Positions 1 to 64,000 of a stretch of DNA of 64,000 nt are shown here, in pieces (within the stretch, counting starts at the first letter, position 1; every line of letters begins with the position of its first letter). This DNA is from Paenirhodobacter ferrireducens (GTDB lineage: Bacteria > Pseudomonadota > Alphaproteobacteria > Rhodobacterales > Rhodobacteraceae), in contig NZ_SAVB01000007.1 of assembly GCF_004022265.1 (NCBI RefSeq), forward strand, positions 62,001 through 126,000, given 5' to 3'. Under the pieces are notes generated by a model. The model ran no database searches and was not told the origin of the DNA. It worked only from the letters and a program-made list of their open reading frames with translations. Both the position numbers and the translations under genes were made by a program.

Positions 1-986
1 TCGGCCTCGTGCTGGGCACGTTGATCGCGCAGAAACTCGGGCGCAAGGTGGCAGGGCTGCACTATCCGCTGGTGATCGCGGCGGGCTATTCGGGCTTTGC
101 CGTCTACGGTGTGGGGCTCTCGGGCTCGGTGCCGCTGCTCATCAACACCCCCGGTCACTTCCTTGAGGGCGCGATCGGCCTCGTGCCGCTGAGCGAGACG
201 ATCTTCTCGCCCTATCTCATTGCGATGAACCTGTTCTTGCTGGTCACGCTGCCGCTGTTCAACGCCATGCTGCACCCGAAGAACCCCGCCGAGATCATCG
301 AGGCGCATCCCGCGCCGGTGCTGCCGATCGCCGAACCCGAGATCCGGGAACTCACCTTCGCCGAGCGGCTGAACCATTCCCGGGTCGTCGGGGTGGGCAT
401 GGGCCTGTTCGGTCTGTTCTATGTCGGGCTCTATCTCTACGAGGGCGGCTCCGTCACGCTGAACTTCGTGAACCTGCTGTTCCTGTTCCTCGGCATCACG
501 TTGTTCGTCACCCCGAGCCGGTTTCTCGCGGCGCTGAACGACGGGGTAAAGGTGGTCGGCGGGATCATCATCCAGTACCCGTTCTATGCCGGTATTCTTG
601 CGATCCTTGCGGGCTCGGGCCTGATCGTGACCTTCTCGAACTGGTTCGTCTCGATCTCCAGCGCCGAGACCCTGCCGATCTGGTCCTTCTTCTCCGCCGG
701 TCTGGTCAATCTGTTCGTGCCGTCGGGCGGTGGGCAGTGGGTCATTCAGGGGCCGGTGATGATGGATGCGGCGCAAAAGCTGGCCGCCTCGATCCCGGCG
801 ACGGCGCTGGCGGTGCAGATCGGCGATCAGTGGACCAACATGGTGCAGCCGTTCTGGCTTCTGCCGGCGCTCGCCATCTCCGGGCTGAAGCTGAAGCATC
901 TGATGGGCTACATGGTGCTGGTGCTGTTCTACCTTGGCATTGTGTTTGCGGGAACCATCGCGATCTGGGGCTTCATGGGAGTGTGA
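1..986 (+). CDS. atoE: Short-chain fatty acid transporter, AtoE family (5' end outside window)
   Basis: The C-terminal ~325 residues of a polytopic inner-membrane carrier of the AtoE/short-chain fatty acid transporter family; the reading frame is open to the window edge, so the start is missing (the family is usually ~440-470 residues). Long hydrophobic segments alternate with short loops, and the family-typical glycine-rich stretch PSGGGQWVIQGPVMM and the GDQWTNMVQPFW segment lie near the C-terminus. It probably moves short acids across the membrane by proton or sodium coupling. It is the first visible gene of a (+) operon with a YCII protein, CatC and an SDR (7 bp to the next gene), so the real substrate may be a small acid or lactone tied to that pathway rather than acetoacetate or butyrate. 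Confidence 0.85.
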   Translation, partial: GLVLGTLIAQKLGRKVAGLHYPLVIAAGYSGFAVYGVGLSGSVPLLINTPGHFLEGAIGLVPLSETIFSPYLIAMNLFLLVTLPLFNAMLHPKNPAEIIEAHPAPVLPIAEPEIRELTFAERLNHSRVVGVGMGLFGLFYVGLYLYEGGSVTLNFVNLLFLFLGITLFVTPSRFLAALNDGVKVVGGIIIQYPFYAGILAILAGSGLIVTFSNWFVSISSAETLPIWSFFSAGLVNLFVPSGGGQWVIQGPVMMDAAQKLAASIPATALAVQIGDQWTNMVQPFWLLPALAISGLKLKHLMGYMVLVLFYLGIVFAGTIAIWGFMGV

Positions 987-993
987 CCCGGCC

Positions 994-1299
994 ATGCCCT
1001 ACATGATCGAAACCTTCGATGCCCCCGGCTGCGCAGAGCTGCGCAGCCGCCTTCGCCCGGAGCATCTCGACTATCTCGAGGCCAACAAGGCGCTGCTTCT
1101 GGCCTGTGGCGCCAAGCTCGACGATGCCGGGCAAAGCGCGAGCGGCGGGCTCTATCTGCTGGCGGTGGAGAGCCGGGACGAGGCGCAGGCCTTCATCGAG
1201 GCCGACCCGTTCTTCCGCGGCAAGCTGTTCGAGCGGGTCACCGTGACCCGCTGGCGCAAGGCCTATCTCGACGGCCGCAACACATTGAAAGAGGGTTGA
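994..1299 (+). CDS. YCII-family dimeric alpha+beta barrel protein
   Basis: A 101-residue single-domain protein of the YCII family. The conserved YCII His (H24, in RPEHLDYL) and Asp (D71, in EADPF) are both present; these are the catalytic-type pair of TftG-like dehydrohalogenases and YciI hydrolases. The ATG at 994 gives the standard short length; the frame is open further upstream but only inside the transporter gene. The stop codon abuts the ATG of catC. Muconolactone isomerase and YCII proteins share the ferredoxin-like barrel fold, so this protein plausibly acts on a muconolactone-like intermediate, for example by water or halide elimination. That role is inferred from fold and neighbourhood only. 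Confidence 0.8.
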   Translation: MPYMIETFDAPGCAELRSRLRPEHLDYLEANKALLLACGAKLDDAGQSASGGLYLLAVESRDEAQAFIEADPFFRGKLFERVTVTRWRKAYLDGRNTLKEG

Positions 1300-1590
1300 A
1301 TGCTGTATCACGTCGCAATGACCGTCCGACTGCCGGCTGACATGGACCCGGCCGTGGCGGGCGAGATCAAGGCCCGCGAAAAGGCCTATTCCCAGGCGCT
1401 GCAGCAGCAGGGCGTCTGGCGCCATATCTGGCGCGTGGCAGGGCTTTACGAGAATGTCAGCATCTTCGATTGCCGCGACAACGCCCATCTGCACGAGGTG
1501 CTGACCGGGCTGCCGCTCTATCCCCATATGGACATCGCCGTGACCCCGCTCTGCCGGCACCCGTCCTCGGTGCGGGAGGACGACCGGTGA
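1300..1590 (+). CDS. catC: Muconolactone delta-isomerase CatC
   Basis: 96 residues, exactly the usual CatC length. The N-terminus (MLYHVAMTVRLPADMDP), the internal GVWRHIWRVAGLYENVSIFD and the C-terminal CRHPSSVREDDR match the CatC family as I know it. CatC converts (+)-muconolactone to 3-oxoadipate enol-lactone in the catechol branch of the beta-ketoadipate pathway, in the cytoplasm, as a decameric ring. It overlaps the next SDR start by 4 bp, so the pair is translationally coupled. No muconate cycloisomerase (catB) or catechol dioxygenase (catA) lies in this window; they may be upstream. A relative acting on substituted muconolactones cannot be excluded. Confidence 0.9.
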   Translation: MLYHVAMTVRLPADMDPAVAGEIKAREKAYSQALQQQGVWRHIWRVAGLYENVSIFDCRDNAHLHEVLTGLPLYPHMDIAVTPLCRHPSSVREDDR

Positions 1591-2303
1591 GCGGCTATCT
1601 GCGCCGCACCGCGCTGGTGACCGGCGGGGCGGGCGGGATCGGCGCCGCGATTGCGGCCCGGCTTGCCGCCGACGGGTTCCGGGTGGCGGTGCTCGACATT
1701 GCCGAACCGACGGTGCCGGTGCACCGCTTCGACAGGATCGACCTGAGTGATGCCGGGGCGCTAGCGGCGCAGTGCGCCCGGCTGGCTGCCGAGGAGGAGA
1801 TCACCTGCCTCGTCAACAACGTCGGCATCGTTCTGCCGGCCGCGCTCGAGCAGGTGGCCGTGGCGGATTTCGACCGGCTGATGCATGTGAACCTGCGGCC
1901 CTCGATCCTCTGCGCGCAGGCCTTCGTGCCGCGGATGAAGGCGCTTGGCGGTGGCCGCATCGTGATGAACACCAGCCGGGTGACGCTGGGCAAGGAGCGG
2001 CGCACGCTCTATTCGGCCAGCAAGGGGGCGGCGCAATCCATGGCCCGGACCTGGGCACTGGAGCTGGGGCCGCACGGCATTACGGTGAATTGCGTGGCGC
2101 CCGGCCCGATCGGAACCGAGGCGTTCTGGCGCAACAATCCGCCCGAGGCCGCCCCGACCCGCGAGATCATCGAGAACATCCCGGTGAAACGCATGGGGAC
2201 GGGGGCGGATGTCGCCAATGCGGTCTCGTTCTTCTGCGCCCCCGAGACGGGGTTCGTCACCGGCCAGACGCTGTTCGTCTGTGGCGGGGTCACCGTGGGC
2301 TGA
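1587..2303 (+). CDS. SDR-family NAD(P)-dependent dehydrogenase
   Basis: 238 residues from GTG 1587, which overlaps the catC stop; an earlier in-frame start would lie inside catC. It is a classical short-chain dehydrogenase: Rossmann motif TGGAGGIG near residue 11, NNVG motif, catalytic YSASK with preceding Ser (MNTSR), and a C-terminus ending FVCGGVTVG, typical of FabG-like enzymes. The dinucleotide-binding strand ends in an Asp (AVLD), favouring NAD(H) over NADP(H). As last gene of the transporter-YCII-catC operon it probably oxidises or reduces an alcohol/ketone in the same pathway. The substrate is unknown; benzoate cis-diol dehydrogenase (BenD) is a possible but unsupported role. Confidence 0.85.
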   Translation: MSGYLRRTALVTGGAGGIGAAIAARLAADGFRVAVLDIAEPTVPVHRFDRIDLSDAGALAAQCARLAAEEEITCLVNNVGIVLPAALEQVAVADFDRLMHVNLRPSILCAQAFVPRMKALGGGRIVMNTSRVTLGKERRTLYSASKGAAQSMARTWALELGPHGITVNCVAPGPIGTEAFWRNNPPEAAPTREIIENIPVKRMGTGADVANAVSFFCAPETGFVTGQTLFVCGGVTVG

Positions 2304-2330
2304 TGTCCGCGCCCCGGCGCCGGAAGAGAA

Positions 2331-2353
2331 GCGGGCCCGGTGGGCCCGCTTTT
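2331..2353. terminator. Intrinsic terminator between convergent genes
   Basis: Perfect 8-bp stem GCGGGCCC / GGGCCCGC with a 3-nt loop followed by TTTT on the + strand, directly after the SDR stop. It can end the catC operon; it also sits behind the convergent enol-lactonase gene, though the T-tract on that side is poor. Confidence 0.85.
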
Positions 2354-2358
2354 GCATG

Positions 2359-3138
2359 TCAGCCCCGCAGATGGCCGAGCAGTTCCGCGGTGAATCGCTC
2401 CGGCTGTTCGACGCAGGGCAGATGGCCCGCAGCCCCGATCTCGACAAACCGCGCCCCGGCGATGCCCGCGGCCATGGCCCGGACCAGCGCCGGCGGAGTC
2501 GAGCTGTCCTCGGCCCCGGCCAGAACCAGCGTCGGCTGGGCGATCCGCGCCAGATCGGCGGTATAATCGGCGTCGCGGATTGCGGCGCAGACCTGGGCAT
2601 AGCCGGCCGCCGGCGTGCGTTCGAGCATCGCCTGCCACAGCGCGAAATCCTCGGTCTGGCGATAGGCCGGGGCAAACCAGCGCTCGAGGATCGCCGCGCC
2701 GATCGCGGCGATGCCGTCGCGCAGCACGGTCTCGATCCGCGGGTTCCAGATCTCGGGCGAGCCGATTTTCGCCGCGGTATCGGACAGCACGAGATGCGTC
2801 ATCTGCGCCGGGCGGCGCAGCGCCAGGCGCTGCATCACCAGCCCGCCGACCGACAGGCCGACCCCGGCGAAGTCCCCGACCCGGTACTGGTCGAGCAGGG
2901 TTTCCACATCGTCGGTCAGGGTCTCGATGCTGAGCGTCGCGCGCGCCGCACTCAGCCCGTGGCCGCGTTTGTCATGACGCAATACGCCCCAGCTGTCGGG
3001 CAGCCGCGCCACGATCCGTTCCCAGACCCGCAGGTCGGTGCCGAGGGAATTGGCAAAGACCAGGGTCGGGGCGTCCCCGAGGGCGGGGCGGTAGCCGTGA
3101 AAGATGCCGTCTCGGGCAGTGAACTCCTCGTGTCGCAA
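2359..3138 (-). CDS. 3-oxoadipate enol-lactonase (CatD/PcaD paralogue)
   Basis: 259-residue alpha/beta hydrolase that hydrolyses 3-oxoadipate enol-lactone or a close analogue. The fingerprint FANSLGTDLRVWE, the nucleophile elbow GLSVGG (S96) and the catalytic-His segment GAAGHLPCVEQPE are PcaD/CatD-type. The start is a TTG at 3138 with AGGAG seven bases upstream; no better start is close. It lies 9 bp downstream of the LysR gene and is certainly co-transcribed with it. A second enol-lactonase sits in the pca operon at 38437, so this copy likely serves the muconolactone (catC) branch, or a substituted enol-lactone. Confidence 0.87.
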   Translation of the reverse strand: MRHEEFTARDGIFHGYRPALGDAPTLVFANSLGTDLRVWERIVARLPDSWGVLRHDKRGHGLSAARATLSIETLTDDVETLLDQYRVGDFAGVGLSVGGLVMQRLALRRPAQMTHLVLSDTAAKIGSPEIWNPRIETVLRDGIAAIGAAILERWFAPAYRQTEDFALWQAMLERTPAAGYAQVCAAIRDADYTADLARIAQPTLVLAGAEDSSTPPALVRAMAAGIAGARFVEIGAAGHLPCVEQPERFTAELLGHLRG

Positions 3139-3147
3139 GCGGGTCTC

Positions 3148-4047
3148 CTAGAGTGGGGCGTCATCCAGACAGGACAGGAACAGCGCCAGCGGCGGGCTTT
3201 CGTGGTCGGTCCGGTAGACAAGGGAAATATTGGCGGTCTCGGTCAGTTCCGGCAGCGGCTTGTAGCTCACCCCGGCGATCTGCACGTGTTTCACCGCCTC
3301 GGGCACCAGCGCCACCCCCAGCCCGGCGGCCACCAGGCTGACGATCGAGGCGAATTGCGGCGAGCGCTGTACGATGTCGGGGGTGATCCCGGCGCCGGCG
3401 CAGGCGCGGTGCATGGCGGCCGAAAATCCGGTGTTGGGGGGCAGGTGGGTGGCGATGAAGGGCTCGTTGCGGACATCTCGCAGCGTCACCGGCCGATCGG
3501 ACTGCACCGCCAGCGGGTGGGTGTCGGGCAGCGCGATCCAGAGTTTCTCCTCGCACAGCGTGCGGGTGCTCAGATCGTCGGGCAGGTCCGGATAGGGCAG
3601 GCGGACGATCCCCGCGTCCAGATTTCCGGCCGCGACCTCGGGGATCGATCGGTCGAGGTCCATCAGCGTCAGCCGCATCGCGGTCTGTGGTGCGCGCAGG
3701 CGGTAGCGGCGGACCAGGTTGGTCAGCACGCCGTTATAGGCGGCCGCACCGATATAGCCCAAAGCCAGCTCGCCGATCATGCCCCGGCCCACGCGCAGCG
3801 CGACCTCTTCCGCGCGCTCGGCGTGGCGCAGCACCGCACGCGCCTCGGGCAGCAACAGCGCCCCGGCGGTGGACAGGCTGACCTTGCGTCGTGTACGCTC
3901 GAACAGCCGCGCCCCGACCAGTTCCTCCATCTGCTGGAGCTGAAGCGTGAGCTGCGGCTGCGAAATCTTCAGCCGTTCCGAGGCGCGGCCGAAGTGCAGC
4001 TCCTCCGCAAGCACCACCAGCAGCTCGTAATGTCGGAGTGTCAGCAT
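3148..4047 (-). CDS. LysR-type regulator, CatR/BenM-like
   Basis: 299 residues. N-terminal winged helix-turn-helix (residues ~1-60; the recognition region reads ASERLKISQPQLTLQLQQME), linker helix and a two-lobed effector domain ending near LSCLDDAPL. Pairing with an enol-lactonase and proximity to catC suggest a muconate-type coinducer, as for CatM/BenM/CatR. It is the first gene of a two-gene minus-strand operon. A GTTAT-N11-ATAAC dyad 21 bp before its ATG is a likely autoregulatory site. Assignment to the CatR/BenM branch is from context; the effector is not proven. Confidence 0.85.
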   Translation of the reverse strand: MLTLRHYELLVVLAEELHFGRASERLKISQPQLTLQLQQMEELVGARLFERTRRKVSLSTAGALLLPEARAVLRHAERAEEVALRVGRGMIGELALGYIGAAAYNGVLTNLVRRYRLRAPQTAMRLTLMDLDRSIPEVAAGNLDAGIVRLPYPDLPDDLSTRTLCEEKLWIALPDTHPLAVQSDRPVTLRDVRNEPFIATHLPPNTGFSAAMHRACAGAGITPDIVQRSPQFASIVSLVAAGLGVALVPEAVKHVQIAGVSYKPLPELTETANISLVYRTDHESPPLALFLSCLDDAPL

Positions 4048-4067
4048 TTTCCAATAAGTCCGCCGAT

Positions 4068-4088
4068 GTTATCTATTTTGAGTATAAC
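4068..4088. promoter_or_regulatory. LysR-type dyad upstream of the lysR-enol-lactonase operon
   Basis: GTTAT-N11-ATAAC, a perfect 5-bp inverted repeat with LysR-family spacing (T-N11-A core), 21 bp upstream of the LysR ATG in an otherwise GC-rich intergenic stretch. Position suggests autoregulation of the operon; a further site controlling catC may lie outside the window. Confidence 0.6.
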
Positions 4089-4200
4089 TTGTCGGGCATC
4101 GGCTGGCCAGTGGCGTTTTACGGGCAGGCGCCGGGCTGCGGCAGACCGGGCGGCCGCCCCGGATGAGCCTGCCCCCGCCTTCAGCGGGCCGCGGTGCGTC

Positions 4201-5610
4201 TCAGCTTTGCTGCGCCCGGTGTGACACGGCGCGGCCATCGCTCTGCTCGGCGATGCGTTGTGCCACCTGGCCGGCCTGAATGCGGATGTCGGGGATTGCG
4301 GTGATCTCCCAAAAGGTCGCGCGCGCCACCGGCCCGAGCGCGAACAGCCGCGTGCTCGGGTGGCCGTCGGCGCCGATCAGCCGGCTTTCGGCCGTCACCT
4401 CCAGGCCGAGGCGCAGCGGGTCCACACGCGCCGCGCCCTGGGCCAGAAGACCGGCGATGACCGGGGCGGCATTGCGCTCCGGATCGTTGCGGATGCCGCG
4501 GCAATCAATGATCCGGCCCACCTCGATGCTGTCCTGCGTGGCGCTGCCCCGGGCCCGGACTACCGCCCGGATCGCACCGTCGCGGCCCGGTTCGGCGCGC
4601 ACGAAAGCCGCCCGCACGATCCGCAGCCGCCCCCGGGCGCGCGCCGCCGCGATCCGGTCGGCCGAGGCCAGCGGGATACGGTGGCGGTGCACTTCCCACC
4701 AGGAGGCGCCGTGGCGCAGGAAACGGGCCCGCTGCTCGGTGCTCATGTGTTGCCAGAACAGGCTGACCCAGGGCCGGATGCCGTCGACGGCATCGCGCCA
4801 GCTGCCGCCCGCGGCCTCGGCCTGGCGCACGCGGCCGCGCAGCCATGACAAGATTGCGCTGAGCGGGACGCCGAGCGGCAGTATCTCGCCCGCGGTTGGC
4901 AGCGGCGTGCCGGCGGCATGGGGGCGCGGCAGGAGGCCGCGACGCGAGATCGCGATGATCGGCCCGGTATGCCCGGCGCGCTCGAGCGACAGCACCTGAT
5001 CGACCATCGACAGCCCGGTGCCGATGATCAGCACCGCGCGGTCCGGCACGGTGTCTGCCCCGGCGCTCCAGGCCCGGGTGACGAGGCCCGCGGGGTCCGG
5101 CCTCGGCACCACATGCCCGGTCGCCAGCACGGCATAGGCGCCGGCGAGACTCTGCCCGTCCGCGAGCGTCACCTTCACCCCGCTGGTCCGCTCGCGGATC
5201 GCGACGCAGGTTCCGGCGACGCACAAAAGCCGTCCCGACGCCGCCCAGGGCGCCAGCAGCGCGGCGAGATAGCGGCCATAGGTGGCGCGGCTGACGAAAC
5301 TGTCGCGGCGATAGCGGACGCCGTCCACCTCGGTCTGCAGCCAGCGCAGGAAATGGTCCGGATCGTCCGGGAAGGCGCTCATGTGATGGACGCGGGTGTT
5401 GAGCAGATGATCGGGGTCGGTGGTCGAATAGGCGATGCCGCAGCCAAGCAGGTGGCGCCCCTCGATCACCGTGACGCGCAGGTCGGTGTCGTGGCGCAGC
5501 AGGTTGGCGGCGAAAAGCACGCCGCTGGCGCCGCCGCCGATCACCAGCACGTCGCGCCAGCCCGGCTCGCGCGGGAAGGCCGCAATCGGCATGAACGGGT
5601 CCTGGAACAT
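4201..5610 (-). CDS. FAD/NAD(P)-binding protein of unknown substrate
   Basis: 469 residues from ATG 5610, chosen because AAAGG lies 8 bases upstream; an in-frame GTG at 5619 would overlap that ribosome site. The N-terminus has a classic FAD fingerprint DVLVIGGGASGVLFAANLLR, followed by GCGIAYSTTDPDHLLNTR typical of the FAD-NAD(P)-binding family with an aromatic hydroxylase-like core, and a second nucleotide motif IIGTGLSMVDQ near residue 200. Such proteins are often annotated only as hydroxyacylglutathione-type or pyridine-nucleotide-disulfide-like oxidoreductases; no catalytic cysteine pair is evident. It stands alone on the minus strand, divergent from an Lrp-type regulator across a 354-bp gap, which suggests Lrp control. 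No specific function can be assigned. Confidence 0.75.
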   Translation of the reverse strand: MFQDPFMPIAAFPREPGWRDVLVIGGGASGVLFAANLLRHDTDLRVTVIEGRHLLGCGIAYSTTDPDHLLNTRVHHMSAFPDDPDHFLRWLQTEVDGVRYRRDSFVSRATYGRYLAALLAPWAASGRLLCVAGTCVAIRERTSGVKVTLADGQSLAGAYAVLATGHVVPRPDPAGLVTRAWSAGADTVPDRAVLIIGTGLSMVDQVLSLERAGHTGPIIAISRRGLLPRPHAAGTPLPTAGEILPLGVPLSAILSWLRGRVRQAEAAGGSWRDAVDGIRPWVSLFWQHMSTEQRARFLRHGASWWEVHRHRIPLASADRIAAARARGRLRIVRAAFVRAEPGRDGAIRAVVRARGSATQDSIEVGRIIDCRGIRNDPERNAAPVIAGLLAQGAARVDPLRLGLEVTAESRLIGADGHPSTRLFALGPVARATFWEITAIPDIRIQAGQVAQRIAEQSDGRAVSHRAQQS

Positions 5611-5964
5611 GGATGTCACCTTTCTGCTGTCAGGGCCGGGGTGGGGCCGGTCGCAGGGAGGGCGGGCATCGGCGGTTCCTCGGCTCTGGGCGGCGAGGCG
5701 GTGGCCTCGTCAATACACGATAATGACGACATTGTTGGTGTAGTTTTTCAACGGAATTCTTTCTTCTTTTTTTCGGGGTTTCCGGAATGCTTTTCCGGAT
5801 CCGCTGCGAAAATCCCGATCCTGTCGCGTTCCCGCCCGGGGCCGGAAGACGCCGTGGCGGCGCGGCGCGAGGGTGCCGGAATAAAGACGACATTTCCGGT
5901 AGACAAAATAGATGAAAATCGACACCCTGATCCGCAACCAGATCGCAGCCGGAAGGAGGAAACT
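5611..5964. other. 354-bp intergenic region, regulatory, no gene
   Basis: Non-coding spacer between the divergent FAD protein and Lrp genes. The first ~90 bp are GC-rich; a T-rich stretch (ATTCTTTCTTCTTTTTTTC) lies near 5755-5775. The right half contains six copies of TTCCGG or its complement (listed separately). I see no credible small ORF with a ribosome site here. Confidence 0.7.
5780..5954. repeat. Cluster of TTCCGG/CCGGAA motifs upstream of the Lrp gene
   Basis: TTCCGGAA at 5780-5787, TTCCGG at 5793, CCGGAA at 5842, CCGGAA at 5876, TTCCGG at 5894 and CCGGAA at 5949. The pair 5876/5894 forms an inverted repeat CCGGAA-N12-TTCCGG. Lrp/AsnC octamers wrap DNA bearing several phased sites, so an autoregulatory array is plausible; the last copy runs into the Shine-Dalgarno of the regulator gene. 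Confidence 0.5.
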
Positions 5965-6438
5965 GTGCACGAGCTCGACCTGATCGACCGCAAGATCGTC
6001 GCCGAACTGATGCGGGACGCCACCCTGCCGATTGCGAAAATCGCCGATCGCGTCGGCCTGTCGCAGACCCCGTGCTGGCGCCGGATCCAGCGGTTGGATG
6101 CGAGCGGGGTGCTGACCGGGCGGGTGGCACTGGCCGATCCGGTGCGGCTTGGCTTCGGGCTGACGGTCTTTGTCGGGGTCGTGGCGCCAGATCATTCGCA
6201 GCAGTGGCGCGATGCCTTTGCCGCGGCGGTCGGCACCATCCCGGAAATCATGGAAACCTATCGCATGGCCGGCGAGATCGACTATCTGCTGCGCGTTTCG
6301 GTGCGCAACATGGAGGCCTTCGACCAGCTCTACAAGCGGCTGACCGATGCCGTGCCGATCAAGAATGTTACCTCGACCTTCGCGATGGAGCGGATCAAGT
6401 TCGGCACCGCCTATCCGGTGAACACGACCCACCGCTGA
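5965..6438 (+). CDS. Lrp/AsnC-family transcriptional regulator
   Basis: 157 residues from GTG 5965, preceded by a strong GGAAGGAGGA ribosome site at a 4-nt spacing. N-terminal AsnC helix-turn-helix (LDLIDRKIVAELMRDATLP, then IADRVGLSQTPCWRRIQRLDASG) and a C-terminal RAM/ACT-like effector domain with the family segment YRMAGEIDYLLRVSV near residue 100. Such proteins sense amino acids or related metabolites. Divergent from the FAD protein gene and followed on the same strand by a small hydrolase gene about 100 bp later; either could be its target. The effector cannot be deduced from sequence. Confidence 0.9.
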   Translation: MHELDLIDRKIVAELMRDATLPIAKIADRVGLSQTPCWRRIQRLDASGVLTGRVALADPVRLGFGLTVFVGVVAPDHSQQWRDAFAAAVGTIPEIMETYRMAGEIDYLLRVSVRNMEAFDQLYKRLTDAVPIKNVTSTFAMERIKFGTAYPVNTTHR

Positions 6439-6535
6439 CGCCGTGCGGGGAACGGCCTTCTCTTCTGCTGCCTGTCTTTGAAACGGAAAATCACGACTTG
6501 CGTGGTAGAGTATCTTTGCAAGGATGGAGGCAGAG

Positions 6536-7159
6536 ATGACCGCACTCAGAACGCTGATCGTGCCGGGGCTGGACGGCTCGCCCGCGCCCCATTGGCAGCA
6601 ATGGTGGGCCGCGACCGAGGCCGGCGCGCTGATGGTCGACCTGCCGGCCCCGGCGCGCCCGGATCCGGCCGACTGGGAAACCGAGCTGGCCGGGATGATC
6701 CTGCGCCATCCCGACAGCATCCTCGTCGGTCATTCGCTTGGCGCGGTGCTGATCGCGCGGGTTCTGGCCGGCGGGGCGCGGCTGCGGGTGCGGGCGGCGC
6801 TTCTGGTCGCCCCGGCCGAGACCGGGCTCTCGCGCCGGATCTCCGATTTCTCCCCGATCCCGGAGATCCGGCTGCCGGTGCCGACCACCGTGGTGGCCAG
6901 TCGCAACGACCCCTGGATGCAGTTCGGCCGGGCCCGGGATCTGGCGACGGCCTGGGGCAGCGGCTTCGTCGACCTCGGCCGTGCCGGCCATGTCAATGTC
7001 GCCTCGGGCTTTGGTCCCTGGCCGCGCGGCAAGGCGCTGCGTGACGGGCTGGTGGCGGCCTCGGCCGGCGGCCCCGTGCTTGCCGGTCCCGGCCCGCGCC
7101 CGGTGCGGGGCATGCGCGCCGAGGGGCGGGGCCGGGACCGGCGGTCGCTGTCGCGGTGA
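6536..7159 (+). CDS. RBBP9/YdeN-family serine hydrolase
   Basis: 207 residues from ATG 6536 with GGAGG five bases upstream; an ATG at 6524 lies inside that ribosome site. The compact alpha/beta hydrolase shows the RBBP9/YdeN pattern: VPGLDGSPAPHWQQWW at the N-terminus, nucleophile elbow VGHSLGAVL, an Asp in the SRNDPWM segment and His in AGHVNVASGFGPW. Cytoplasmic; substrates of this family are poorly known (esters or peptides). It has a tail of ~25 low-complexity, Arg/Gly/Pro-rich residues after the family's usual end. Possibly regulated with or by the Lrp gene just upstream. Confidence 0.85.
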   Translation: MTALRTLIVPGLDGSPAPHWQQWWAATEAGALMVDLPAPARPDPADWETELAGMILRHPDSILVGHSLGAVLIARVLAGGARLRVRAALLVAPAETGLSRRISDFSPIPEIRLPVPTTVVASRNDPWMQFGRARDLATAWGSGFVDLGRAGHVNVASGFGPWPRGKALRDGLVAASAGGPVLAGPGPRPVRGMRAEGRGRDRRSLSR

Positions 7160-7197
7160 ACCCGGCGCGCCGGTGCCGCGCAGCCCCGGGGTGCCGG

Positions 7198-10100
7198 TCA
7201 GCCGCCGAGCGCCTTGAAACAGCTCTCCATCCGTGCGGCCTTGACCGGGCCGAAGCCGCGCACCGCGAGCGCGCTCTGCGCCGTCGCGATCACCTCGGCG
7301 GCGGGCGCACCGCGATCGAGGAGGGCCTCAAGACGGCCGAGGACGGTCTCCCGCAGCCGGCGTTCGGCCCGCCGTTCCGTGCTCAGCCCGAACGGGTCGA
7401 GGGGCGTGCCCCGCAGGGGTTTCATCCGGGCGAGCAGGCGCAGCGCCGGCAGCAGCCAGGGCTCGAACCGGCGCTTTGCGGGGCGGCCTGTGCGGGCGTC
7501 GCGCCCGGGCAGGAAGGGCGGGGCAAGGTGGAAGGCAAGCCGGGGCGCGCCCTCGAAGTCACGGGCGATCCCGGCCAGGAACTCCGGTGCGCTCAGCAGC
7601 CGAGCGACCTCGTACTCGTCCTTGTAGCTCATCACCTGATGGGCGGCGCGCATCACCGCTTCGACCATCCCGGCCTCGCCGCGCAGCTCGGCCTTGGCGA
7701 TCAGCCGGCTGTAGCGCATCGCATAGCGCGGGGTTTGCCAGGCGCTCAGATGCGCGATGTGCCGGGCCTTGAGCGCCGCCAGATCGGTTCCGGCAGCGGC
7801 GGGTTCTGTGCAGATCTGCGGCTGCACCGCGGCCAGCCGGCCAAGGCGGAAGGCGCGCAGGTTCTGCTCGACCCCGGCGCCGTTCAGCCGGATCGCCGCC
7901 TCGATCGCCGCAAGCGGGATCGGCAGGGCGCCGCGCTGGAAGGCAAAACCCGCGAGCAGGATGTTCGCCGCGATGGCGTCGCCGAAATGACGCTCGGCAA
8001 GCGTCGAGGCGTCGATCTCGGCGATCCCTTCGGCGCCTGCGCGCCGGCGCAGGCTCGCGATCGGCAGGGCGGCGAAAAGCGGCGCCGTCGGGGCGCGCAC
8101 GAAGCCGGCGGTGGGGGTGAAGTGGCTGTCGATCACGCAGCGCGTGCGCCCCGGTGCGATCGCCGCGATCGCCTTCGGGGCGGCGGCGACGACCACGTCG
8201 AAGCCAAGCAGCGTGTCCGCTTCCCCGGCCCCGATCCGCGGTGCATCGAGCGCGGCCAGATCGCGGGCGATGCGCAGATGCGACATCACTGCGCCGTTCT
8301 TCTGCGCCAGCCCGGTCTGGTCGAGCGCCTGCACCGCGAGCCCGGCCAGATGTGCCGCCTGCGCGAGGATCGCCGAGACGGTGATGACCCCGGTGCCGCC
8401 GACGCCGGTCATCAGGATGCTGAAGGCGTCGGTGCCAGGGCCGGTTTCCGGCTCGGGCAGCGGCGCGTCGATCTCGGCGGGCAGTGGGGCGAGCGCTTTC
8501 CTCCGCGTGCCGCCCGAGACGGTGACGAAGCTCGGGCAGAAGCCCTTGAGGCAGCTCGTATCGGCGTTGCAGGCCGACTGGTTGATCTGGCGCTTGGTGC
8601 CAAGATCGGTTTCCAGCGGCTCGATCGCGATGCAGTTCGACTGCACCGAGCAATCGCCGCAGCCTTCGCAGACGCCGGGGTGGATCAGCACCGTCTCCGC
8701 CGGCTTCGGATGCAGGCCGCGCTTGCGGCGGCGGCGTTTCTCGGCGGCGCAAAGCTGGTCGTAGATGATGACGGTGACGCCCTCGACCGCGCGCAGCCGA
8801 CGCTCCTCGGCCTCGAGCCGGTCGCGCGGCAGCGCCCGCAGGCCGCCCGGAAGGCTGGTCCAGACCTCGGGCGTTTCCGAGATCACCACCACCTCTCGCG
8901 CGCCCTCGGCCTGCACCTGCGCGACGACGACGGGGACCGAGAGCTCGCCGTCGTGGGTCTGCCCGCCGGTCATCGCGACTGCGTCGTTGAACAGGATCTT
9001 GTAGGTCGCGTTCACCTTCGCCGCGATTGCCGCGCGCAGCGCAAGCAGGCCCGAATGGAAATAGGTGCCGTCGCCCATGTGCACGAAGACATGCGTCTCG
9101 TCGGTGAAGGGGGCGTGGCCGATCCAGTTCGCGCCCTCGCCGCCCATCTGGGTGAAGGTCTTGCCGCCGCGATCCATGCCGAGCGCAAGCATCGAGCAGC
9201 CGATCCCGGCGATCGCGCGGCTGCCCTCGGGCAGGCGGGTGGAGACCGAATGCGGGCAGCCCGAACAGAAATAGGGCTCGCGCGTTGGCAGGTCCGGCAC
9301 CGCCGCGACCGGGGGCAGGGCGGTGGGCAGATTTGGCCGGACGCCGGCGGGGGCGAGGAAGCGGGCAAGCGCCTCGGCCACCATTGCGGGGTCGATCTCG
9401 CCGGTTGCGGGCAGGAGCGCCACGCCCGCGGGCGTGGTCTTGCCCCAGAGCTTCGGCGCGTCCGCGCGGCCATAGAACTGCACCCGGATCTGGTCCTCGA
9501 TCACCGGGCGCTTCTCCTCGACGACGAGGATCGCCTCGAGCCCCTCGGCGAAGCGCTCGAGCGTTTCGGGCACCAGCGGCCAGATCAGCCCGAGGTTGAG
9601 GAGTTTCACCCCGGCGCTCTCGGGGGTGAGGCCGAGCTTGCGCAAGGCGCCGGTCAGGTCACGCCAGCTCTTGCCGGTGGAGACGATGCCGAGCTTGCCC
9701 CGGCCCGAGATTCGGTCGAGCCCGTTCGCGCGGGCAAAGGCCTGTGCCGCGCGCAGCTTGTGTTCGAGCCGCCGTTCCTGCTCGAGCTGCGCATCGGGCC
9801 AGCGGATCGAGAGCCCGCCCTCGGGCAGTGCGATCTCGGGCGTCACGAAGCGCCCCGGACCGGGCAGGGTGAGCGTGGCGGTGCATTCGGCGATCTCGGT
9901 CTGGCATTTGAAGCCGACCCAGGCCCCGCAAAAGCGGCTCATCGCGATGCCGGCCAGGCCCATCGTCACGTAATCCTCGATCCCGGCGGGGGAAAGGATC
10001 GGCACCATCGCCGAGATCAGGTCATGTTCCGACTGATGCGCGAGCGTCGAGGAGACCGCGCCGTGATCGTCGCCCATCAGCAGCAGAACGCCGCCCTGCG

Positions 10101-10515
10101 GCGCGGTGCCGGCGGCATTGGCATGCTTGATCGCGTCCATCGAGCGGTCGACGCCCGGCCCCTTGCCATACCACATCGCGAAGACGCCGTCGTATTTCGC
10201 GCCCTGGGTCAGCCCGGTCTGCTGCGTGCCCCAGACCGCGGTCGCAGCGAGATCCTCGTTCAGCCCGGGCTGGAACACGATCCGCGCGCCGTCGAGGACA
10301 GGGCGGGCCTTGGCGACCTCGCGGTCGAAGCCGGCAAGCGGCGAGCCGCGATAGCCCGAGACATAGCCGGCGGTGTTCAGCCCTGCCTCCCGGTCGCGCC
10401 GGGCCTGCTCGATCAGCAGCCGGATCAGCGCCTGCGTGCCGGAGACGAGGATGCGGCCCTCGGGCTGGCGGTAGCGGTCATCAAGCGAGGGGGTGGGGGC
10501 AAGCGGTTCGGTCAT
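7198..10515 (-). CDS. Fused indolepyruvate:ferredoxin oxidoreductase (IorAB-type)
   Basis: 1105 residues from ATG 10515 (GGAG eight bases upstream; a start 18 bases earlier would overlap the previous gene). A single-chain 2-oxoacid:ferredoxin oxidoreductase that converts aryl- or branched-chain 2-oxoacids plus CoA to acyl-CoA, CO2 and reduced electron carrier. Order: N-terminal thiamine-diphosphate-binding domains (the TPP-type region GDGTYFHSGLLALRAA lies near residue 480), then a cysteine-rich Fe-S segment (CEGCGDCSVQSNC and following Cys near residue 620), then the gamma-type catalytic domain (GVGGTGVITVSAIL) and a C-terminal extension. Directly behind a GlcD-like dehydrogenase gene (14 bp), which would supply its 2-oxoacid. 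Belongs to the unit driven from 11945. Confidence 0.92.
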   Translation of the reverse strand: MTEPLAPTPSLDDRYRQPEGRILVSGTQALIRLLIEQARRDREAGLNTAGYVSGYRGSPLAGFDREVAKARPVLDGARIVFQPGLNEDLAATAVWGTQQTGLTQGAKYDGVFAMWYGKGPGVDRSMDAIKHANAAGTAPQGGVLLLMGDDHGAVSSTLAHQSEHDLISAMVPILSPAGIEDYVTMGLAGIAMSRFCGAWVGFKCQTEIAECTATLTLPGPGRFVTPEIALPEGGLSIRWPDAQLEQERRLEHKLRAAQAFARANGLDRISGRGKLGIVSTGKSWRDLTGALRKLGLTPESAGVKLLNLGLIWPLVPETLERFAEGLEAILVVEEKRPVIEDQIRVQFYGRADAPKLWGKTTPAGVALLPATGEIDPAMVAEALARFLAPAGVRPNLPTALPPVAAVPDLPTREPYFCSGCPHSVSTRLPEGSRAIAGIGCSMLALGMDRGGKTFTQMGGEGANWIGHAPFTDETHVFVHMGDGTYFHSGLLALRAAIAAKVNATYKILFNDAVAMTGGQTHDGELSVPVVVAQVQAEGAREVVVISETPEVWTSLPGGLRALPRDRLEAEERRLRAVEGVTVIIYDQLCAAEKRRRRKRGLHPKPAETVLIHPGVCEGCGDCSVQSNCIAIEPLETDLGTKRQINQSACNADTSCLKGFCPSFVTVSGGTRRKALAPLPAEIDAPLPEPETGPGTDAFSILMTGVGGTGVITVSAILAQAAHLAGLAVQALDQTGLAQKNGAVMSHLRIARDLAALDAPRIGAGEADTLLGFDVVVAAAPKAIAAIAPGRTRCVIDSHFTPTAGFVRAPTAPLFAALPIASLRRRAGAEGIAEIDASTLAERHFGDAIAANILLAGFAFQRGALPIPLAAIEAAIRLNGAGVEQNLRAFRLGRLAAVQPQICTEPAAAGTDLAALKARHIAHLSAWQTPRYAMRYSRLIAKAELRGEAGMVEAVMRAAHQVMSYKDEYEVARLLSAPEFLAGIARDFEGAPRLAFHLAPPFLPGRDARTGRPAKRRFEPWLLPALRLLARMKPLRGTPLDPFGLSTERRAERRLRETVLGRLEALLDRGAPAAEVIATAQSALAVRGFGPVKAARMESCFKALGG

Positions 10516-10529
10516 GGCGGCTCCGGGGG

Positions 10530-11879
10530 TCAACCGAGGATGCGTCCGGGGTTGAGCAGGGTGTCGGGATCGAGCGCGGCCTTGATCGCGCGCATCGCGG
10601 CGATCTCGTCCGGCGGGCGGCAGAGCGGCAGAAAGGCCACCTTGTCGAGGCCGATGCCGTGTTCGGCGGTGATCGCGCCGCCCATTCCGGCAGTCAGCGC
10701 AAAGACCGCGCGCAGCACGGGTTCGGGCTGGTGGCCGGTCAGCACGTAATGTAGGTTGCCGTCGCCGAGATGGCCGAAGGCATGGGCGCGGGTGTCGGGG
10801 GCGATCTGCGCGAGCAGGGCGGCGCCCTCGGCGACGAAGCGCGGGATCGCCGGGATCGGCAGGCTGAGATCGAGGCTGGTGATCGGCCCGATCTCGAAGA
10901 GGTAATGGCTGCAGCCCTCGCGCAGCCCCCAGAGCGTGGCGCTCTCGCGTTCGGATTGCGACAGCACGGCATCGGTGGCGATGGCCTCGGCCAGCAGCGC
11001 GCCGAGCGTGTCCTCGAGCTGCGCATCATCGGCCTCGGGGCTCATCCCCGCGGTCTCGATCAGCACGAGCGCGGCGGAGCCGGGCAGCGGATGGCGCAGG
11101 CCGCGCGCTGCGCAGGCCGCACTCAGCAGCGGCTCGACGATCAGCTCGCAGGCGGCAAGCAGCGGGCCAAGCTCGCGGCGCAGGCGCTGCAGCAGTGGCA
11201 GTGCATCATCGAGCCTGGCCAGCGCGCAAAGCGCGACGCGGCGGCCGCGCGGTTGCGGGTGCAGCCGCAGGCAGGCGCGGGTGATGACCCCGAGCGTGCC
11301 TTCGCTGCCGATTAGCAGCTGGCTCAGATCATAGCCGGAATTGTCCTTTGAAAGGCCCGAGAGCCGGCGGATCACGCGGCCGTCGGGAAGCACCGCCTCG
11401 AGGCCCAGAACCTGCTGGCGGAAGGTGCCGTAGCGCAGCGCGAGCGGCCCGCCGGCATTGGTCGCGATCAGCCCGCCGATCTGCGCCGAGCCGCGCGCGC
11501 CGAGATCGGCGGCGAGGAACAGCCCCGCGTCGCGGGCCGCCGCCTGCGCCGCCTCGAGCGTCACCCCGGCCCCGACCAGCAGGGTCGCCGCGACCGGGTC
11601 GATCTCGGGCGCGAAGGTGCAACGCTCGAGCGACAGCACCGCCTCGCCGGGCAGGACACGTGCCCCGCCGGCAAGGCCGGTGCGCCCCCCCTGGACCACC
11701 AGTTTCTGCCCTTCCGCCCGGCAGGCGCGCAGCACTGCCGCCGTCTCCGCCGCATCCCGCGGCGCATAGACGGCAATCGGCTCGGCCCCGCCGAGCCCGG
11801 CCTGATCGTCGCGATACTGCGGCGTGGCGGGGCGGCGAAGCCGTGCGGCAAGTCCGGTGTCGGAGATGGGATCAGTCAT
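10530..11879 (-). CDS. FAD-linked 2-hydroxyacid dehydrogenase, GlcD/D-LDH type
   Basis: 449 residues from ATG 11879; longer frames would run into the promoter. VAO/PCMH-type flavoprotein: FAD-binding half with VQGGRTGLAGGARVLPGEAVLSL and SAQIGGLIATNAGG motifs, then a C-terminal FAD-oxidase domain with GHLGDGNLHYVL and TAEHGIG (metal/substrate-binding histidines). It oxidises a D-2-hydroxyacid to the 2-oxoacid, passing electrons to quinone or a carrier. First gene of the operon with IOR, suggesting the pathway hydroxyacid to oxoacid to acyl-CoA. Its promoter carries the palindromic box shared with the potD promoter, so it is probably under the GntR regulator at 15487. Confidence 0.88.
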   Translation of the reverse strand: MTDPISDTGLAARLRRPATPQYRDDQAGLGGAEPIAVYAPRDAAETAAVLRACRAEGQKLVVQGGRTGLAGGARVLPGEAVLSLERCTFAPEIDPVAATLLVGAGVTLEAAQAAARDAGLFLAADLGARGSAQIGGLIATNAGGPLALRYGTFRQQVLGLEAVLPDGRVIRRLSGLSKDNSGYDLSQLLIGSEGTLGVITRACLRLHPQPRGRRVALCALARLDDALPLLQRLRRELGPLLAACELIVEPLLSAACAARGLRHPLPGSAALVLIETAGMSPEADDAQLEDTLGALLAEAIATDAVLSQSERESATLWGLREGCSHYLFEIGPITSLDLSLPIPAIPRFVAEGAALLAQIAPDTRAHAFGHLGDGNLHYVLTGHQPEPVLRAVFALTAGMGGAITAEHGIGLDKVAFLPLCRPPDEIAAMRAIKAALDPDTLLNPGRILG

Positions 11880-11917
11880 CGGTGGCCTTCGGAGGGAGCC
11901 GTGAGTGGCGTGGCTCG

Positions 11918-11945
11918 AAGCTATTCCTGTTGCACTTAATGTCAA
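11918..11945 (-). promoter_or_regulatory. Predicted sigma70 promoter of the glcD-IOR operon
   Basis: On the minus strand: consensus -35 TTGACA (11945-11940), 16-bp spacer, -10 TAGCTT (11923-11918), ~40 bp before the glcD start. The palindromic operator at 11949 lies 3 bp upstream of the -35. Confidence 0.6.
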
Positions 11946-11948
11946 TTG

Positions 11949-11967
11949 GATATTTAAATATCAAAAT
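11949..11967. promoter_or_regulatory. GntR-regulon box 1 (perfect palindrome)
   Basis: GATATTTAAATATC is a perfect 14-bp palindrome (11949-11962) in the intergenic region between glcD (-) and acuI (+). Seventeen bases, TATTTAAATATCAAAAT (11951-11967), recur exactly at 16267-16283 beside the GntR gene. Very AT-rich against a GC-rich background. Confidence 0.7.
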
Positions 11968-12010
11968 GAGCTCCGGATGACCCGGGGCCCCCGGGAGGAT
12001 GGAGATCGAC

Positions 12011-13003
12011 ATGATCGAGAGTTTCACCGCATTGGTGATCCGCGATGTGGAGGGCAAGCCGCGCGCCGGCTTCGAACAGCTGACCCTGGCGGATCTGCCC
12101 GACAATGATGTGCTGGTCGAGATCAGCCATTCGAGCCTGAACTACAAGGACGGGCTCGCGGTCTCGGGCAAGGGCCGGATCGCACGCCGCCTGCCGATGG
12201 TGGCGGGGATCGACCTCGCCGGGGTGGTGGTCGAGTCGCGGGTGCCGGAGTGGCAGCCGGGCGACCGGGTGGTGGTGAATGGCTGGGGCCTGTCGGAGAC
12301 CGAATGGGGCGGCTACAGCCGGTTCCAGCGGATCAAGCCGGGTCATCTGACGCGCCTGCCCGAGGGCTTCAGCGCCGCCGAGGCGATGGCGATCGGCACT
12401 GCGGGCTATACCGCTGCGCTTTGCGTGCTCGCGCTCGAGGACTGGGGGCAGATCGCGCCGGGGGCAGGCGAGGTGCTGGTGACCGGTGCCGCGGGCGGCG
12501 TCGGGTCGGTTGCGGTCTCGCTTCTGGCAAAGCGCGGCTACCGGGTCACTGCGGCGACGGGGCGGCCCGAGCAGCATGACTTTCTGCGCGATCTCGGTGT
12601 GAGCGCCTTTGTCGAGCGTGCCGAACTGGCGGCGCCGGGCAAGATGCTGCAGGCCGAGCGCTGGACCGGGGCGGTCGATACCGTCGGCAGCACGACGCTG
12701 GCCAATGTCCTTGCCCAGACCTGCTACGGCGGCGCGGTGACGGCCTGCGGCCTGGCCGGCGGGGCGGATCTGCCCGGCTCGGTGATGCCGCATATCCTGC
12801 GCGGCGTGGCGCTTCTGGGCATCGATTCGGTGATGGCGCCGGCGGCGAAGCGCGACCGCGCCTGGGCCTATCTGGCCGAGCATCTCGACCGCGCGAAGCT
12901 GGCCGAACTGACCACGGTCGCGCCCGTCTCGGCGCTGCCCGAACTTGCGCGGAAGATCGTCGCGGGCGAGACCCGCGGCCGCACCGTGATTGAAATCGCC
13001 TGA
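12011..13003 (+). CDS. acuI: Acrylyl-CoA reductase (NADPH), AcuI/YhdH family
   Basis: 330 residues from ATG 12011 (GGAG six bases upstream; ATG 11999 is too close to its GGGAGG). Zinc-free medium-chain reductase of the YhdH/AcuI group: N-terminal HSSLNYKDGLAVSGKGRI, then VAGIDLAGVV, and a Rossmann domain with VTGAAGGVGSVAVSLL near residue 155. AcuI reduces acrylyl-CoA to propionyl-CoA with NADPH in propionate, 3-hydroxypropionate or DMSP breakdown. Here it leads a two-gene operon with an enoyl-CoA hydratase, divergent from glcD-IOR with the shared palindrome between. The pairing suggests reduction of an enoyl-CoA made in this local pathway rather than DMSP metabolism. Confidence 0.88.
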   Translation: MIESFTALVIRDVEGKPRAGFEQLTLADLPDNDVLVEISHSSLNYKDGLAVSGKGRIARRLPMVAGIDLAGVVVESRVPEWQPGDRVVVNGWGLSETEWGGYSRFQRIKPGHLTRLPEGFSAAEAMAIGTAGYTAALCVLALEDWGQIAPGAGEVLVTGAAGGVGSVAVSLLAKRGYRVTAATGRPEQHDFLRDLGVSAFVERAELAAPGKMLQAERWTGAVDTVGSTTLANVLAQTCYGGAVTACGLAGGADLPGSVMPHILRGVALLGIDSVMAPAAKRDRAWAYLAEHLDRAKLAELTTVAPVSALPELARKIVAGETRGRTVIEIA

Positions 13004-13015
13004 CGGGAGGCTGGG

Positions 13016-13825
13016 ATGAGCGAAGATGTGGTGCTTTGGCACAAGGATGAGACCGACGCATTCGTCACCCTGACGCTGAACCGTCCGGACAAGATGAACG
13101 CGATGAACCAGGAACTGGGCGACGCGCTCGAGGCGGCGATCTTGCGTGCGGCGAAGGATCCCGGGATCCGCGCGGTGATCCTGACCGGCGCGGGCAAGGC
13201 ATTCTCGGCCGGCTTCGACCTTGGCGGCGAGGATTTCGAGATGGACGCCGACCGCTGGCGCGAGGATATCGGCGAGAACATGCGCCGTTTCGGCGTGATC
13301 CGCGAGGTGCCGATCCCGATCATCGCGGCGGTGAACGGCTATGCGCTTGCGGGCGGGCTCGAGCTGATGATGTGCTGCGATCTGATCGTGGTCGCGGAGG
13401 ATGCGAAGCTCGGCGAGCCCGAGGTGCGCCACGTCTCCGCCCCGCCGACGCTGATGCTGCCCTGGACGGTGCCGATGCTGCACGCGCGCTATCTGATGTA
13501 CACCGGCGATCTGATCGACGGGGTCGAGGCGGCGCGGATCCATCTCGCGAACAAGGCGGTGCCGGCCGATCAGCTGATGGCCGAGGCCGAGAAGCTTGCG
13601 CGCAAATGCGCGCGGATGCCCGGCACCGCGATCAAATACGCCAAGGCCGCGCTCAACCACATGCAGCAGACCGCCGGGCTTGACAGCTCCTGGAGCTACA
13701 ACCGGGAGACGACGGCGATCCTGCACGGCACTGAGGAAGGCAAGTACTGGATGCGCCTGCTGAAGGAGAAATCGCTGCGCGGCTTCCTCGAGGAGCGCGA
13801 CGCGCCCTTCCGAGAGCTCGACTGA
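13016..13825 (+). CDS. Enoyl-CoA hydratase/isomerase (crotonase family)
   Basis: 269 residues, 12 bp after acuI. Crotonase fold with RPDKMNAMNQEL near residue 23, oxyanion-hole segments GAGKAFSAGFDL and GYALAGGLELMMCCDLIVVAEDAKLG, and a C-terminal lid ending EERDAPFRELD. The active-site region reads EPEVRHVSAPP, so one Glu of the usual hydratase pair is visible and the second is not obvious; hydration versus isomerisation or lyase activity is open. Distinct from the hydroxycinnamoyl-CoA hydratase-lyase at 57843, which carries GLSEINWG. Convergent with the CoA-ligase gene, separated by a 20-bp palindrome. Confidence 0.88.
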   Translation: MSEDVVLWHKDETDAFVTLTLNRPDKMNAMNQELGDALEAAILRAAKDPGIRAVILTGAGKAFSAGFDLGGEDFEMDADRWREDIGENMRRFGVIREVPIPIIAAVNGYALAGGLELMMCCDLIVVAEDAKLGEPEVRHVSAPPTLMLPWTVPMLHARYLMYTGDLIDGVEAARIHLANKAVPADQLMAEAEKLARKCARMPGTAIKYAKAALNHMQQTAGLDSSWSYNRETTAILHGTEEGKYWMRLLKEKSLRGFLEERDAPFRELD

Positions 13826-13831
13826 CCAGGG

Positions 13832-13851
13832 CGCGCCCCCGCGGGGGCGCG
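13832..13851. terminator. Bidirectional hairpin between convergent genes
   Basis: CGCGCCCCCGCGGGGGCGCG is a perfect 20-bp palindrome filling the gap between the hydratase (+) and ligase (-) stop codons. No T-tract on either side, so it may be a weak or factor-assisted terminator or 3'-end stabiliser. Confidence 0.6.
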
Positions 13852-13852
13852 T

Positions 13853-15490
13853 TCAGCCCCGCGCCGGGAGGAGGGGTTCGCCCCGCGTGCCTTCCGCCAG
13901 CGCCTCGAAAAGCGCGGCGTGATTGCGCAGGAAGCGGCTTTGCACGATCTGCCCCTTGGCCGAGACCTCGCCGCGCGCGACCTCGGGCGGCGCCTCGGCC
14001 CAGTCGATCGCGGCGATGCGGGTCGAGGAGGCGGGGTTTTCGCGGTTCCATTGCGCCAGCGCTGCGCGGACCCGGTCGCGATCCGCTCCGGGCGCGGCGA
14101 AGAGAACGGCCGAGAGCGCTTCGCGCCCGGCGCCGCCCAGCACCATGTCCTCGAGATCTGGGGCGCAGGCGCGGATGATCTGGCTGCGCAGCGCGCCGGT
14201 GCGCACCTTGATCCCGCTCGCAAGCTTGAAATCCTCCGAGAGCCGGCCGTCGAAGCGCAGGCAGCCGGTCTCGCGGTCGAGAAAGCCCGCGTCGCCGGTG
14301 CGGTAGAAGCCGAAAGCATCAAGCGGCAGCGGCGTCTCGCCCGTCTCGGTCAGATAGGCGGGCCCGAGCACCGGGCCGCGGAAGCGGATCTCGGTCCGGT
14401 CCTCGACCGGGCAGAGCGCGACTTCGTGGCCCGGCAACGGCCAGCCGAGCAGCCCGGGCCGGTCGACACCACCGGGGCTGAGGCACATGGTCGAGCCGGT
14501 TTCCGTGGCGCCATAGCCCGAGAGGAGCGCGATCGGCGGCGCGCTGCGGCGGGCGAAGGCGGCAAGCCGGTCCCAGAGCGCGGGCTCGACCGCCGCCCCC
14601 GCGAGAAAGATGTGGCGCAGCCGCGCGAATGCCCGGGGCTGGCGCTCGGGGGCGGCCTCGAGCGCGGCGAGCAGCAGCTTCATCCCGAGCGGCACACCGA
14701 TGTAGAGCGTCGGGCGCACTGCCTCCATCAGATCGAGCGTGGCGCCGATCGTGTGCTCCGACGGCGGCCGGTCGAGATGCAGCGTGCCACCGTTCCAGAT
14801 CACCTTGAACAGGTTGTCGAGCCCGCCGAAGACATGGTTCCAGGGCATCCAGTCGATCAGCACCGGCCCCTCGGCAAGGAAGGGCCAGAGCGCGGTGGCG
14901 GCGGCCTGGCAGGCAGAGATCTGGCCGCGGGTGACGGCGACACCCTTCGCCGCGCCGGTGCTGCCGGCGGTGAAGAAGATCGCGCAGCACTCCTCGGGCC
15001 GGGTGGGGGCATCGGCGCACGCCGGGGCAGGGGGCAGGCGGTCGGGCAGGACAAGCCCCGCGGCTGGATGCCCCTGCGGGCGCACGAGCAGATCGGGCCC
15101 GGCGATGGCGAGGAGCCGCGTCGCCTCCTCACCACCCGGTTCGCGGAACGGAAAGGGCGGCAGCGCGATATGGACGAAGCCGCCGCACAGACAGGCAAGC
15201 CGCAGCCGCAGCGCCGCGATGCCGGCGGGCAGCAGCGTTGCCACCCGCGCGCCGGGGCGCAGGCCATGCGCCGCCACGAGCCAGTCGCGCAGCTGCCGCG
15301 CTTCGGCCAGCGCCGCACCATAGGTGATGCTGCCGCGCCCCCCGGGCCCGGGCGCGGTCATCAGCACCCGCTGCGGATCGACGGCCGCGAGCCGGTCAAG
15401 AATGTCAGGCCGATCGTCGGACAGCGCGACCGGCGTGCGCAGCACCAGCGCCCCGTCCTCGCGTCGCGTCTCGATCAGCCCGGCGCTCAT
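13853..15490 (-). CDS. Feruloyl-CoA synthase-like acyl-CoA ligase
   Basis: 545-residue adenylate-forming enzyme of the feruloyl-CoA synthase subgroup: P-loop FFTAGSTGAAKGVAVT (~residue 172), the subgroup motif WMPWNHVFGGLDNLF, A5 region SGYGATETGS, A7 YRTGDAGFLDRETG and RFDGRLSEDFKLASG, and a late Lys in SAKGQ. It activates an aromatic or acyl carboxylate with ATP and CoA. It overlaps the GntR gene by 4 bp (ATGA), so regulator and ligase are one operon. Somewhat shorter than characterised feruloyl-CoA synthases. A second, unrelated-looking ligase for hydroxycinnamates lies at 58744, so this one probably takes another substrate. Confidence 0.87.
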   Translation of the reverse strand: MSAGLIETRREDGALVLRTPVALSDDRPDILDRLAAVDPQRVLMTAPGPGGRGSITYGAALAEARQLRDWLVAAHGLRPGARVATLLPAGIAALRLRLACLCGGFVHIALPPFPFREPGGEEATRLLAIAGPDLLVRPQGHPAAGLVLPDRLPPAPACADAPTRPEECCAIFFTAGSTGAAKGVAVTRGQISACQAAATALWPFLAEGPVLIDWMPWNHVFGGLDNLFKVIWNGGTLHLDRPPSEHTIGATLDLMEAVRPTLYIGVPLGMKLLLAALEAAPERQPRAFARLRHIFLAGAAVEPALWDRLAAFARRSAPPIALLSGYGATETGSTMCLSPGGVDRPGLLGWPLPGHEVALCPVEDRTEIRFRGPVLGPAYLTETGETPLPLDAFGFYRTGDAGFLDRETGCLRFDGRLSEDFKLASGIKVRTGALRSQIIRACAPDLEDMVLGGAGREALSAVLFAAPGADRDRVRAALAQWNRENPASSTRIAAIDWAEAPPEVARGEVSAKGQIVQSRFLRNHAALFEALAEGTRGEPLLPARG

Positions 15491-16221
15491 TTCCCGGCCT
15501 TGCGATCGCGCGCGTGCAGCGCGTTGTCATAGACATTGCTCTGATAGGAGATCAGCCCGTCGAAGGCGGCACAGGCCGCCACCGGGTCATGCGCCGCGAT
15601 CGCGCGGTGGATTTCGTGGTGGAAGGCGATCACCTTGTCGCGCTCGCGGAACTTGAAGGAGATCATGTTGGTCGCGGGAATGAGCGAATCGTTCACGATC
15701 ACCATGATGAAGTTCAGCTCGGCATTGTGGCAGGCCTCTGCCACCGCGTGGTGGAAAGCGACGTCGAGGCGGCAGAACTCCTCGTCCGAGACCTCGCTGT
15801 GATTGACGTCCTGCAACGCCGCCTCGATCCGGGCAAGGTCCTCTTCGGTGGCGCGCTCGGCCGCAAGCCGCACGCAGGTCGCGCCCAGCAGGCGCCGGGT
15901 CTCGACGATGTCGCCCAGCCCGAAGACTCCGAGCGAGACGAGCCAGTTCGTGGTTTCGAACAGCGTCTGGGACGCCGTGCCGAGGGACGGCGCGGCGACG
16001 AAGACCCCGCCCTTCGGCCCGCGCTTCGAACGCACCAGCTTCTTCGCCGCAAGGATCTTCATCGCCTCGCGCACGGTCGGCTGCGACACCTCGAAACGTT
16101 CGGCCAGATCCTGTTCCGACGGCAGGCGGTCCTCCACGCCGAGGCGGCCCTGCATGATCTCCTCCTGCAGGCTGTCGGCGATCTGGCGGGCCAGCCCCTG
16201 GCTGCGGTCGATCGGTGGCAT
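15487..16221 (-). CDS. GntR-family regulator, FadR/FCD subgroup
   Basis: 244 residues, start ATG 16221 with a GAGGGAGAG ribosome site. N-terminal winged HTH (LPSEQDLAERFEVSQPTVREAMKILAAKKLV, quoted in part; residues ~33-65) and a C-terminal FCD helical bundle with the metal/effector residues in DVAFHHAVAEACHN and HHEIHRAI. Acidic effectors (2-hydroxyacids, acyl-CoAs or sugar acids) are usual for FCD proteins. It overlaps the CoA-ligase gene and is divergent from potD. The box TATTTAAATATCAAAAT sits in its promoter and again between glcD and acuI, making it the likely master regulator of 7198-20185. Confidence 0.9.
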   Translation of the reverse strand: MPPIDRSQGLARQIADSLQEEIMQGRLGVEDRLPSEQDLAERFEVSQPTVREAMKILAAKKLVRSKRGPKGGVFVAAPSLGTASQTLFETTNWLVSLGVFGLGDIVETRRLLGATCVRLAAERATEEDLARIEAALQDVNHSEVSDEEFCRLDVAFHHAVAEACHNAELNFIMVIVNDSLIPATNMISFKFRERDKVIAFHHEIHRAIAAHDPVAACAAFDGLISYQSNVYDNALHARDRKAGK

Positions 16222-16245
16222 TTCTCTCTCCCTCGCGTTGGGCCC

Positions 16246-16274
16246 ATCATAGCCCCATGATTTCCGTATTTAAA
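16246..16274 (-). promoter_or_regulatory. Predicted promoter of gntR-ligase operon
   Basis: Minus-strand -10 TATGAT (16251-16246) with a 17-bp spacer to a poor -35 (TTTAAA) that lies inside the operator box. A bound regulator would cover the -35, consistent with autorepression. Confidence 0.45.
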
Positions 16275-16283
16275 TATCAAAAT
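16266..16283. promoter_or_regulatory. GntR-regulon box 2
   Basis: Core TATTTAAATA is a perfect 10-bp palindrome, inside the 17-bp string TATTTAAATATCAAAAT (16267-16283) identical to that at 11951-11967. It lies between gntR (-) and potD (+), 1 bp upstream of the potD -35. Confidence 0.7.
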
Positions 16284-16284
16284 A

Positions 16285-16312
16285 TTGACCCGTGCCCCGG
16301 AAGGTGTAGGCT
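16285..16312 (+). promoter_or_regulatory. Predicted promoter of the PotDABC-type operon
   Basis: -35 TTGACC (16285-16290), 16-bp spacer, -10 TAGGCT (16307-16312). The layout box / TTGAC(A/C) / N16 / TAG(C/G)(C/T)T closely mirrors the glcD promoter on the other side of the regulon. Confidence 0.55.
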
Positions 16313-16389
16313 TCCTTCAGGGCCGGGACGAATCGGTTCACCAACAAGACCAATCGGCCTGCAACGACGGGCCGCACAGGGAGACAGCA

Positions 16390-17424
16390 ATGAAACTCGA
16401 ACGACGTCAATTCCTGACGGCTCTCGGAGCATGCGCGGGTGCTGCCGCCTTCGGCTCGCGGGCCTTCGCCAATGCCCCCTTCGTGGTGCCGACCTACGGT
16501 GGCACCTGGGCCAAGTTCTGGGAAGAAACCCTGATGCCGGGCCTGACCAAGGCCACCGGCATTCCGACCCAGCTCGACATCGGTCTTGGCAAGGATTTCG
16601 TCTCGAAGATCCGCGCCGGCGGCGATCAGGCGCCCTATTCCGTCTTCATGGGCAACGAGAACATCGCCGCCATGCTGCGCGCCGAAGGCTTCTTCGAGCC
16701 GCTCGACATGGCCAAGCTGCCCAATGCCGCGCAGCTGCATGACGGGCTGGTGAACACGGGCAACAACGGGCTGCGCGCGATCGTCTCGCCGATCGGTCTC
16801 GCCTATCGCACCGACATGGTGAAGGACGCGCCGACCTCCTGGACCGACCTTTGGGAAAACCCTGAGTTCAAGGAGCGTATCGGTCTTTACCAGATCGGCA
16901 ACACCGGCGCACAGCTCTTCCTGCGGCTCACCGGCAAGCTTTTCGGCTCGGGCGACACCGATTTCGACACCGCCTTCAAGAAGATCCAGGAGCTCGTGCC
17001 CTTCACCCAGGCCTCCTGGTCGGGCGAGGTCGCGGCCGGGTTGATGCGTGGCGACGTGATCGTCGCGCCGGTCGACTGGACCGAGATCATGATGCTGCAG
17101 GACAAGGGCGCCCCGGTCGCGATCGTCGCGCCGAAGGAGGGCGTGCTTGCCTTCGAGCAGAGCTTCAACATCGTCAGGACCGGCGCGATGAAGGACGAGG
17201 CACACGCCTATATCAACTACCTCATCGACAAGGACGTGCAGGCCAACATGGCGCAGGCGTTCTACACCTCGCCGTCCAACAAGGACTCGGTGCTCGACCC
17301 GGCGCTGGCCGCGCGGCTGCCGATCAACGGGCCGAAGATGAGCGAGATCATCCGCTTCGACTGGGACAGCTATGTCGATCTCGCCCCCGCGGTGACCGAC
17401 CGCTGGAACCGCGAGATCGGCTGA
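16390..17424 (+). CDS. ABC transporter substrate-binding protein, PotD-like
   Basis: 344 residues, start ATG 16390 after GGGAGACAGCA. The N-terminus MKLERRQFLTALG carries a twin-arginine (RRxFL) export signal, cleaved around AFA; the mature periplasmic protein has the PotD/iron-III family pattern, beginning FVVPTYGGTWAKFWEE. It captures the substrate for the permeases that follow. PotD-like proteins bind polyamines but many paralogues bind opines, amino acids or carboxylates; genetic linkage to CoA ligase and hydroxyacid enzymes favours an acid. A 9-bp-stem hairpin follows the stop, probably to give excess binding protein over the ATPase and permeases. Confidence 0.88.
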   Translation: MKLERRQFLTALGACAGAAAFGSRAFANAPFVVPTYGGTWAKFWEETLMPGLTKATGIPTQLDIGLGKDFVSKIRAGGDQAPYSVFMGNENIAAMLRAEGFFEPLDMAKLPNAAQLHDGLVNTGNNGLRAIVSPIGLAYRTDMVKDAPTSWTDLWENPEFKERIGLYQIGNTGAQLFLRLTGKLFGSGDTDFDTAFKKIQELVPFTQASWSGEVAAGLMRGDVIVAPVDWTEIMMLQDKGAPVAIVAPKEGVLAFEQSFNIVRTGAMKDEAHAYINYLIDKDVQANMAQAFYTSPSNKDSVLDPALAARLPINGPKMSEIIRFDWDSYVDLAPAVTDRWNREIG

Positions 17425-17425
17425 G

Positions 17426-17464
17426 CCGGGCACCACAGGCACCGGGCGCCGCTCTGGTGCCCGG
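17426..17464 (+). terminator. Intercistronic hairpin after the binding-protein gene
   Basis: CCGGGCACC (17426-17434) pairs perfectly with GGTGCCCGG (17456-17464) across a 21-nt loop; no T-tract. Position between binding-protein and ATPase genes is the classic place for partial attenuation or mRNA 3'-end protection. Confidence 0.55.
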
Positions 17465-17487
17465 TCCCATGCACACAAGGCATCCAG

Positions 17488-18531
17488 ATGACGACCCTGA
17501 CCCTCGATGGGATCGACAAGTTCTATGGCGATCTGCACATTCTGAAAGACATCAATCTCGAGGTCGGGCAGGGCGAGTTCATCTCGCTGCTCGGGCCGTC
17601 GGGCTGTGGCAAGACGACGACGCTGCGCTGCATCGCGGGCTTCGAGCCGATCGACCGCGGCCGGCTGCTGTTCGGCACGCGGGAGATGACCAATGTCGCG
17701 CCCGAGCATCGCGACCTCGGCATGGTGTTTCAGTCCTACGCGCTCTTCCCGCACATGACGGTGGCGGAAAACCTCGCCTTCGGGCTCGAGGTGCGCAAGG
17801 TCGCACCCGCCGAGCGCGCCGCCCGCATCGCCAAGGTGCTCGAGATGGTGCGGCTTGCGGGCTACGAGGGGCGCTTCCCGCGGGAACTGTCGGGCGGACA
17901 GCAGCAGCGCGTCGCGCTGGCCCGCGCGCTGGTGATCGAGCCGGCGGTACTGCTCCTTGACGAGCCGCTCGCCAATCTCGACGCCGCGCTGCGCGACGAC
18001 ATGCGCTTCTTCATCCGCGACCTGCAGCAGCGCGTCGGCATCACCACGATCTATGTCACCCATGACCAGAGCGAGGCGCTGGTGATGTCCGACCGCATCG
18101 TGGTGATGGAAAAGGGCGTGGTCGCGCAATGCGGCACCCCGAAGGAGATCTACGAGCGTCCCGCCTCGCGCATGGTGGCGGGGTTCATCGGCCATTCCGA
18201 CGTGATCGAGGGCACCGTGCTTGGCCGCGAGGGCGCGATGATCGTGGTCGAGACCGCCGCAGGGCGGCTGCGTGCGCATGGGCCCGAGGCGGTCTCGGGC
18301 CCGGTGCATCTGATGATCCGGCCCGAGAAGCTGCGTCCGGGGCTGGCCGAGAACGCGATGACCGGGCGGGTGAAGAAGGCGGTCTATCAGGGCTCGGCGC
18401 TGCTGGTCGTGGTCGAGCTGCCTTCGGGCCAGGAGATCTCGGCGCTGCTCGACGCGGATGCTGCGGTGGCGGTCGGGGCGGAGCTCACGCTCGGCTTTGC
18501 CGCGCGCCATGGCTGGGTGATCGCGCGATGA
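17488..18531 (+). CDS. ABC transporter ATP-binding protein, PotA-like
   Basis: 347 residues. Walker A GPSGCGKT (36-43), Q-loop FQSYALFPHM, signature LSGGQQQRVALARAL (134-), Walker B LLLDEP (155-160), H-loop VTHDQSEALVMSDR, then a C-terminal TOBE domain (~residue 270 on). It powers the importer at the inner face of the membrane. Stop overlaps the next permease start by 4 bp, so expression is coupled. Confidence 0.92.
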   Translation: MTTLTLDGIDKFYGDLHILKDINLEVGQGEFISLLGPSGCGKTTTLRCIAGFEPIDRGRLLFGTREMTNVAPEHRDLGMVFQSYALFPHMTVAENLAFGLEVRKVAPAERAARIAKVLEMVRLAGYEGRFPRELSGGQQQRVALARALVIEPAVLLLDEPLANLDAALRDDMRFFIRDLQQRVGITTIYVTHDQSEALVMSDRIVVMEKGVVAQCGTPKEIYERPASRMVAGFIGHSDVIEGTVLGREGAMIVVETAAGRLRAHGPEAVSGPVHLMIRPEKLRPGLAENAMTGRVKKAVYQGSALLVVVELPSGQEISALLDADAAVAVGAELTLGFAARHGWVIAR

Positions 18532-19385
18532 TCGCGGCGACACGCAAGCGGGTGTGGTGGATGATCGTGCCGGCGCTCGTGCTGCTGGTGGGCTTCCTCG
18601 TGCTGCCCTATGCCTCGATCGTGGTGATGAGCCTGCGCACCGCCGACACCCGCGCGGTCTATGGCGAGGGCTTCACGCTTTCCCATTACGCGCAGATCGT
18701 CACCGATCCCTTCATCTGGGGCATCGTCGGGCGCTCGCTCCGGATGGGGCTGACAGTCACCGTGGTGACGCTGCTCCTTGGTTATCCGGTGGCCTATCAT
18801 CTGGCCAACCTGCGCAGCCGCTGGGCCTCGATGCTCTATATCTTCGTGATCTCGCCGCTGCTCGTCGGCATGGTGGTGCGCACCTTCGCCTGGATGATCA
18901 TCCTGTCGAACAACGGCGTCATCAACGGCGCGCTGAAATCGCTCGGCCTGATCGAGCGGCCAATCCTGCTGCTCAACACGCCGCTTGGCGTCACCATCGC
19001 GCTGATCCATGTCTTCCTGCCCTTCGTGATCCTGCCGCTTCTGGGCAATCTGCAGGCGATCAGCCCCGATCTTGCGGCGGCGGGGCGCTCGCTTGGGGCC
19101 TCGCGGCTGCGCACCTTCCTCAAGGTGACGCTGCCGCTCAGCCTTCCGGGCATCCAGGCCGGGGCGATCCTCGTCTTCGTGCTGTCGATCTCGGCCTATG
19201 TGACGCCGGCGATGCTCGGTGGCACCAGGGGGCGGACGATGTCGGTGCTCGTCGTGCAATATCTCGTCGACAGCTTCCGCTGGCCGGCGGGGGCGGCGCT
19301 TGCGATCTTCATGTCGGCGATCACGCTCGCGATCATCGTCGTCTACCTGCGCCTGACGGCGCGCGCGATGCGGAGGCTGCCATGA
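18528..19385 (+). CDS. ABC transporter permease, PotB-like
   Basis: 285 residues, about six membrane helices, starting at the ATG of an ATGA overlap with the ATPase gene. The cytoplasmic EAA-type coupling loop reads DLAAAGRSLGASRLRTFLKVTLPLSLPGI (positions ~180-208; quoted in part), as expected for the inner-membrane subunit that contacts the ATPase. Forms a heterodimer with the next gene product. Its own stop overlaps that gene by 4 bp. Confidence 0.9.
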   Translation: MIAATRKRVWWMIVPALVLLVGFLVLPYASIVVMSLRTADTRAVYGEGFTLSHYAQIVTDPFIWGIVGRSLRMGLTVTVVTLLLGYPVAYHLANLRSRWASMLYIFVISPLLVGMVVRTFAWMIILSNNGVINGALKSLGLIERPILLLNTPLGVTIALIHVFLPFVILPLLGNLQAISPDLAAAGRSLGASRLRTFLKVTLPLSLPGIQAGAILVFVLSISAYVTPAMLGGTRGRTMSVLVVQYLVDSFRWPAGAALAIFMSAITLAIIVVYLRLTARAMRRLP

Positions 19386-20185
19386 ACGGGCGCAAGACCG
19401 TCTGGGACCATCTCTTCACCCTGCTGGTGACGGCGATCTATCTGTTCCTGATGTCGCCGATCCTCCTTGTGGTGATCTTGTCCTTCAATGCGGGCGAGTT
19501 CCTCTCGCTGCCGATCGAGGGGATGTCGTTGCGCTGGTTCGTGGCGCTCTTTCACAACACCCGCTTCCTCGACGCGACGCTGCACTCGCTGCTGCTGGCC
19601 GCGGTGGCGGCGGTGGTGAACGGGGTGATCGGCACGCTCGCGGCGATCTATGTCGTGCGCTTCGCCGGGCCGCGGCTGGCCAATCCGCTGCGTCTGCTGA
19701 TGTCGGCGCCGCTTCTCGTGCCCGAGATCCTCACCGCGATCGCGCTCCTTTTCTATTTCTTCGAGCTCGGCGTGGGGAACAATTACGGCCTCGCGATCCA
19801 GGTGGGCCATATCATCGTCACCTTCCCCTATGTCTTCCTCAATGTCTCCTCGGCGCTCTTCAACTTCGACCGCTCGCAGGAGGAGGCGGCGCGCTCGCTT
19901 GGCGCGGGGGGCTGGATGACCTTCCGCCGGGTGACGCTGCCCGCGGTGAAGCCGGGGCTGATCACCGGCTGTCTCTTCGCCTTCGTGATCTCCTTCGACA
20001 TCTTTAACATCTCGCTCTTGCTGAAATCGGTAGGGATGAACACGCTGCCGCTCGAGCTTTTCGACTATCTGCGGTTCAACTTCGATCCGACCGCCGCGGC
20101 GATCGCGACGGTAAGCATCGGCGTCACCTTCGTTGCGGTGGTGATCGTCGATCGCACCGTGGGGCTGCGCTCGCTGCGGTTCTGA
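19382..20185 (+). CDS. ABC transporter permease, PotC-like
   Basis: 267 residues, six predicted membrane helices, with the EAA loop EEAARSLGAGGWMTFRRVTLP near residue 180. Second permease of the importer; last gene of the operon. Followed by a GC-rich hairpin with TTTTCTT at about 20190-20231. Confidence 0.9.
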   Translation: MNGRKTVWDHLFTLLVTAIYLFLMSPILLVVILSFNAGEFLSLPIEGMSLRWFVALFHNTRFLDATLHSLLLAAVAAVVNGVIGTLAAIYVVRFAGPRLANPLRLLMSAPLLVPEILTAIALLFYFFELGVGNNYGLAIQVGHIIVTFPYVFLNVSSALFNFDRSQEEAARSLGAGGWMTFRRVTLPAVKPGLITGCLFAFVISFDIFNISLLLKSVGMNTLPLELFDYLRFNFDPTAAAIATVSIGVTFVAVVIVDRTVGLRSLRF

Positions 20186-20189
20186 GTGC

Positions 20190-20231
20190 GCGCCGCCGGG
20201 TGTCCGCGTCGCGGCGCCGGGCGGCGTTTTC
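20190..20231 (+). terminator. Intrinsic terminator after the PotDABC-type operon
   Basis: Arms CGCCGCCGGG and CCGGGCGGCG (nearly complementary) around a GC-rich loop, followed by TTTTCTTA. Separates the Pot-type operon from the sugar-type importer downstream. Confidence 0.65.
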
Positions 20232-20363
20232 TTAACGGCCCATCAGAAAAACGCAATTGAGCCCGGCGGGGTCAGGCGGGATGATCCGACCCGGAGGACA
20301 GGCCGGCCGCAGGCGCGTGGGGGAGCGCGCGCCGCGGCAGACGGCGTCAAGGGAGGACAAGAC

Positions 20364-21365
20364 ATGGCCGGGGACACCCCGCAGCCGACCGGTTCCGGTC
20401 GGCGCGTCAAGATCACGCAAGAAAGCGTCGTCACCGCGATCGCCGCGCTTCTCTTCGTGGTGTTTTCGATATTTCTCAACAACTTCCTGACCCAGGGCAA
20501 CATCCTTGCGCTGCTGAAGAATGTCGCGATCCTGGGTACGCTCGCGACCGGGATGGGCTTCATTGTCGTCGGGCGCGGCATCGACCTGACGATGGTCGCG
20601 GTGATGGTCGTCGGCGTCGCTTTCGCGATCTGGCTTACGACGCTCGGGCAGGGGTTTTTCGGTGCGATCGTGATCGGCGGCGGGCTGGTGACGGCCTGCG
20701 GGCTGGTCACCGGGCTGCTGATCGCGGTGGCCGAGATCCCGCCGATCTTCGCCACCCTGGCCATGGCCTCGGTGATCTATGGTGGCGGCCGGGTCGCGTT
20801 CAGCTCGGATGTGCTCTATGCGCCGGCGAATGTCGCCTGGCTGAGCTTCATCGGCTCGGGCACCTTCCTTGGCCTGCCGGCCTCGGTGGCGATCTTTCTC
20901 GCGCTCGCGGCGCTGGTGGCGGCCTTCCTGCGGCTCACCCGCTTTGGCCGCTTTGTCTATGCGACCGGCGACAACCCCCATGCCGCGCGCACCATGGGGC
21001 TGCCGACGCGGCCGGTGCTGGTCGCGCAATATATCGTCGCCGCACTGATCGCCTATCTCGCCGGGATCCTGCTCACCGGCCTCGTCTCGAGCATCAACAC
21101 CCGGCTCTACAATTCGACGCTGATCTATGACGTGCTGCTCGTCGTCGTTCTGGGCGGGATCAGCCTGTCGGGCGGCCAGGGCGGGGTGCGCAACGTGCTT
21201 GTCGGCACCGTGCTTGTCGGCATCCTGATCAACGGCATGACCATCCTGAACTTCAGCTACACCAGCCAGAACCTGATCAAGAGCGTGATCTTGCTGGCAG
21301 CGCTGGCGCTCGATGCGGCGATCAACCCGCGCGACGAGCAGACATCTCAAAGCGGCGACATCTGA
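20364..21365 (+). CDS. Sugar-type ABC transporter permease (RbsC-like)
   Basis: 333 residues with 8-10 hydrophobic segments of the BPD_transp_2 (RbsC/AraH) family; markers include GMGFIVVGRGIDLTMVAVM near residue 65 and GGISLSGGQGGVRNVL near 265. Starts at ATG 20364 after AGGGAGGACAAG. It is one of two permeases in this importer, the partner being the N-terminal half of the fusion at 22415. First gene of the operon; the promoter presumably lies in the ~130 bp after the preceding terminator. Substrate unknown. Confidence 0.9.
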   Translation: MAGDTPQPTGSGRRVKITQESVVTAIAALLFVVFSIFLNNFLTQGNILALLKNVAILGTLATGMGFIVVGRGIDLTMVAVMVVGVAFAIWLTTLGQGFFGAIVIGGGLVTACGLVTGLLIAVAEIPPIFATLAMASVIYGGGRVAFSSDVLYAPANVAWLSFIGSGTFLGLPASVAIFLALAALVAAFLRLTRFGRFVYATGDNPHAARTMGLPTRPVLVAQYIVAALIAYLAGILLTGLVSSINTRLYNSTLIYDVLLVVVLGGISLSGGQGGVRNVLVGTVLVGILINGMTILNFSYTSQNLIKSVILLAALALDAAINPRDEQTSQSGDI

Positions 21366-21393
21366 TCGCCGGGTCATCCAAGGGAGGAAAGCG

Positions 21394-22404
21394 ATGACGT
21401 TCCTGAAGAAAGCCGCCTTCGCGGCGCTGGCGACGGCTGCCCTATGCGCGCAGCCGCTCATGGCCGAACAGATCGAGCAGGTCGGCCGCGCCGCCTATCT
21501 CGAGGCGACGAAGGGCAAGAAGGTGATCTTCGTGCCGCTGTCGCAGGGGATGGACCTGAACCAGGCCTGGACCGCGGTCTGGCAGCGCCACGCCGCGCGC
21601 TATGGCTTCAGCTTCGAAGTGCGCGATCCGAACATGGACACCGCGGCGGGGATCCGGGCGTTGCAGGGCGCGATCGCCGAGAAACCTGATGTGCTGATCG
21701 TGCAGAACCCCGACGTGCAGACCTATGCCCGCGCGCTCAAGCAGGCGCAGCAGGCGGGGATCAAGATCTTGCAGATCAACATGCAGTCGATCACCCAGAC
21801 CGACAGCTATGTCGGCAACGACTGGATCGAGATGGGCCGGCTCGAGGCGGGCGAGCTGGCAAAGACCTGTATGGCGCCGGGCGCGCCCTCGAAGAAGATC
21901 GTCTGGCTTGCCGGCGTGCAGACCGGGGCGGCCAACATCTACATGCGCGAGGGGCTGAACCAGATCCTCGCCGAGAACCCGGGGCTCGAACTCGTCTCCG
22001 ACCAGCCCGCCGATTACGACAGCGAGAAGGCGCGCCAGATCACCGAGACGGTGCTGCAGCAGCACCCCGATCTGTGCGGCATCATGGGGATCTGGGACAA
22101 TGCCGAGGTCGGCGCGGGCGCGGCGGTGCTGGCGGCGGGCAAGCAGGATCAGGTGACGATCGTGACCAATGGCGCGGGCGCCGCGACCGCCTGCGACAGC
22201 ATCGGCAAGGGCCTGCTCGACGTCGTCTACAACTTCAATGCGCCGATCCAGGCCGAGATCGCGGCGCAGCAGATCTCGGAGTTGCTGCAACACCCCGAGC
22301 GCCAGGCTGGCGCCGAGAAGACCGTGTTCTTCGGCCCGATCACCCGCGTCGACAAGAGCAATGCGACCGGGCGCAACTGCTGGACCCTCGACCAGCTGAA
22401 GTAA
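21394..22404 (+). CDS. Sugar-type ABC transporter substrate-binding protein (RbsB-like)
   Basis: 336 residues from ATG 21394 (AGGGAGG upstream). A Sec signal peptide (MTFLKKAAFAALATAALCAQPLMA, residues 1-24, quoted here by its ends MTFLKK and PLMA) precedes a type I periplasmic-binding fold: KKVIFVPLSQGMDLNQAW, VLIVQNPDVQTYARALKQAQQAGI, then CGIMGIWDNAEVGAG. Delivers a sugar, polyol or lactone-like ligand to the permease pair. The operon order permease, binding protein, permease-fusion, propeller, ATPase is unusual. Confidence 0.9.
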   Translation: MTFLKKAAFAALATAALCAQPLMAEQIEQVGRAAYLEATKGKKVIFVPLSQGMDLNQAWTAVWQRHAARYGFSFEVRDPNMDTAAGIRALQGAIAEKPDVLIVQNPDVQTYARALKQAQQAGIKILQINMQSITQTDSYVGNDWIEMGRLEAGELAKTCMAPGAPSKKIVWLAGVQTGAANIYMREGLNQILAENPGLELVSDQPADYDSEKARQITETVLQQHPDLCGIMGIWDNAEVGAGAAVLAAGKQDQVTIVTNGAGAATACDSIGKGLLDVVYNFNAPIQAEIAAQQISELLQHPERQAGAEKTVFFGPITRVDKSNATGRNCWTLDQLK

Positions 22405-22414
22405 GGACGCCACC

Positions 22415-24526
22415 ATGAGCCTGACCGACACCTTCGTCCGACTGCGCTATCGGCTGCTGCCCGATCACGTCTTCGGCGAGATACTGACGAAGAAATGGGT
22501 CGACAGTGCGATCCCCTTCTTCGCTCTCGTGCTGATGATCGCGATCTTCGGCCCGATCGTGCCGCGGTTCTTCGAATTCGGCACGCTGTCGATCCTCTCG
22601 GGCGAGCTGGCCGAACTCGGGCTCGTGGTGTTGGGCTTGGCCGTGGTGATGATCTCCGGCGGGATCGACCTTTCGGTGGGGTCGACCTATGCGCTGGCGG
22701 TGACCGCGGCGCTTTACGGCATGAACGTGCTCGGGCTGAGCCTGCCCGCAGGGCTTGCGCTGACGCTGGCCGTTGGCGCCGCCTGCGGTGCGGTGAACGG
22801 CTTCCTGGTCGGGGTGCTGCGGATGCGCGCCTTCCTCACCACGCTCGTCACGCTGATCATCGGGCGCTCGATCTTCGATATCGTGTTCCCGAAGATCTCG
22901 ACCGACATCGTGATGAACGCGCCGAATTCCCCGGCCTATGACGTGCTCGGCATGGGGCATCTGGCGGGGCTGCCGGTCTCGTTCTGGGGGATGGCGGCGA
23001 TTGCGCTTGCGCTGCATGTCGTGCTGTCGCGCGGCCGTTATGGCTGGCGGCTGCTCGCGGTGGGAGGGGCGCGGCGCTCGGCCCATAATGCGGGCATCCA
23101 TGTGCGGCGGACGGTGTTCTCGGCCTATGTGCTGTGTTCGGTCCTGGTGGCGCTCGGCGGCTTCCTGTTCGCCGCACGGATCGGCTCGGCGGCCTCCGAC
23201 ATCGGCGCCGGGCTCGAGCTGCAGGCGCTGACCGCGACGGTGCTCGGCGGGATCTCGCTGGGCGGCGGGCGCGGCTCGGTGGCGAAGGCGCTGATGGGCA
23301 CGGTCTTCGTGCTGATCCTGTCGAGCGCGTTGCTCGCCCTCGCGATCCCCGGGCCGGTGAACCAGCTTCTGCTGGGGCTGGTGCTGGTGGCGGCGGTCTT
23401 TCTCGATGTGCGCTGGGTGAAGAACCGCCACAAGCTGCTGCGCGCGGTCTATATCTCGCCGACCTTCGCGAAGCTGCCCGAAGCGATTCCGACCGACAGC
23501 GGGGTGATGCAGCCAAACGACCGGCTGCGCGCCGCCGAACCGATCGGGCTCGGCATCATGGACGGGGCCGAGGACGTGATCTTCGACCGCGACGACAACC
23601 TCTACACCGGCTCGCGCGATGGCGACATCGTGCGCTGGTTCGCCCCCGACTACACCCGGCACGAGATCTTCGCCCATACCGGCGGCGCGCCGCAGGGAAT
23701 GACCTTCGACGCCGAGGGCAACATGGCGGTCTGTGTCGGCGGCATGGGGCTTTATCAGGTCACGCCGGGCGGCGAGGTCCGCCTGCTCACCGCCGAGACC
23801 AACCGCAGCTGGACTTCGGTGGCCGATGATTCGGTGATGAAGCTCGCCGACGATTGCGACATCCTGCCCGACGGCCGGATCATCTTCTCCGAGGCGACGG
23901 TGCGCTTCGAGATGCATGACTGGTACGCCGACGCGCTCGAAAGCCGCGGCAACGGCCGGCTCATCATCTACGACCCGAGGACGAAAGCGACGTGCACCGT
24001 GCTCGGTGATCTCGTCTTCCCGAACGGCGTATGCACCTCCTATGACGGGGTCTCGGTGCTTTTCGCCGAAAGCTGGGGCTGCCGGATCAACCGCTACTAT
24101 TACGCCGGGCCGAAAAAGGGCCGGATGGAGCGGGTGATCGAGGGACTGCCGGGCTATCCCGACAACATCAACCGCGCCTCGGACGGGAACTACTGGCTGG
24201 CGCTGATGGGCGCGCGCACGCCCGCGCTCGACCTCGCGCTCGAGATGCCGGGGTTCCGCCGGCGGATGGCGCGGCGGGTGTCGCAGGACGCCTGGCTGAT
24301 GCCGAACCTGAACACCGGCTGCGTGCTCAAGTTCAACGAGCAGGGCGAGATCCTCGAAAGCTACTGGGATCTCGGCGGCACCCGGCACCCGATGATCACC
24401 TCGATGCGCGAGCACCGCGGCGCGCTCTATCTGTGCGGCATCTTCAACAACCGCATGGGCCGGCTCGCCTTGCCGCAGGCCGACCAGAGCTGGTGCGGCG
24501 TGGACACCTACTGGGGGGCAAAATGA
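22415..24526 (+). CDS. Fusion: RbsC-like permease + strictosidine-synthase-like beta-propeller
   Basis: 703 residues in one uninterrupted frame. Residues 1-340 are a complete BPD_transp_2 permease (SGGIDLSVGSTYAL at 81-94; GGISLGGGRGSVAKALMG at 278-295; ends around LLRAVYISPTF). After a ~25-residue linker, residues 365-703 form a six-bladed propeller like strictosidine synthase/SMP-30/APMAP: GAEDVIFDRDDNLYTGSRDG at 384-403, VFPNGVC at 534, LPGYPDNINRASDGNYWLAL at 578-597. The propeller would lie on one membrane face attached to the transporter. Such folds are often metal-dependent lactonases, so it may process the imported ligand. A 4-bp overlap couples it to a second propeller gene. Confidence 0.88.
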   Translation: MSLTDTFVRLRYRLLPDHVFGEILTKKWVDSAIPFFALVLMIAIFGPIVPRFFEFGTLSILSGELAELGLVVLGLAVVMISGGIDLSVGSTYALAVTAALYGMNVLGLSLPAGLALTLAVGAACGAVNGFLVGVLRMRAFLTTLVTLIIGRSIFDIVFPKISTDIVMNAPNSPAYDVLGMGHLAGLPVSFWGMAAIALALHVVLSRGRYGWRLLAVGGARRSAHNAGIHVRRTVFSAYVLCSVLVALGGFLFAARIGSAASDIGAGLELQALTATVLGGISLGGGRGSVAKALMGTVFVLILSSALLALAIPGPVNQLLLGLVLVAAVFLDVRWVKNRHKLLRAVYISPTFAKLPEAIPTDSGVMQPNDRLRAAEPIGLGIMDGAEDVIFDRDDNLYTGSRDGDIVRWFAPDYTRHEIFAHTGGAPQGMTFDAEGNMAVCVGGMGLYQVTPGGEVRLLTAETNRSWTSVADDSVMKLADDCDILPDGRIIFSEATVRFEMHDWYADALESRGNGRLIIYDPRTKATCTVLGDLVFPNGVCTSYDGVSVLFAESWGCRINRYYYAGPKKGRMERVIEGLPGYPDNINRASDGNYWLALMGARTPALDLALEMPGFRRRMARRVSQDAWLMPNLNTGCVLKFNEQGEILESYWDLGGTRHPMITSMREHRGALYLCGIFNNRMGRLALPQADQSWCGVDTYWGAK

Positions 24527-25614
24527 CCACCGCCATCCGCCGTTTCATCGACCGCCGCCTCGGCCGCGGCGAGGCCGCGATCACCGTGCCGATCTTCGAC
24601 GGGCCGCTGTTGCCCGATACCGCGCTCGACGAGGCCGAGGTCTTCGCGACGCTGCGCGGCGTCGACAATCTCTGTGCGACCGAAAAGGGGCTGATCGCCT
24701 CTTCGGGCGGGCGGGTGCTGCGGCTGAGCTGGAGCGGGCGCCCGGCCGAGGAGATTGCCACCCGCGCCGGCGAGATCACCGCGCTGGCCGCCGGCAAGGG
24801 CATGCTGGCGATCGGCCTTGACGGCGCCGGGGTGACGATCCTCGGCGGGGCCCATGATGGGCGCAGCTTCGGCGATGACGGGGCGGGGCCGCGCCACCCG
24901 ACCGCGCTTGCCTTCCTCGACACCGAGACGCTTCTGGTCACCGAGGGCTCGGCGGTGAACCGGGCGCGCGACTGGCGGCGCGACCTGATGGAGAAGGGGG
25001 CGAGCGGCAGCCTGTGGAAACTGCATCTGGCGAGCGGCAGGGCAGAGCGCATCGTCACCGGGCTGCACTGGGCCGCGGGGGTGGCGGCGACCGGCTCGCG
25101 CCGGGTCTGGCTTGCCGAAAGCTGGCGCCACCGCATCGTCGCGGTCGATCTGGCCAGCGGCCGGATCGAGACCGTGCTGCCGCATCTGCCGGCCTATCCG
25201 GCACGGATCGCGCCGGCGACCGGGGCGGGATTCTGGCTCAGCTTCTATTCCTGCCGCAACCAGCTCGTCGAGTTCATCCTGCGCGAGGACGGCTATCGGC
25301 GGCGGATGCTGGCCGAGGTGCCGGAACCTTACTGGATGGCGCCCGCACTCGTCTCCGGGGCCTCGTTCCGCGAGCCGATGCAGGGCAGCCAGCTGCGCCG
25401 GATGGGGGTGACGAAACCCTTCTCGGAAACCCGCTCCTACGGGCTCGTCGTGCAATGCTCGCCGCAGATGCAGCCGCTGCGCAGCTTCCATTCGCGCGCC
25501 GATGGCGCGGCGCATGGCTGCGTCTCGGCCTGCGAGCGGGGCGACGACCTGTTCGTGGCGGCAAAGGGCAACGGCAAGCTGCTGCGCCTTCGGGGCGTGG
25601 CCCGGGAAAGCTGA
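24523..25614 (+). CDS. Stand-alone strictosidine-synthase-like beta-propeller protein
   Basis: 363 residues from ATG 24523, overlapping the fusion gene by 4 bp. Repeating blade segments (VDNLCATEKGLIASSGGRVLRL, quoted in part; LLVTEGSAVNRARDW; VWLAESWRHRIVAVDL; PAYPARIAPATGAGFWLSFY) resemble the C-terminal half of the preceding fusion, so it looks like a paralogous second propeller. No signal peptide is evident, which points to the cytoplasm. Possibly a lactonase or a scaffold paired with the membrane-tethered domain. No catalytic residues can be assigned with confidence. Confidence 0.8.
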   Translation: MTTAIRRFIDRRLGRGEAAITVPIFDGPLLPDTALDEAEVFATLRGVDNLCATEKGLIASSGGRVLRLSWSGRPAEEIATRAGEITALAAGKGMLAIGLDGAGVTILGGAHDGRSFGDDGAGPRHPTALAFLDTETLLVTEGSAVNRARDWRRDLMEKGASGSLWKLHLASGRAERIVTGLHWAAGVAATGSRRVWLAESWRHRIVAVDLASGRIETVLPHLPAYPARIAPATGAGFWLSFYSCRNQLVEFILREDGYRRRMLAEVPEPYWMAPALVSGASFREPMQGSQLRRMGVTKPFSETRSYGLVVQCSPQMQPLRSFHSRADGAAHGCVSACERGDDLFVAAKGNGKLLRLRGVARES

Positions 25615-25621
25615 GGCACGG

Positions 25622-27115
25622 ATGAGCACGATCATCGAATTTCGCAACGCGACCAAGAGCTTTGCCGGCATCCCGGCGTTTCGGGACATCGATTTCACCC
25701 TGCGCAAGGGCGAGATCCATGCGCTGCTTGGCGAGAATGGCGCGGGCAAGTCCACCCTGACCAAGGTGATGGCGGGGGTCTATCGGCTCAGCCGCGGGCA
25801 GATGCTGCTCGACGGCCGGGACATCACGCTGAAGGGGCCGGCCGACGGTCTGGCGCAGGGCATCGTGATGGTCTTTCAGGAGACCAATCTCGTGCCCGCG
25901 ATGACCGTGGCGCAGAACATCTATCTCGGCGACGAGAAGATGTTCAACCGGCTGCGCGGCCTTTACATCGAGGCCCGGCAGTTCCTTGTCGGCATGGGCT
26001 TTCAGGTCGATCCGACGGCGCAGGTCTCGACCCTCGGCGCGGCGCAGAAGCAGATGGTCGAGATCGCCCGCGCGGTGCATCACAAGGCGCGGGTGATCAT
26101 CTTCGACGAGCCGACGGCGACGCTGACCCCCGAGGAGAAAAAGCATTTCTTCATGCTGCTCGAACGGATGAAGGCGCAGGGCACGGCGATCGTCTTCATC
26201 ACCCATGCGCTCGAGGAGGCGCTGCAGGTGTCGGACCGGATCACCGTGCTGCGCGACGGCACGCTGGCGGCGACCGGCCCGGCGCGCGACTTCACCCGCG
26301 CCTCGATCGTGCAGGCGATGGTCGGGCGCAGCCTGACCGAGACCCTGCACGGCGCCGCCCCGCGCGAGCCGCGCCCCTATGGCGAGAAGGTGCTGAGCGT
26401 CGAGAACCTGTCGTGCGGCACGATGGTGCGCAATGCCTCCTTCTCCGTCTTCGGCGGGCAGGTGACGGGGATTTTTGGTCTGGTCGGGGCCGGGCGCAGC
26501 GAGATGGCCAAGGTCGTCGCCGGCGTGCTCAAGCGCGACTTCATGCATGGCGGCGAGATCCGGCTGAACGGCCGCCCGGTGCGCTACCGCGTGCCGCGCC
26601 CGGCCATGCGCGACGGCATCGTCTATGTCACCGAGGACCGTAAGCTCGACGGCTTCTTCGAGACCATGACCGCGGGGCAGAACCTGCTTCTGGGGGAGCT
26701 CTCGACCGGGCGCAACCCGCTCACGCCGGTGCCGCTGCGCCGGGCGGCGGAACTGGCAAGGGAATGGGGCGGGCGGCTGCGGCTGCGGCAGATCTCCGAC
26801 CGGGCGCGGATGATCGAGCTGTCGGGTGGCAACCAGCAGAAAGTGGTGATTGCGAAATCACTGATCCAGAAACCGAAGCTGGTGATCTTCGACGAGCCCA
26901 CGCGCGGCGTCGATGTCGGCGCCATCGTCGAAATCCACCAGCTGATCCACGAACTTGCCGACCAGGGCCTTGCCGTCGTGGTGATCTCCTCCTACCTGCC
27001 CGAGATCATGGCGGTTTCCGACCGCGTCCTCGTCGCCAAGCGCGGCAAGATCGTCGAGGAGATGACGATGGCTGAGGCGAGCGAGGAAAAGATCATGTTC
27101 GCCGCGGTGCACTGA
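25622..27115 (+). CDS. Sugar-type ABC transporter ATP-binding protein (RbsA-like, two NBDs)
   Basis: 497 residues from ATG 25622, 7 bp after the propeller gene. Tandem nucleotide-binding domains: the first has Walker A GENGAGKS (37-44), a divergent signature LGAAQKQMVEIARAV and Walker B IIFDEPTATL; the second has the usual degenerate P-loop GLVGAGRSE but a good signature LSGGNQQKVVIAKSL and FDEPTRGVDVGA. Energises the importer with the two RbsC-type permeases. The last gene of this operon. Confidence 0.92.
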   Translation: MSTIIEFRNATKSFAGIPAFRDIDFTLRKGEIHALLGENGAGKSTLTKVMAGVYRLSRGQMLLDGRDITLKGPADGLAQGIVMVFQETNLVPAMTVAQNIYLGDEKMFNRLRGLYIEARQFLVGMGFQVDPTAQVSTLGAAQKQMVEIARAVHHKARVIIFDEPTATLTPEEKKHFFMLLERMKAQGTAIVFITHALEEALQVSDRITVLRDGTLAATGPARDFTRASIVQAMVGRSLTETLHGAAPREPRPYGEKVLSVENLSCGTMVRNASFSVFGGQVTGIFGLVGAGRSEMAKVVAGVLKRDFMHGGEIRLNGRPVRYRVPRPAMRDGIVYVTEDRKLDGFFETMTAGQNLLLGELSTGRNPLTPVPLRRAAELAREWGGRLRLRQISDRARMIELSGGNQQKVVIAKSLIQKPKLVIFDEPTRGVDVGAIVEIHQLIHELADQGLAVVVISSYLPEIMAVSDRVLVAKRGKIVEEMTMAEASEEKIMFAAVH

Positions 27116-27185
27116 GATCGTGGAGGCTCTTGCCGCAGGCCCTGTCGCCCCGTATCGGGACAGGGGGGAGGGACCGAAACCGCCG

Positions 27186-28085
27186 ATGGCCGCGAACAAC
27201 GTCAATCTGAAGCTGCTGCAGACCTTTCTGCTGGCCGCCGAATACGGCAGCTTCCGCAAGGCCGCGGAAGAGAGCAACCGCTCGCCCTCCGCCGTGTCGA
27301 TGCAGATCCGCGACCTCGAGGAACAGGTTGGCATCAGCCTGTTCGTGCGCACCCCGCAGCGTGCGAACCTGACGCCCGAGGGCAAGATGCTGTACGAGCA
27401 GGTCAGCCGCGCGATGTCGGATGTGCAGACCGCGCTGCTGCGCCTGTCCGAGGTCACCGCGAACCGGCGCGGCCATGTCAAGATCGCCTGCGCTCCGACC
27501 CTTGCCTCGACCCGGCTCGGCACCATCCTCGCCACCTTCAAGCTGCGCTATCCGCGTTCGGTGGTCGATGTGCGGGAGACGCCGCCGAGCGGCGCGCTGA
27601 CGCTGCTGCAGGAACAGGAGGTCGAACTCTATATCGGGCCCGAGATCCCGGGCCTTGCCGAGTTCAATTTCGAGCCGATACTCGAGGACCGGCTCGTCGC
27701 CTGCCTGCCTGCCGATTTCGACGAGGGCGGTGCGGCGCTGACCCTTGCCGAGGTGGCGCAGTTCCCGCTGATCGTGCTCGACCGGCAGACCGCGATCCGC
27801 GCGCTGGTCGACCGCATCGCGGGCGAGGCGCAGATCCGGCTGAATATCCAGTACGAGGTGCAGAACGCCTATACCGCGATCGCGCTTGCCGCGGCGGGGC
27901 TCGGCGTCGCGGTGGTGCCCAATATCGCGATCCCGATGCTGCCCTCGGCCGAGTTCCGCGTGGTGCCGATCAGCGACGCAAGCGCGGGGCGCGCGGTCGG
28001 CATCCTGACGGCGCGCGGCTATGTCCAGCACAGCTATTCCGAGCAGCTGATGGCGCTGATCCGCACCGAGTTGGGCAAGGGCTGA
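27186..28085 (+). CDS. LysR-type transcriptional regulator
   Basis: 299 residues from ATG 27186. N-terminal winged HTH (LKLLQTFLLAAEYGSFRKAAEES then SPSAVSMQIRDLEEQVG) followed by the LysR effector domain. Seventy bp downstream of the ATPase gene on the same strand, so it may be co-transcribed with the importer and control it. Convergent with an aldehyde dehydrogenase; the two stop codons lie in opposite arms of one stem-loop. Confidence 0.88.
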   Translation: MAANNVNLKLLQTFLLAAEYGSFRKAAEESNRSPSAVSMQIRDLEEQVGISLFVRTPQRANLTPEGKMLYEQVSRAMSDVQTALLRLSEVTANRRGHVKIACAPTLASTRLGTILATFKLRYPRSVVDVRETPPSGALTLLQEQEVELYIGPEIPGLAEFNFEPILEDRLVACLPADFDEGGAALTLAEVAQFPLIVLDRQTAIRALVDRIAGEAQIRLNIQYEVQNAYTAIALAAAGLGVAVVPNIAIPMLPSAEFRVVPISDASAGRAVGILTARGYVQHSYSEQLMALIRTELGKG

Positions 28086-28117
28086 GGCGCCCCGCCCGGT
28101 GCCCCGTGGGCGCCTCA
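28083..28117. terminator. Bidirectional stem-loop containing both stop codons
   Basis: TGAGGCGCCC (28083-28092) and GGGCGCCTCA (28108-28117) are perfect inverted 10-bp arms around a 15-nt loop. The TGA of lysR is the first three bases of the left arm and the TGA of the aldehyde dehydrogenase gene is the matching end of the right arm. Confidence 0.65.
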
Positions 28118-29602
28118 GTCGGTGTTGATCCAGATCGCCTTGGTGTCGAGATATTCGTCGAGATGCTCGATGCCGCCCTCGCGCCCGTAGCCCGACATCT
28201 TCACCCCGCCGAACGGCACCGCCGGGTCGATCGCGTGATACATGTTCACCCAGACCGAGCCCGCCCGCAGCCGTCGCGCCAGCTTGTGTGCGGTGCCGAG
28301 ATGGGTGGTGAAGACCCCCGCCGCAAGCCCGTAGGGCGTGGCATTGGCGCGCGCCACCACCTCCTCGAACGTGTCGAAGGGCAGGGCCGAGATCACTGGG
28401 CCGAAGATCTCCTCGCGCGCGATGCGCATCTCGTCGGTGACGCCGCCGAAGACCGTCGGGGCGATGAAGCGGCCGCCCTCGAAGCCCGGGCCCGACAGCG
28501 CGCGGCCGCCGGCAAGCAGCTCGGCGCCTTCGCCGGGGCCGGCGGCGAGGAAATCCTCGATCCGGTCGGCCTGCCGGGCCGAGATGATCGGACCGATCTC
28601 GGTTTCCGGGTCGATGCCATGGCCGATGCGCAGCCCGCGCGCATAGTCGGCGACGCGGGCGACGAAGCTGTCGTGGATCTCGCGCGCAACGAACAGCCGC
28701 GAGCCGGCGATGCAGATCTGCCCGGAATTGGCGAAGACCGCCATCGCCGCGACCGGCACCGCCTTGTCGATGTCGGCATCGCGGCACACGATCACCGGCG
28801 ACTTGCCGCCCAGCTCGAGCGATACCCGTTTCAAAGTGCCGGTCGCGGCGCGCGCGATCGCCTGACCGGTCGCAGTCGAGCCGGTGAAGACGATCTTGTC
28901 GACGCCCGGATGCGCGGCGAGCGCCGCACCCGCCTCGGCGCCGGTGCCGGTGACGATGTTCACCACGCCCTCGGGCAGGCCCGCCTCCTGCATCAGCCGC
29001 GCGATCAGCAGCACCGTGAGCGAGGCCTCCTCGGAGGGTTTCAGCACCACGGTGCAGCCGGTAGCGAGCGCCGGCGCCACTTTCCACACCGATCCCGCAA
29101 TCGGCGCGTTCCAGGGGATGATCGCGCCGACGACGCCGACCGGCTCCTTCACCGTCTGCGACAGGATCTCGCCCGGGAAGGAATTCGGGATCGTCGCACC
29201 GTGCAGCGCCACTGCCTGGCCGGCATAGAAACGCAGCATGCCGATCACCCGGCGGCGGTTGGCAAGGGTGCGCGCGATCGGCATGCCCATGTCGAGCGTG
29301 TCCGACAGGCACAGCGTTTCCCATTCCGCCTCGAAGCGTTCGGCGATGCGCAGCAGCAGGGCCTGACGCTCGAACGGGGTGAAGCGCGACCACGGCCCCT
29401 CGAAGGCACGGCGTGCTGCGGCGACCGCGGCCTCGACATCGGCGGCCGCGCCGCGCGGCACGGTGGCCAGACGCGCCCCGGTCGCGGGGTTGCGTGCCTC
29501 GATCACCGCACCCGAGCGCGCCGGCACCCAGGCCCCGCCGATGAACATCGGGCGAAAGCCGCCGTCATAAAGCGCGCCCGCGCGCGCAGCCCAGTCCGTC
29601 AT
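28115..29602 (-). CDS. NAD(P)-dependent aldehyde dehydrogenase
   Basis: 495 residues, start ATG 29602 with GAGGGAGGA upstream. Standard ALDH: N154-type IIPWNAPIAGSVWKVAPAL, nucleotide motif FTGSTATGQAIARAA, general-base Glu in LELGGKSPV, catalytic Cys in NSGQICIAGSR, C-terminal GGVKMSGYGREGG. Oxidises an aldehyde, probably made by the neighbouring SDR or propeller pathway. Divergent from the SDR at 29758 across 155 bp. Substrate not deducible. Confidence 0.9.
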   Translation of the reverse strand: MTDWAARAGALYDGGFRPMFIGGAWVPARSGAVIEARNPATGARLATVPRGAAADVEAAVAAARRAFEGPWSRFTPFERQALLLRIAERFEAEWETLCLSDTLDMGMPIARTLANRRRVIGMLRFYAGQAVALHGATIPNSFPGEILSQTVKEPVGVVGAIIPWNAPIAGSVWKVAPALATGCTVVLKPSEEASLTVLLIARLMQEAGLPEGVVNIVTGTGAEAGAALAAHPGVDKIVFTGSTATGQAIARAATGTLKRVSLELGGKSPVIVCRDADIDKAVPVAAMAVFANSGQICIAGSRLFVAREIHDSFVARVADYARGLRIGHGIDPETEIGPIISARQADRIEDFLAAGPGEGAELLAGGRALSGPGFEGGRFIAPTVFGGVTDEMRIAREEIFGPVISALPFDTFEEVVARANATPYGLAAGVFTTHLGTAHKLARRLRAGSVWVNMYHAIDPAVPFGGVKMSGYGREGGIEHLDEYLDTKAIWINTD

Positions 29603-29757
29603 CTGAAAGTCCTCCCTCGGGCCGGATCATGCCCGCCCCGGCCCCCGGGGCTCAAGGAAGGAAAACTGATCCCGCGTTCAGATAAAGCGACTGGTCCCGC
29701 CAAGCCCCCTTGGCCATTCTGCGCGGCAGGGCCGTTTCGGGGCCAGGGGAGGAAAAC

Positions 29758-30504
29758 ATGCGTCTGGAAGGCAAGGTGGCGATCGTCACCGGCGGCGGAT
29801 CTGGGTTTGGCGAGGGCATCGTGGCCAAGATGGCGGCGGAGGGGGCACGGGTCGTGGTGATGGACCGCGACGGTGCGGCGGCCGGGCGCGTGGCGGCGGT
29901 GGCCGGTCCGGCGGCGCGGGCGATCACCGGCGACGTGTCGCAGGCAGCAGGCTTCGAGGCGGCGCGCGATCTGGCGCTGGCAGCCTTCGGCGGGCTCGAC
30001 ATCTTGGTGAACAACGCGGGTGTCGGCCATGTGCCGACGCCGCTCGACGCGCTCGACGAGGCGACCTTCGACCGCATCGCCACTGTCAACATGCGCTCGC
30101 TCTATCACGGCGCGCGGGTGATCGTGCCGCACTTCAAGGCGCAGAAATCGGGGGCGATCCTGAATGTCGCCTCGACCGGCGGGGTCTCGCCGCGGCCGAA
30201 CCTGACCTGGTACAATGCCTCGAAGGGCTGGGTGATCACCGCAACGCGGGCGATGGCGGTCGAGCTTGCGCCCTTCGGCATCCGGGTGAACGCGATCAAT
30301 CCGGTCGCCGGCGACACGCCGCTGCTGGCGACCTTCATGGGGGCCGACACGCCCGAGATGCGGGCGAAGTTCCTCTCGACGATCCCGCTTGGGCGGTTCT
30401 CGACCCCCGCCGACATGGGCAATGCCGCGGCCTTCCTGTGCTCGGACGAGGCCTCGATGATTACCGGCGTCGCGATGGAAGTCGACGGCGGGCGCTGCAT
30501 CTGA
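29758..30504 (+). CDS. SDR-family dehydrogenase
   Basis: 248 residues from ATG 29758 (AGGGGAGG upstream). Rossmann motif TGGGSGFGEGI near residue 12, NNAG motif in ILVNNAGVGHV, catalytic Ser-Tyr-Lys (NVASTGG / WYNASKG), C-terminal GVAMEVDGGRCI, i.e. FabG-like sugar or polyol dehydrogenase style. The strand-2 Asp (VVVMDRDG) favours NAD. Sixteen bp before the beta-decarboxylating dehydrogenase, so the two oxidise consecutive intermediates in an operon. Confidence 0.88.
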   Translation: MRLEGKVAIVTGGGSGFGEGIVAKMAAEGARVVVMDRDGAAAGRVAAVAGPAARAITGDVSQAAGFEAARDLALAAFGGLDILVNNAGVGHVPTPLDALDEATFDRIATVNMRSLYHGARVIVPHFKAQKSGAILNVASTGGVSPRPNLTWYNASKGWVITATRAMAVELAPFGIRVNAINPVAGDTPLLATFMGADTPEMRAKFLSTIPLGRFSTPADMGNAAAFLCSDEASMITGVAMEVDGGRCI

Positions 30505-30520
30505 GCGGGGAGGGGCCGGG

Positions 30521-31609
30521 ATGAAGGACATCTACCAGATCGCGGTGGTGCCGGGCGACGGCATCGGACCGGAGGTCGCGGCCGCTGCGGTGCGCTGCCT
30601 CGACGCGCTTTTCGGTCCGGCCGGGCCGCTCGTCCTGCGCGAGCATCCTGCCGGGGCCGAGCTCTATCGCCGCAGCGGCGAGAGCTTTCCCGCGGCGACC
30701 TATGCCGCCTGCCGCGACGCCGATGCGATCTTGCACGGCGCGGCGGGCCTGCCCGGCATCGTGCATCCGGACGGCACCGAGGCGGGGCTCGATTTCACCT
30801 TGCGGCTGCGCTTCGAGCTGGACCTTTTTGCCAATATCCGGCCGATCCGGCTCTATCCCGGGGTGCGCTCGCCGCTTGCCGAGGTCGCACCGGGGGGGAT
30901 CGACTACGTGATCGTGCGCGAGAACAGCGAGGGGCTTTATGCCGCCCGCGGCGCCGGCGCGCAGCTGCGCGGCGAGCTGGCCGTTGACACGCTGGTGCAG
31001 ACCCGCAAGGGCGTCGAGCGGATCGTGCGGCAGGCCTTCGAGCTGGCGCGGAGCTCGCGCGGGGCGCCGGCCGACGGGGTCAGGCGGGTGACCTGTGTCG
31101 ACAAGGCGAATGTGCTGCGCAGCTATGCCTTCTTTCGCGCGGTGTTCGACGAGGTCGCGGCGGAGTATCCGGAGATCGAGGCCGAGCACGGGCTGATCGA
31201 CGCGATGGCGATGTATCTCGTGACCCGCCCCGGCCATTACAACGTGATCGTCACCGAAAACATGTTCGGCGACATCCTTTCCGATCTTGCGGCGGCGACG
31301 ATCGGCGGGCTGGGGCTCGCGCCCTCGGCCGAGATCGGCGTGACGCAGGGGCTGTTTCAGGCCTCGCATGGCTCGGCCCCCGATATCGCCGGCAAGGGGA
31401 TCGCCAATCCCTATGGCACCCTGCTCTCGGCGGCCGCCATGCTCGACTGGCTTGCCACGCGGCACGCCGACGCCCGGCTCGGGGCCGGTGCGCGCCGGCT
31501 GCGGCAGGCGGTCGAGGCGGCGATCGCCGAGGGCGTCCTCGGCCGCGATCTCGGTGGCCGGTATGGCTCGGCCGAGATCACCGAGGCGGTCTGTGCGCGT
31601 CTCGGCTGA
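30521..31609 (+). CDS. Isopropylmalate/isocitrate/tartrate dehydrogenase-family enzyme
   Basis: 362 residues. Beta-decarboxylating dehydrogenase: N-terminal VVPGDGIGPEV, Arg-rich substrate segment, DYVIVRENSEGLYA, catalytic Tyr/Lys area VTCVDKANVLR, metal-binding TENMFGDILSDLAA, and nucleotide loop ASHGSAPDIAGKGIANPYGTLLSAAAML. It oxidises a malate- or tartrate-like hydroxyacid with decarboxylation. With SDR and aldehyde dehydrogenase nearby it fits sugar-acid, tartrate or 3-substituted malate breakdown rather than leucine synthesis. Ends 6 bp from the convergent E3 gene. Confidence 0.88.
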   Translation: MKDIYQIAVVPGDGIGPEVAAAAVRCLDALFGPAGPLVLREHPAGAELYRRSGESFPAATYAACRDADAILHGAAGLPGIVHPDGTEAGLDFTLRLRFELDLFANIRPIRLYPGVRSPLAEVAPGGIDYVIVRENSEGLYAARGAGAQLRGELAVDTLVQTRKGVERIVRQAFELARSSRGAPADGVRRVTCVDKANVLRSYAFFRAVFDEVAAEYPEIEAEHGLIDAMAMYLVTRPGHYNVIVTENMFGDILSDLAAATIGGLGLAPSAEIGVTQGLFQASHGSAPDIAGKGIANPYGTLLSAAAMLDWLATRHADARLGAGARRLRQAVEAAIAEGVLGRDLGGRYGSAEITEAVCARLG

Positions 31610-31615
31610 GCCGCG

Positions 31616-32998
31616 CTAGAGGTGCAGCGCCCGCCCGAGGCTGCGCAGGCTGGCCTCGTGGAACACTTCGCCGCGGGTCGGGTGGGCGTGGATCGTCGCG
31701 GCGATATCCTCGAGCGTCGCGCCCATCTCGATAGCCAGGGCGAATTCCCCGGCGAAGTCGGCCACCCCGGCCCCCACCGCCTGAATGCCGAGGATCTCGC
31801 CGGCGGCAGCATCGGCGGTGACCCGCACGAATCCCTCGTCGCGATCTTCGGTCAGCGCCTTGCCATTCGCCTGGAACGGGAAGACCGCGCTGCGGATCGG
31901 GCCGCGTGCCGCGGCTTCGACGGGCGACAGCCCGACCGAGACGATCTCGGGATCGGTGAAGCACACCGCCGGGATCGCCCGATGGTCCCAGTGCCGCCGG
32001 GTCCCGGCGACGAGCTCGGCCACCATCTCGCCCTGCGCCATCGCGCGATGCGCGAGCATCGGCTCGCCGGTGACGTCGCCGATCGCATAGACCCCCTGCA
32101 TCGAGGTGCGGCAGGCCGCGTCGATGCGCAGGAAGGGCCCCTCCATCGCCAGATCGAGCCGGTCGAGCCCGGCGCTGGTGGCGCGCGGCCGGCGGCCGGC
32201 GGTGACGAGAACCTTCTGCGCCGCGATCTCCTCGGTGCTGTCGCCGCGGCGGATCCGCAGCACGCCCGCGGCATAGCCTTCGGCCCGTGCTCCGGTGTGC
32301 ACCGTCACGCCGATCCGGCCGAGCGCCCTGACGACGGGGGCGGTCAGCTCGGCGTCCCAGGCCGGCAGGACCCGATCCCCCGCCTCGATCACGGTGACGC
32401 GGCTGCCCATCCGCGCGAAGGCCATGCCGAGCTCGAGCCCGATATAGCCGCCGCCGACGACGGCGAGGCTGTGCGGCAGTTCGGTCAGCGCAAGCGCGCC
32501 GCTCGAGGACAGGATGTCGCCGCCGAAGGGCAGGGCGGCAAGCGCGACGGGTTCGGAGCCGGTGGCGATCACCAGCGTTTCGGCGCGGACCGAGACCGGC
32601 CCCCCGGCGGTCTCGACATCGGCGCTCTTGCCGTCGCGCAGCTGCGCGGCCCCGTGCATCACCCGCACCCCGGCCTTGCGCAGCAGGGCCGCCACGCCCG
32701 TCGAAAGCTGCTGCACGATGCCGTCCTTCCAGACCATCGCCGCGCCGAGATCGAGTGTGGCGCCGTGGCAGTGCACCCCGGCCACGGCGGTTTCGGACAG
32801 GCGCGCGACGCGTTCGTATTCGGCTGCGACGTGGATCAGCGCCTTCGAGGGGATGCAGCCCACGGTCAGGCAGGTGCCGCCGAGCGCCGCCTCCTCGACG
32901 AGCACGGTGTCGAGCCCGAGCTGCCCGGCCCGGATCGCGCAGACATAGCCGGCGGGGCCGCCGCCGATGACCAGCAGCTTGCAGGAGATCTCGCGCAT
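31616..32998 (-). CDS. lpdV: Dihydrolipoyl dehydrogenase (E3) of the branched-chain 2-oxoacid complex
   Basis: 460 residues from ATG 32998; an earlier start would overlap the E2 stop. FAD motif KLLVIGGGPAGYVCAIRAGQ, redox disulfide GGTCLTVGCIPSK, second nucleotide motif VVGGGYIGLELGMAF, FAD-binding YAIGDVTGEPMLAH, and C-terminal His-Glu of the interface in HAHPTRGEVFHEA. Reoxidises the E2 lipoyl arm and reduces NAD. Last gene of a compact E1a-E1b-E2-E3 operon, the usual bkd order (lpdV last). Complex-specific rather than housekeeping, judging by position. Confidence 0.9.
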   Translation of the reverse strand: MREISCKLLVIGGGPAGYVCAIRAGQLGLDTVLVEEAALGGTCLTVGCIPSKALIHVAAEYERVARLSETAVAGVHCHGATLDLGAAMVWKDGIVQQLSTGVAALLRKAGVRVMHGAAQLRDGKSADVETAGGPVSVRAETLVIATGSEPVALAALPFGGDILSSSGALALTELPHSLAVVGGGYIGLELGMAFARMGSRVTVIEAGDRVLPAWDAELTAPVVRALGRIGVTVHTGARAEGYAAGVLRIRRGDSTEEIAAQKVLVTAGRRPRATSAGLDRLDLAMEGPFLRIDAACRTSMQGVYAIGDVTGEPMLAHRAMAQGEMVAELVAGTRRHWDHRAIPAVCFTDPEIVSVGLSPVEAAARGPIRSAVFPFQANGKALTEDRDEGFVRVTADAAAGEILGIQAVGAGVADFAGEFALAIEMGATLEDIAATIHAHPTRGEVFHEASLRSLGRALHL

Positions 32999-32999
32999 G

Positions 33000-34289
33000 T
33001 CACACCTCGGCAAACAAAAGGGCGGGGGTTTCCAGCAGCTCCCTGAGCCGCTGCACGAAGACGGCGCCGTCCCAGCCGTCGACGACGCGATGATCGAAGC
33101 TGCACGACAGGTTCATCATCGGTCGCGGCTCGAAGCCGATGCCGGTCCAGAACAACCTCTGGGCGATCCGGTTCACCCCGATGATCGCGACCTCGGGCAG
33201 GTTCAGGATCGGGGTGGTGGCGATCGCGCCAAGCGCCCCGAGCGAGGTGATGGTGATGGTCGAGCCGCTCAGTTCCTCGCGGGTGGCGGTGCCGCCGCGC
33301 GCGGCCTCGGCCAGGCGGGCGATCTCGGCCGCGGTCTCGCCGAGCCCGAGCGCCTCGGCATGGCGCAGCACCGGCACGACGAGGCCCGAGGGCGTCTGCG
33401 TCGCGATCCCGAGATGGACGGCGCCGAAGCGGCGCAGCCGCGCCGGCCCCTGTGTGGCGTCGGTCAGGTGATGCGCGTTCAGCCCGGGCTGATCGGCCAC
33501 GGCGCAGACGATCGCCCGCGCGAGGAAAGGCAGCAGCGTCAGCCGCGCCGCGCCGGGGCGGGCAGCGGCGCGGGCATTGAGCCGCGCGCGCAGGGTTTCG
33601 AGCGCGCTGACCTCGACCTCCTCGACGATGGTGATATGGGGTACCGCCGTTGCGGCTTGCATCCGGTCCGAGATCTTGCGGCGCAGCCCGATCACCGGGA
33701 TTTCCTCGACCGACAGGTTGCGCCGCCGTCCGCCCCTGGCTGCGGCGGGCTCGAAGCTCTCGACATCGGTGCGCAGGATCCGCCCGCCGGGGCCGGTGCC
33801 GGTGATCTGCCGCAGATCGAGGCCGCGCTCGCGGGCGAGGGCACGCACCGAGGGGGCGGCGAGCGGCCGGTCCGGGATCGCAGAGGGCTGTGCCGGGGCG
33901 GCGGAGGGCTGTGCGGCGGTCGGGCGGGACGGAGGCGGGACCTCGGGCCGGGCCGGGGCCGCGGCAGAAGCCGGGGCGGGGGCCGGCGGGGCCTCGGGCC
34001 GGGGTACGGGGCGGGCTGCGGGCGGCGTCGCTTCGGCATTGCCCGCGCCCTCGACCTCAAGGCGCATCAGCTCGGCGCCGACCGCAAGCACCGTGCCCGG
34101 CGCGGCGGCGCAGGCGATCACCCGGCCCGCGACCGGAGCCGGGATCTCGACCGTCGCCTTGTCGGTCATCACCGCCGCGATCGGCTGGTCCTCGGCCACC
34201 AGATCACCCGGCGCTACGAGCCATTCGGCGATTTCGGTTTCGGCGATCCCCTCGCCGATATCGGGCACCCGGATCAGGTAAACTCCCAT
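33000..34289 (-). CDS. bkdB: Branched-chain 2-oxoacid dehydrogenase E2 (lipoamide acyltransferase)
   Basis: 429 residues from ATG 34289; upstream in-frame codons lie inside the E1 beta gene. One lipoyl domain with the modified lysine in VMTDKATVEIPAP (K44), an Ala/Pro-rich linker (~residues 85-150), a peripheral subunit-binding domain (PSVRALARERGLDLRQI then GTGPGGRI), and the catalytic domain ending with the acyltransferase motif SFDHRVVDGWDGA. Transfers the acyl group from E1 to CoA giving isobutyryl-, isovaleryl- or 2-methylbutyryl-CoA. Two bp from E1 beta stop. Confidence 0.92.
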   Translation of the reverse strand: MGVYLIRVPDIGEGIAETEIAEWLVAPGDLVAEDQPIAAVMTDKATVEIPAPVAGRVIACAAAPGTVLAVGAELMRLEVEGAGNAEATPPAARPVPRPEAPPAPAPASAAAPARPEVPPPSRPTAAQPSAAPAQPSAIPDRPLAAPSVRALARERGLDLRQITGTGPGGRILRTDVESFEPAAARGGRRRNLSVEEIPVIGLRRKISDRMQAATAVPHITIVEEVEVSALETLRARLNARAAARPGAARLTLLPFLARAIVCAVADQPGLNAHHLTDATQGPARLRRFGAVHLGIATQTPSGLVVPVLRHAEALGLGETAAEIARLAEAARGGTATREELSGSTITITSLGALGAIATTPILNLPEVAIIGVNRIAQRLFWTGIGFEPRPMMNLSCSFDHRVVDGWDGAVFVQRLRELLETPALLFAEV

Positions 34290-34291
34290 GC

Positions 34292-35305
34292 TCAGGTCTC
34301 CATCACGCGCCGGCAGGCGGCGGCAACCCGCGCCGGGCCGGGGAAATAATCCCATTCCGCGGTATGCGGGTAAGGGGTGTCCCATCCCGCGACCCGTTCG
34401 ACCGGGGCCTCGAGATGCCAGAAGCACTCGGCCTGCACCTGCGCCGCAAGCTCGGCGCCAAAGCCCGAGGTCAGCGTCGCCTCGTGCACGATCACGCAGC
34501 GCCCGGTCCTGCGCACTGAGGTCGTGATCGTCTCGAGATCGAGCGGCAGCAGCGTGCGCAGGTCGATCACCTCGGCGTCGATCCCGGTCTCGGCGACCGC
34601 GGCAAGCGCGACATGCACCATCGTGCCATAGGCGAGCACGGTGAGCTGCGTCCCCGCCCGCCGGATCGCCGCCTGCCCGAGCGGCAGGTGATAGCGCCCC
34701 TTGGGCACCTCGGCGAGGGGATGGCCGCGCCAGGGCGTCACCGGGCGGTCGTGATGGCCGTCGAAGGGGCCGTTGTAGAGCCGCTTCGGCTCGAGGAAGA
34801 TCACCGGGTCGGGGTCGTCGATCGCGGCGAGCAGCAGGCCCTTGGCGTCGTAGGGGGTCGAGGGCACCACCGTCTTCAGCCCGGTGACATGGGTGAAGAG
34901 CGCCTCGGTGCTCTGGCTGTGGGTCTGCCCGCCGAAGATGCCGCCGCCGGTCGGCATCCGCACCACGAGCGGGCAGGTGAATTCGCCCGCGGTGCGATAG
35001 CGCATCCGCGCCGCCTCGGAGACGATCTGGTCATAGGCCGGGTACATGTAGTCGGCGAACTGGATCTCGACCACCGGGCGGCGGCCGAAGGCGGCCATGC
35101 CGATTGCCGCGCCGACGATGCCCAGTTCGGAAATCGGCGTGTCGAAGCAGCGCGCGACGCCGTGCTTTTGCTGCAACCCGGCGGTGCAGCGGAAGACCCC
35201 GCCAAAATAGCCCACATCCTCACCGAACAGGGTGACGCGCGAATCCTCGGTCAGCGCCAGGTCGAGCGCGTCGCGGATCGCCTCGATCATCGTCATCGTG
35301 GCCAT
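34292..35305 (-). CDS. bkdA2: Branched-chain 2-oxoacid dehydrogenase E1 beta
   Basis: 337 residues from ATG 35305, 1 bp after E1 alpha's stop. Transketolase-pyrimidine half (MIEAIRDALDLALTEDSRVTLFGEDVGYFGGVF, quoted as the region 5-37; EIQFADYMYPAYDQI) and C-terminal transketolase domain (VIDLRTLLPLD; HEATLTSGFGAELAAQV). Completes the thiamine-diphosphate site at the alpha/beta interface. Family-typical length. Confidence 0.93.
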   Translation of the reverse strand: MATMTMIEAIRDALDLALTEDSRVTLFGEDVGYFGGVFRCTAGLQQKHGVARCFDTPISELGIVGAAIGMAAFGRRPVVEIQFADYMYPAYDQIVSEAARMRYRTAGEFTCPLVVRMPTGGGIFGGQTHSQSTEALFTHVTGLKTVVPSTPYDAKGLLLAAIDDPDPVIFLEPKRLYNGPFDGHHDRPVTPWRGHPLAEVPKGRYHLPLGQAAIRRAGTQLTVLAYGTMVHVALAAVAETGIDAEVIDLRTLLPLDLETITTSVRRTGRCVIVHEATLTSGFGAELAAQVQAECFWHLEAPVERVAGWDTPYPHTAEWDYFPGPARVAAACRRVMET

Positions 35306-35306
35306 T

Positions 35307-36548
35307 TCAGAACCCCGCTTGCTGGCGCTGACGCCGCAGATGCGGCGGCATCTCGGCATAGACGTCGTCGAACATCTCGGCTGGGCTCGGCCGGCGGCCC
35401 TGGTGCAGGGTGCCGATCGCCTCGGCCTGCTTTTGCGCCTCGATGACGCCCGCAAGGATCTCGGCCTCGGCCTGGGCGTGGCGCTCGGCACTCCAGACCC
35501 CGCGCGCGATCAGGTGGTCGCGCAGCCGCGCGACCGGATCGCCCAGCGGCCAGCTCGCGCCCTCGTCCGAGGGGCGATAGGCCGAGGGATCGTCCGAGGT
35601 CGAATGCCCCGCGGCGCGGTAGGTCACGTGTTCGATCAGCGTCGGGCCGAGGTTGCGCCGCGCGCGCTCGGCCGCCCAGCGGGCCGCCGCGACGACGGCG
35701 AGGTAATCATTGCCATCGACGCGCAGGGCGGGAATGCCGAAGCCATGACCGCGTGCGGCGAAGGTGCCGACGCTGCCGCGCGCCACCTCCTGATAGGTCG
35801 AGATCGCCCATTGGTTGTTGACGATGTTGAGGATCACCGGCACCCGATAGCTCGAGGCGAAGACAAGTGCGGCGTGAAAATCGCTTTCTGCGGTCGAGCC
35901 ATCGCCGATCCAGGCCGCGGCGATCGCCTCTGCGCCCGAAAGCGCCGAGCCCATCGCCCAGCCCACCGCCTGGATGTATTGCGTGCCGAGGTTGCCCGAG
36001 ATCGAGAAGAAGCCGTGCGCCTTCGACGAATAAAGCACCGGCAGCTGGCGGCCGCGCCCCGGATCGCCGTCATTGCCGTAGACCTGGCACATCATCGTGC
36101 CGATCGGATAGCCCGAGGCGATCAGCAACCCCGCCTGGCGATAGGTGGGGAAGTTCATGTCGCCCGGGCGCAGCGCGCGCTGGAAGGCACAGGAAATCGC
36201 CTCCTCGCCCAGGTGCTGCATGTAGAAGGAGGTCTTCTGCTGGCGCTGCGCGAGCAGCATCCGCGCGTCATAGGCGCGCAAGGTGAGCATGTGGCGCAGC
36301 CCTTCGAGCTGCGCGGCATCGTCAAGCGCCAGCGCCTCGGCCCAGGGGCCGCGCGCCTCGCCGGCATCGTCGAGGATGCGGATCATGCCGAAGGCAAGAT
36401 CGCGCATCTCCTCGGCCGGGGTGTCGACCGGCGGACGGCGCATGGCACCGGCCTCGGGCACCGGGAAATCCGAGAAATCGGGCGCGGTGCCGGGGCGCGC
36501 GTGCGGGGCACCGAAGGTCAGGCGCAGCGGCGGGGCGGCAGGATCCAT
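35307..36548 (-). CDS. bkdA1: Branched-chain 2-oxoacid dehydrogenase E1 alpha
   Basis: 413 residues from ATG 36548, two bases after the stop of the ACT-like gene, with the ribosome site GGAGGAGGT inside that gene's end. TPP motif AWIGDGSTAESDFHAALVFA through NIVNNQWAIST (residues ~220-260), substrate loop YRAAGHSTSDDPSAYR. Decarboxylates the 2-oxoacids of valine, leucine and isoleucine. N-terminal ~60 residues match bacterial BkdA1, which is longer than pyruvate E1 alpha. Confidence 0.93.
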   Translation of the reverse strand: MDPAAPPLRLTFGAPHARPGTAPDFSDFPVPEAGAMRRPPVDTPAEEMRDLAFGMIRILDDAGEARGPWAEALALDDAAQLEGLRHMLTLRAYDARMLLAQRQQKTSFYMQHLGEEAISCAFQRALRPGDMNFPTYRQAGLLIASGYPIGTMMCQVYGNDGDPGRGRQLPVLYSSKAHGFFSISGNLGTQYIQAVGWAMGSALSGAEAIAAAWIGDGSTAESDFHAALVFASSYRVPVILNIVNNQWAISTYQEVARGSVGTFAARGHGFGIPALRVDGNDYLAVVAAARWAAERARRNLGPTLIEHVTYRAAGHSTSDDPSAYRPSDEGASWPLGDPVARLRDHLIARGVWSAERHAQAEAEILAGVIEAQKQAEAIGTLHQGRRPSPAEMFDDVYAEMPPHLRRQRQQAGF

Positions 36549-36550
36549 GC

Positions 36551-36805
36551 TCAGACCTCCTCCGCCTGTGCCCCGACCGCGGGGCCGCCGGCGACGCCGG
36601 CCACGCCCGGCATCCGGGCCAGCCGCGCCAGATAGGTGTCGGCGGAAATCCCGCCGCGCGGGTGGAATTCGAGCCGGACCTCGGCCCGCGGCGCCTGTGC
36701 CCGGAGGCTGATCGCCTCGAGGGCGAAGCCGGCACGGGCCAGCTCGTCGAGCGCGCGCTGCAGCGCCTCGATGGCCGTGTCTGCGGTGAATGTCGCGAAG
36801 TGCAT
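36551..36805 (-). CDS. Small ACT-domain-like protein heading the bkd operon
   Basis: 84 residues from ATG 36805, the first gene of the bkd operon and translationally coupled to E1 alpha. The whole chain fits a single ACT (beta-alpha-beta-beta-alpha-beta) domain: MHFATFTADTAIEALQRALDEL, GFALEAISLRAQ, AEVRLEFHPR, LARLARMPGVAGVAGG, similar in pattern to the IlvM/IlvN small subunit of acetolactate synthase. ACT domains bind amino acids, so it may sense branched-chain amino acids and modulate the complex or its regulator. No such gene is part of the textbook bkd operon. Fold call by eye; function inferred. Confidence 0.65.
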   Translation of the reverse strand: MHFATFTADTAIEALQRALDELARAGFALEAISLRAQAPRAEVRLEFHPRGGISADTYLARLARMPGVAGVAGGPAVGAQAEEV

Positions 36806-36852
36806 CGGCCTCTCCCAATTCCGATACGATGGGAAAAGAGTGGGCCGAGTCC

Positions 36853-36864
36853 GGAAAAATTTCC
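36853..36864. promoter_or_regulatory. AT-rich palindrome in the bkdR-bkd intergenic region
   Basis: GGAAA-AA-TTTCC, a perfect palindrome midway in the 117-bp divergent region between the ACT gene (-) and the Lrp-type regulator (+). AT-rich pseudo-palindromes of this kind are typical Lrp/BkdR targets. Confidence 0.45.
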
Positions 36865-36922
36865 TTTCAATGATTTTATATTCTAGCCTTTCGCCAAAAG
36901 AAAATTCTGGAGGGAGGCCGGA

Positions 36923-37405
36923 ATGAAAGATGAAACATCCGGAGTGGGGCTTGATGCGATCGATCGGCGCATCCTGCGCGAGCTGAGTCGCGACGGCCGT
37001 CTGTCGAATGCGGCGCTGGCCGAGCGCGTGGGGCTGTCGCCAAGCCCGTGCTGGCAGCGCACCCGCCGGCTCGAGTCCGAGGGCTATATCCGCGGCTATG
37101 CGGCGGTGCTCGACGGCGCGAAGCTTGGCGTTCCCGAGACGGTGCTGATCGAGGTCACGCTCGACCGCCACGACGACGCGGTGCTGGAAACCTTCGGGCG
37201 GCAGATGGCGGGGATGCCCGAGGTGATCGAGGTCTGGCTGGTCACCGGCGAATACGACTACATCCTCAAGGTGGCGGTGAACGGCACGCGCGGCTATGAG
37301 GAATTCCTGCACAAACGTCTGTACCGGGTGCCGGGGATCCGCAATTCCCGCTCGAGCTTCGCGCTGCGCTGTCTGAAATCGGGGGGCGTGCCGGTGCCGG
37401 ACTGA
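36923..37405 (+). CDS. bkdR: Lrp/AsnC-family regulator, BkdR-like
   Basis: 160 residues from ATG 36923 (GGAGGGAGG upstream). AsnC HTH (LDAIDRRILRELSRDGRLS then LAERVGLSPSPCWQRTRRLESEG) and a RAM domain (VWLVTGEYDYILKVAVNGTRGYEEF). Divergent from the bkd operon exactly as BkdR is in Pseudomonas, where it activates bkd in response to branched-chain amino acids. About 30-40% of its pattern is shared with the Lrp protein at 5965, judging by eye, but the context differs. Confidence 0.88.
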   Translation: MKDETSGVGLDAIDRRILRELSRDGRLSNAALAERVGLSPSPCWQRTRRLESEGYIRGYAAVLDGAKLGVPETVLIEVTLDRHDDAVLETFGRQMAGMPEVIEVWLVTGEYDYILKVAVNGTRGYEEFLHKRLYRVPGIRNSRSSFALRCLKSGGVPVPD

Positions 37406-37436
37406 CCGCCGCTGTCGCGAGCGGGGCCGGGCCGGT

Positions 37437-38354
37437 CTAGACGATCAGCCCTTCCGCCGCGCGCTCGATCGCCGCGATCAGAGCGCGGGTCTGGGCCGAG
37501 GGTTCGTCGGTGTCGCGCAAGGTGATGCCGACTGGCCCGCCGAGCAACTCGTTGCGGATCGGCAGGATGGCGAGGGTGCCGGCCTCGACCTCGGTCTGCA
37601 CGACCCCCTCGGAGATGAACCACACCACATCGGACTGCCGCACGACCTCGCGGCCGAAGGCCAGCGAGACATTCTCGAAGGCGGGCTGCGGATCGCCGAT
37701 GCCGACCGATTGCAGCCATTGCCGAACCGAGGCCGAGATCAGCGCGCCGCGTGGCGGCAGCATCAGCGGGTAATGGGTCAGGGCGCCATAGTCCCAGTCC
37801 TGCCGCAGCAGCGGATGATCGGCGCGCACCACCGGGACGACGCGCTCCCAATAGAGCGAACGGAAGCGCAGCGTGTCGGCGCTTCCCGCCGGCGGCATCC
37901 GGCCGACGACGAGATCGAGCTGTCCCTCGCGCAGCAGCGACAGCAGCAGCCAGTTCGGGCCGGTCATCACATCAAGCAGAACCTCGGGAAAATCGCCGTG
38001 ATAGGCAAGCGCCGCACGCGGCACGAGCCCGGTTGCGGCGGTGGGCAGCACGCCGGCCCGCACCACCGGACGCGGCTGCGGCGGATCGAGCACCAGCCGC
38101 TGCGCCAGCTCGAGATCGGCCATCGCGGCGCCGACATGGCTTTGGAAGACCCGCCCCGCGGCATTCAGGCTGAGGCTGCGCCCCGAGCGGTCGAAAAGCG
38201 CGGTACCGACGATCTCTTCGAGGTCGCGGATCGTCTTCGAGGCGGCGGGCTGCGACACGTTCAGCGCCGCCGCCGCGGCGGACAGGCTGCCAAGACGCGC
38301 GGTTTCGAGGAAGCAGCGAAAATGGCGCATGCGAAGGTGGGGATGCAGCATCAT
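37437..38354 (-). CDS. pcaQ: LysR-type activator of the pca operon, PcaQ
   Basis: 305 residues from ATG 38354. HTH SLSAAAAALNVSQPAASKTIRDLEEIVG (residues ~22-50, quoted in part) and effector domain. PcaQ senses beta-carboxy-cis,cis-muconate and activates pcaDCHGB. Divergent from pcaD, and the intergenic region holds ATAACC-N4-GGTTAT, which matches the PcaQ box described in Sinorhizobium/Agrobacterium. The N-terminal leader before RHFRCF has the length seen in known PcaQ proteins. Effector specificity inferred from family. Confidence 0.9.
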   Translation of the reverse strand: MMLHPHLRMRHFRCFLETARLGSLSAAAAALNVSQPAASKTIRDLEEIVGTALFDRSGRSLSLNAAGRVFQSHVGAAMADLELAQRLVLDPPQPRPVVRAGVLPTAATGLVPRAALAYHGDFPEVLLDVMTGPNWLLLSLLREGQLDLVVGRMPPAGSADTLRFRSLYWERVVPVVRADHPLLRQDWDYGALTHYPLMLPPRGALISASVRQWLQSVGIGDPQPAFENVSLAFGREVVRQSDVVWFISEGVVQTEVEAGTLAILPIRNELLGGPVGITLRDTDEPSAQTRALIAAIERAAEGLIV

Positions 38355-38370
38355 ATAACCTGTGGGTTAT
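38355..38370. promoter_or_regulatory. PcaQ box
   Basis: ATAACC-TGTG-GGTTAT, a perfect 6-bp inverted repeat with 4-nt spacer, immediately before the pcaQ ATG and 67 bp before pcaD. The published PcaQ consensus is ATAACC-N4-GGTTAA. Here the right arm is GGTTAT, making it fully symmetric. Confidence 0.85.
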
Positions 38371-38386
38371 GACATCTGTGCAAGAT

Positions 38387-38392
38387 TATAAT
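38387..38392 (+). promoter_or_regulatory. Likely -10 element of pcaDCHG
   Basis: Perfect TATAAT ~45 bp before the pcaD ATG. The region 17 bp upstream has no -35 match and overlaps the right arm of the PcaQ box, consistent with activator-dependent transcription. Confidence 0.5.
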
Positions 38393-38436
38393 TTCCGTGC
38401 CGGATAGTTCAATCTACTCTGGCCGTCGGAGGAGCC

Positions 38437-39219
38437 ATGCACACCATCAAAACGACAACGGGCGTAACCCTGCATGTCAGGGACGAGGGGCCGCGCGACG
38501 GCCGCGCCGTGATCTTCGCGAACTCGCTCGGGACCGATCTGCGGGTCTGGGATGCGCTGTTGCCGCTTCTGCCCGCGGGGTTGCGGCTGGTGCGCTTCGA
38601 CAAGCGTGGCCATGGGCTCAGCGACTGCCCGCCTGCGCCCTATGCGCTTGCCGATCTGACCGACGATGCGGCGGCGGTCTGCGACGGGCTGGACCTGCGC
38701 GAGGTGACCTTCGTCGGTCTGTCGATCGGCGGGCTGATCGGGCAGGCGCTGGCGGCGCGGCGGCCGGGGCTGCTGCGCGCGCTGGTGCTGATGGACACGG
38801 CGGCGAAGATCGGCACGGCCGAGATGTGGACGCAGAGGATCGAGGCCATTCGCACGGGCGGGATCGCCGCGCTCGAGGGGCCGATCATGGAACGCTGGTT
38901 CACCGCGCCCTATCGTGCCTCGGTGCCCGAGTTCCGGCTCTGGTGCAACATGCTCACCCGCACCCCGTGCGAGGGCTATCTCGGGTGCTGCGCCGCGATC
39001 GCCGGCGCCGATCTGACCGAGAGCACCCGCGCGCTGAGCCTGCCGGTGCTGGCGCTGGCGGGCGATCAGGACGGTTCGACCCCGCCCGATCTGGTGCGCG
39101 CCACCGCCGCGCTGTGCGGTGCGGATTTCGCGCTGATCGCGGGGGCGGGCCATCTCCCCTGTGTCGAGCAGCCGGCGCAGACGGCGCGCAAGATCGCCGA
39201 GTTTCTGGAAAGGACCTGA
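38437..39219 (+). CDS. pcaD: 3-oxoadipate enol-lactonase PcaD
   Basis: 260 residues (ATG 38437, GGAGGAG upstream). Alpha/beta hydrolase with FANSLGTDLRVWD, nucleophile S96 in GLSIGG, catalytic-His segment GAGHLPCVEQP. Hydrolyses 3-oxoadipate enol-lactone to 3-oxoadipate. First gene of pcaDCHG; 3 bp before pcaC. Clearly homologous to the copy at 2359. Confidence 0.95.
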   Translation: MHTIKTTTGVTLHVRDEGPRDGRAVIFANSLGTDLRVWDALLPLLPAGLRLVRFDKRGHGLSDCPPAPYALADLTDDAAAVCDGLDLREVTFVGLSIGGLIGQALAARRPGLLRALVLMDTAAKIGTAEMWTQRIEAIRTGGIAALEGPIMERWFTAPYRASVPEFRLWCNMLTRTPCEGYLGCCAAIAGADLTESTRALSLPVLALAGDQDGSTPPDLVRATAALCGADFALIAGAGHLPCVEQPAQTARKIAEFLERT

Positions 39220-39222
39220 GCT

Positions 39223-39615
39223 TTGACCGACGCACGCTATGAGCGGGGCATGAAGACGCGGCGCGAGGTGCTGGGCAATGCCCATGTCGACCGCGCCGAG
39301 GCCGCGAAGACGGGGTTTGATGCGCCGTTTCAGGAACTGATTGCCGTCTCGGCCTGGGGCACGGTCTGGGCCTCGGACGGGATTTCGCGCCGCGAGCGCT
39401 CGATGCTGACGCTGGCGCTGCTGGCGGCGACCGGCAATTTCGAGGAGATCCCGATGCATATCCGCGCCACCGCGCGCACCGGGGCGAGCCAGCGCGACGT
39501 GCTCGAGGCGTTCCAGCACGTGGCGATCTATGCCGGCGTGCCGCGCGCGAACCATGCGCTCAAGCTCGCCCGGCAGACCTATGCCGACATGGAGGAGGAA
39601 GCCAAACGTGACTGA
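39223..39615 (+). CDS. pcaC: 4-carboxymuconolactone decarboxylase PcaC
   Basis: 130 residues. Decarboxylates 4-carboxymuconolactone to the enol-lactone. AhpD-like helical fold; the conserved start RYERGMKTRREVLGNAHVDRA and the C-terminal EAFQHVAIYAGVPRANHAL are present. The TTG at 39223 is preferred over ATG 39250 because the conserved RYERGM would otherwise be lost, and AAAGG lies upstream. Overlaps pcaH by 8 bp. Confidence 0.94.
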   Translation: MTDARYERGMKTRREVLGNAHVDRAEAAKTGFDAPFQELIAVSAWGTVWASDGISRRERSMLTLALLAATGNFEEIPMHIRATARTGASQRDVLEAFQHVAIYAGVPRANHALKLARQTYADMEEEAKRD

Positions 39616-40336
39616 TCTCGGTCCCCTGATCCCGCGCAACCGCGCGATCCACCCCGTCCCCTACGATCCCGATTACAAGACGAGCGTGGCGCGTTCGCCG
39701 AACCTGCCGCTGTTGTCGATGGAGAGCGGCCCGTCGGAGGAGACGGGCCCGGTCTTCGGGCATGGCCGCATCGGTGCGCTCGACAACAACCTGATCCTGA
39801 ACTGGACCAAGGGCGCTGCGCCGGCGGTGGGCGAGCGGATCCTGATGCACGGCCATGTCCTTGATGAGACTGCGCGCCCGGTGCGCAATACTCTGCTCGA
39901 GATCTGGCAGGCGAATGCCGGTGGCCGCTACCGGCACAAGAAGGACAGCTATCTTGCGCCGCTCGATCCGAATTTCGGCGGCTGCGGGCGCACGCTGACC
40001 GACGAGAACGGGTATTATCAGTTCCTGACGGTGCGGCCGGGCGCCTATCCCTGGCCGAACCGCGGCAACGACTGGCGCCCGATGCACATCCATGTCTCGG
40101 TCTATGGCCACAGCTTCGGGCAACGGCTGATCACCCAGATGTATTTCGAGGGCGACCCGCTGATCGCGCATTGCCCGATCGCGCATACGATCAAGAGCCA
40201 TGGCCAGCTCGACCGTCTGGTGGCGCCGCTCGACCTCGCGCATTCGCGACCGCTCGATTTCCTGGCCTACAAGTTCGACATCGTGCTGCGCGGGCGTCGC
40301 CAGACCATGTTCGAAAACAAGCTCGAGGGGATGTGA
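39608..40336 (+). CDS. pcaH: Protocatechuate 3,4-dioxygenase beta subunit PcaH
   Basis: 242 residues from GTG 39608. Carries the complete non-heme Fe(III) ligand set: Tyr108 (GGRYRHK), Tyr147 (GAYPWPN), His160 and His162 (RPMHIHV); these match the Pseudomonas numbering (408, 447, 460, 462) less 300. Intradiol ring cleavage of protocatechuate to 3-carboxy-cis,cis-muconate. Overlaps pcaC and lies 2 bp from pcaG. Confidence 0.96.
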   Translation: MTDLGPLIPRNRAIHPVPYDPDYKTSVARSPNLPLLSMESGPSEETGPVFGHGRIGALDNNLILNWTKGAAPAVGERILMHGHVLDETARPVRNTLLEIWQANAGGRYRHKKDSYLAPLDPNFGGCGRTLTDENGYYQFLTVRPGAYPWPNRGNDWRPMHIHVSVYGHSFGQRLITQMYFEGDPLIAHCPIAHTIKSHGQLDRLVAPLDLAHSRPLDFLAYKFDIVLRGRRQTMFENKLEGM

Positions 40337-40338
40337 GA

Positions 40339-40938
40339 ATGGTTCAGAAACTCGACATGCTGCAGGAAACGCCCTCGCAGACCGCTGGACCCTATGTCCA
40401 TATCGGGCTGATGCCGTCCTATACCGGCAATGGCGGGATCTACGACGAGGAGATCGGCGTGAGCCCGATCGCGGCAGGCGCCAGGGGCGAGATCATCGAG
40501 ATCGTCGGCTCGGTCTGTGACGGCACCGGCTGGGCGCTGCGCGACGCGCTGCTCGAGAGCTGGCAGGCCGATGCTGCGGGGATCTTTCCGGGGCAGGAGG
40601 GCGCCGATCCCGGGGTTTCCGGCCATTGCCGCTTCGCCGCCGATGCGGTGAGCGGCGAGTTCACCCTGCGCACCGTCAAGCCGGGCCCGGTGCTGCATCG
40701 CTCGGGAGGGCGGCAGGCGCCGCATATCTCGCTGTGGATCGTTGCACGCGGCATCAACATCGGTCTGCAGACCCGGATCTATTTCGAGGACGAGGACAAT
40801 TCCGCCGACCCGCTGCTGGCCCGGATCGAGCAGCGCCCGCGGGTGGAGACGCTGATCGCGAAGAAGCTCGGGCCGGGGCAATACCGTTTCGACATCCGCC
40901 TGCAGGGCGCGGGCGAGACGGTGTTTCTCGACCTCTGA
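40339..40938 (+). CDS. pcaG: Protocatechuate 3,4-dioxygenase alpha subunit PcaG
   Basis: 199 residues from ATG 40339. Intradiol dioxygenase fold without the iron ligands; motifs ETPSQTAGPYVHIGL and ESWQADAAG, and APHISLWIVARGINIGLQTRIYF where the beta subunit has HIH. Assembles with PcaH as (alpha-beta)n. A G-rich hairpin lies ~25 bp downstream before pcaB. Confidence 0.95.
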   Translation: MVQKLDMLQETPSQTAGPYVHIGLMPSYTGNGGIYDEEIGVSPIAAGARGEIIEIVGSVCDGTGWALRDALLESWQADAAGIFPGQEGADPGVSGHCRFAADAVSGEFTLRTVKPGPVLHRSGGRQAPHISLWIVARGINIGLQTRIYFEDEDNSADPLLARIEQRPRVETLIAKKLGPGQYRFDIRLQGAGETVFLDL

Positions 40939-40963
40939 GCGGGGCTGTGATTGTCTGCGGCGA

Positions 40964-40977
40964 GGGGGCGGTCCCCC
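40964..40977 (+). other. Small hairpin between pcaG and pcaB
   Basis: GGGGG-CGGT-CCCCC, short stem without T-tract in the 64-bp gap; may lower pcaB expression slightly. Confidence 0.35.
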
Positions 40978-41002
40978 GGGTGAGACGGAGAAAGGCGGGG
41001 CG

Positions 41003-42061
41003 GTGAGCGTCTTTGAACATCCCTGGCTCGGGGGGCTTTTTGCCGATCCCGAGATGGCGGCGATCTGGGGGCCGGAGCGGCACCTTGCGCAGATGCTGGC
41101 CTTCGAACGTGCCTGGAGCGTGGCGCTCGGGGCATGCGGACTGGCACCGCCCGAGGCCGCCGCCGGGGCGGGCGCGGTCCTTGCCGCGGTGCGGATCGCG
41201 CCGGAGGCGCTGCGGTCCGGGATGGGCGCCGACGGCGTGCCGACGGTGGCACTGGTCGAGCTGCTGCGTGCCGGCCAGCCCGGGCCGGTGGCGCGGGCGA
41301 TCCATCACGGCGCGACCTCGCAGGACGTGCTCGACACGGCGCTGGCGCTGACGTTGCGCGACTGTTCCGGGCTGCTTGAGCGGCGGCTTGTGACGCTTGC
41401 CGAGACCCTGGCGGGGCTCGAGGCGCGCTTCGGGGCGGCGCCGCTGATGGGGCGGACGCGGATGCAGGCGGCGACCCGGATCACCGTGCGCGACCGGCTG
41501 CTGAGCTGGCGCCTGCCGCTCGAGGGCCATCGCGCCCGGCTGGCCGCGTTGCGCCCGGTGGTCGAGCGGGTGCAGGTGGGCGGTGCCGCGGGCGACCGCG
41601 CCGCGCTTGGCGCGCAGGCGCAGGCGATGACCGACCGGGTCGCGCGCGAGCTCGGGCTCGGCTCGACGGTCAAGGCCTGGCATGCGATGCGCGAGGGGGT
41701 GGTGGAGTATGGCTCGTTCCTGTCGCTCGTCTCCGGCAGCCTTGGCAAGATCGGGCAGGACGTGGCGCTGATGGCCCAGCAGGGCCTGGACGAGATTGCC
41801 CTGTCGGGCGGCGGCGGTTCGTCCGCCATGCCGCACAAGCAAAACCCGGTCCTTGCCGAGCTGCTGGTGACGCTGGCGCGCTTCAACGCCACGCAGGTCT
41901 CGGGCCTGCATCAGGCGCTGGTGCACGAGCAGGAACGCTCCGGCGCGGCCTGGTCGCTCGAATGGATGATCCTGCCGCAGATGGCGCTGGCCACCGGGCG
42001 CGCGCTTGCGGCGGCGCAGACGCTGCTCGGGCAGGTGGTGCGGATCGGCAGCCCGGACTAG
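41003..42061 (+). CDS. pcaB: 3-carboxy-cis,cis-muconate cycloisomerase PcaB
   Basis: 352 residues from GTG 41003. Fumarase/aspartase superfamily: HHGATSQDVLDT near residue 94, and the signature GGSSAMPHKQNPV near 270. Lactonises 3-carboxymuconate to 4-carboxymuconolactone. The short ~350-residue form, lacking the C-terminal extension of Pseudomonas PcaB (~450), is usual in alphaproteobacteria. Same strand as pcaDCHG with a 64-bp gap. Confidence 0.93.
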   Translation: MSVFEHPWLGGLFADPEMAAIWGPERHLAQMLAFERAWSVALGACGLAPPEAAAGAGAVLAAVRIAPEALRSGMGADGVPTVALVELLRAGQPGPVARAIHHGATSQDVLDTALALTLRDCSGLLERRLVTLAETLAGLEARFGAAPLMGRTRMQAATRITVRDRLLSWRLPLEGHRARLAALRPVVERVQVGGAAGDRAALGAQAQAMTDRVARELGLGSTVKAWHAMREGVVEYGSFLSLVSGSLGKIGQDVALMAQQGLDEIALSGGGGSSAMPHKQNPVLAELLVTLARFNATQVSGLHQALVHEQERSGAAWSLEWMILPQMALATGRALAAAQTLLGQVVRIGSPD

Positions 42062-42090
42062 CCGGGCCGGCCGCCGCCGCGGTCTCGCGG

Positions 42091-42849
42091 TCAGGGCAGG
42101 ATCCGGCGCAGCCCGTCTTGCACCTTCAACAGCGCCGGAAGGTAGAGCGCGGCAAGTGCGTCGGGCTCGGCCTGGATGGCGGCAACCCCGGTGTTGAGGG
42201 CGGCGACCACGCGGCCGCGCGCCGAGATCAGCGGCACCGCGAGCGAGCGCAGGCCAAGCTCCACTTCCTGGTCGATCAGCGCATAGCCCTGCGCCCGCAC
42301 CCGGACGATCTCGGCGATGATCTCTTCGGGATCGGTGCGCGAGAAGGGCGTGCGCGGGCTCAGATCCGAGGCGTCGATCAGCGCGCGCGCCTCGGGTTCG
42401 GGCAGGGCGGCCAGCAGCACCCGCCCCATCGAGGTGCAATGCGCCGGCAGGCGCGAGCCCGGCAGCAACCCGATCGACATCACCCGCCGCTGCGCGGCGC
42501 GGGCAAGATAGACGATCTCGGTCTCGTCGAGGATCGACACCGAGGTCGACTGCCCGATCCGCTCGGAGAGCTGGTCGAGCCAGGGCTGCACCAGCTGCGC
42601 CAGTGGCAGCGCGGCAAGCGCCCCCATCCCGAGTCGCAGCACCCGCGGCGTGAGGGTGAAGAACTTGCCGTCGTAATCGGCATAGCCTTCGGCATGCAGC
42701 GTCAGCAGGCAGCGCCGCGCGGTGGCCCGGTCGAGCCCGGTGCGCTCGGCGGTTTCGGCGATGCTGAGGCGCGGATGCTCGGCGCCGAACGCCTCGAGAA
42801 CGCGCAGCCCTTTCGCCAGAGAGCCGATGATGTCGGTTTTGGTGGCCAT
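42091..42849 (-). CDS. IclR-family regulator, PcaR/PcaU/PobR type
   Basis: 252 residues from ATG 42849 (ATG 42861 is four codons earlier and equally possible; neither has a strong ribosome site). IclR HTH (LSIAETAERTGLDRATARRCLLTLHAEGYA, residues ~28-57, quoted in part) and IclR effector domain beginning GKFFTLTPRVLRLG. The motif ERIGQSTSVSIL and GIGLLPGSRLPAHCTSMGRVLLA pattern is that of PcaR/PcaU/PobR, sensing 3-oxoadipate, protocatechuate or 4-hydroxybenzoate. Convergent with pcaB, divergent from the GntR gene at 43096. Confidence 0.85.
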   Translation of the reverse strand: MATKTDIIGSLAKGLRVLEAFGAEHPRLSIAETAERTGLDRATARRCLLTLHAEGYADYDGKFFTLTPRVLRLGMGALAALPLAQLVQPWLDQLSERIGQSTSVSILDETEIVYLARAAQRRVMSIGLLPGSRLPAHCTSMGRVLLAALPEPEARALIDASDLSPRTPFSRTDPEEIIAEIVRVRAQGYALIDQEVELGLRSLAVPLISARGRVVAALNTGVAAIQAEPDALAALYLPALLKVQDGLRRILP

Positions 42850-42977
42850 GCCCCGGACCATTTGCAAGCAGTGAACAAAAGTCAACATCCGCACGAGGCC
42901 GCGGCGCGGACACGGGGCGGGCGATCCCGGGCATGGGCCGGGTGACGTGCCTCTGCCCCTGCTGTCTTCCGGGTACT

Positions 42978-42987
42978 TTGTGTACAA
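42978..42987. promoter_or_regulatory. GntR operator half 1 (TTGTGTACAA)
   Basis: Near-palindromic TTGT-GT-ACAA matching the FadR-subfamily pattern (GTnnnAC core with flanking T/A). Exact inverted complement of the element at 43063-43072, 85 bp away. Confidence 0.6.
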
Positions 42988-43015
42988 TGTTCTTGGCACG
43001 TCACAGAAATTTGGC

Positions 43016-43048
43016 GATTTTATTGCGAGTCAGGCAAGATTTTATTGC
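43016..43048. repeat. Tandem GATTTTATTGC repeat, two helical turns apart
   Basis: GATTTTATTGC occurs at 43016-43026 and 43038-43048: 11 identical bases with 22-bp spacing, between the two GntR operators. Likely same-face binding sites for a regulator, perhaps the IclR protein. Confidence 0.55.
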
Positions 43049-43062
43049 CGGACCCAGATTCG

Positions 43063-43072
43063 TTGTACACAA
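43063..43072. promoter_or_regulatory. GntR operator half 2 (TTGTACACAA)
   Basis: TTGT-AC-ACAA, 23 bp before the chosen GntR start, overlapping an alternative ATG. Reverse complement of the site at 42978. Confidence 0.6.
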
Positions 43073-43095
43073 TGATGGTCAGGGAGGACGGGGCC

Positions 43096-43884
43096 ATGCC
43101 GCAACGGGATGCAACTTTGAACTGGCAGGGGCCAGCGACGTCGCAGACGGAGCGGGCGCTTGTCGGGTTGCGCGATCTGATCGTGAGCGGCGAGATTCCG
43201 GTTGGTGATCGCGTCTCCGAGATCGAGACGGCGGCCCGGCTGAACCTGTCGCGCACACCGCTGCGTGCCGCGCTGCAACGCCTGCATGAGGAGGGGCTGC
43301 TCGAGGCGCTGCCGGCGCGCGGTTATGCGGTGCGGGGCTTTTCCCTGCGCGAGATCGGCGAGGCGATCGAGATCCGCGGCATGCTCGAGGGGCTCTGCGT
43401 GCGCCAGCTGGCCGAACGCGGCTGTGCCGCTGCGCTTCTGGCGCAGATGGAGGACGGGCTCGATGCGATCGACGATCTTCTCGTCGGGCGGGTGTTCACC
43501 GCCGCCGATCTGCCGGTCTACATTGCCGCGAACGCCCGGTTTCACGAACAGCTGCTTGTCGCGAACGGCAGTGCGCTCATCGCGCAGGAGGTCGAGCGGG
43601 CCGGGAAGCATCCCTTCGCCGGGCCGAGTGCGCTGGTGCAGCTTGGGGTGACGGAGGGCGAGGTGCAGCGCCACCTGATCACCGCGCAAGATCAGCACCG
43701 GGCGGTGCTCGAGGCGATTCGCAATCACGAAAGCGCGCGGGCCGAGGCGGTGATGCGCGAACACGCGCGGATGTCGCTGCGGAATTTGCGCCGTGTCTTG
43801 CGCGACGGCGAGGGCGCCGAGGCGCTGAAAGGAATTCGCGGCGCTACGCTGATCCGCCGCGAGGAGGAGAGCCTGAGACCCTAG
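43096..43884 (+). CDS. GntR-family regulator, FCD subgroup
   Basis: 262 residues from ATG 43096 with AGGGAGG eight bases upstream; ATGs at 43072 and 43075 have no ribosome site and would place operator DNA in the gene. HTH SEIETAARLNLSRTPLRAALQRLHEEGLL (quoted in part; ~residues 42-70) with FCD domain (ARFHEQLLVANGS; HRAVLEAI). Just upstream of the Liv-type importer and P450 genes (53 bp), which it probably controls via the TTGTGTACAA boxes. Effector likely an aromatic acid. Confidence 0.88.
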   Translation: MPQRDATLNWQGPATSQTERALVGLRDLIVSGEIPVGDRVSEIETAARLNLSRTPLRAALQRLHEEGLLEALPARGYAVRGFSLREIGEAIEIRGMLEGLCVRQLAERGCAAALLAQMEDGLDAIDDLLVGRVFTAADLPVYIAANARFHEQLLVANGSALIAQEVERAGKHPFAGPSALVQLGVTEGEVQRHLITAQDQHRAVLEAIRNHESARAEAVMREHARMSLRNLRRVLRDGEGAEALKGIRGATLIRREEESLRP

Positions 43885-43937
43885 AAGGATCGGCATGCGG
43901 GCGCGGGGGGAGACTGCGCCCTGAGGGAGGAGAACAG

Positions 43938-45116
43938 ATGTACAGACGCCAGATGCTCCTGGCCGCGCTTGCGGCGGGGTGTGCCAGCTTGACCGCAATG
44001 CCTGCCGCCGCGGGCGACGATCCGTTCCGGATCGGGTTGATCCTGCCGATGACCGGGCCGTTCGCCTCGACCGGCAAGGAGATCGGCGCTGCGGTGAGGC
44101 TCTATGTCGCCCAGCATGGCGAGACCGTCGCCGGGCGCCGGATCGAGGTGGTTCTGAAGGACGATGGCGGCGTCGCGGATGCCACCAAGCGGATCGCGCA
44201 GGAACTGATCGTGCATGACAAGGTCAGCGTGCTGGCAGGCTTTGGCCTGACCCCGCTTGCCCTTGCGACCGCGCCGCTGACCGTCCGGGCGAAGGTGCCG
44301 ATGGTGGTGATGGCTGCGGCGACCTCGGCGATCACCGAAAAAAGCCCCTATGTCACCCGCACCAGCTACACCACGCCGCAGGTGGCCTCGGTGATCGCCA
44401 GATGGGCGGCGGGCAGCGGCATCAAGACGATGGTCACGCTGGTCTCCGATTACGGCCCGGGGCTCGATTCCGAGGCGAGCTTCACCAGGAGCTTCGAGGC
44501 GGCAGGCGGCAAGATGCTCGGCACGCTGCGGGTGCCGCTGCAAAATCCCGATTTCGCGCCGTTCCTGCAGAAGCTGGCGGATCTGAGGCCCGATGGCGTC
44601 TACGTCTTCGTGCCCTCGGGCGTCGGGGCGCCGTTCATGAAGCAATATATCGAACGCGGGCTCGACCGTTCCGGGATCAGGCTGATTTCCGAGGGCGGCA
44701 TCACTGATGACGAGATCCTCGACTCCGAAGGCGATCCGGCGCTCGGGGCGATCACCGGCTTCCACTATTCGGCGGCACATGACAGCGCGCTGAACCGGGA
44801 TTTCGTGACGGCGTTCATGGCGGCCAATCCCGGCATGCGTCCGAACTTCATGGCCGTCGGCGGCTATGACGGGATGGCGCTGATCTACAAGGCGCTCGAG
44901 AAGACCGGCGGCGGCGGCGATGGCGATGCGCTGATCGGGGCAATGAAGGGGATGTCCTGGGAGAGCCCGCGCGGCCCGATCGCGATCGACCCGGAAACCC
45001 GGGAGATCGTGCAGAATGTCTACATGCGCAAGGTCGAACGTGTGGACGGTGCGTTGTGGAACGTCGAATTCGAGACGTTCGAGGCCGTGAAGGACCCGGG
45101 CAAGGCGCCCTCCTGA
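43938..45116 (+). CDS. Liv-type ABC transporter substrate-binding protein
   Basis: 392 residues from ATG 43938 after AGGGAGGAGAACAG. Sec signal peptide of ~25 residues ending PAAAG; the LAAGC stretch is not a good lipobox. Mature domain is Peripla_BP_6: FRIGLILPMTGPFASTGKEIGAAVRLYV, AAATSAITEKSPYVTRTSYTTPQVA, VAVGGYDGMALIY (short quotes). Members bind branched-chain amino acids or, in soil bacteria, aromatic acids such as benzoate, ferulate or p-coumarate. Next to a P450 system, an aromatic ligand is the better guess. Confidence 0.88.
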   Translation: MYRRQMLLAALAAGCASLTAMPAAAGDDPFRIGLILPMTGPFASTGKEIGAAVRLYVAQHGETVAGRRIEVVLKDDGGVADATKRIAQELIVHDKVSVLAGFGLTPLALATAPLTVRAKVPMVVMAAATSAITEKSPYVTRTSYTTPQVASVIARWAAGSGIKTMVTLVSDYGPGLDSEASFTRSFEAAGGKMLGTLRVPLQNPDFAPFLQKLADLRPDGVYVFVPSGVGAPFMKQYIERGLDRSGIRLISEGGITDDEILDSEGDPALGAITGFHYSAAHDSALNRDFVTAFMAANPGMRPNFMAVGGYDGMALIYKALEKTGGGGDGDALIGAMKGMSWESPRGPIAIDPETREIVQNVYMRKVERVDGALWNVEFETFEAVKDPGKAPS

Positions 45117-45129
45117 CCGTCCCGACCCC

Positions 45130-45152
45130 GCTCTCCCCGCAGCGGGAAGAGC
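45130..45152 (+). other. Intercistronic hairpin after the Liv binding-protein gene
   Basis: GCTCT / AGAGC with inner CCC/GGG around GCAGC, one mismatch, no T-tract, between the binding-protein and first permease genes. Likely differential expression or stabilisation, as for the hairpin at 17426. Confidence 0.5.
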
Positions 45153-45226
45153 CCTTCCCGAATGCACGTCCTGTCCCGGAAGGTCGCCCCTTCCGGCAAC
45201 GGCACAGCTCACTCCGGAGACCTGGA

Positions 45227-46081
45227 ATGATACCCATTTTGATCGACGGGATCGCTTACGGCATGCTGCTCTTCGTGCTGGCGTCCGGCCTTGCCGTCAC
45301 CCTCGGGCTGATGAACTTCATCAACCTCGCCCATGGCGCCTTCGCGATGGCGGGGGGCTATGTCACGTCGGTTCTGATGAACAGCCATGGCGTGCCCTTC
45401 CTCGTCACGCTGCCCGTCGCCTTCGTGGTGCCGGCGCTGGTCGGGGCGGTGCTCGAGCGCACGCTCTATGCCCCGCTTTACGAGCGCAGCCATCTCGACC
45501 ATGTCCTGTTCTCGATCGGCCTGACCTTCATGGCGGTATCCGCCACCACTTGGGCGATGGGATCGCAGCAGCAGCTGATTTCGCTGCCGGGCTGGCTCGA
45601 GGGCCGGTTCGCGCTTTTCGGCATCGCCATCGGCCGGTATCGCGCCTTCCTGATCGTGGTCTGCGCGGCGCTGGTCGTGGCGCTGCAACTGGTGCTGACC
45701 CGGACCCGCTTCGGCAGCCGCCTGCGCGCCGCGGTCGATGATCGCCGCGTGGCGCGCGGGCTCGGGATACGGGTCGAGACGATCTTCGCCGCGACCTTTG
45801 CCGTCGGCTCCGGACTGGGCGGTCTGGGCGGCGCCCTCGGCGTGCCGATGCTTGGCCTCGATCCGACCTTCCCATTGAAATACATGGTCTATTTTCTGAT
45901 CGTGGTGACCATCGGCGGCACCGCCGGGCTGGCCGGCCCGTTCCTCGCGGCGCTGATCATCGGCGTCGCGGATGTGGCCGGGAAATACTATCTGCCCGAG
46001 CTCGGCTCCTTCCTGATCACCCTCCTGATGATCGTGCTTCTGGTCCTGCGTCCGCAGGGCCTGATTGCACGGGCGCGTTGA
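45227..46081 (+). CDS. Liv-type ABC transporter permease (LivH-like)
   Basis: 284 residues from ATG 45227 (GGAGA upstream). LivH fold with ~8 helices; MNFINLAHGAFAMAGGYV near the N-terminus is the family mark, and the cytoplasmic loop RTRFGSRLRAAVDDRRVARGLGI couples to the ATPases. One of two permeases. Confidence 0.92.
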   Translation: MIPILIDGIAYGMLLFVLASGLAVTLGLMNFINLAHGAFAMAGGYVTSVLMNSHGVPFLVTLPVAFVVPALVGAVLERTLYAPLYERSHLDHVLFSIGLTFMAVSATTWAMGSQQQLISLPGWLEGRFALFGIAIGRYRAFLIVVCAALVVALQLVLTRTRFGSRLRAAVDDRRVARGLGIRVETIFAATFAVGSGLGGLGGALGVPMLGLDPTFPLKYMVYFLIVVTIGGTAGLAGPFLAALIIGVADVAGKYYLPELGSFLITLLMIVLLVLRPQGLIARAR

Positions 46082-46094
46082 GAAGGAGCGCGAG

Positions 46095-47156
46095 ATGACG
46101 GATCAATCCATCTTCCTTTCGGCCTCGAAGCCCCGCCACGACAGCGATGCCGCCACCCGGCGCGCGCTTGACGACCTGCGGCGCGTCGGGCGCCTCCGGC
46201 CCGCCGAACTGCTGTTCTGGGGGGCGGCGCTTGCAAGCTTCCTGGTTCTGCCCGGCAGCCATCTGCTGCTGAGCCAGACCGCGATCCTCGGCCTCTTCGC
46301 GCTCTCGCTGGACCTGATCATCGGCTATGCCGGGATCGTCTCGCTCGGGCACGGGGCATTCTTCGGCCTTGGCGCCTATACCGCCGGCATCGTCTCGGTC
46401 CGGCTGACCGAGGAGCCGCTCAGCGGGCTGGTGCTCGGCGGGCTGGTCGCGGCGCTGGCGGGCGCGCTCACCGGGCCGCTTCTGACGATGCGCGCCACCG
46501 ATCTGTCACGGCTGATGGTGACGCTCGGGATTGCCACGCTGCTGCACGAGGGCGCGAACCAGCTGACCTGGCTCACCGGCGGTGCGGACGGGTTGTCCGG
46601 GGTGACGGTCGCGCCGATCCTCGGTCTCTTCGAGTTCGACCTGATCGGCACGACCGGCTATGGCTACTGCCTGATCGTCAGCTTCGTGCTGTTCCTTGCC
46701 GCGCGCCGGGTGGTGACCTCACCCTACGGGTTGTCGCTGCGGGCCATCCGCGACAATGCCCTGCGGGCCCGCGCAATGGGCATCCCGGTCGCGGCGCGGC
46801 TGGTCGGCATCTATGCCTTCTCGGCCTTCATCGCCGGGGTGGCGGGGGCGCTGCTGACCCAGGTGACGATGTTCACCTCGCTCGACGTGCTCGGCTTCGA
46901 ACGCTCCGCCGACGTGCTGCTGGTGCTGGTGCTGGGCGGCGTCGGCTACCTTTATGGCGGCCTGATCGGTGCGGTGCTCTTCACCGTGCTGCAGGACCGG
47001 CTGGCGACGCTTTCGCCGCAATACTGGCAGTTCTGGATCGGGCTGATCCTCGTCGTGATCGTGCTGATCGGCCGCGACCGGCTCGCGGCGGTGCCGGTGC
47101 GGCTGCGCGCAGGGCTGTCCGGCCGCAAGGCCGCGGCCGGGGAGGGCGAGGCATGA
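46095..47156 (+). CDS. Liv-type ABC transporter permease (LivM-like)
   Basis: 353 residues from ATG 46095 (AAGGAG upstream). LivM signature GYAGIVSLGHGAFFGLGAYT; a hydrophilic ~45-residue N-terminal tail precedes the first helix. Overlaps the LivG gene by 4 bp. Confidence 0.92.
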   Translation: MTDQSIFLSASKPRHDSDAATRRALDDLRRVGRLRPAELLFWGAALASFLVLPGSHLLLSQTAILGLFALSLDLIIGYAGIVSLGHGAFFGLGAYTAGIVSVRLTEEPLSGLVLGGLVAALAGALTGPLLTMRATDLSRLMVTLGIATLLHEGANQLTWLTGGADGLSGVTVAPILGLFEFDLIGTTGYGYCLIVSFVLFLAARRVVTSPYGLSLRAIRDNALRARAMGIPVAARLVGIYAFSAFIAGVAGALLTQVTMFTSLDVLGFERSADVLLVLVLGGVGYLYGGLIGAVLFTVLQDRLATLSPQYWQFWIGLILVVIVLIGRDRLAAVPVRLRAGLSGRKAAAGEGEA

Positions 47157-47905
47157 GCGGCGCGCTGCAGACGATCGGGCTGAGCAAGCGCTTCGGCGGG
47201 CTCACCGCGACCGACGATGTCTCCTTCACGCTCGGGCACGGCGCGCGCCACGCGCTGATCGGGCCGAACGGGGCGGGCAAGACCACCTTCATCAACCTCT
47301 TGACCGGGGTGCTGAGCGCCAACGAGGGAACAATCCTGCTCGAGGGCGAGGACGTCACGCGGATGCCGCAGCAGCAGCGCGCGCGGCGCGGGCTCGGGCG
47401 GACGTTCCAGATCAATCAGCTTTTCGGGGCGATGACGCCGGTCGAGTCGGTGGGGCTCGCGGTGTCCGAGCGCATGGGCGGCGGCGGCCAGTTCTGGCGC
47501 CGGCTGGGCAAGCGCACCGACATCGTCGACGAGATCGTCGAGTTGCTGCGGCAGTTCCGGCTGATCGAGGTGATGGACGAACCGACCGCGCGGCTGCCCT
47601 ACGGCAAGCAGCGCCTGCTCGAGATCGCGGTGGCGCTGGCCTCGCAGCCGCGGGTGCTGCTGCTCGACGAACCGGCGGCGGGGGTGCCCGAGGCCGAGCG
47701 CGGCGAGCTGCTCGACACCCTTGCGGCACTGCCGCGCGACGTCTCGATCCTGCTGATCGAGCACGATATGGATCTGGTCTTCTCTTTTGCGGACCGGATC
47801 TCGGTTCTCGTCAACGGTGCGCTTTTCGCCGAGGGCACGCCCGAGGTGATGCGCAACGACCCGCGGGTGCAGGACGTCTATCTGGGGAGTGACAACCATG
47901 TCTGA
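47153..47905 (+). CDS. Liv-type ABC ATP-binding protein (LivG-like)
   Basis: 250 residues. Walker A GPNGAGKT (37-44), signature-region LPYGKQRLLEIAVALA (the usual S-G is replaced by P-Y-G, as in many LivG proteins), Walker B LLLDEPAAGVPE, H-loop LIEHDMDLVFSFADR. Overlaps LivF by 8 bp. Confidence 0.92.
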   Translation: MSGALQTIGLSKRFGGLTATDDVSFTLGHGARHALIGPNGAGKTTFINLLTGVLSANEGTILLEGEDVTRMPQQQRARRGLGRTFQINQLFGAMTPVESVGLAVSERMGGGGQFWRRLGKRTDIVDEIVELLRQFRLIEVMDEPTARLPYGKQRLLEIAVALASQPRVLLLDEPAAGVPEAERGELLDTLAALPRDVSILLIEHDMDLVFSFADRISVLVNGALFAEGTPEVMRNDPRVQDVYLGSDNHV

Positions 47906-48620
47906 GCTGCTGGTTCTCGACGATCTGCGCGCCGGCTATGGCGCGGCGGTGGTCATCCCCGGCCTGTCGATGTCGCTGGCCGAGGGCGAGGCGCTGGCGG
48001 TGCTCGGGCGCAACGGCGTGGGCAAGACCACACTGCTCGACAGCATCATCGGCGTGACCCGGCACATGGGCGGCTCGCTCCGGCTTGCCGGGCGCGAGCT
48101 CGCCGGTCTCAGCCCCGAGCGGCGCGCCGCTGCGGGGATCGGCTGGGTGCCGCAGGAGCGCAACATCTTCCGCTCGCTCACCGTCGAGGAGAACCTTACC
48201 GCCACGGCACGGCGGGGCCGGTGGGACCTCGCCGCGGTCTATGCGCTGTTTCCGCGGCTGCAGGAACGGCGGCGGCACATGGGCAACCAGCTTTCGGGCG
48301 GCGAGCAGCAGATGCTGGCCGTCGGCCGGGCGCTGATGCTCAACCCGAAGGTGCTGCTTCTCGACGAGCCGACCGAGGGGCTGGCGCCGATCATCATCGA
48401 ACAGCTTCTTGCCGCGATCCGCCGGATCAATCGCGAAGAGGGCATCGCCACAATCATCGTCGAACAGCACGCGCGCAAGGTCCTGCGGGTGACCGACCGT
48501 GCGCTGATCCTCGATCGCGGCACCATCGTGCACGCGGCGCCAAGTGCCGCGCTGCTTGCCGATCCCGCGGCGCTCGAAGCCCATCTCGGGGTGGTCGAGC
48601 GCCGGGCCGCGCCGGCCTGA
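47898..48620 (+). CDS. Liv-type ABC ATP-binding protein (LivF-like)
   Basis: 240 residues from ATG 47898 (GGGGAG upstream). Walker A GRNGVGKT (37-44), LSGGEQQMLAVGRAL, LLLDEPTEGLAPII. Last transporter gene; the P450 gene follows after 50 bp on the same strand with its own ribosome site. Confidence 0.92.
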   Translation: MSELLVLDDLRAGYGAAVVIPGLSMSLAEGEALAVLGRNGVGKTTLLDSIIGVTRHMGGSLRLAGRELAGLSPERRAAAGIGWVPQERNIFRSLTVEENLTATARRGRWDLAAVYALFPRLQERRRHMGNQLSGGEQQMLAVGRALMLNPKVLLLDEPTEGLAPIIIEQLLAAIRRINREEGIATIIVEQHARKVLRVTDRALILDRGTIVHAAPSAALLADPAALEAHLGVVERRAAPA

Positions 48621-48670
48621 CCGCGCGGCGGAAATCCCCTGTGACACCCAGATTTGAAAGGGAGATCATC

Positions 48671-49858
48671 ATGCTCACGACCCCGGATCTCGCGCCGCTC
48701 GACGAGGAGATCACCTTCGACCAGCTTCACCTCGACCCTTACCCGATCTATCGGCGCCTGCGCGCCGAGGCACCGGTGCTGCGGGTCCGCTCGATCGGGC
48801 GGACCTTTCTGACCAGGGCCGCCGACACCAAGTTCGTGAAGGACAACCCGGCGCTGTTCTCGTCGGACGACCCGAACACGCCGATGAAGCCGGCCTTCCA
48901 GGCGCATACGCTGATGCGCAAGGACGGCCCCGATCACCTGTCCGAACGCATGGCGATGGCGCCGGCGCTGATGCCCGGCGCCATCCACAAGGTCTGGCAG
49001 CCGCTCTACCGGGAGCTGGCGGAGGCCTATCTCGACCGCCTGCCGAAGGACGGGATTGTCGATTTCCACACCGAGATTTCTGGCCCGATCGCGGCGCGCA
49101 TCCTCGCCCATATCCTCGGCATTCCCGAAGCGAGCGATGCCGAGATGATGCGCTGGAGCCAGACGCTGATGGACGGGGCGGGCAATTTCGCCTGGCGGCC
49201 GGGCCCGTTCGAGGCCTGCGACCGCGCCAATGCAGAGATGAACGCCCTGTTCGAGCGGGCGGTCGAGCGGGTGCGGGCCGAGCCCAATGCCTCTGCCTTC
49301 TCGGTGATGGTCAATGCCGAGACCCCGATCCCGCTGAGCCAGATCTACGCCAATATCAAGATCGCCATCGGCGGCGGCATCAACGAACCGCGCGATGCGC
49401 TCTCGACCACGCTTTTCGGCCTGCTCACTGAGCGCGAGCAGCTCGAGGAGATCCGGCGCAGCGGCGGCTGGGGGGCGGCCTTCGAAGAGGGGGTGCGATG
49501 GGTCGCGCCGATTCAGGCCTCGTCGCGCCGCGCCACCGAGGATGTCGAGATCCGCGGCTGCCTGATCCCGAAGGGCGATACGGTGATGACGATCCAGGCC
49601 TCGGCCAATCACGACGAGGAGCTGTTCGAGCATCCCGAGCGCTTCGACGCCTTCCGGGCGAAGAACCCGCACCAGTCCTTCGCCTCCGGCCCGCACCATT
49701 GCGCTGGCTCCCATGTCGCGCGCCGCACCGTCGGGCAGGTGATGCTGGAACTGGTGTTCGAGCGGTTCCCCAACCTGAGCCTGCCGGAGCCCGAGGCGGT
49801 GCAGTGGCGCGGCTTCGGCTTCCGCGGCCCGATCAACCTGCCAGTGCGGCTGAACTGA
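48671..49858 (+). CDS. Cytochrome P450, aromatic O-demethylase-like (GcoA-related by pattern)
   Basis: 395 residues from ATG 48671 (AAGGGAGAT upstream). Soluble bacterial P450: ExxR (E273-R276), heme-thiolate FASGPHHCAGS with Cys344, C-terminal WRGFGFRGPINLPV. The I-helix reads IGGGINEPRDAL (231-242): Asn238-Glu239-Pro240 replace the acid-Thr pair. From memory, GcoA (CYP255A, guaiacol O-demethylase) has a similar QEP in place of the pair and a similar tail, so I suspect an aryl-O-demethylase; an alignment is needed. Followed by its own ferredoxin and reductase, unlike GcoA, which uses the fused GcoB. Confidence 0.85.
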   Translation: MLTTPDLAPLDEEITFDQLHLDPYPIYRRLRAEAPVLRVRSIGRTFLTRAADTKFVKDNPALFSSDDPNTPMKPAFQAHTLMRKDGPDHLSERMAMAPALMPGAIHKVWQPLYRELAEAYLDRLPKDGIVDFHTEISGPIAARILAHILGIPEASDAEMMRWSQTLMDGAGNFAWRPGPFEACDRANAEMNALFERAVERVRAEPNASAFSVMVNAETPIPLSQIYANIKIAIGGGINEPRDALSTTLFGLLTEREQLEEIRRSGGWGAAFEEGVRWVAPIQASSRRATEDVEIRGCLIPKGDTVMTIQASANHDEELFEHPERFDAFRAKNPHQSFASGPHHCAGSHVARRTVGQVMLELVFERFPNLSLPEPEAVQWRGFGFRGPINLPVRLN

Positions 49859-49887
49859 TTTCGATCCCGAGTGAAAGGACAGACGAG

Positions 49888-50208
49888 ATGAAAGTGACCT
49901 TCATTGCCGCAGACGGCACCGTGACCGAGGTCGAGGTGGACGAGGGGCAGAGCCTGATGCAGGCCGCGGTGAGCCATGATGTCGATGGCATCATCGGCGA
50001 ATGCGGCGGGTCGATGATGTGCGCCACCTGCCATTGCTATGTGGACGAGGCCTGGGCGGAGCGGGTCGGGGCGCAACAGGACGGCGAATCCGATCTGCTC
50101 GACTGCGCCGTGTCCGAGGTGAGGCCGGGCAGCCGCCTGTCGTGTCAGATCCGGATGACGGCCGAGCTCGACGGGGTGGTCATCCATCTTCCCGAGGCGC
50201 AGCTGTGA
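49888..50208 (+). CDS. [2Fe-2S] ferredoxin, putidaredoxin type
   Basis: 106 residues, the same length as putidaredoxin. Cluster ligands C39, C45, C48 and C86 fall at the same numbers as in putidaredoxin (CX5CX2C...C). Single-electron shuttle from the following reductase to the P450. Two further Cys (C50, C73) are present. Overlaps the reductase by 4 bp. Confidence 0.94.
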   Translation: MKVTFIAADGTVTEVEVDEGQSLMQAAVSHDVDGIIGECGGSMMCATCHCYVDEAWAERVGAQQDGESDLLDCAVSEVRPGSRLSCQIRMTAELDGVVIHLPEAQL

Positions 50209-51428
50209 CGGCCGGGGTGGTGATCGTGGGCGCGGGGCAGGGTGGGTTCCAGCTGGCCGCGAGCCTGCGTCAGGACGGTTTCGACCGTCCCGTCACCCTG
50301 ATCGGCGAGGAGCCGGGCCTGCCCTATCAGCGCCCGCCGCTGTCAAAGGCCTATATGGCAGACGGGGCGGGCGAGCGGCTGGTGCTCAAGCCCGCCGCCT
50401 TCTTCGAGCGCGCGGGGATCGAGCGGCTTGCGGGGCTGCGCGTCACCGCGATCGACCGGGCGGCCCGGCGTGTCGCGCTGAGCGACGGCACACAGCGCGA
50501 CTATGTGCAGCTGGTGCTGGCGACGGGGGCGCGCAACATGCGCCCGCCTCTGCCCGGCCTCGACGCGCCGGGGGTGCTCGGTCTGCGCACCCTCGCCGAT
50601 GCCGCGCGGCTCCGCGCCGCGCTTGTGCTCGCGCGCGCCGTGGTGGTGATCGGTGGCGGCTTCATCGGTCTCGAATTCGCGGCGATGGCGCGGCAAGCGG
50701 GTCTCGGGGTGACGGTGATCGAGGCCGGGGAGCGGCTGATGGCGCGTGCCGTCACCCCCGCCAGCTCGGACTGGTTCGCCGCGTTGCACCGGGCGATGGG
50801 CACCGATGTCCGGCTTGGCTGCGCTGCGACCGGGGTGGAGACGGACGCGGCCGGCAGGGCCTGTGCGGTGACACTGGCCGATGGCGGGCGGGTCGCGGGG
50901 GATCTGATCCTCGTCGCCGCGGGCGTTCGGCCGAATGTCGAGCTGGCCGCAGAGGCTGGCGTGTCGGTCGACAACGGCATTGTCGTCGATGGCTGTCTGC
51001 GCAGCTCGGATCCGGCGATCTTCGCGCTTGGCGACTGCGCCGCCTTCCCGCTGCCGGGCGCCGGGCAGGTGCGCTTCGAATCGGTGCAGGCGGCGGTCGA
51101 GCACGCGCGCCACATCGCGCGCGCGATCACGACCGGCGCAGAGACCGCCTTCGCGATGGTGCCGTGGTTCTGGAGCGATCAGGGCAAGGCGAGGCTGCAG
51201 ATTGCCGGGATCGCCGCCGGGGCGGATGCGGTGCAGCGGGTGCCGCAGGCGGCCGAGGGCGGCTTCATGGCGCTGGCTTGGGCCGGCGACCGGCTGGCCG
51301 CGGTCGAGACGGTGGGGCTTGCGGCGCAACATGTCGCGGCGCGCAGGCTGATCGGCGCGCCGCGCGCGCTGATCGCCGCGGCGGGGTTCGACCTCCGGCA
51401 GGCGCTGCTGGCGGGCGCCGAGCGCTGA
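50205..51428 (+). CDS. FAD-dependent ferredoxin reductase (putidaredoxin-reductase type)
   Basis: 407 residues from GTG 50205 (ATGA-like overlap with the ferredoxin). FAD motif VIVGAGQGGFQLAASL (~5-20), PYQRPPLSKAYM, NADH motif VVVIGGGFIGLEFA (~145), FAD-contact FALGDCAAFPL, C-terminal reductase domain with VPWFWSDQGKARLQIAG. Completes the class I NADH-reductase-ferredoxin-P450 chain. Confidence 0.93.
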   Translation: MTAGVVIVGAGQGGFQLAASLRQDGFDRPVTLIGEEPGLPYQRPPLSKAYMADGAGERLVLKPAAFFERAGIERLAGLRVTAIDRAARRVALSDGTQRDYVQLVLATGARNMRPPLPGLDAPGVLGLRTLADAARLRAALVLARAVVVIGGGFIGLEFAAMARQAGLGVTVIEAGERLMARAVTPASSDWFAALHRAMGTDVRLGCAATGVETDAAGRACAVTLADGGRVAGDLILVAAGVRPNVELAAEAGVSVDNGIVVDGCLRSSDPAIFALGDCAAFPLPGAGQVRFESVQAAVEHARHIARAITTGAETAFAMVPWFWSDQGKARLQIAGIAAGADAVQRVPQAAEGGFMALAWAGDRLAAVETVGLAAQHVAARRLIGAPRALIAAAGFDLRQALLAGAER

Positions 51429-51439
51429 GACCGGCGGCC

Positions 51440-51458
51440 GGCGCCGGGGGGGGGCGCC
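51440..51458 (+). terminator. G9-containing hairpin after the reductase gene
   Basis: GGCGCC (51440-51445) and GGCGCC (51453-51458) flank a run of nine G (51446-51454). Likely hairpin at the operon end; a homopolymer of this length is also prone to length change. Confidence 0.4.
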
Positions 51459-51542
51459 AAGACGCATCACCCCTTGCCGCCGCGCTCCGGCAACCCGGAT
51501 CCGTTTGCCGCACTATGCGGGCTGACCAAGGAGAGAAAACCG

Positions 51543-51932
51543 ATGAAATCCCGTGCCGCCGTCACCTTTGCGCCCGGCCAACCGCTCGAAATCGTCGAGA
51601 TCGACGTCGCCCCGCCGCACAGGGCGAGGTGCTGATCCGGATCACCGATACCGGCGTGAGCCACACCGACGCCTTCACCTGTTCGGCGACGATCCGAAGG
51701 GCGTCTTTCCCGTCGTGCTCGGGCATGTGGGGGCGGGGATCGTGGCCCAGGTCGGCGACAGCGTGACCCTGGTCCGGCCCGGCGATCAGGTGATCCCGCT
51801 CTGCACCGCGGCATGCGGCACATGCGAATTCTGCAGGTCCGGCAAGACCAAGCTTTGCGTCGCGGTGCGCGCCACCGAGGGCAGGGGGCTGATCCCCGAC
51901 GGCACGACACGCTTTTCCTATAGGGGCGCGCC
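51543..51932 (+). pseudogene. Remnant of glutathione-dependent formaldehyde dehydrogenase (class III ADH)
   Basis: About the first third of an AdhC/FrmA-type enzyme in three reading frames: [21 protein letters not shown] from ATG 51543, then [20 protein letters not shown], then [21 protein letters not shown] through [15 protein letters not shown] to [14 protein letters not shown]. Two frameshifts (near 51620 and 51687), loss of the catalytic-zinc Cys (ATGVCHTD has become TDTGVSHTD) and Glu (GHEGAG has become GHVGAG), and a truncated C-terminus at the convergent acyl-CoA dehydrogenase. Once oxidised S-hydroxymethylglutathione, the product of formaldehyde and glutathione. Meaningful beside an O-demethylating P450. 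Confidence 0.85.
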
Positions 51933-51955
51933 GGCCCCGCCGCGACCGGACCGCC

Positions 51956-53530
51956 TCAGCCGAGCTCGATCTCGAGCATCTCGGCGTGATGGCGGATCTG
52001 CGCGGGCAGATGCGCGGCAGCGCGCGCGGCGAGGTGGTGCAACCGGTCGGGATCGGGCGCATGCGGCGCCGCGGCCGCGAGGCAGGCCCAGACGCGGCTG
52101 GATGCGGCGGCCACCGTCAGCCGCATGAAGGCGGTCGCACCGGCGCCGGGATCCTCGGTCGCCAGCATCCTGTGCCGCGCCGCCTGCCAGGCGGCCTGCG
52201 TGGCCGGCACCGGGGCAAGCCAGTCGGCGAAAGCCTGGGCCGCGGCGCCGTCGGCGTGACGCAGCAGCCGCCCGGCCAGGGTCACCGCATGAATGCCGTT
52301 CGCGCCCTCGTAGATCGGTGTGATCCGCGCGTCGCGCAGGATCTGCTCGACCCGGTATTCGCGCAGGTAGCCGTAGCCGCCAAGCACCTGGATCGCGAGA
52401 TCCGCCGCCGCGACGCCGCCCTCGGTGCCGGCGAACTTGCACACCGGCGTCAGGAAATCGAGCAACGGGGCGCTTTCGTCCAGATCCATCTCGACCAGCG
52501 CCATCTGCACCAGGGCCCGCAGGCCGAGCGCGATGGTCTCGGCCTCGTCGAGCATCCGGCGCACGTCGGCATGGGCGTCCAGCGCCAGCCCGCTGCGGCC
52601 TTGCCGGCGTGTCGCGGCATAGCTGCGGGCGATCGCGGCCGCCCGCGCGGCATGGCCCACGCCCTGCAGCGAGACGTCGAGCCGGGCATGGTTCATCATC
52701 GTGAACATCTCGCGCAGCCCGTCGCCCTCGCGGCCGAGAAGCTGCGCCGGGGCGGCGTCGAACAGCATCTGGCAGGTGGGCGAGCCGTGCAGCCCCATCT
52801 TTTCCTCGATCCGGGTGACGGTGACCGGCAGACGTTGGCCGTCCTCGCCATGCGAGGGCACGAGGAACAGGCTCAGCCCCTTGACCCCGCTTTGTGCGGT
52901 GCCGCTGCGCGCCAGCACCAGGTGCAGGATGTGCGGCGTCAGGTCCTGATCGCCGCCGGAGATGAAGATCTTCTCGCCGTCGATCCGCCAGTGCCCGTCA
53001 CGCCGGACCGCCTGCGTGCGCACTCCCGAAAGATCCGAGCCGGCGCCGGGTTCGGTCAGCGCCATCGTCGCGAGCCACTCGCCCGAGGCCAGTCGGGGCA
53101 GCCACAGGGCGCGCTGCGCCTCGGTGCCGAAACGGGCGATGGTGCGCGCCGCGCCCGGCACCAGCCCGACGACCATCTGCAACGCATGCGAGGCGGCGGC
53201 GAAGATCTCGGTTACGGCGCCGGCCAGGGCGGCGGGCATGCCCTGGCCGCCGCTTTCTTCGGGCAGCGCGAGCGCGTGCCAGCCCTGCGCGACGAAGCTG
53301 CCATAGGCGGCCCGCAACCCGGCCGGCATGACCACGCGGCCGTTCTCGAGCCGGCAGCCCTCGAGATCGCCGGCCTCGTCCGCGGGGGCGATCTCGGCCG
53401 CCGCGAGCCGCCCGAACTGCGCGACGATCTCGCGGGCGAGATCGCCGTCCCAGCCGGGCAGGCGGGACGCCCCGGCGACATGCTCGAGGGTGAAAAGAAT
53501 GTCATCGACGGGGGCGTTGAACGGGGTCAT
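51956..53530 (-). CDS. Acyl-CoA dehydrogenase
   Basis: 524 residues, longer than the ~380 of classical members, with an extra C-terminal domain. FAD/substrate loops [19 protein letters not shown] and [12 protein letters not shown], and the catalytic-Glu segment [15 protein letters not shown]. Introduces a 2,3-double bond in an acyl-CoA. In an operon with an aryl-acid transporter and amidohydrolase beside hydroxycinnamate genes, the likely substrate is a dihydro-hydroxycinnamoyl- (phenylpropanoyl-) CoA, which would feed the hydratase-lyase on the other strand. Confidence 0.88.
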
Positions 53531-54408
53531 GGCGTTTCCTTCAGCCCGAGCAACCGGGCGGCATTGTCTTTCAGGATTTTCGGGCGGACCGCGTCGCGGA
53601 TCGGCAGCGCGTCGAATTCGGCAAGCCAGCCCTCGGGGGCGATCATCGGCCAGTCGGAGCCGAACAGGACGCGGTCCTGCAGCAGGGTGTTTGCGTATTG
53701 GATCAGGACCGGCGGGAAATACTTCGGGCGCCAGCCCGACAGGTCGATCCAGACATTGGGCTTGTGCACCGCCATCGCGAGCGCCTCTTCCTGCCAGGGA
53801 AAGGACGGATGGGCGGCGATGATCTGCAGGTCGGGAAAATCCGCCGCCACGTCATCAAGGAACATCGGGTTCGAGTATTTCAGCCGCATCCCGTTGCCGC
53901 CGCGCATCCCCGCCCCGACGCCGGTCTGGCCGGTATGGAACAGCGCCGGCACGCCGGCCGCCTCGATCGCCTCATAGAGCGGGTAGGCGGCGCGGTCGTT
54001 CGGGAAGAACCCCTGCATCGTCGGGTGGAACTTGAAACCGCGGATGCCGAAGTCCTCGACCAGCCGCCGTGCCTCGCGCGCGCCAGCCTTGCCGCGCGCC
54101 GGGTCGATCGAGCCGAAGGGGATCAGGATGTCGGCATGGTCGGAGGCCGCTTGCGCGACCTCCTCGTTTTGATAGCGCCGATAGCCGGTCTCGCGTTCAG
54201 CATCGACGGGAAAGACCACCGCGGCGATGTTCTTCTCGCGATAGGCGGCGGCGGTCTCGTGCAGGGTCGGCGGATGTGTCCAGGGCGCGTGGAAATACCG
54301 CGCCATCTCGGCCTGCAGCGCGTCATAGCCGTCGTCGGCATGGCAGCCGCAGGGCTCCTCGGCGTGGACATGGATGTCGATGGCGCGGATCGTGCTTGGC
54401 GCAATCAT
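53527..54408 (-). CDS. Amidohydrolase-2 family hydrolase
   Basis: 293 residues from ATG 54408, overlapping the dehydrogenase by 4 bp. Metal motif DIHVHAEEP at the N-terminus, then GFKFHPTMQGFFP, LFHTGQTGVG, AAHPSFPW and the late Asp in LFGSDWP. The family includes decarboxylases, lactonases and, in hydroxycinnamate loci of Rhodococcus, the 4-hydroxyphenyl-beta-ketoacyl-CoA hydrolase CouO. A retro-Claisen type hydrolase of an aryl-beta-ketoacyl-CoA fits this location. Substrate not proven. Confidence 0.8.
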   Translation of the reverse strand: MIAPSTIRAIDIHVHAEEPCGCHADDGYDALQAEMARYFHAPWTHPPTLHETAAAYREKNIAAVVFPVDAERETGYRRYQNEEVAQAASDHADILIPFGSIDPARGKAGAREARRLVEDFGIRGFKFHPTMQGFFPNDRAAYPLYEAIEAAGVPALFHTGQTGVGAGMRGGNGMRLKYSNPMFLDDVAADFPDLQIIAAHPSFPWQEEALAMAVHKPNVWIDLSGWRPKYFPPVLIQYANTLLQDRVLFGSDWPMIAPEGWLAEFDALPIRDAVRPKILKDNAARLLGLKETP

Positions 54409-54411
54409 TGC

Positions 54412-55623
54412 TCAGTCCTGCGCCGTGGGCATGGCGTCGCGTCGCCGCAACAGGATCACCGCCGCCGCTCCGGCCAGCAGGGTGATCGGGAACAGCGTGT
54501 ACATCACCCCCTCGGGGCCCGCCCCCGAGGCCACGACGGCCCCGGCCAGCAACGGCCCGGCGATCGAGCCAAGGCGTCCGACGCCGACCGCGACGCCAAC
54601 CCCGGTGCCGCGGATCTGGAAGGGATAGCAGCGCGGCGCGATGCCATAGAGGATCGCCTGGATGCACAGGATGCCGGCACCGACGATGAACCCGCCGAGC
54701 AGCATCCAGCCGAGCGACGCCGGCAGCATTGCGAGCATCAGCAGCGCAAGGCCCGCAGCGGCAAAGCACAGCGCCACCGTGGCGAGCGGGTTGTCGCGGT
54801 CAAGCACCTTGCCGCCGATCAGGCTGCCGAGGATGCCGCCGATGTTGAACAGGACCTGCACCAGCGAGGCGTCCGGCTTGCTCAGCCCGCGCGAGACCAG
54901 CAGCTGCGGCATCCAGTTCAGCAGCGCATAGACGACGATCAGGCCGAGGAAGAACGACAGCCACAGCAGCACCGTGCGCGCAAGCGAGGACGGCGCCAGG
55001 ATGTCGCCGATCGCTTCCCAGATCTTTTCCGACTTGGCCTTCTCGACCTTGAGCGGCGGCAGCAGCGCAAGGATCAGCGGTGTGATCACGATCGGCAGGA
55101 TGCCCCCGATGAGGAAGATCTCGCGCCAGCCGCCACCATGCCAGCCCTGCATCGCGACGAGGCTCGCGGTGGCGCCGCCAAGCGGCACCCCGGCATACAT
55201 GATCGACACCGCGCGGCCGCGGAAATCGGGCGTGCTGGTCTCCGCGGCGATCGTCACCAGGATCGGAAAGGCGCCGCCAAGGCCGACGCCGGTCAGGAAG
55301 CGCATCACCAGAAGCTGCTCAAAGCTCGAGGTCATCGCCGTGGCGATCGAGAAGATGCCGAAGGTGACGAGCGAGAGCGCCAGCGCATTGCGCCGGCCCC
55401 AGGCGTCCGAGCTTCGCCCGCCGAGGAACGAGCCGAAGATCAGCCCGAAGGTGGCGGCCGAGAAGAACAGTCCGATCTGCGGGCCGCTGAGCCCGAATTC
55501 CGGGACAATCTTCGGGATCGCGACGCCTGCCGATTGCAGGTCGAAGCCCTCGATGATCGCGGCGAGGCAGACAAGCGTCAGCGCCCGGCGACCGCCGTGG
55601 CGGCTGTCGGATAAACTATGCAT
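54412..55623 (-). CDS. MFS transporter, aromatic acid:H+ symporter (AAHS) family
   Basis: 403 residues from ATG 55623 (AGGAAA upstream). Twelve predicted membrane segments; motif A GGRSSDAWGRRNAL in loop 2-3 and the AAHS-like DLQSAGVAIPKIVPEFG in helix 1, as in PcaK/MhpT relatives. Imports an aromatic acid with protons, here probably a hydroxycinnamate. Three bp from the amidohydrolase start; 56 bp after the MarR stop, so marR-mfs-amidohydrolase-acyl-CoA dehydrogenase may form one unit. Confidence 0.88.
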   Translation of the reverse strand: MHSLSDSRHGGRRALTLVCLAAIIEGFDLQSAGVAIPKIVPEFGLSGPQIGLFFSAATFGLIFGSFLGGRSSDAWGRRNALALSLVTFGIFSIATAMTSSFEQLLVMRFLTGVGLGGAFPILVTIAAETSTPDFRGRAVSIMYAGVPLGGATASLVAMQGWHGGGWREIFLIGGILPIVITPLILALLPPLKVEKAKSEKIWEAIGDILAPSSLARTVLLWLSFFLGLIVVYALLNWMPQLLVSRGLSKPDASLVQVLFNIGGILGSLIGGKVLDRDNPLATVALCFAAAGLALLMLAMLPASLGWMLLGGFIVGAGILCIQAILYGIAPRCYPFQIRGTGVGVAVGVGRLGSIAGPLLAGAVVASGAGPEGVMYTLFPITLLAGAAAVILLRRRDAMPTAQD

Positions 55624-55679
55624 GGATTTTCCTCCCTGGGCGGGGCTCTCTCCCTCCCCGCCGTGTGTCGTGATCTGGG

Positions 55680-56159
55680 TCAGTCTCCCTCGTCGCCCTG
55701 CCAAACCTTCATCAGCAGGCGCCGCAGCTCTGCCCGCTCCGACCCGGAAAGCGCGCAAAGAAGGTGGTCTTCATGGTCCTTCAGCCGCTCGAGGGCCTCG
55801 GCGGTCAGCTCCTTGCCGGTTCTGGTCGGGAACAGCTTCTGGACCCGGTTGTCGTTGGGGTCCGCCTCCCGCAGGAACAGCCCGCGCTGTTCCAGCTCGG
55901 CGAGGATGGACACGATGTTCGCCCGTTTCAGGCCGATCGCGCGGCAGATGTCGGCGGCCGAGATGCCCGGGTTCTCGACGATCATCAGCAGCACGCTGAG
56001 CGGCACCGCCCGCAGGGACAGCGATTCGAGCGCGGCGCTCATTCCCTGCATGTCGCGGATCGAGGCGCGGCGCAGGTGGTACCCTACCAGATCGGCAAGA
56101 AATTCAAGCCGTTCCTCCCCGGGTTCGGGCTTTGGGACGGTCTTGTGGGGGGCAGCCAT
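55680..56159 (-). CDS. MarR-family regulator of hydroxycinnamate genes (CouR/FerR-like)
   Basis: 159 residues from ATG 56159 (CAGGAG upstream). MarR winged helix: AVPLSVLLMIVENPGISAADICRAIGLKRANIVSILAELEQRGLF then ADPNDNRVQKLFPT (short quotes; wing near residue 88). In Rhodopseudomonas CouR and Sphingobium FerC, MarR-type repressors release DNA on binding hydroxycinnamoyl-CoA; the context here is the same. Divergent from the vdh-ech-fcs genes with a tandem operator between. Confidence 0.88.
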   Translation of the reverse strand: MAAPHKTVPKPEPGEERLEFLADLVGYHLRRASIRDMQGMSAALESLSLRAVPLSVLLMIVENPGISAADICRAIGLKRANIVSILAELEQRGLFLREADPNDNRVQKLFPTRTGKELTAEALERLKDHEDHLLCALSGSERAELRRLLMKVWQGDEGD

Positions 56160-56207
56160 TGCCAGTTCTCCTGTGTCATCGGCAACCAGAACGTGAACAG
56201 GATTAAT

Positions 56208-56250
56208 GCTATACAGTATAACAGTCAATCGCTATATCGTATAACAGTCA
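56208..56250. promoter_or_regulatory. Tandem MarR operator
   Basis: GCTATACAGTATAACAGTCA (56208-56227) and GCTATATCGTATAACAGTCA (56231-56250): 20-bp direct repeats differing at two bases, start-to-start 23 bp. The first contains the perfect palindrome TATAC-A-GTATA; the second is one base off. They cover the probable -35 of marR on the minus strand (TTGACT). Confidence 0.75.
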
Positions 56251-56305
56251 GGCGGCCGATGATTCGGGGGAGACAGAATCTCGGCGCAACCTTGGGGAGG
56301 AGCGA

Positions 56306-57757
56306 ATGACTGTCGTTGACATGAGGATTGCGGGCATGTCCCGCGCGGCACAGGACGGGCGCCGGTACCGCAGGCACAATCCGGTTTCCGGCGCCGTCGC
56401 CACCGAGGCCGCGGCGGCAAGCGTCGCGGATGCGGTTGCGGCCGCCGAGGCGGCCGATGCGGCGTTCCCGGCCTGGGCGGCGCTCGGCCCGAACGCGCGC
56501 CGCGCCGCGCTGTTGAAGGCGGCCGATGCGCTTGCGGCCAAGGGCGATGCCTTCGTCGAGGCGATGGCGACCGAGACCGGGGCGACCGAGATGTGGGCGC
56601 GGTTCAACGTGATGCTCGCCGCCTCGATGCTGCGCGAGGCCGCGGCGCTGACGACGCAGATTGCCGGCGAGGTGATCCCCTCCGACAAGCCGGGCTGCGT
56701 GTCGATGGGGCTGCGTGAGCCGGCGGGAGTGGTGCTTGGCATCGCGCCCTGGAACGCGCCGGTGATCCTTGGCGTGCGGGCGCTGGCAACGCCGCTCGCC
56801 TGTGGCAACGGCGTGGTGTTCAAGGCCTCCGAGCTGTGCCCGCGCACCCATGCGCTGATCGTCGAGGCGCTGGAAGAGGCCGGGCTGCCGGCCGGGCTGG
56901 TCAGCTTCGTCACCAATGCGCCGGAAGACGCCGCCGAGATCGTCGGCGCGCTGATCGACCATCCGGCGATCCGCCGCATCAATTTCACCGGCTCGACCAA
57001 AGTCGGACGGATCATTGCCGAACGCGCGGCGCGCCACTTCAAGCCCTGCCTGCTGGAGCTTGGCGGCAAGGCGCCGCTGCTGGTGCTGCGTGATGCCGAT
57101 CTCGACGAGGCGGTGAATGCCGCGATCTTCGGCGCCTTCTTCAATCAGGGGCAGATCTGCATGTCGACAGAGCGGATCATCCTCGCCCCGGAGATCGCCG
57201 ATGCCTTCGTCGCGCGGTTCATCGCCCGTGCCGCCTCGCTCAAGGCTGGTGACCCGGCGATCGGGGATTGCCCGCTCGGCGCAGTGATCGACGCCCGGAC
57301 CGTGGCGAAGGTGAGCGAGCTGATCGAGGATGCCCGGGCGAAGGGGGCGGAGATCCATTCCGCCGGGCCTGCGGAGGGCGTGCTGATGCCGGCCCAGGTG
57401 GTGGACCGGGTGACCCCCGAGATGCGCCTTTATGCCGAGGAAAGCTTCGGCCCGGTCGTCGCGATCCTGCGCGCGACGGACGAGGACGATCAGATCCGGC
57501 TGGCGAATGATACCGAATACGGCCTGTCGGCGGCGGTTTTCACCACCGATATCGCCCGCGGTCTGACCGTCGCCCGGAAGATCCGCTCGGGCATGTGCCA
57601 CATCAACGGCGCCACCGTCCATGACGAGGCGCAGATGCCCTTCGGCGGGACCAAGGCCTCGGGCTATGGCCGCTTCGGCGGCAAGTCGGGGATCGAGGAA
57701 TTCACCGAGCTGCGCTGGATCACCTTCGAAACCCAGCCCGGGCATTACCCGCTCTGA
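56306..57757 (+). CDS. vdh: Aldehyde dehydrogenase, vanillin/4-hydroxybenzaldehyde dehydrogenase
   Basis: 483 residues from ATG 56306 (GGGGAGG upstream). ALDH motifs APWNAPVILGVRALATPLA, FTGSTKVGRIIAERA, Glu in LELGGKAPL, catalytic Cys in NQGQICMSTERI, C-terminal GGTKASGYGRFGG. With hydratase-lyase and CoA ligase downstream it should oxidise vanillin to vanillate or 4-hydroxybenzaldehyde to 4-hydroxybenzoate. Name based on context and family. Confidence 0.88.
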   Translation: MTVVDMRIAGMSRAAQDGRRYRRHNPVSGAVATEAAAASVADAVAAAEAADAAFPAWAALGPNARRAALLKAADALAAKGDAFVEAMATETGATEMWARFNVMLAASMLREAAALTTQIAGEVIPSDKPGCVSMGLREPAGVVLGIAPWNAPVILGVRALATPLACGNGVVFKASELCPRTHALIVEALEEAGLPAGLVSFVTNAPEDAAEIVGALIDHPAIRRINFTGSTKVGRIIAERAARHFKPCLLELGGKAPLLVLRDADLDEAVNAAIFGAFFNQGQICMSTERIILAPEIADAFVARFIARAASLKAGDPAIGDCPLGAVIDARTVAKVSELIEDARAKGAEIHSAGPAEGVLMPAQVVDRVTPEMRLYAEESFGPVVAILRATDEDDQIRLANDTEYGLSAAVFTTDIARGLTVARKIRSGMCHINGATVHDEAQMPFGGTKASGYGRFGGKSGIEEFTELRWITFETQPGHYPL

Positions 57758-57842
57758 GCGGGCCCGCGACATGCGGTGGCGGGCGGGGCCGAGGCGGCCC
57801 CGGCATCGCCCCCCCTTTACGGAAAACAAAAGGAAGAAGACC

Positions 57843-58670
57843 ATGGCTAACGATCACGACACGGTTGTCTACGAGGTCAGCAACGGCATCGCCTGGCTGA
57901 AGTTCAACCGCCCCGAGAAGCGCAACGCGATGTCGCCCGCGCTGAACCGCGCGATGATGGAGGCGCTCGACGCGCTCGAGTTCCGCGATGATGTCGGGGT
58001 GCTCGTGCTCACCGGCGAGGGCACCTCGTGGACCGCCGGCATGGATCTGAAGGAATATTTCCGCGAGACCGAAAAGGACGGGCTGAAGGGCGTGCGCAAG
58101 TCGCAGCGCGAATCCTACGGCTGGTGGCGACGGCTGCGCTGGTATCAGAAGCCGACGATCGCGATGGTCAACGGCTGGTGCTTCGGCGGCGGCTATGGTC
58201 CGCTTTTTGCCTGTGACCTCGCGTTCTGCGCCGACGAGGCGAAGTTCGGCCTGTCGGAGATCAACTGGGGCATCCTGCCCGGCGGTGGCGCGACCAAGGT
58301 GGCGGTGGAGCTGCTGCCGTTCCGCAAGGCGATGTATCACGCGATGCTGGGCGAGCCGATCGACGGCAAGACTGCGGCCGAGTGGGGGCTGGTGAACGAG
58401 TCGATGCCGCTTGCCGCTTTGAAGGACCGGGTGACGGCAGTGGCACAGACCCTGCTGCAGAAGAACCCGGTCGCGCTCAAGGCCACCAAGGACGCGGTCC
58501 GCCGCGTCGGCGTGATGACCTATGACGAGGCCGAGGATTACCTCGTCCGGGCGCAGGAGGCGGCGAATTCCTACGACAACGAGGGCCGCAAGGAGGGTAT
58601 CCGCCAGTTCATCGATGAGAAGTCCTACAAGCCGGGGCTCGGCGCCTACGACAAGAGCCGCAAGAGCTGA
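57843..58670 (+). CDS. ech: Hydroxycinnamoyl-CoA hydratase-lyase (feruloyl-CoA hydratase)
   Basis: 275 residues from ATG 57843. Clear member of the HCHL/Ech group: FNRPEKRNAMSPALNRAM, TSWTAGMDLKEYFRE, VNGWCFGGG, and GLSEINWGI (catalytic Glu139, equivalent to E143 of Pseudomonas HCHL), C-terminal IDEKSYKPGLGAYDKSRKS. Hydrates feruloyl- or p-coumaroyl-CoA and cleaves it to acetyl-CoA plus vanillin or 4-hydroxybenzaldehyde. Position 119 is Gly where Pseudomonas HCHL, from memory, has Ser. Confidence 0.94.
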   Translation: MANDHDTVVYEVSNGIAWLKFNRPEKRNAMSPALNRAMMEALDALEFRDDVGVLVLTGEGTSWTAGMDLKEYFRETEKDGLKGVRKSQRESYGWWRRLRWYQKPTIAMVNGWCFGGGYGPLFACDLAFCADEAKFGLSEINWGILPGGGATKVAVELLPFRKAMYHAMLGEPIDGKTAAEWGLVNESMPLAALKDRVTAVAQTLLQKNPVALKATKDAVRRVGVMTYDEAEDYLVRAQEAANSYDNEGRKEGIRQFIDEKSYKPGLGAYDKSRKS

Positions 58671-58743
58671 GGCCCATCGGGCGGCCGGGCGCAGGGGAGA
58701 TTTGTCCGGCCGCAACGACATCTGACAGCACGGGAGGAGGACC

Positions 58744-60258
58744 ATGCTCGATTTCATCACACCGGATCCGGTGGCCATGCATGCGCGGCTGCGACCGGCG
58801 GCACTTGCCTGTATCGATCTCGCGACCGGACGGCGCTGGAGCTATGGCGCGCTTGACGCCGACATCCTGCGCGCCGTGAGGGTGCTTGCCGGCAAAGGGA
58901 TTTCGCGCGGTGAACGTGTCGCCGTCATCGCACGCAACTGCGTCGATTTGATCGTGCTGCAGCAGGCGCTGATGCGGCTCGGTGCGATCTTCGTGCCGCT
59001 GAACTGGCGGCTGTCCCTGCCCGAACTTGCACGGCTGCTGGCCGATTGCACGCCGAAGCTGGTCTATACCGATTTCGATGCGGCGCCGGTCCTGCCCGAG
59101 GGCTGCTGGCTGGAACAGGTCTCGACCTTCATCGACGAGGTCCGCGCCGCCGATCCGGCGCCGCGCCCGCCGCGCCACTCGGGCTTTGACACCTGCATCA
59201 TCCTTTACACCTCAGGCACCTCGGGAGTGCCGAAAGGGGCGCTGCTGACCTCGCAGTTCCTGCTCGCGACGGCGGTGAACTTCAACGTTCTGGGGGAGGT
59301 CGACACCGGCTGCGTCTTCCTGTGCGACAGCCCGATGTTCCATGTGATCGGCATCGTCACGCAGATCTGGCCGCCGATCCTGCGTGGCGGAACCTTCATC
59401 GTGTCGCCCGGCTTCGACCCCGAGGCGACGAACGAGCGCCTTGGTCACCCCGACTGGGGCGTCACGCATTACTTCTGTGTCCCGCAGATGGCCGAGGCGC
59501 TGCGCCACGCCGGCAATTTCGATCCGTCGCGCTGGCGCAGGCTCAAGGCCCTGTTCACCGGCGGCGCGCCGAACCCGCCCTCGCAGATCCGCTGGTGGCT
59601 CGATCACGGCGTCAAGATGGTCGACGGCTACGGCATGACCGAGACTGGCACCACGCTTGGCATGCCGCTGTCGCCCGAGATGCTGCGCGAGAAGGCCGGG
59701 GCGGTGGGGGTGGCAGGGCCGCTGACCAGCGTGAGCATCGTCGACGAGAACGACGAGGAGGTGCCCGACGGCGTTCCGGGTGAGGTGGTGATCTTCGGAC
59801 TGAATGTCACGCCGGGCTACTGGAACCGGCCGGAAGAGCGCGACCGGGCCTTTACCCCCGAGGGCGGCCTGCGTTCGGGCGATATCGGCGTGCGTGATGC
59901 GGACGGCTACATCACCATCGTCGATCGCCGCAAGGACATGTTCATCTCGGGCGGCGAGAACGTCTATCCGGTCGAGGTCGAGGCGGCGCTGATCCAGCAT
60001 GATGCGGTGCGCGAGGTCGCGGTGATCGGCATTCCCGATGAACGCTGGGGCGAGGTCGGCTGTGCCTATATCGTGCCGGCGCCGGGGCAGGCGCCGCAGG
60101 CGGCCGAGCTGGTCACGCATTGCCGCAGTCTGATCGCCCATTACAAGGTTCCGAAGGATTTCCGCCTCGTGCCCGAGCTGCCGCGGACCGGATCGGGTAA
60201 GGTGATGAAGCATGTGCTGCGCGATACGGCGCGGGCGGAGGTGGCGCCGGCGCGCTGA
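58744..60258 (+). CDS. Hydroxycinnamate-CoA ligase (feruloyl/p-coumaroyl-CoA synthetase)
   Basis: 504-residue adenylate-forming ligase: P-loop YTSGTSGVPKGALLT (~158), VDGYGMTETGTTL, A7/A8 RSGDIGVRDADGYITIVDRRKDM and SGGENVYPVEVE, catalytic Lys in RTGSGKVMKH. Activates ferulate or p-coumarate with CoA for the hydratase-lyase. Resembles the CouB/CouL-type ligases more than the feruloyl-CoA-synthase-type protein at 13853. Last gene before a strong terminator. Confidence 0.88.
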   Translation: MLDFITPDPVAMHARLRPAALACIDLATGRRWSYGALDADILRAVRVLAGKGISRGERVAVIARNCVDLIVLQQALMRLGAIFVPLNWRLSLPELARLLADCTPKLVYTDFDAAPVLPEGCWLEQVSTFIDEVRAADPAPRPPRHSGFDTCIILYTSGTSGVPKGALLTSQFLLATAVNFNVLGEVDTGCVFLCDSPMFHVIGIVTQIWPPILRGGTFIVSPGFDPEATNERLGHPDWGVTHYFCVPQMAEALRHAGNFDPSRWRRLKALFTGGAPNPPSQIRWWLDHGVKMVDGYGMTETGTTLGMPLSPEMLREKAGAVGVAGPLTSVSIVDENDEEVPDGVPGEVVIFGLNVTPGYWNRPEERDRAFTPEGGLRSGDIGVRDADGYITIVDRRKDMFISGGENVYPVEVEAALIQHDAVREVAVIGIPDERWGEVGCAYIVPAPGQAPQAAELVTHCRSLIAHYKVPKDFRLVPELPRTGSGKVMKHVLRDTARAEVAPAR

Positions 60259-60322
60259 CAAGGCGGCGGCGCGGCCGGGAAATCGCACTCCCCGCCACGC
60301 GTCGCGGCAGGTTTCCTCCCTG

Positions 60323-60376
60323 CCCGGGGGGGCCGGGGCCGGTTCCGGCCGGGCCGGACCCCCCGGGGCTTTTCTT
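60323..60376 (+). terminator. Strong intrinsic terminator of the hydroxycinnamate operon
   Basis: Long GC stem: CCCGGGGGGGCCGG... pairs with ...CCGGACCCCCCGGGG, then CTTTTCTTCT. Located ~65 bp after the ligase stop, before the convergent arsH. Confidence 0.8.
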
Positions 60377-60416
60377 CTGTCGCAAGGCGGGCCGGCCGTG
60401 CCGCGCGCCGCGCGTC

Positions 60417-61145
60417 TCAGGTCGCGGCAGAGAGGTTCACTCGCGCCATCAGCGCTGCGGCGCTCTCCTTGCGCTCGGAATAGCGGTCCACGAGGTAATC
60501 GGCCCGGTCCCGGGTCAGGAGGGTGAATTTCATCAGCTCCTCCATCACGTCGACAATCCGGTCATAAAGCGGCGAGGGGCGCATCCGTCCGGCCTCGTCG
60601 AACTCCTGAAACGCCTTCGGCACCGAGGATTGGTTCGGGATCGTCAGCAGCCGCATCCAGCGCCCGAGAATGCGCATCTGATTGACTGCGTTGAAGCTTT
60701 GCGAGCCGCCCGAGACCTGGATCAGCGCCAGCGTCTTGCCCTGCGTCGGCCGTACCGCGCCCTCGGAAAGCGGGATCCAGTCGATCTGCGTCTTCATCAG
60801 CCCGGTCATCGCACCGTGGCGCTCGGGGCTCGACCAGACCATGCCCTCGCACCAGGCCACCAGGTCGCGCAACTCGCGCACCTTCGGGTGGCTCGCATCG
60901 GCGCCGTCATCGACCAGCGGCAGGCCGGAGGGGGTGAAGATCCGCACCTCGGCGCCGAGACGGACCAGGATGCGCCCGGCCTCCTCGGCGGCAAGGCGCG
61001 AGAAGCTGTGCAGCCGCAGCGAGCCGTAGAGCAGCAGGATGCGCGGCGGGTGCGACGCGGTCGCGGGGGCGAAGAGCCGGTCGCGGTCGATGCCGGGGAA
61101 CAGGGCGTCGTCGAGGTTGGGCGTCTCCGTCGGAGGTTCAGACAA
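60417..61145 (-). CDS. arsH: Arsenical resistance protein ArsH (NADPH-dependent FMN reductase)
   Basis: 242 residues. Start is a TTG at 61145 with GGAAGGA eight bases upstream; no ATG nearby. Flavodoxin-like: [21 protein letters not shown] (FMN phosphate loop), [22 protein letters not shown] (FMN contact/dimer, quoted in part). ArsH oxidises trivalent methyl- and aryl-arsenicals. 114 bp downstream of acr3, same strand, part of the ars cassette. Confidence 0.93.
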
Positions 61146-61259
61146 GGCGGTTTCCTTCCGGATCAGGGATCACCCGGCCGTCTTTTCCGGCCGGAGGGGA
61201 GGGCGGGGCGCCGCCTTGCGCGGGCCGGCGCAGTCGGGCGTGCGGGGGGATGCGGCCAC

Positions 61260-62279
61260 TCATGCCGGGAACCGGTCCCGGGTACGATTGGCGATGGCGA
61301 CGAGCGACAGCATCACCGGCACCTCGACCAGCACGCCGACCACGGTTGCCAGCGCCGCGCCGGAGTTCAGACCGAACAGGCCGATGGCGACGGCGACCGC
61401 CAGCTCGAAGAAGTTCGAGGTGCCGATCAGCGCACAGGGCGCCGCCACCCGGTGCGGCAGCTTCCAGGCCCAGGCCCAGACATAGCCAAGCGCGAAGATG
61501 CCATAGGATTGCAGCACGATCGGGGTGGCGATCAGCGCGATCAGCAGCGGCTGCGACACGATCACCGGCCCCTGAAAGCCGAACAGCAGCGCCACGGTCA
61601 TCAGCAGCCCGAGGACGGAGGCGGGCTTGATCCGGGCGGTGAAGGCCGAAACCGCCGCCACACCGCCGCGCGCGATCAGCCGGTACCGCGTCACGGTGCC
61701 GGCGATCAGCGGAATCACGATATAAAGGACGACCGACAGGATCAGCGTCTCCCACGGCACCGCGATCTCGGTCACACCAAGCAGGAAGGCGACGATCGGT
61801 GCGAAGGCCACGACCATGATCAGATCGTTCACCGACACTTGCACCAGCGTATAATTCGGGTCCCCCTTCGTCAGCTGCGACCAGACGAAAACCATCGCCG
61901 TGCAGGGCGCGGCGCCGAGCAGGATCAGCCCGGCGACGTATTCGGCCGCCCGATCGGGTGCGATCAGCGCGGCGAAAAGGTGCTCGAAGAACAGCACCGC
62001 CAGCGCGGCCATGGTGAAAGGCTTGATCAGCCAGTTCACCACCAAGGTGATGACCAGACCTTTCGGACGCCGCCCGACATCCTTGAGCGAGCCGAGGTCG
62101 ATGCCGATCATCATCGGATAGACCATCGCCCAGATCAGCACCGCGACAACGAGGTTCACCGAGGCGTATTCGAGCCCGGCCAGTGCGCCGAACAAGCCGG
62201 GCGCGAGGCTGCCCAGCACCAGCCCGGCAAGGATGCACAGGGCGACCCACAGGGTCAGTCCGCGTTCGAAGAGGCTCAT
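61260..62279 (-). CDS. acr3: Arsenite efflux permease ACR3
   Basis: 339 residues, ten predicted membrane helices. Essential ACR3 cysteine in [12 protein letters not shown] (C126) and [13 protein letters not shown] (Glu of the transport site). Exports As(III), driven by proton motive force. ATGA overlap with arsR, so it is coupled to its repressor. No arsC reductase is in this cluster. Confidence 0.95.
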
Positions 62280-62620
62280 GTGATGTCCTTCGCGGCAGGG
62301 AGGCAGCAGGCGCCGGCCGGCGACGGCGTCAGGCCGGAAATGAGATCGGTCAGCGGTGCAAGGGCAGCGGGGGTCAGAGCGTAGCAGATGCGCGGCCCGT
62401 CGATCTCGCCGGAGATCACGCCGGCGGCCTTCAGGATGCGCAGATGCTCGGAAACCGTGGACTGGGCCAGGCCGATCGCCTCGACGATCTCGCCCCCGAT
62501 GCAGCCCGGAGCCGCCTGCAGCATGCGCAGGATCCGGATCCGCGCCGGATGTGAGAGTGCCTTTGCCAGGGCGGCAATCTCCGCGTCCCGGGTCTGCCTG
62601 TCGTCGCTCCGGATCTGCAT
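62276..62620 (-). CDS. arsR: Arsenic-responsive repressor ArsR
   Basis: 114 residues from ATG 62620. SmtB/ArsR winged helix ([36 protein letters not shown]). Cysteines at 40, 79, 105 and 106; the vicinal C105-C106 pair near the C-terminus resembles the C-terminal As(III) site of Acidithiobacillus ArsR rather than the alpha-3 CxC site of E. coli. Operator 12 bp upstream. Confidence 0.93.
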
Positions 62621-62631
62621 GGCTGCTCCAA

Positions 62632-62649
62632 TATCGTTGATCGTCGATA
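62632..62649. promoter_or_regulatory. ArsR operator
   Basis: TATCGTTGATCGTCGATA, palindromic at 7 of 9 paired positions, overlapping the predicted -10 and ending 12 bp before the arsR start. Confidence 0.65.
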
Positions 62650-62672
62650 AGCGAAGATTGCCCGAGATACAA
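62644..62672 (-). promoter_or_regulatory. Predicted ars promoter
   Basis: Minus strand: -35 TTGTAT (62672-62667), 17-bp spacer, -10 TATCGA (62649-62644). The -10 is inside the ArsR operator, so bound ArsR blocks polymerase. Confidence 0.55.
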
Positions 62673-62864
62673 GCCCCTTCGCGGGCGATGGCAGAGCCGG
62701 GGCATGCGAGGGGGCTGGCCGCTTCTGGTGGCGCGCTGTCACCGGCCCTGATGGCGGGAAAATTAAACCCAAATATGGGACCGGAGGTGGCTTCTGTTCC
62801 GCGAGCCGCTCGGTTAGGGTTCCCCTCGAAGCTTCGCTCCACCATCCCAAAACAGGCTGAAGAA

Positions 62865-63197
62865 ATGAAAAAGTTTAACGCCGCGCTGGTCGCGACGGCT
62901 GTTGCCTTGTGCGTGTCGACCCCGGCGCTCGCCGAGGACCTCGTGTTCACGCTGAAAAACGGCACCCATTCCGTGCTGAACAACTTCTACACGTCCCCGG
63001 TGGGCGTCAATGCTTGGGAAGACGACGTCTTCGGCGATCAGGTGCTCGAACCCGGTGAATCGATGGAGATCACCATCGCCGATGGCCGCAGCGTCTGCGA
63101 CTACGACATGCGCTTCGAATTCCAGGGCGACGAGCTCGACACCACGATCGACACGCAGAACCTGTGCGAGCTTGGTGAGTACACGATCCACGAATGA
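62865..63197 (+). CDS. Small exported protein of unknown function
   Basis: 110 residues from ATG 62865. Sec signal peptide residues 1-23 (MKKFNAALVATAVALCVS..ALA, cleaved before EDLVF). Mature 87-residue acidic domain with two cysteines (C78, C101), likely one disulfide, and a beta-rich pattern: LVFTLKNGTHSVLNNFYTSP, LEPGESMEITIADGRSVCDY, YDMRFEFQGDE. No family I can name. Divergent from arsR across 244 bp in which I see no further gene. Confidence 0.75.
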   Translation: MKKFNAALVATAVALCVSTPALAEDLVFTLKNGTHSVLNNFYTSPVGVNAWEDDVFGDQVLEPGESMEITIADGRSVCDYDMRFEFQGDELDTTIDTQNLCELGEYTIHE

Positions 63198-63233
63198 GGG
63201 ATCGGTGGGTGGCCTGCAGGCCCTCCGCGTCGC

Positions 63234-64000
63234 TCATCCGGCCTCGGCCTCGGCCGGGGCCGGGGCGGTGCTCGCGCAGGCCTCTGCAAAGGCTTCCGAG
63301 GCGCAGGCGAACTTGATCGCCTGCCAGCGCAGATAGTCGCGCACGAGCTGCGGTGCGATCCAGCACGCCCCGCGGTTGCTGGGCCGCGCCCAGCCGATCA
63401 ACCCGGCCTCGCGGGCCTGCGCGAACAGCCGCGCCGCATGGGTGCGCGAGATCCGGTAGCGGCTTGACAGCACCTTGGGCGAGACGGTGCCGACCCAGAT
63501 CGGCGCGGCCGCATCTTCGGCCGGCGGGGGCACATCCGCGATCAGGTCGTGCAGGATGCTGCTGCCGGAATCGGAACTGACGAATTTCGCGATGCTGGCG
63601 GGCGGCTTGTGCCAGTCGCGGCGGGCGGCCAGCATCCGCGCGAAGCGGGGCTGCGCGGCGTGCAGCAGCTCGGGCCGCGCCCGGGAAAGCGCCGCGCGAC
63701 CGCCGTCGTCGAGCCGGTCGAGCGCCCGCAAGTGGATGTCGAAATAGCGCCGGATCAGCCCTTCGCTCATCTCGCTCGCTTCGACGGCGCGTTGCCGGCC
63801 ATCGGCGCGCGCCAGCGGCGTGACGAAGCGATAGCGGCGCATCTCCATCAGGAATGTGTGCGCGGTGTTGCGGCTGGCGATGCCGCTGTCGCCGATTGCC
63901 CGCACCAGATTGGCGGGCGAGATCGGCGGGGCGGCCGGGTCGTGGCGGTGCTCGAAATGCAGCGCGATGGTGATCTGGCTCAGCATCCAGCGCTGCAGGT
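63234..64000 (-). CDS. Possible two-HTH DNA-binding protein, N-terminus outside window
   Basis: At least 250 residues; the frame is still open at the window edge, so the start is not known. Two segments look like winged helices: LVRAIGDSGIASRNTAHTFLMEMRRYRFV near the visible N-terminus and VLSSRYRISRTHAARLFAQAREAGLIGWARP in the second half (short quotes), followed by an Ala/Pro/Glu-rich tail. No named family recognised. Convergent with the exported-protein gene (37 bp). Confidence 0.6.
   Translation of the reverse strand, partial: LQRWMLSQITIALHFEHRHDPAAPPISPANLVRAIGDSGIASRNTAHTFLMEMRRYRFVTPLARADGRQRAVEASEMSEGLIRRYFDIHLRALDRLDDGGRAALSRARPELLHAAQPRFARMLAARRDWHKPPASIAKFVSSDSGSSILHDLIADVPPPAEDAAAPIWVGTVSPKVLSSRYRISRTHAARLFAQAREAGLIGWARPSNRGACWIAPQLVRDYLRWQAIKFACASEAFAEACASTAPAPAEAEAG

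Follow-up and report, generated by a model that had tools for sequence, protein, structure and literature searches.

Predicted GntR operators in Paenirhodobacter ferrireducens and a candidate regulon for the breakdown of an acp-type molecule to propionyl-CoA

Two 24 bp AT-rich palindromes were located in the window (the whole 64 000-nucleotide stretch of P. ferrireducens DNA that was analysed) and are probable operators of the FCD-type GntR regulator encoded in the same cluster (Table 1). The original prediction placed four units (FAD oxidase–IOR, AcuI–crotonase, GntR–ligase and the ABC importer) under one GntR regulon, and the sequence comparisons described below make this very likely. The full explanation offered here, in which these operators control a regulon that breaks down an acp-type molecule to propionyl-CoA, is tentative and is given somewhat less than an even chance.

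Table 1 Features of the cluster (positions are those of the window)
Feature	Position	Strand	Basis
Fused indolepyruvate-ferredoxin-oxidoreductase family protein (IOR)	7198–10530	-	NF009589, POR and DUF6537 domains
FAD-linked 2-hydroxyacid oxidase/dehydrogenase (FAD oxidase)	10530–11882	-	FAD_binding_4 and FAD-oxidase_C
Operator 1 (predicted), FAD oxidase/acuI gap	11944–11967		24 bp imperfect palindrome, contains first 17-mer (11951–11967)
AcuI-type acrylyl-CoA reductase family protein	12011–13003	+	TIGR02823
Crotonase (enoyl-CoA hydratase/isomerase family), proposed lyase	13016–13825	+	ECH_1
AMP-forming acyl-CoA ligase	13853–15490	-	PF00501, 133.3 bits
GntR regulator, FCD type	15487–16221	-	GntR and FCD domains above cut-off
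Operator 2 (predicted), gntR/importer gap	16260–16283		24 bp imperfect palindrome, contains second 17-mer (16267–16283)
PotD-like solute-binding protein	16390–17424	+	SBP_bac_6 and SBP_bac_8
ABC importer ATPase	17488–18531	+	ABC_tran and TOBE_2
ABC importer permease 1	18528–19385	+	ORF list; adjoins ATPase in L025, L027, L028, L030
ABC importer permease 2	19382–20185	+	ORF list; adjoins ATPase in L025, L027, L028, L030

The 17-mer TATTTAAATATCAAAAT is present twice in the window, where no other 17-mer with five or fewer G/C occurs twice. When up to three mismatches were allowed, the window gave only the same two places again, on the minus strand, against a mean expectation of 0.01 from shuffles. 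The 4.07 Mb genome contains two exact matches (control, 0) and, with up to three mismatches, the same two places and no third; the original observation holds. The first copy overlaps a perfect 14 bp palindrome (GATATTTAAATATC, 11949–11962), as had been noticed before, and the second has a perfect palindromic core of 10 bp. The 17-mer forms most of a longer 24 bp imperfect palindrome, which is the natural unit. Operator 1 is symmetric at 20 of its 24 positions and operator 2 at 18 of 24, with scores of 39.0 and 37.9 bits, respectively, from a model built without the window; weaker places in the same genome reached 18.8 bits (C32:1604) and 17.8 bits (C38:180737). A motif scattered through the genome was rejected on these scores and on the lack of a third place within three mismatches. 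C32:1604 falls within a longest-ORF call and C38:180737 lies at most 38 bases from an ORF start. Both palindromes are situated in divergent gaps with a G+C content of 0.54 and 0.55, compared with 0.69 for the window. A promoter scan found one consensus-type promoter in gap 2 and none in gap 1, and the predicted -35 hexamer of gntR (16274–16269) falls within operator 2.

A palindrome of the same form was found beside genes of the same cluster in all 12 scanned loci with a GntR orthologue, and in each of the 12 it adjoins the orthologue's own gene. Each locus was scored by a model that excluded that locus; the 12 loci contain 25 sites of at least 23 bits, and the other 15 scanned sources gave no site above 20 bits. 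The real model returned 28 hits of at least 15 bits, compared with 1.3 for column-permuted models. L025, L027 and L028 carry the gene set of the window together as one block, as do the three plasmid records of Aminobacter that were viewed. Thus, the single-regulon reading is supported by a box that is not scattered in the genome, by a gene set that recurs as a block and by a palindrome in 12 of 12 loci. Conservation of box and gene set in relatives was found for the palindrome and the genes and not for the exact 17-mer; the identity of the two copies therefore looks incidental.

At the FAD oxidase/AcuI gap, the three Aminobacter records have a different GntR gene and no palindrome site of at least 15 bits (L040 and L041) or of at least 12 bits (L060), which indicates that control of the IOR, FAD oxidase and AcuI by the GntR described here is not universal. 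The operon layout in Aminobacter also departs from the window type. This second GntR gene could suggest that the palindrome is bound by another regulator. We consider this very unlikely, since the site adjoins the orthologue's gene in all 12 scanned loci and not the second GntR gene in Aminobacter, and since loci of the pRL12 type, whose sole GntR is the other one, have no site of at least 15 bits (best 13.4 and 12.9).

The regulator shows a GntR winged-helix domain (66.8 bits; cut-off 27) and a C-terminal FCD domain (79.1 bits; cut-off 24.3) and reached no NCBIfam equivalog cut-off. Metal-binding FCD domains carry conserved histidines; His157 is invariant in 11 of 11 aligned proteins, and the HHEIH stretch of the window protein is QRRIF in several orthologues. 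In the local regulons of FadR/FCD-type regulators (NanR, LldR, PdhR and GlcC) a winged-helix and FCD regulator acts, as is proposed for this GntR, at a palindromic site in divergent promoters, beside its own gene, whereas here the palindrome is AT-rich, 24 bp long and built on a TATTKMAATA core, and the target genes belong to another pathway. Most likely, GntR would repress both divergent promoter pairs, and we infer that it is released by a carboxylate or CoA ester of the pathway. Through the operator the inducer could be sought directly, and with it the substrate.

Domain and family matches agree with the enzyme families originally named. The IOR scored 1437.9 bits with the fused-form subfamily NF009589 (cut-off 816), a level of assignment that does not fix the substrate, and 142.8 bits with the two-subunit equivalog TIGR03336, below the cut-off of 650.9. 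For the FAD oxidase the best named solved relative is D-2-hydroxyglutarate dehydrogenase, and the match to glycolate oxidase GlcD (TIGR00387, 223.3 bits) is below the equivalog cut-off of 567.9. AcuI belongs to the YhdH/AcuI subfamily TIGR02823 (402.5 bits; cut-off 297.25) and lies below the cut-off of the curated acrylyl-CoA reductase equivalog NF051456 (410.6 bits against 440). Glu116 and Glu136 of the crotonase, which we take to be the two catalytic glutamates, are invariant in 16 of 16 aligned proteins. The best NCBIfam match of the ligase, PRK12582, reached 286.5 bits, below the cut-off of 777.

These families had been arranged in the order uptake, CoA activation, hydration, reduction, hydroxyacid oxidation and oxidative decarboxylation. 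D-2-hydroxyacid dehydrogenases, the closest relatives of the FAD oxidase, act on free 2-hydroxy acids, whereas a crotonase yields 3-hydroxyacyl-CoA. No 2-hydroxy acid arises when an enoyl-CoA is hydrated, and loci with an aminotransferase keep the core without ligase or FAD oxidase; despite the matching family names, that order is thus highly improbable.

We propose instead that the regulon imports and degrades a compound X-CH2-CH2-CH(OH or NH2)-COOH. The FAD oxidase (at other loci an aminotransferase) would produce the 2-oxo acid, which the IOR would convert to X-CH2-CH2-CO-CoA; a secondary way in, for the free acid X-CH2-CH2-COOH, would be through the acyl-CoA ligase. Retro-Michael elimination of X-H by the crotonase would then give acryloyl-CoA, which AcuI would reduce to propionyl-CoA. 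Indole or aromatic amino acids, as suggested by the IOR name, were rejected as substrates because the crotonase and AcuI would be left without work and the TIGR03336 score is below its cut-off. Uracilyl-alanines of legumes were also rejected, by reasoning, their chain being one carbon short of what acryloyl-CoA requires. Polyamines, implied by the name PotDABC, are unlikely because the acidic ligand residues of PotD (presumably Asp168, Glu171 and Asp257) are not kept, Ile, Thr and Gln being aligned at these positions in the window protein. The binding protein of L026 is of the family-3 type.

In some related loci the core (IOR, crotonase and AcuI) is accompanied by a nucleoside hydrolase and has an aminotransferase where the window has the FAD oxidase; in others it stands beside pseudouridine-type genes. 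The 18 tabulated loci comprise nine with the FAD oxidase, three with the aminotransferase, none with both and six with neither. The related locus L059 has neither the FAD oxidase nor the aminotransferase. A nucleoside hydrolase is present in five of the 18; the best solved relative of these proteins is a cytidine/uridine-specific hydrolase, and their matches to UriH (281–298 bits) are below the cut-off of 450. In Rhizobium johnstonii pRL12, Terrarubrum and Neorhizobium, a carbohydrate kinase and a pseudouridine-5'-phosphate glycosidase adjoin the crotonase. The glycosidase is so named in the record's annotation and had no NCBIfam match at 1e-20; the kinase fits pseudouridine kinase weakly (107.6 against 540).

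X is probably a uracil-type base, and the source may therefore be acp-modified nucleosides. Both acp3U and m1acp3Psi are natural nucleosides according to an excerpt of PMC7694415. The natural substrates would be acp3U (tRNA), m1acp3Psi (eukaryotic 18S rRNA) or products formed from them by deamination or loss of ribose, an assignment that is plausible but falls short of an even chance. A dedicated pathway for hypermodified nucleosides, in which the side chain becomes a CoA ester, the crotonase frees the base and the C3 piece ends as propionyl-CoA, is likewise possible but doubtful. The pRL12-type clusters would add N1-demethylation by a 2-oxoglutarate/iron oxygenase and C-glycoside cleavage by the kinase and glycosidase. 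If this is correct, the cluster could provide enzymes that remove the acp group from hypermodified nucleosides after RNA turnover, and nucleobase release by a crotonase would be unusual chemistry.

Against an acp-nucleoside source, the window cluster lacks genes for a nucleoside hydrolase, a glycosidase or an aminotransferase and has no uracil gene, and the one nucleoside hydrolase of the genome is on a different contig, without an operator. No nucleoside gene is in view in L025, L027, L028 or the Rhizobium bangladeshense cluster either, nor in the related locus L058. The window, L025, L027, L028 and R. bangladeshense clusters import through a PotD-like protein, and X could instead be an amine, thiol or phenol, for example; the steps leading from a 2-amino or 2-hydroxy acid of four carbons to propionyl-CoA would be unchanged, and the nucleoside genes would be a side branch. 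This reading is rather unlikely given the operator-linked nucleoside hydrolase in L024, L026 and L031, which share the regulator and core (window-type clusters have none), and the uracil-salvage neighbours at distant loci: a uracil phosphoribosyltransferase lies within 4 kb of the crotonase in five of seven distant class-level loci and a URC1-like gene is found by it in three of the seven.

The same neighbours would fit a regulon in which the C3 unit derives from the pyrimidine ring, uracil-derived 3-hydroxypropionate passing through the ligase, dehydration by the crotonase to acryloyl-CoA and AcuI to propionyl-CoA. A 3-hydroxypropionyl-CoA dehydratase is the second-best solved relative of the crotonase, and crotonase–ligase pairs occur without IOR in L047–L050 and L044. 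However, this scheme gives no work to the IOR, FAD oxidase and aminotransferase, which most complete loci retain alongside the crotonase and AcuI, and no ring-opening gene was seen in window-type clusters; we regard it as unlikely.

The proposed elimination route resembles known systems in part. Acrylate and 3-hydroxypropionate assimilation via AcuI combines an AcuI-type reductase, crotonase and CoA ligase with exit at propionyl-CoA, as here; the differences are the IOR with FAD oxidase or aminotransferase placed in front and the nucleoside genes in relatives. The methylthiopropionate branch of DMSP breakdown (DmdB/DmdC/DmdD) uses a ligase, an acyl-CoA dehydrogenase and a crotonase. It shares with the present proposal a ligase and a crotonase that frees the beta substituent of a C3 acyl-CoA, whereas the cluster has an IOR and no acyl-CoA dehydrogenase. 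DmdD is described as a crotonase in an extract of PMC6302742. The kinase and glycosidase of pseudouridine catabolism (PsuK/PsuG; PMC9247573) have putative counterparts in pRL12-type relatives; they are absent from the window and in the relatives are joined with IOR, crotonase and AcuI. No description of the pathway or regulon was found in the titles and abstract openings of the open-licence papers listed by the literature searches.

At E ≤ 1e-30 the GntR protein was matched in 21 of 101 genomes and in none of the 17 same-genus genomes listed; among the 21, only G057 (59%) is near orthologue level, the next being 42%. The crotonase was found in 1 of 390 order genomes (1e-100), 8 of 385 class genomes (1e-90) and 1 of 398 phylum genomes (1e-85), the own genome being included each time; the samples were drawn evenly and at most six candidates were scored per genome, so that misses are possible. 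G057 has a crotonase of 74%, yet is absent from the order matches. In Rhodobacterales and Hyphomicrobiales the cluster is found both on contigs of chromosomal scale and on plasmids.

The original prediction described a 17-bp AT-rich box present at two divergent promoters only, and this observation was right. Exact matches to the 17-mer were found twice in the window and twice in the whole 4.07-Mb genome, and allowing up to three mismatches returned the same two genomic places; it is also the only repeated 17-mer with five or fewer G/C in the window. Symmetry is perfect over 14 bp in the first copy, as had been described, and over a 10-bp core in the second. The full palindromic unit is 24 bp, with 20 symmetric positions in the first copy and 18 in the second. 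The two units (operators 1 and 2) and the neighbouring genes are listed in the table.

Candidate operators and cluster genes, in window coordinates
Feature	Positions	Basis or remark
Fused indolepyruvate-ferredoxin-oxidoreductase family protein (IOR)	7198-10530	Profile match
FAD oxidase	10530-11882	Profile match; closest named solved protein, D-2-hydroxyglutarate dehydrogenase
Operator 1	11944-11967	FAD oxidase/acuI gap (gap 1)
AcuI-type reductase	12011-13003	Profile match
Crotonase	13016-13825	Profile match
AMP-forming ligase	13853-15490	Profile match
FCD-type GntR	15487-16221	Profile match
Operator 2	16260-16283	gntR/importer gap (gap 2)
PotD-like binding protein	16390-17424	Profile match
ABC ATPase	17488-18531	Profile match

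Two permease genes follow the ATPase gene. With the gene starts considered likely, the distance from operator 1 is about 62 bp to the FAD oxidase gene and 44 bp to acuI; operator 2 is separated from gntR by about 39 bp and from the gene of the binding protein by about 107 bp. In a promoter scan, the -35-like hexamer of a promoter-like site facing gntR fell within operator 2, which fits the expectation for predicted gntR autorepression; no consensus promoter was found in gap 1. Judged by eye, the genes further downstream (20364-24526) resemble another ABC importer of the sugar type (RbsC- and RbsB-like), distinct from the first, and the last ORF seems to end in a lactonase-like tail.

A 24 bp operator model (29.6 bits, roughly ATTTCCATATTKMAATATGGAAAT) was built from 20 sites in nine loci, 18 chosen by resemblance to the box of the window and two added after the first scan; every locus was scored using a model built without it. 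All 12 loci bearing an orthologue (57-84% identity by alignment; L041, outside that alignment, 66% separately) contained one to three sites of at least 23 bits, 25 in total, several of these loci being closely related and the Aminobacter plasmid records L040 and L041 near copies. L040, L041 and L044 had contributed no site to the model. What relatives retain is the palindrome rather than the 17-mer itself. Comparison with the gene maps placed each of the 25 sites at the 5' end of a gene of the cluster. The one upstream of a nucleoside hydrolase and an importer in L026 and L031 overlaps with starts from longest-ORF calls, taken unrefined. In L040 and L041 a 24.1-bit site upstream of a family-3 (amino-acid-type) ABC importer lies within a small opposite-strand annotated hypothetical gene, which is not annotated in a third Aminobacter record, L060 (sites of 37.1 and 24.1 bits with the full model). 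The FAD oxidase/AcuI gap of these three Aminobacter records contains a second GntR gene instead of an operator site.

No site above 20 bits was found in 15 other sources. Three of them had a single site at 17.8-19.2 bits; two had been fetched for matching a loose pattern, and in the third (L045) the site precedes a GntR relative (42%). Over 511,918 bases, the real models gave 28 hits of at least 15 bits, compared with 1.3 for column-permuted models. On these sequence comparisons the predicted GntR regulon is very probably right; this kind of regulator and operator is already known. An identical 24-mer (12.9 bits) occurs upstream of another GntR gene in Rhizobium johnstonii pRL12 (L042, 20936-20959) and Neorhizobium (L059, 19651-19674), and could belong to the site of that regulator itself.

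GntR matches at E <=1e-30 were obtained in 21 of 101 genomes, among which only G057 reached near-orthologue level (59%), and in none of the 17 genomes listed for the same genus. A scan of named genomes gave eight GntR loci at 63-84%. The complete window set recurs in L025, L027 and L028, and L024, L026 and L031 combine GntR, IOR, AcuI and crotonase with different feeder genes. L029 has GntR and AcuI, L030 (at a contig end) GntR and the importer, and L044 (from G057) crotonase, ligase, GntR and importer. Crotonase matches at 80-90% were found in nine Aminobacter plasmid records; the three viewed carry the complete window set, an additional GntR gene and an adjoining family-3 importer. On two of these plasmids the catabolic cluster begins right next to repABC (L040, 2723-10642; L041, 2725-10643), which fits plasmid-borne spread. 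In Aminobacter sp. SS-2016 the annotation splits the ligase gene (L060, 8316-10012) into two overlapping AMP-binding CDS, possibly owing to a frame-shift. The GntR closest to that of the window (84%) is from L024, where it stands over an aminotransferase/nucleoside-hydrolase cluster, unlike the FAD oxidase/ligase/PotD-like type of the window; feeder modules therefore seem to have been swapped under one regulator.

Operators in L024, L026 and L031 stand at the nucleoside hydrolase and the family-3 importer. L026 and L031 have a further one at a HisC-like aminotransferase; the aminotransferase gene of L024 lies downstream of acuI and crotonase. The best-ranked solved relative of this hydrolase is a cytidine/uridine-specific hydrolase, and the UriH cut-off was not reached. 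The single nucleoside hydrolase of the P. ferrireducens genome (67% identity to that of pRL12) is on a different contig, with no operator in the surrounding 16 kb. Among 18 tabulated loci, nine have the FAD oxidase, three the aminotransferase, none both and six neither, so the two look like alternative routes to the 2-oxo acid required by IOR.

A four-carbon side chain of the 3-amino-3-carboxypropyl (acp) type would account for IOR together with AcuI. IOR would decarboxylate X-CH2-CH2-CO-COOH to X-CH2-CH2-CO-CoA, X being the leaving group; the crotonase, using both glutamates (invariant in 16/16 aligned proteins), would expel X to give acryloyl-CoA, which AcuI would reduce. With uracil N3 as X, the substrate would be acp3U or pseudouridine relatives, natural tRNA and rRNA nucleosides according to PMC7694415. 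In window-type clusters the FAD oxidase would serve a putative hydroxy acid and the ligase a putative free propionate of X. The order originally proposed, from CoA activation through hydration and reduction to oxidative decarboxylation, is probably wrong. The acp-nucleoside pathway, a hypothesis that can be tested, falls somewhat short of probable. Its main rivals are a route in which X is some other leaving group and one that assimilates 3-hydroxypropionate derived from the pyrimidine ring; the latter does not account for IOR. No description of the gene combination and its route was found among the papers listed by searches of open-access literature.

Blocks on pRL12 and in Neorhizobium contain a carbohydrate kinase, nucleoside hydrolase, 2-oxoglutarate/iron oxygenase, ADP-forming ligase, crotonase, IOR, AcuI and an annotated pseudouridine-5'-phosphate glycosidase. 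The kinase matched the NCBIfam pseudouridine kinase weakly, and the glycosidase had no NCBIfam match at 1e-20. Terrarubrum has a partial block of this type without IOR; Rhizobium bangladeshense has IOR, FAD oxidase, AcuI, crotonase, oxygenase and importer, the nucleoside genes being absent from view. A uracil phosphoribosyltransferase lies within 4 kb of the crotonase in five of seven distant loci of the class, the other two being stretches of 13.8 and 8.3 kb; three of the five also carry a URC1-like gene. In three genomes of one family (L051, L052 and L053) the crotonase occurs without ligase or IOR, beside URC1-like, uracil phosphoribosyltransferase, amidohydrolase and D-serine-dehydratase-like genes. 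Adjoining the pRL12 cluster (L042, 22956-24713) is a cis-3-hydroxy-L-proline dehydratase (NF051439, 847.3 bits; cut-off 700).
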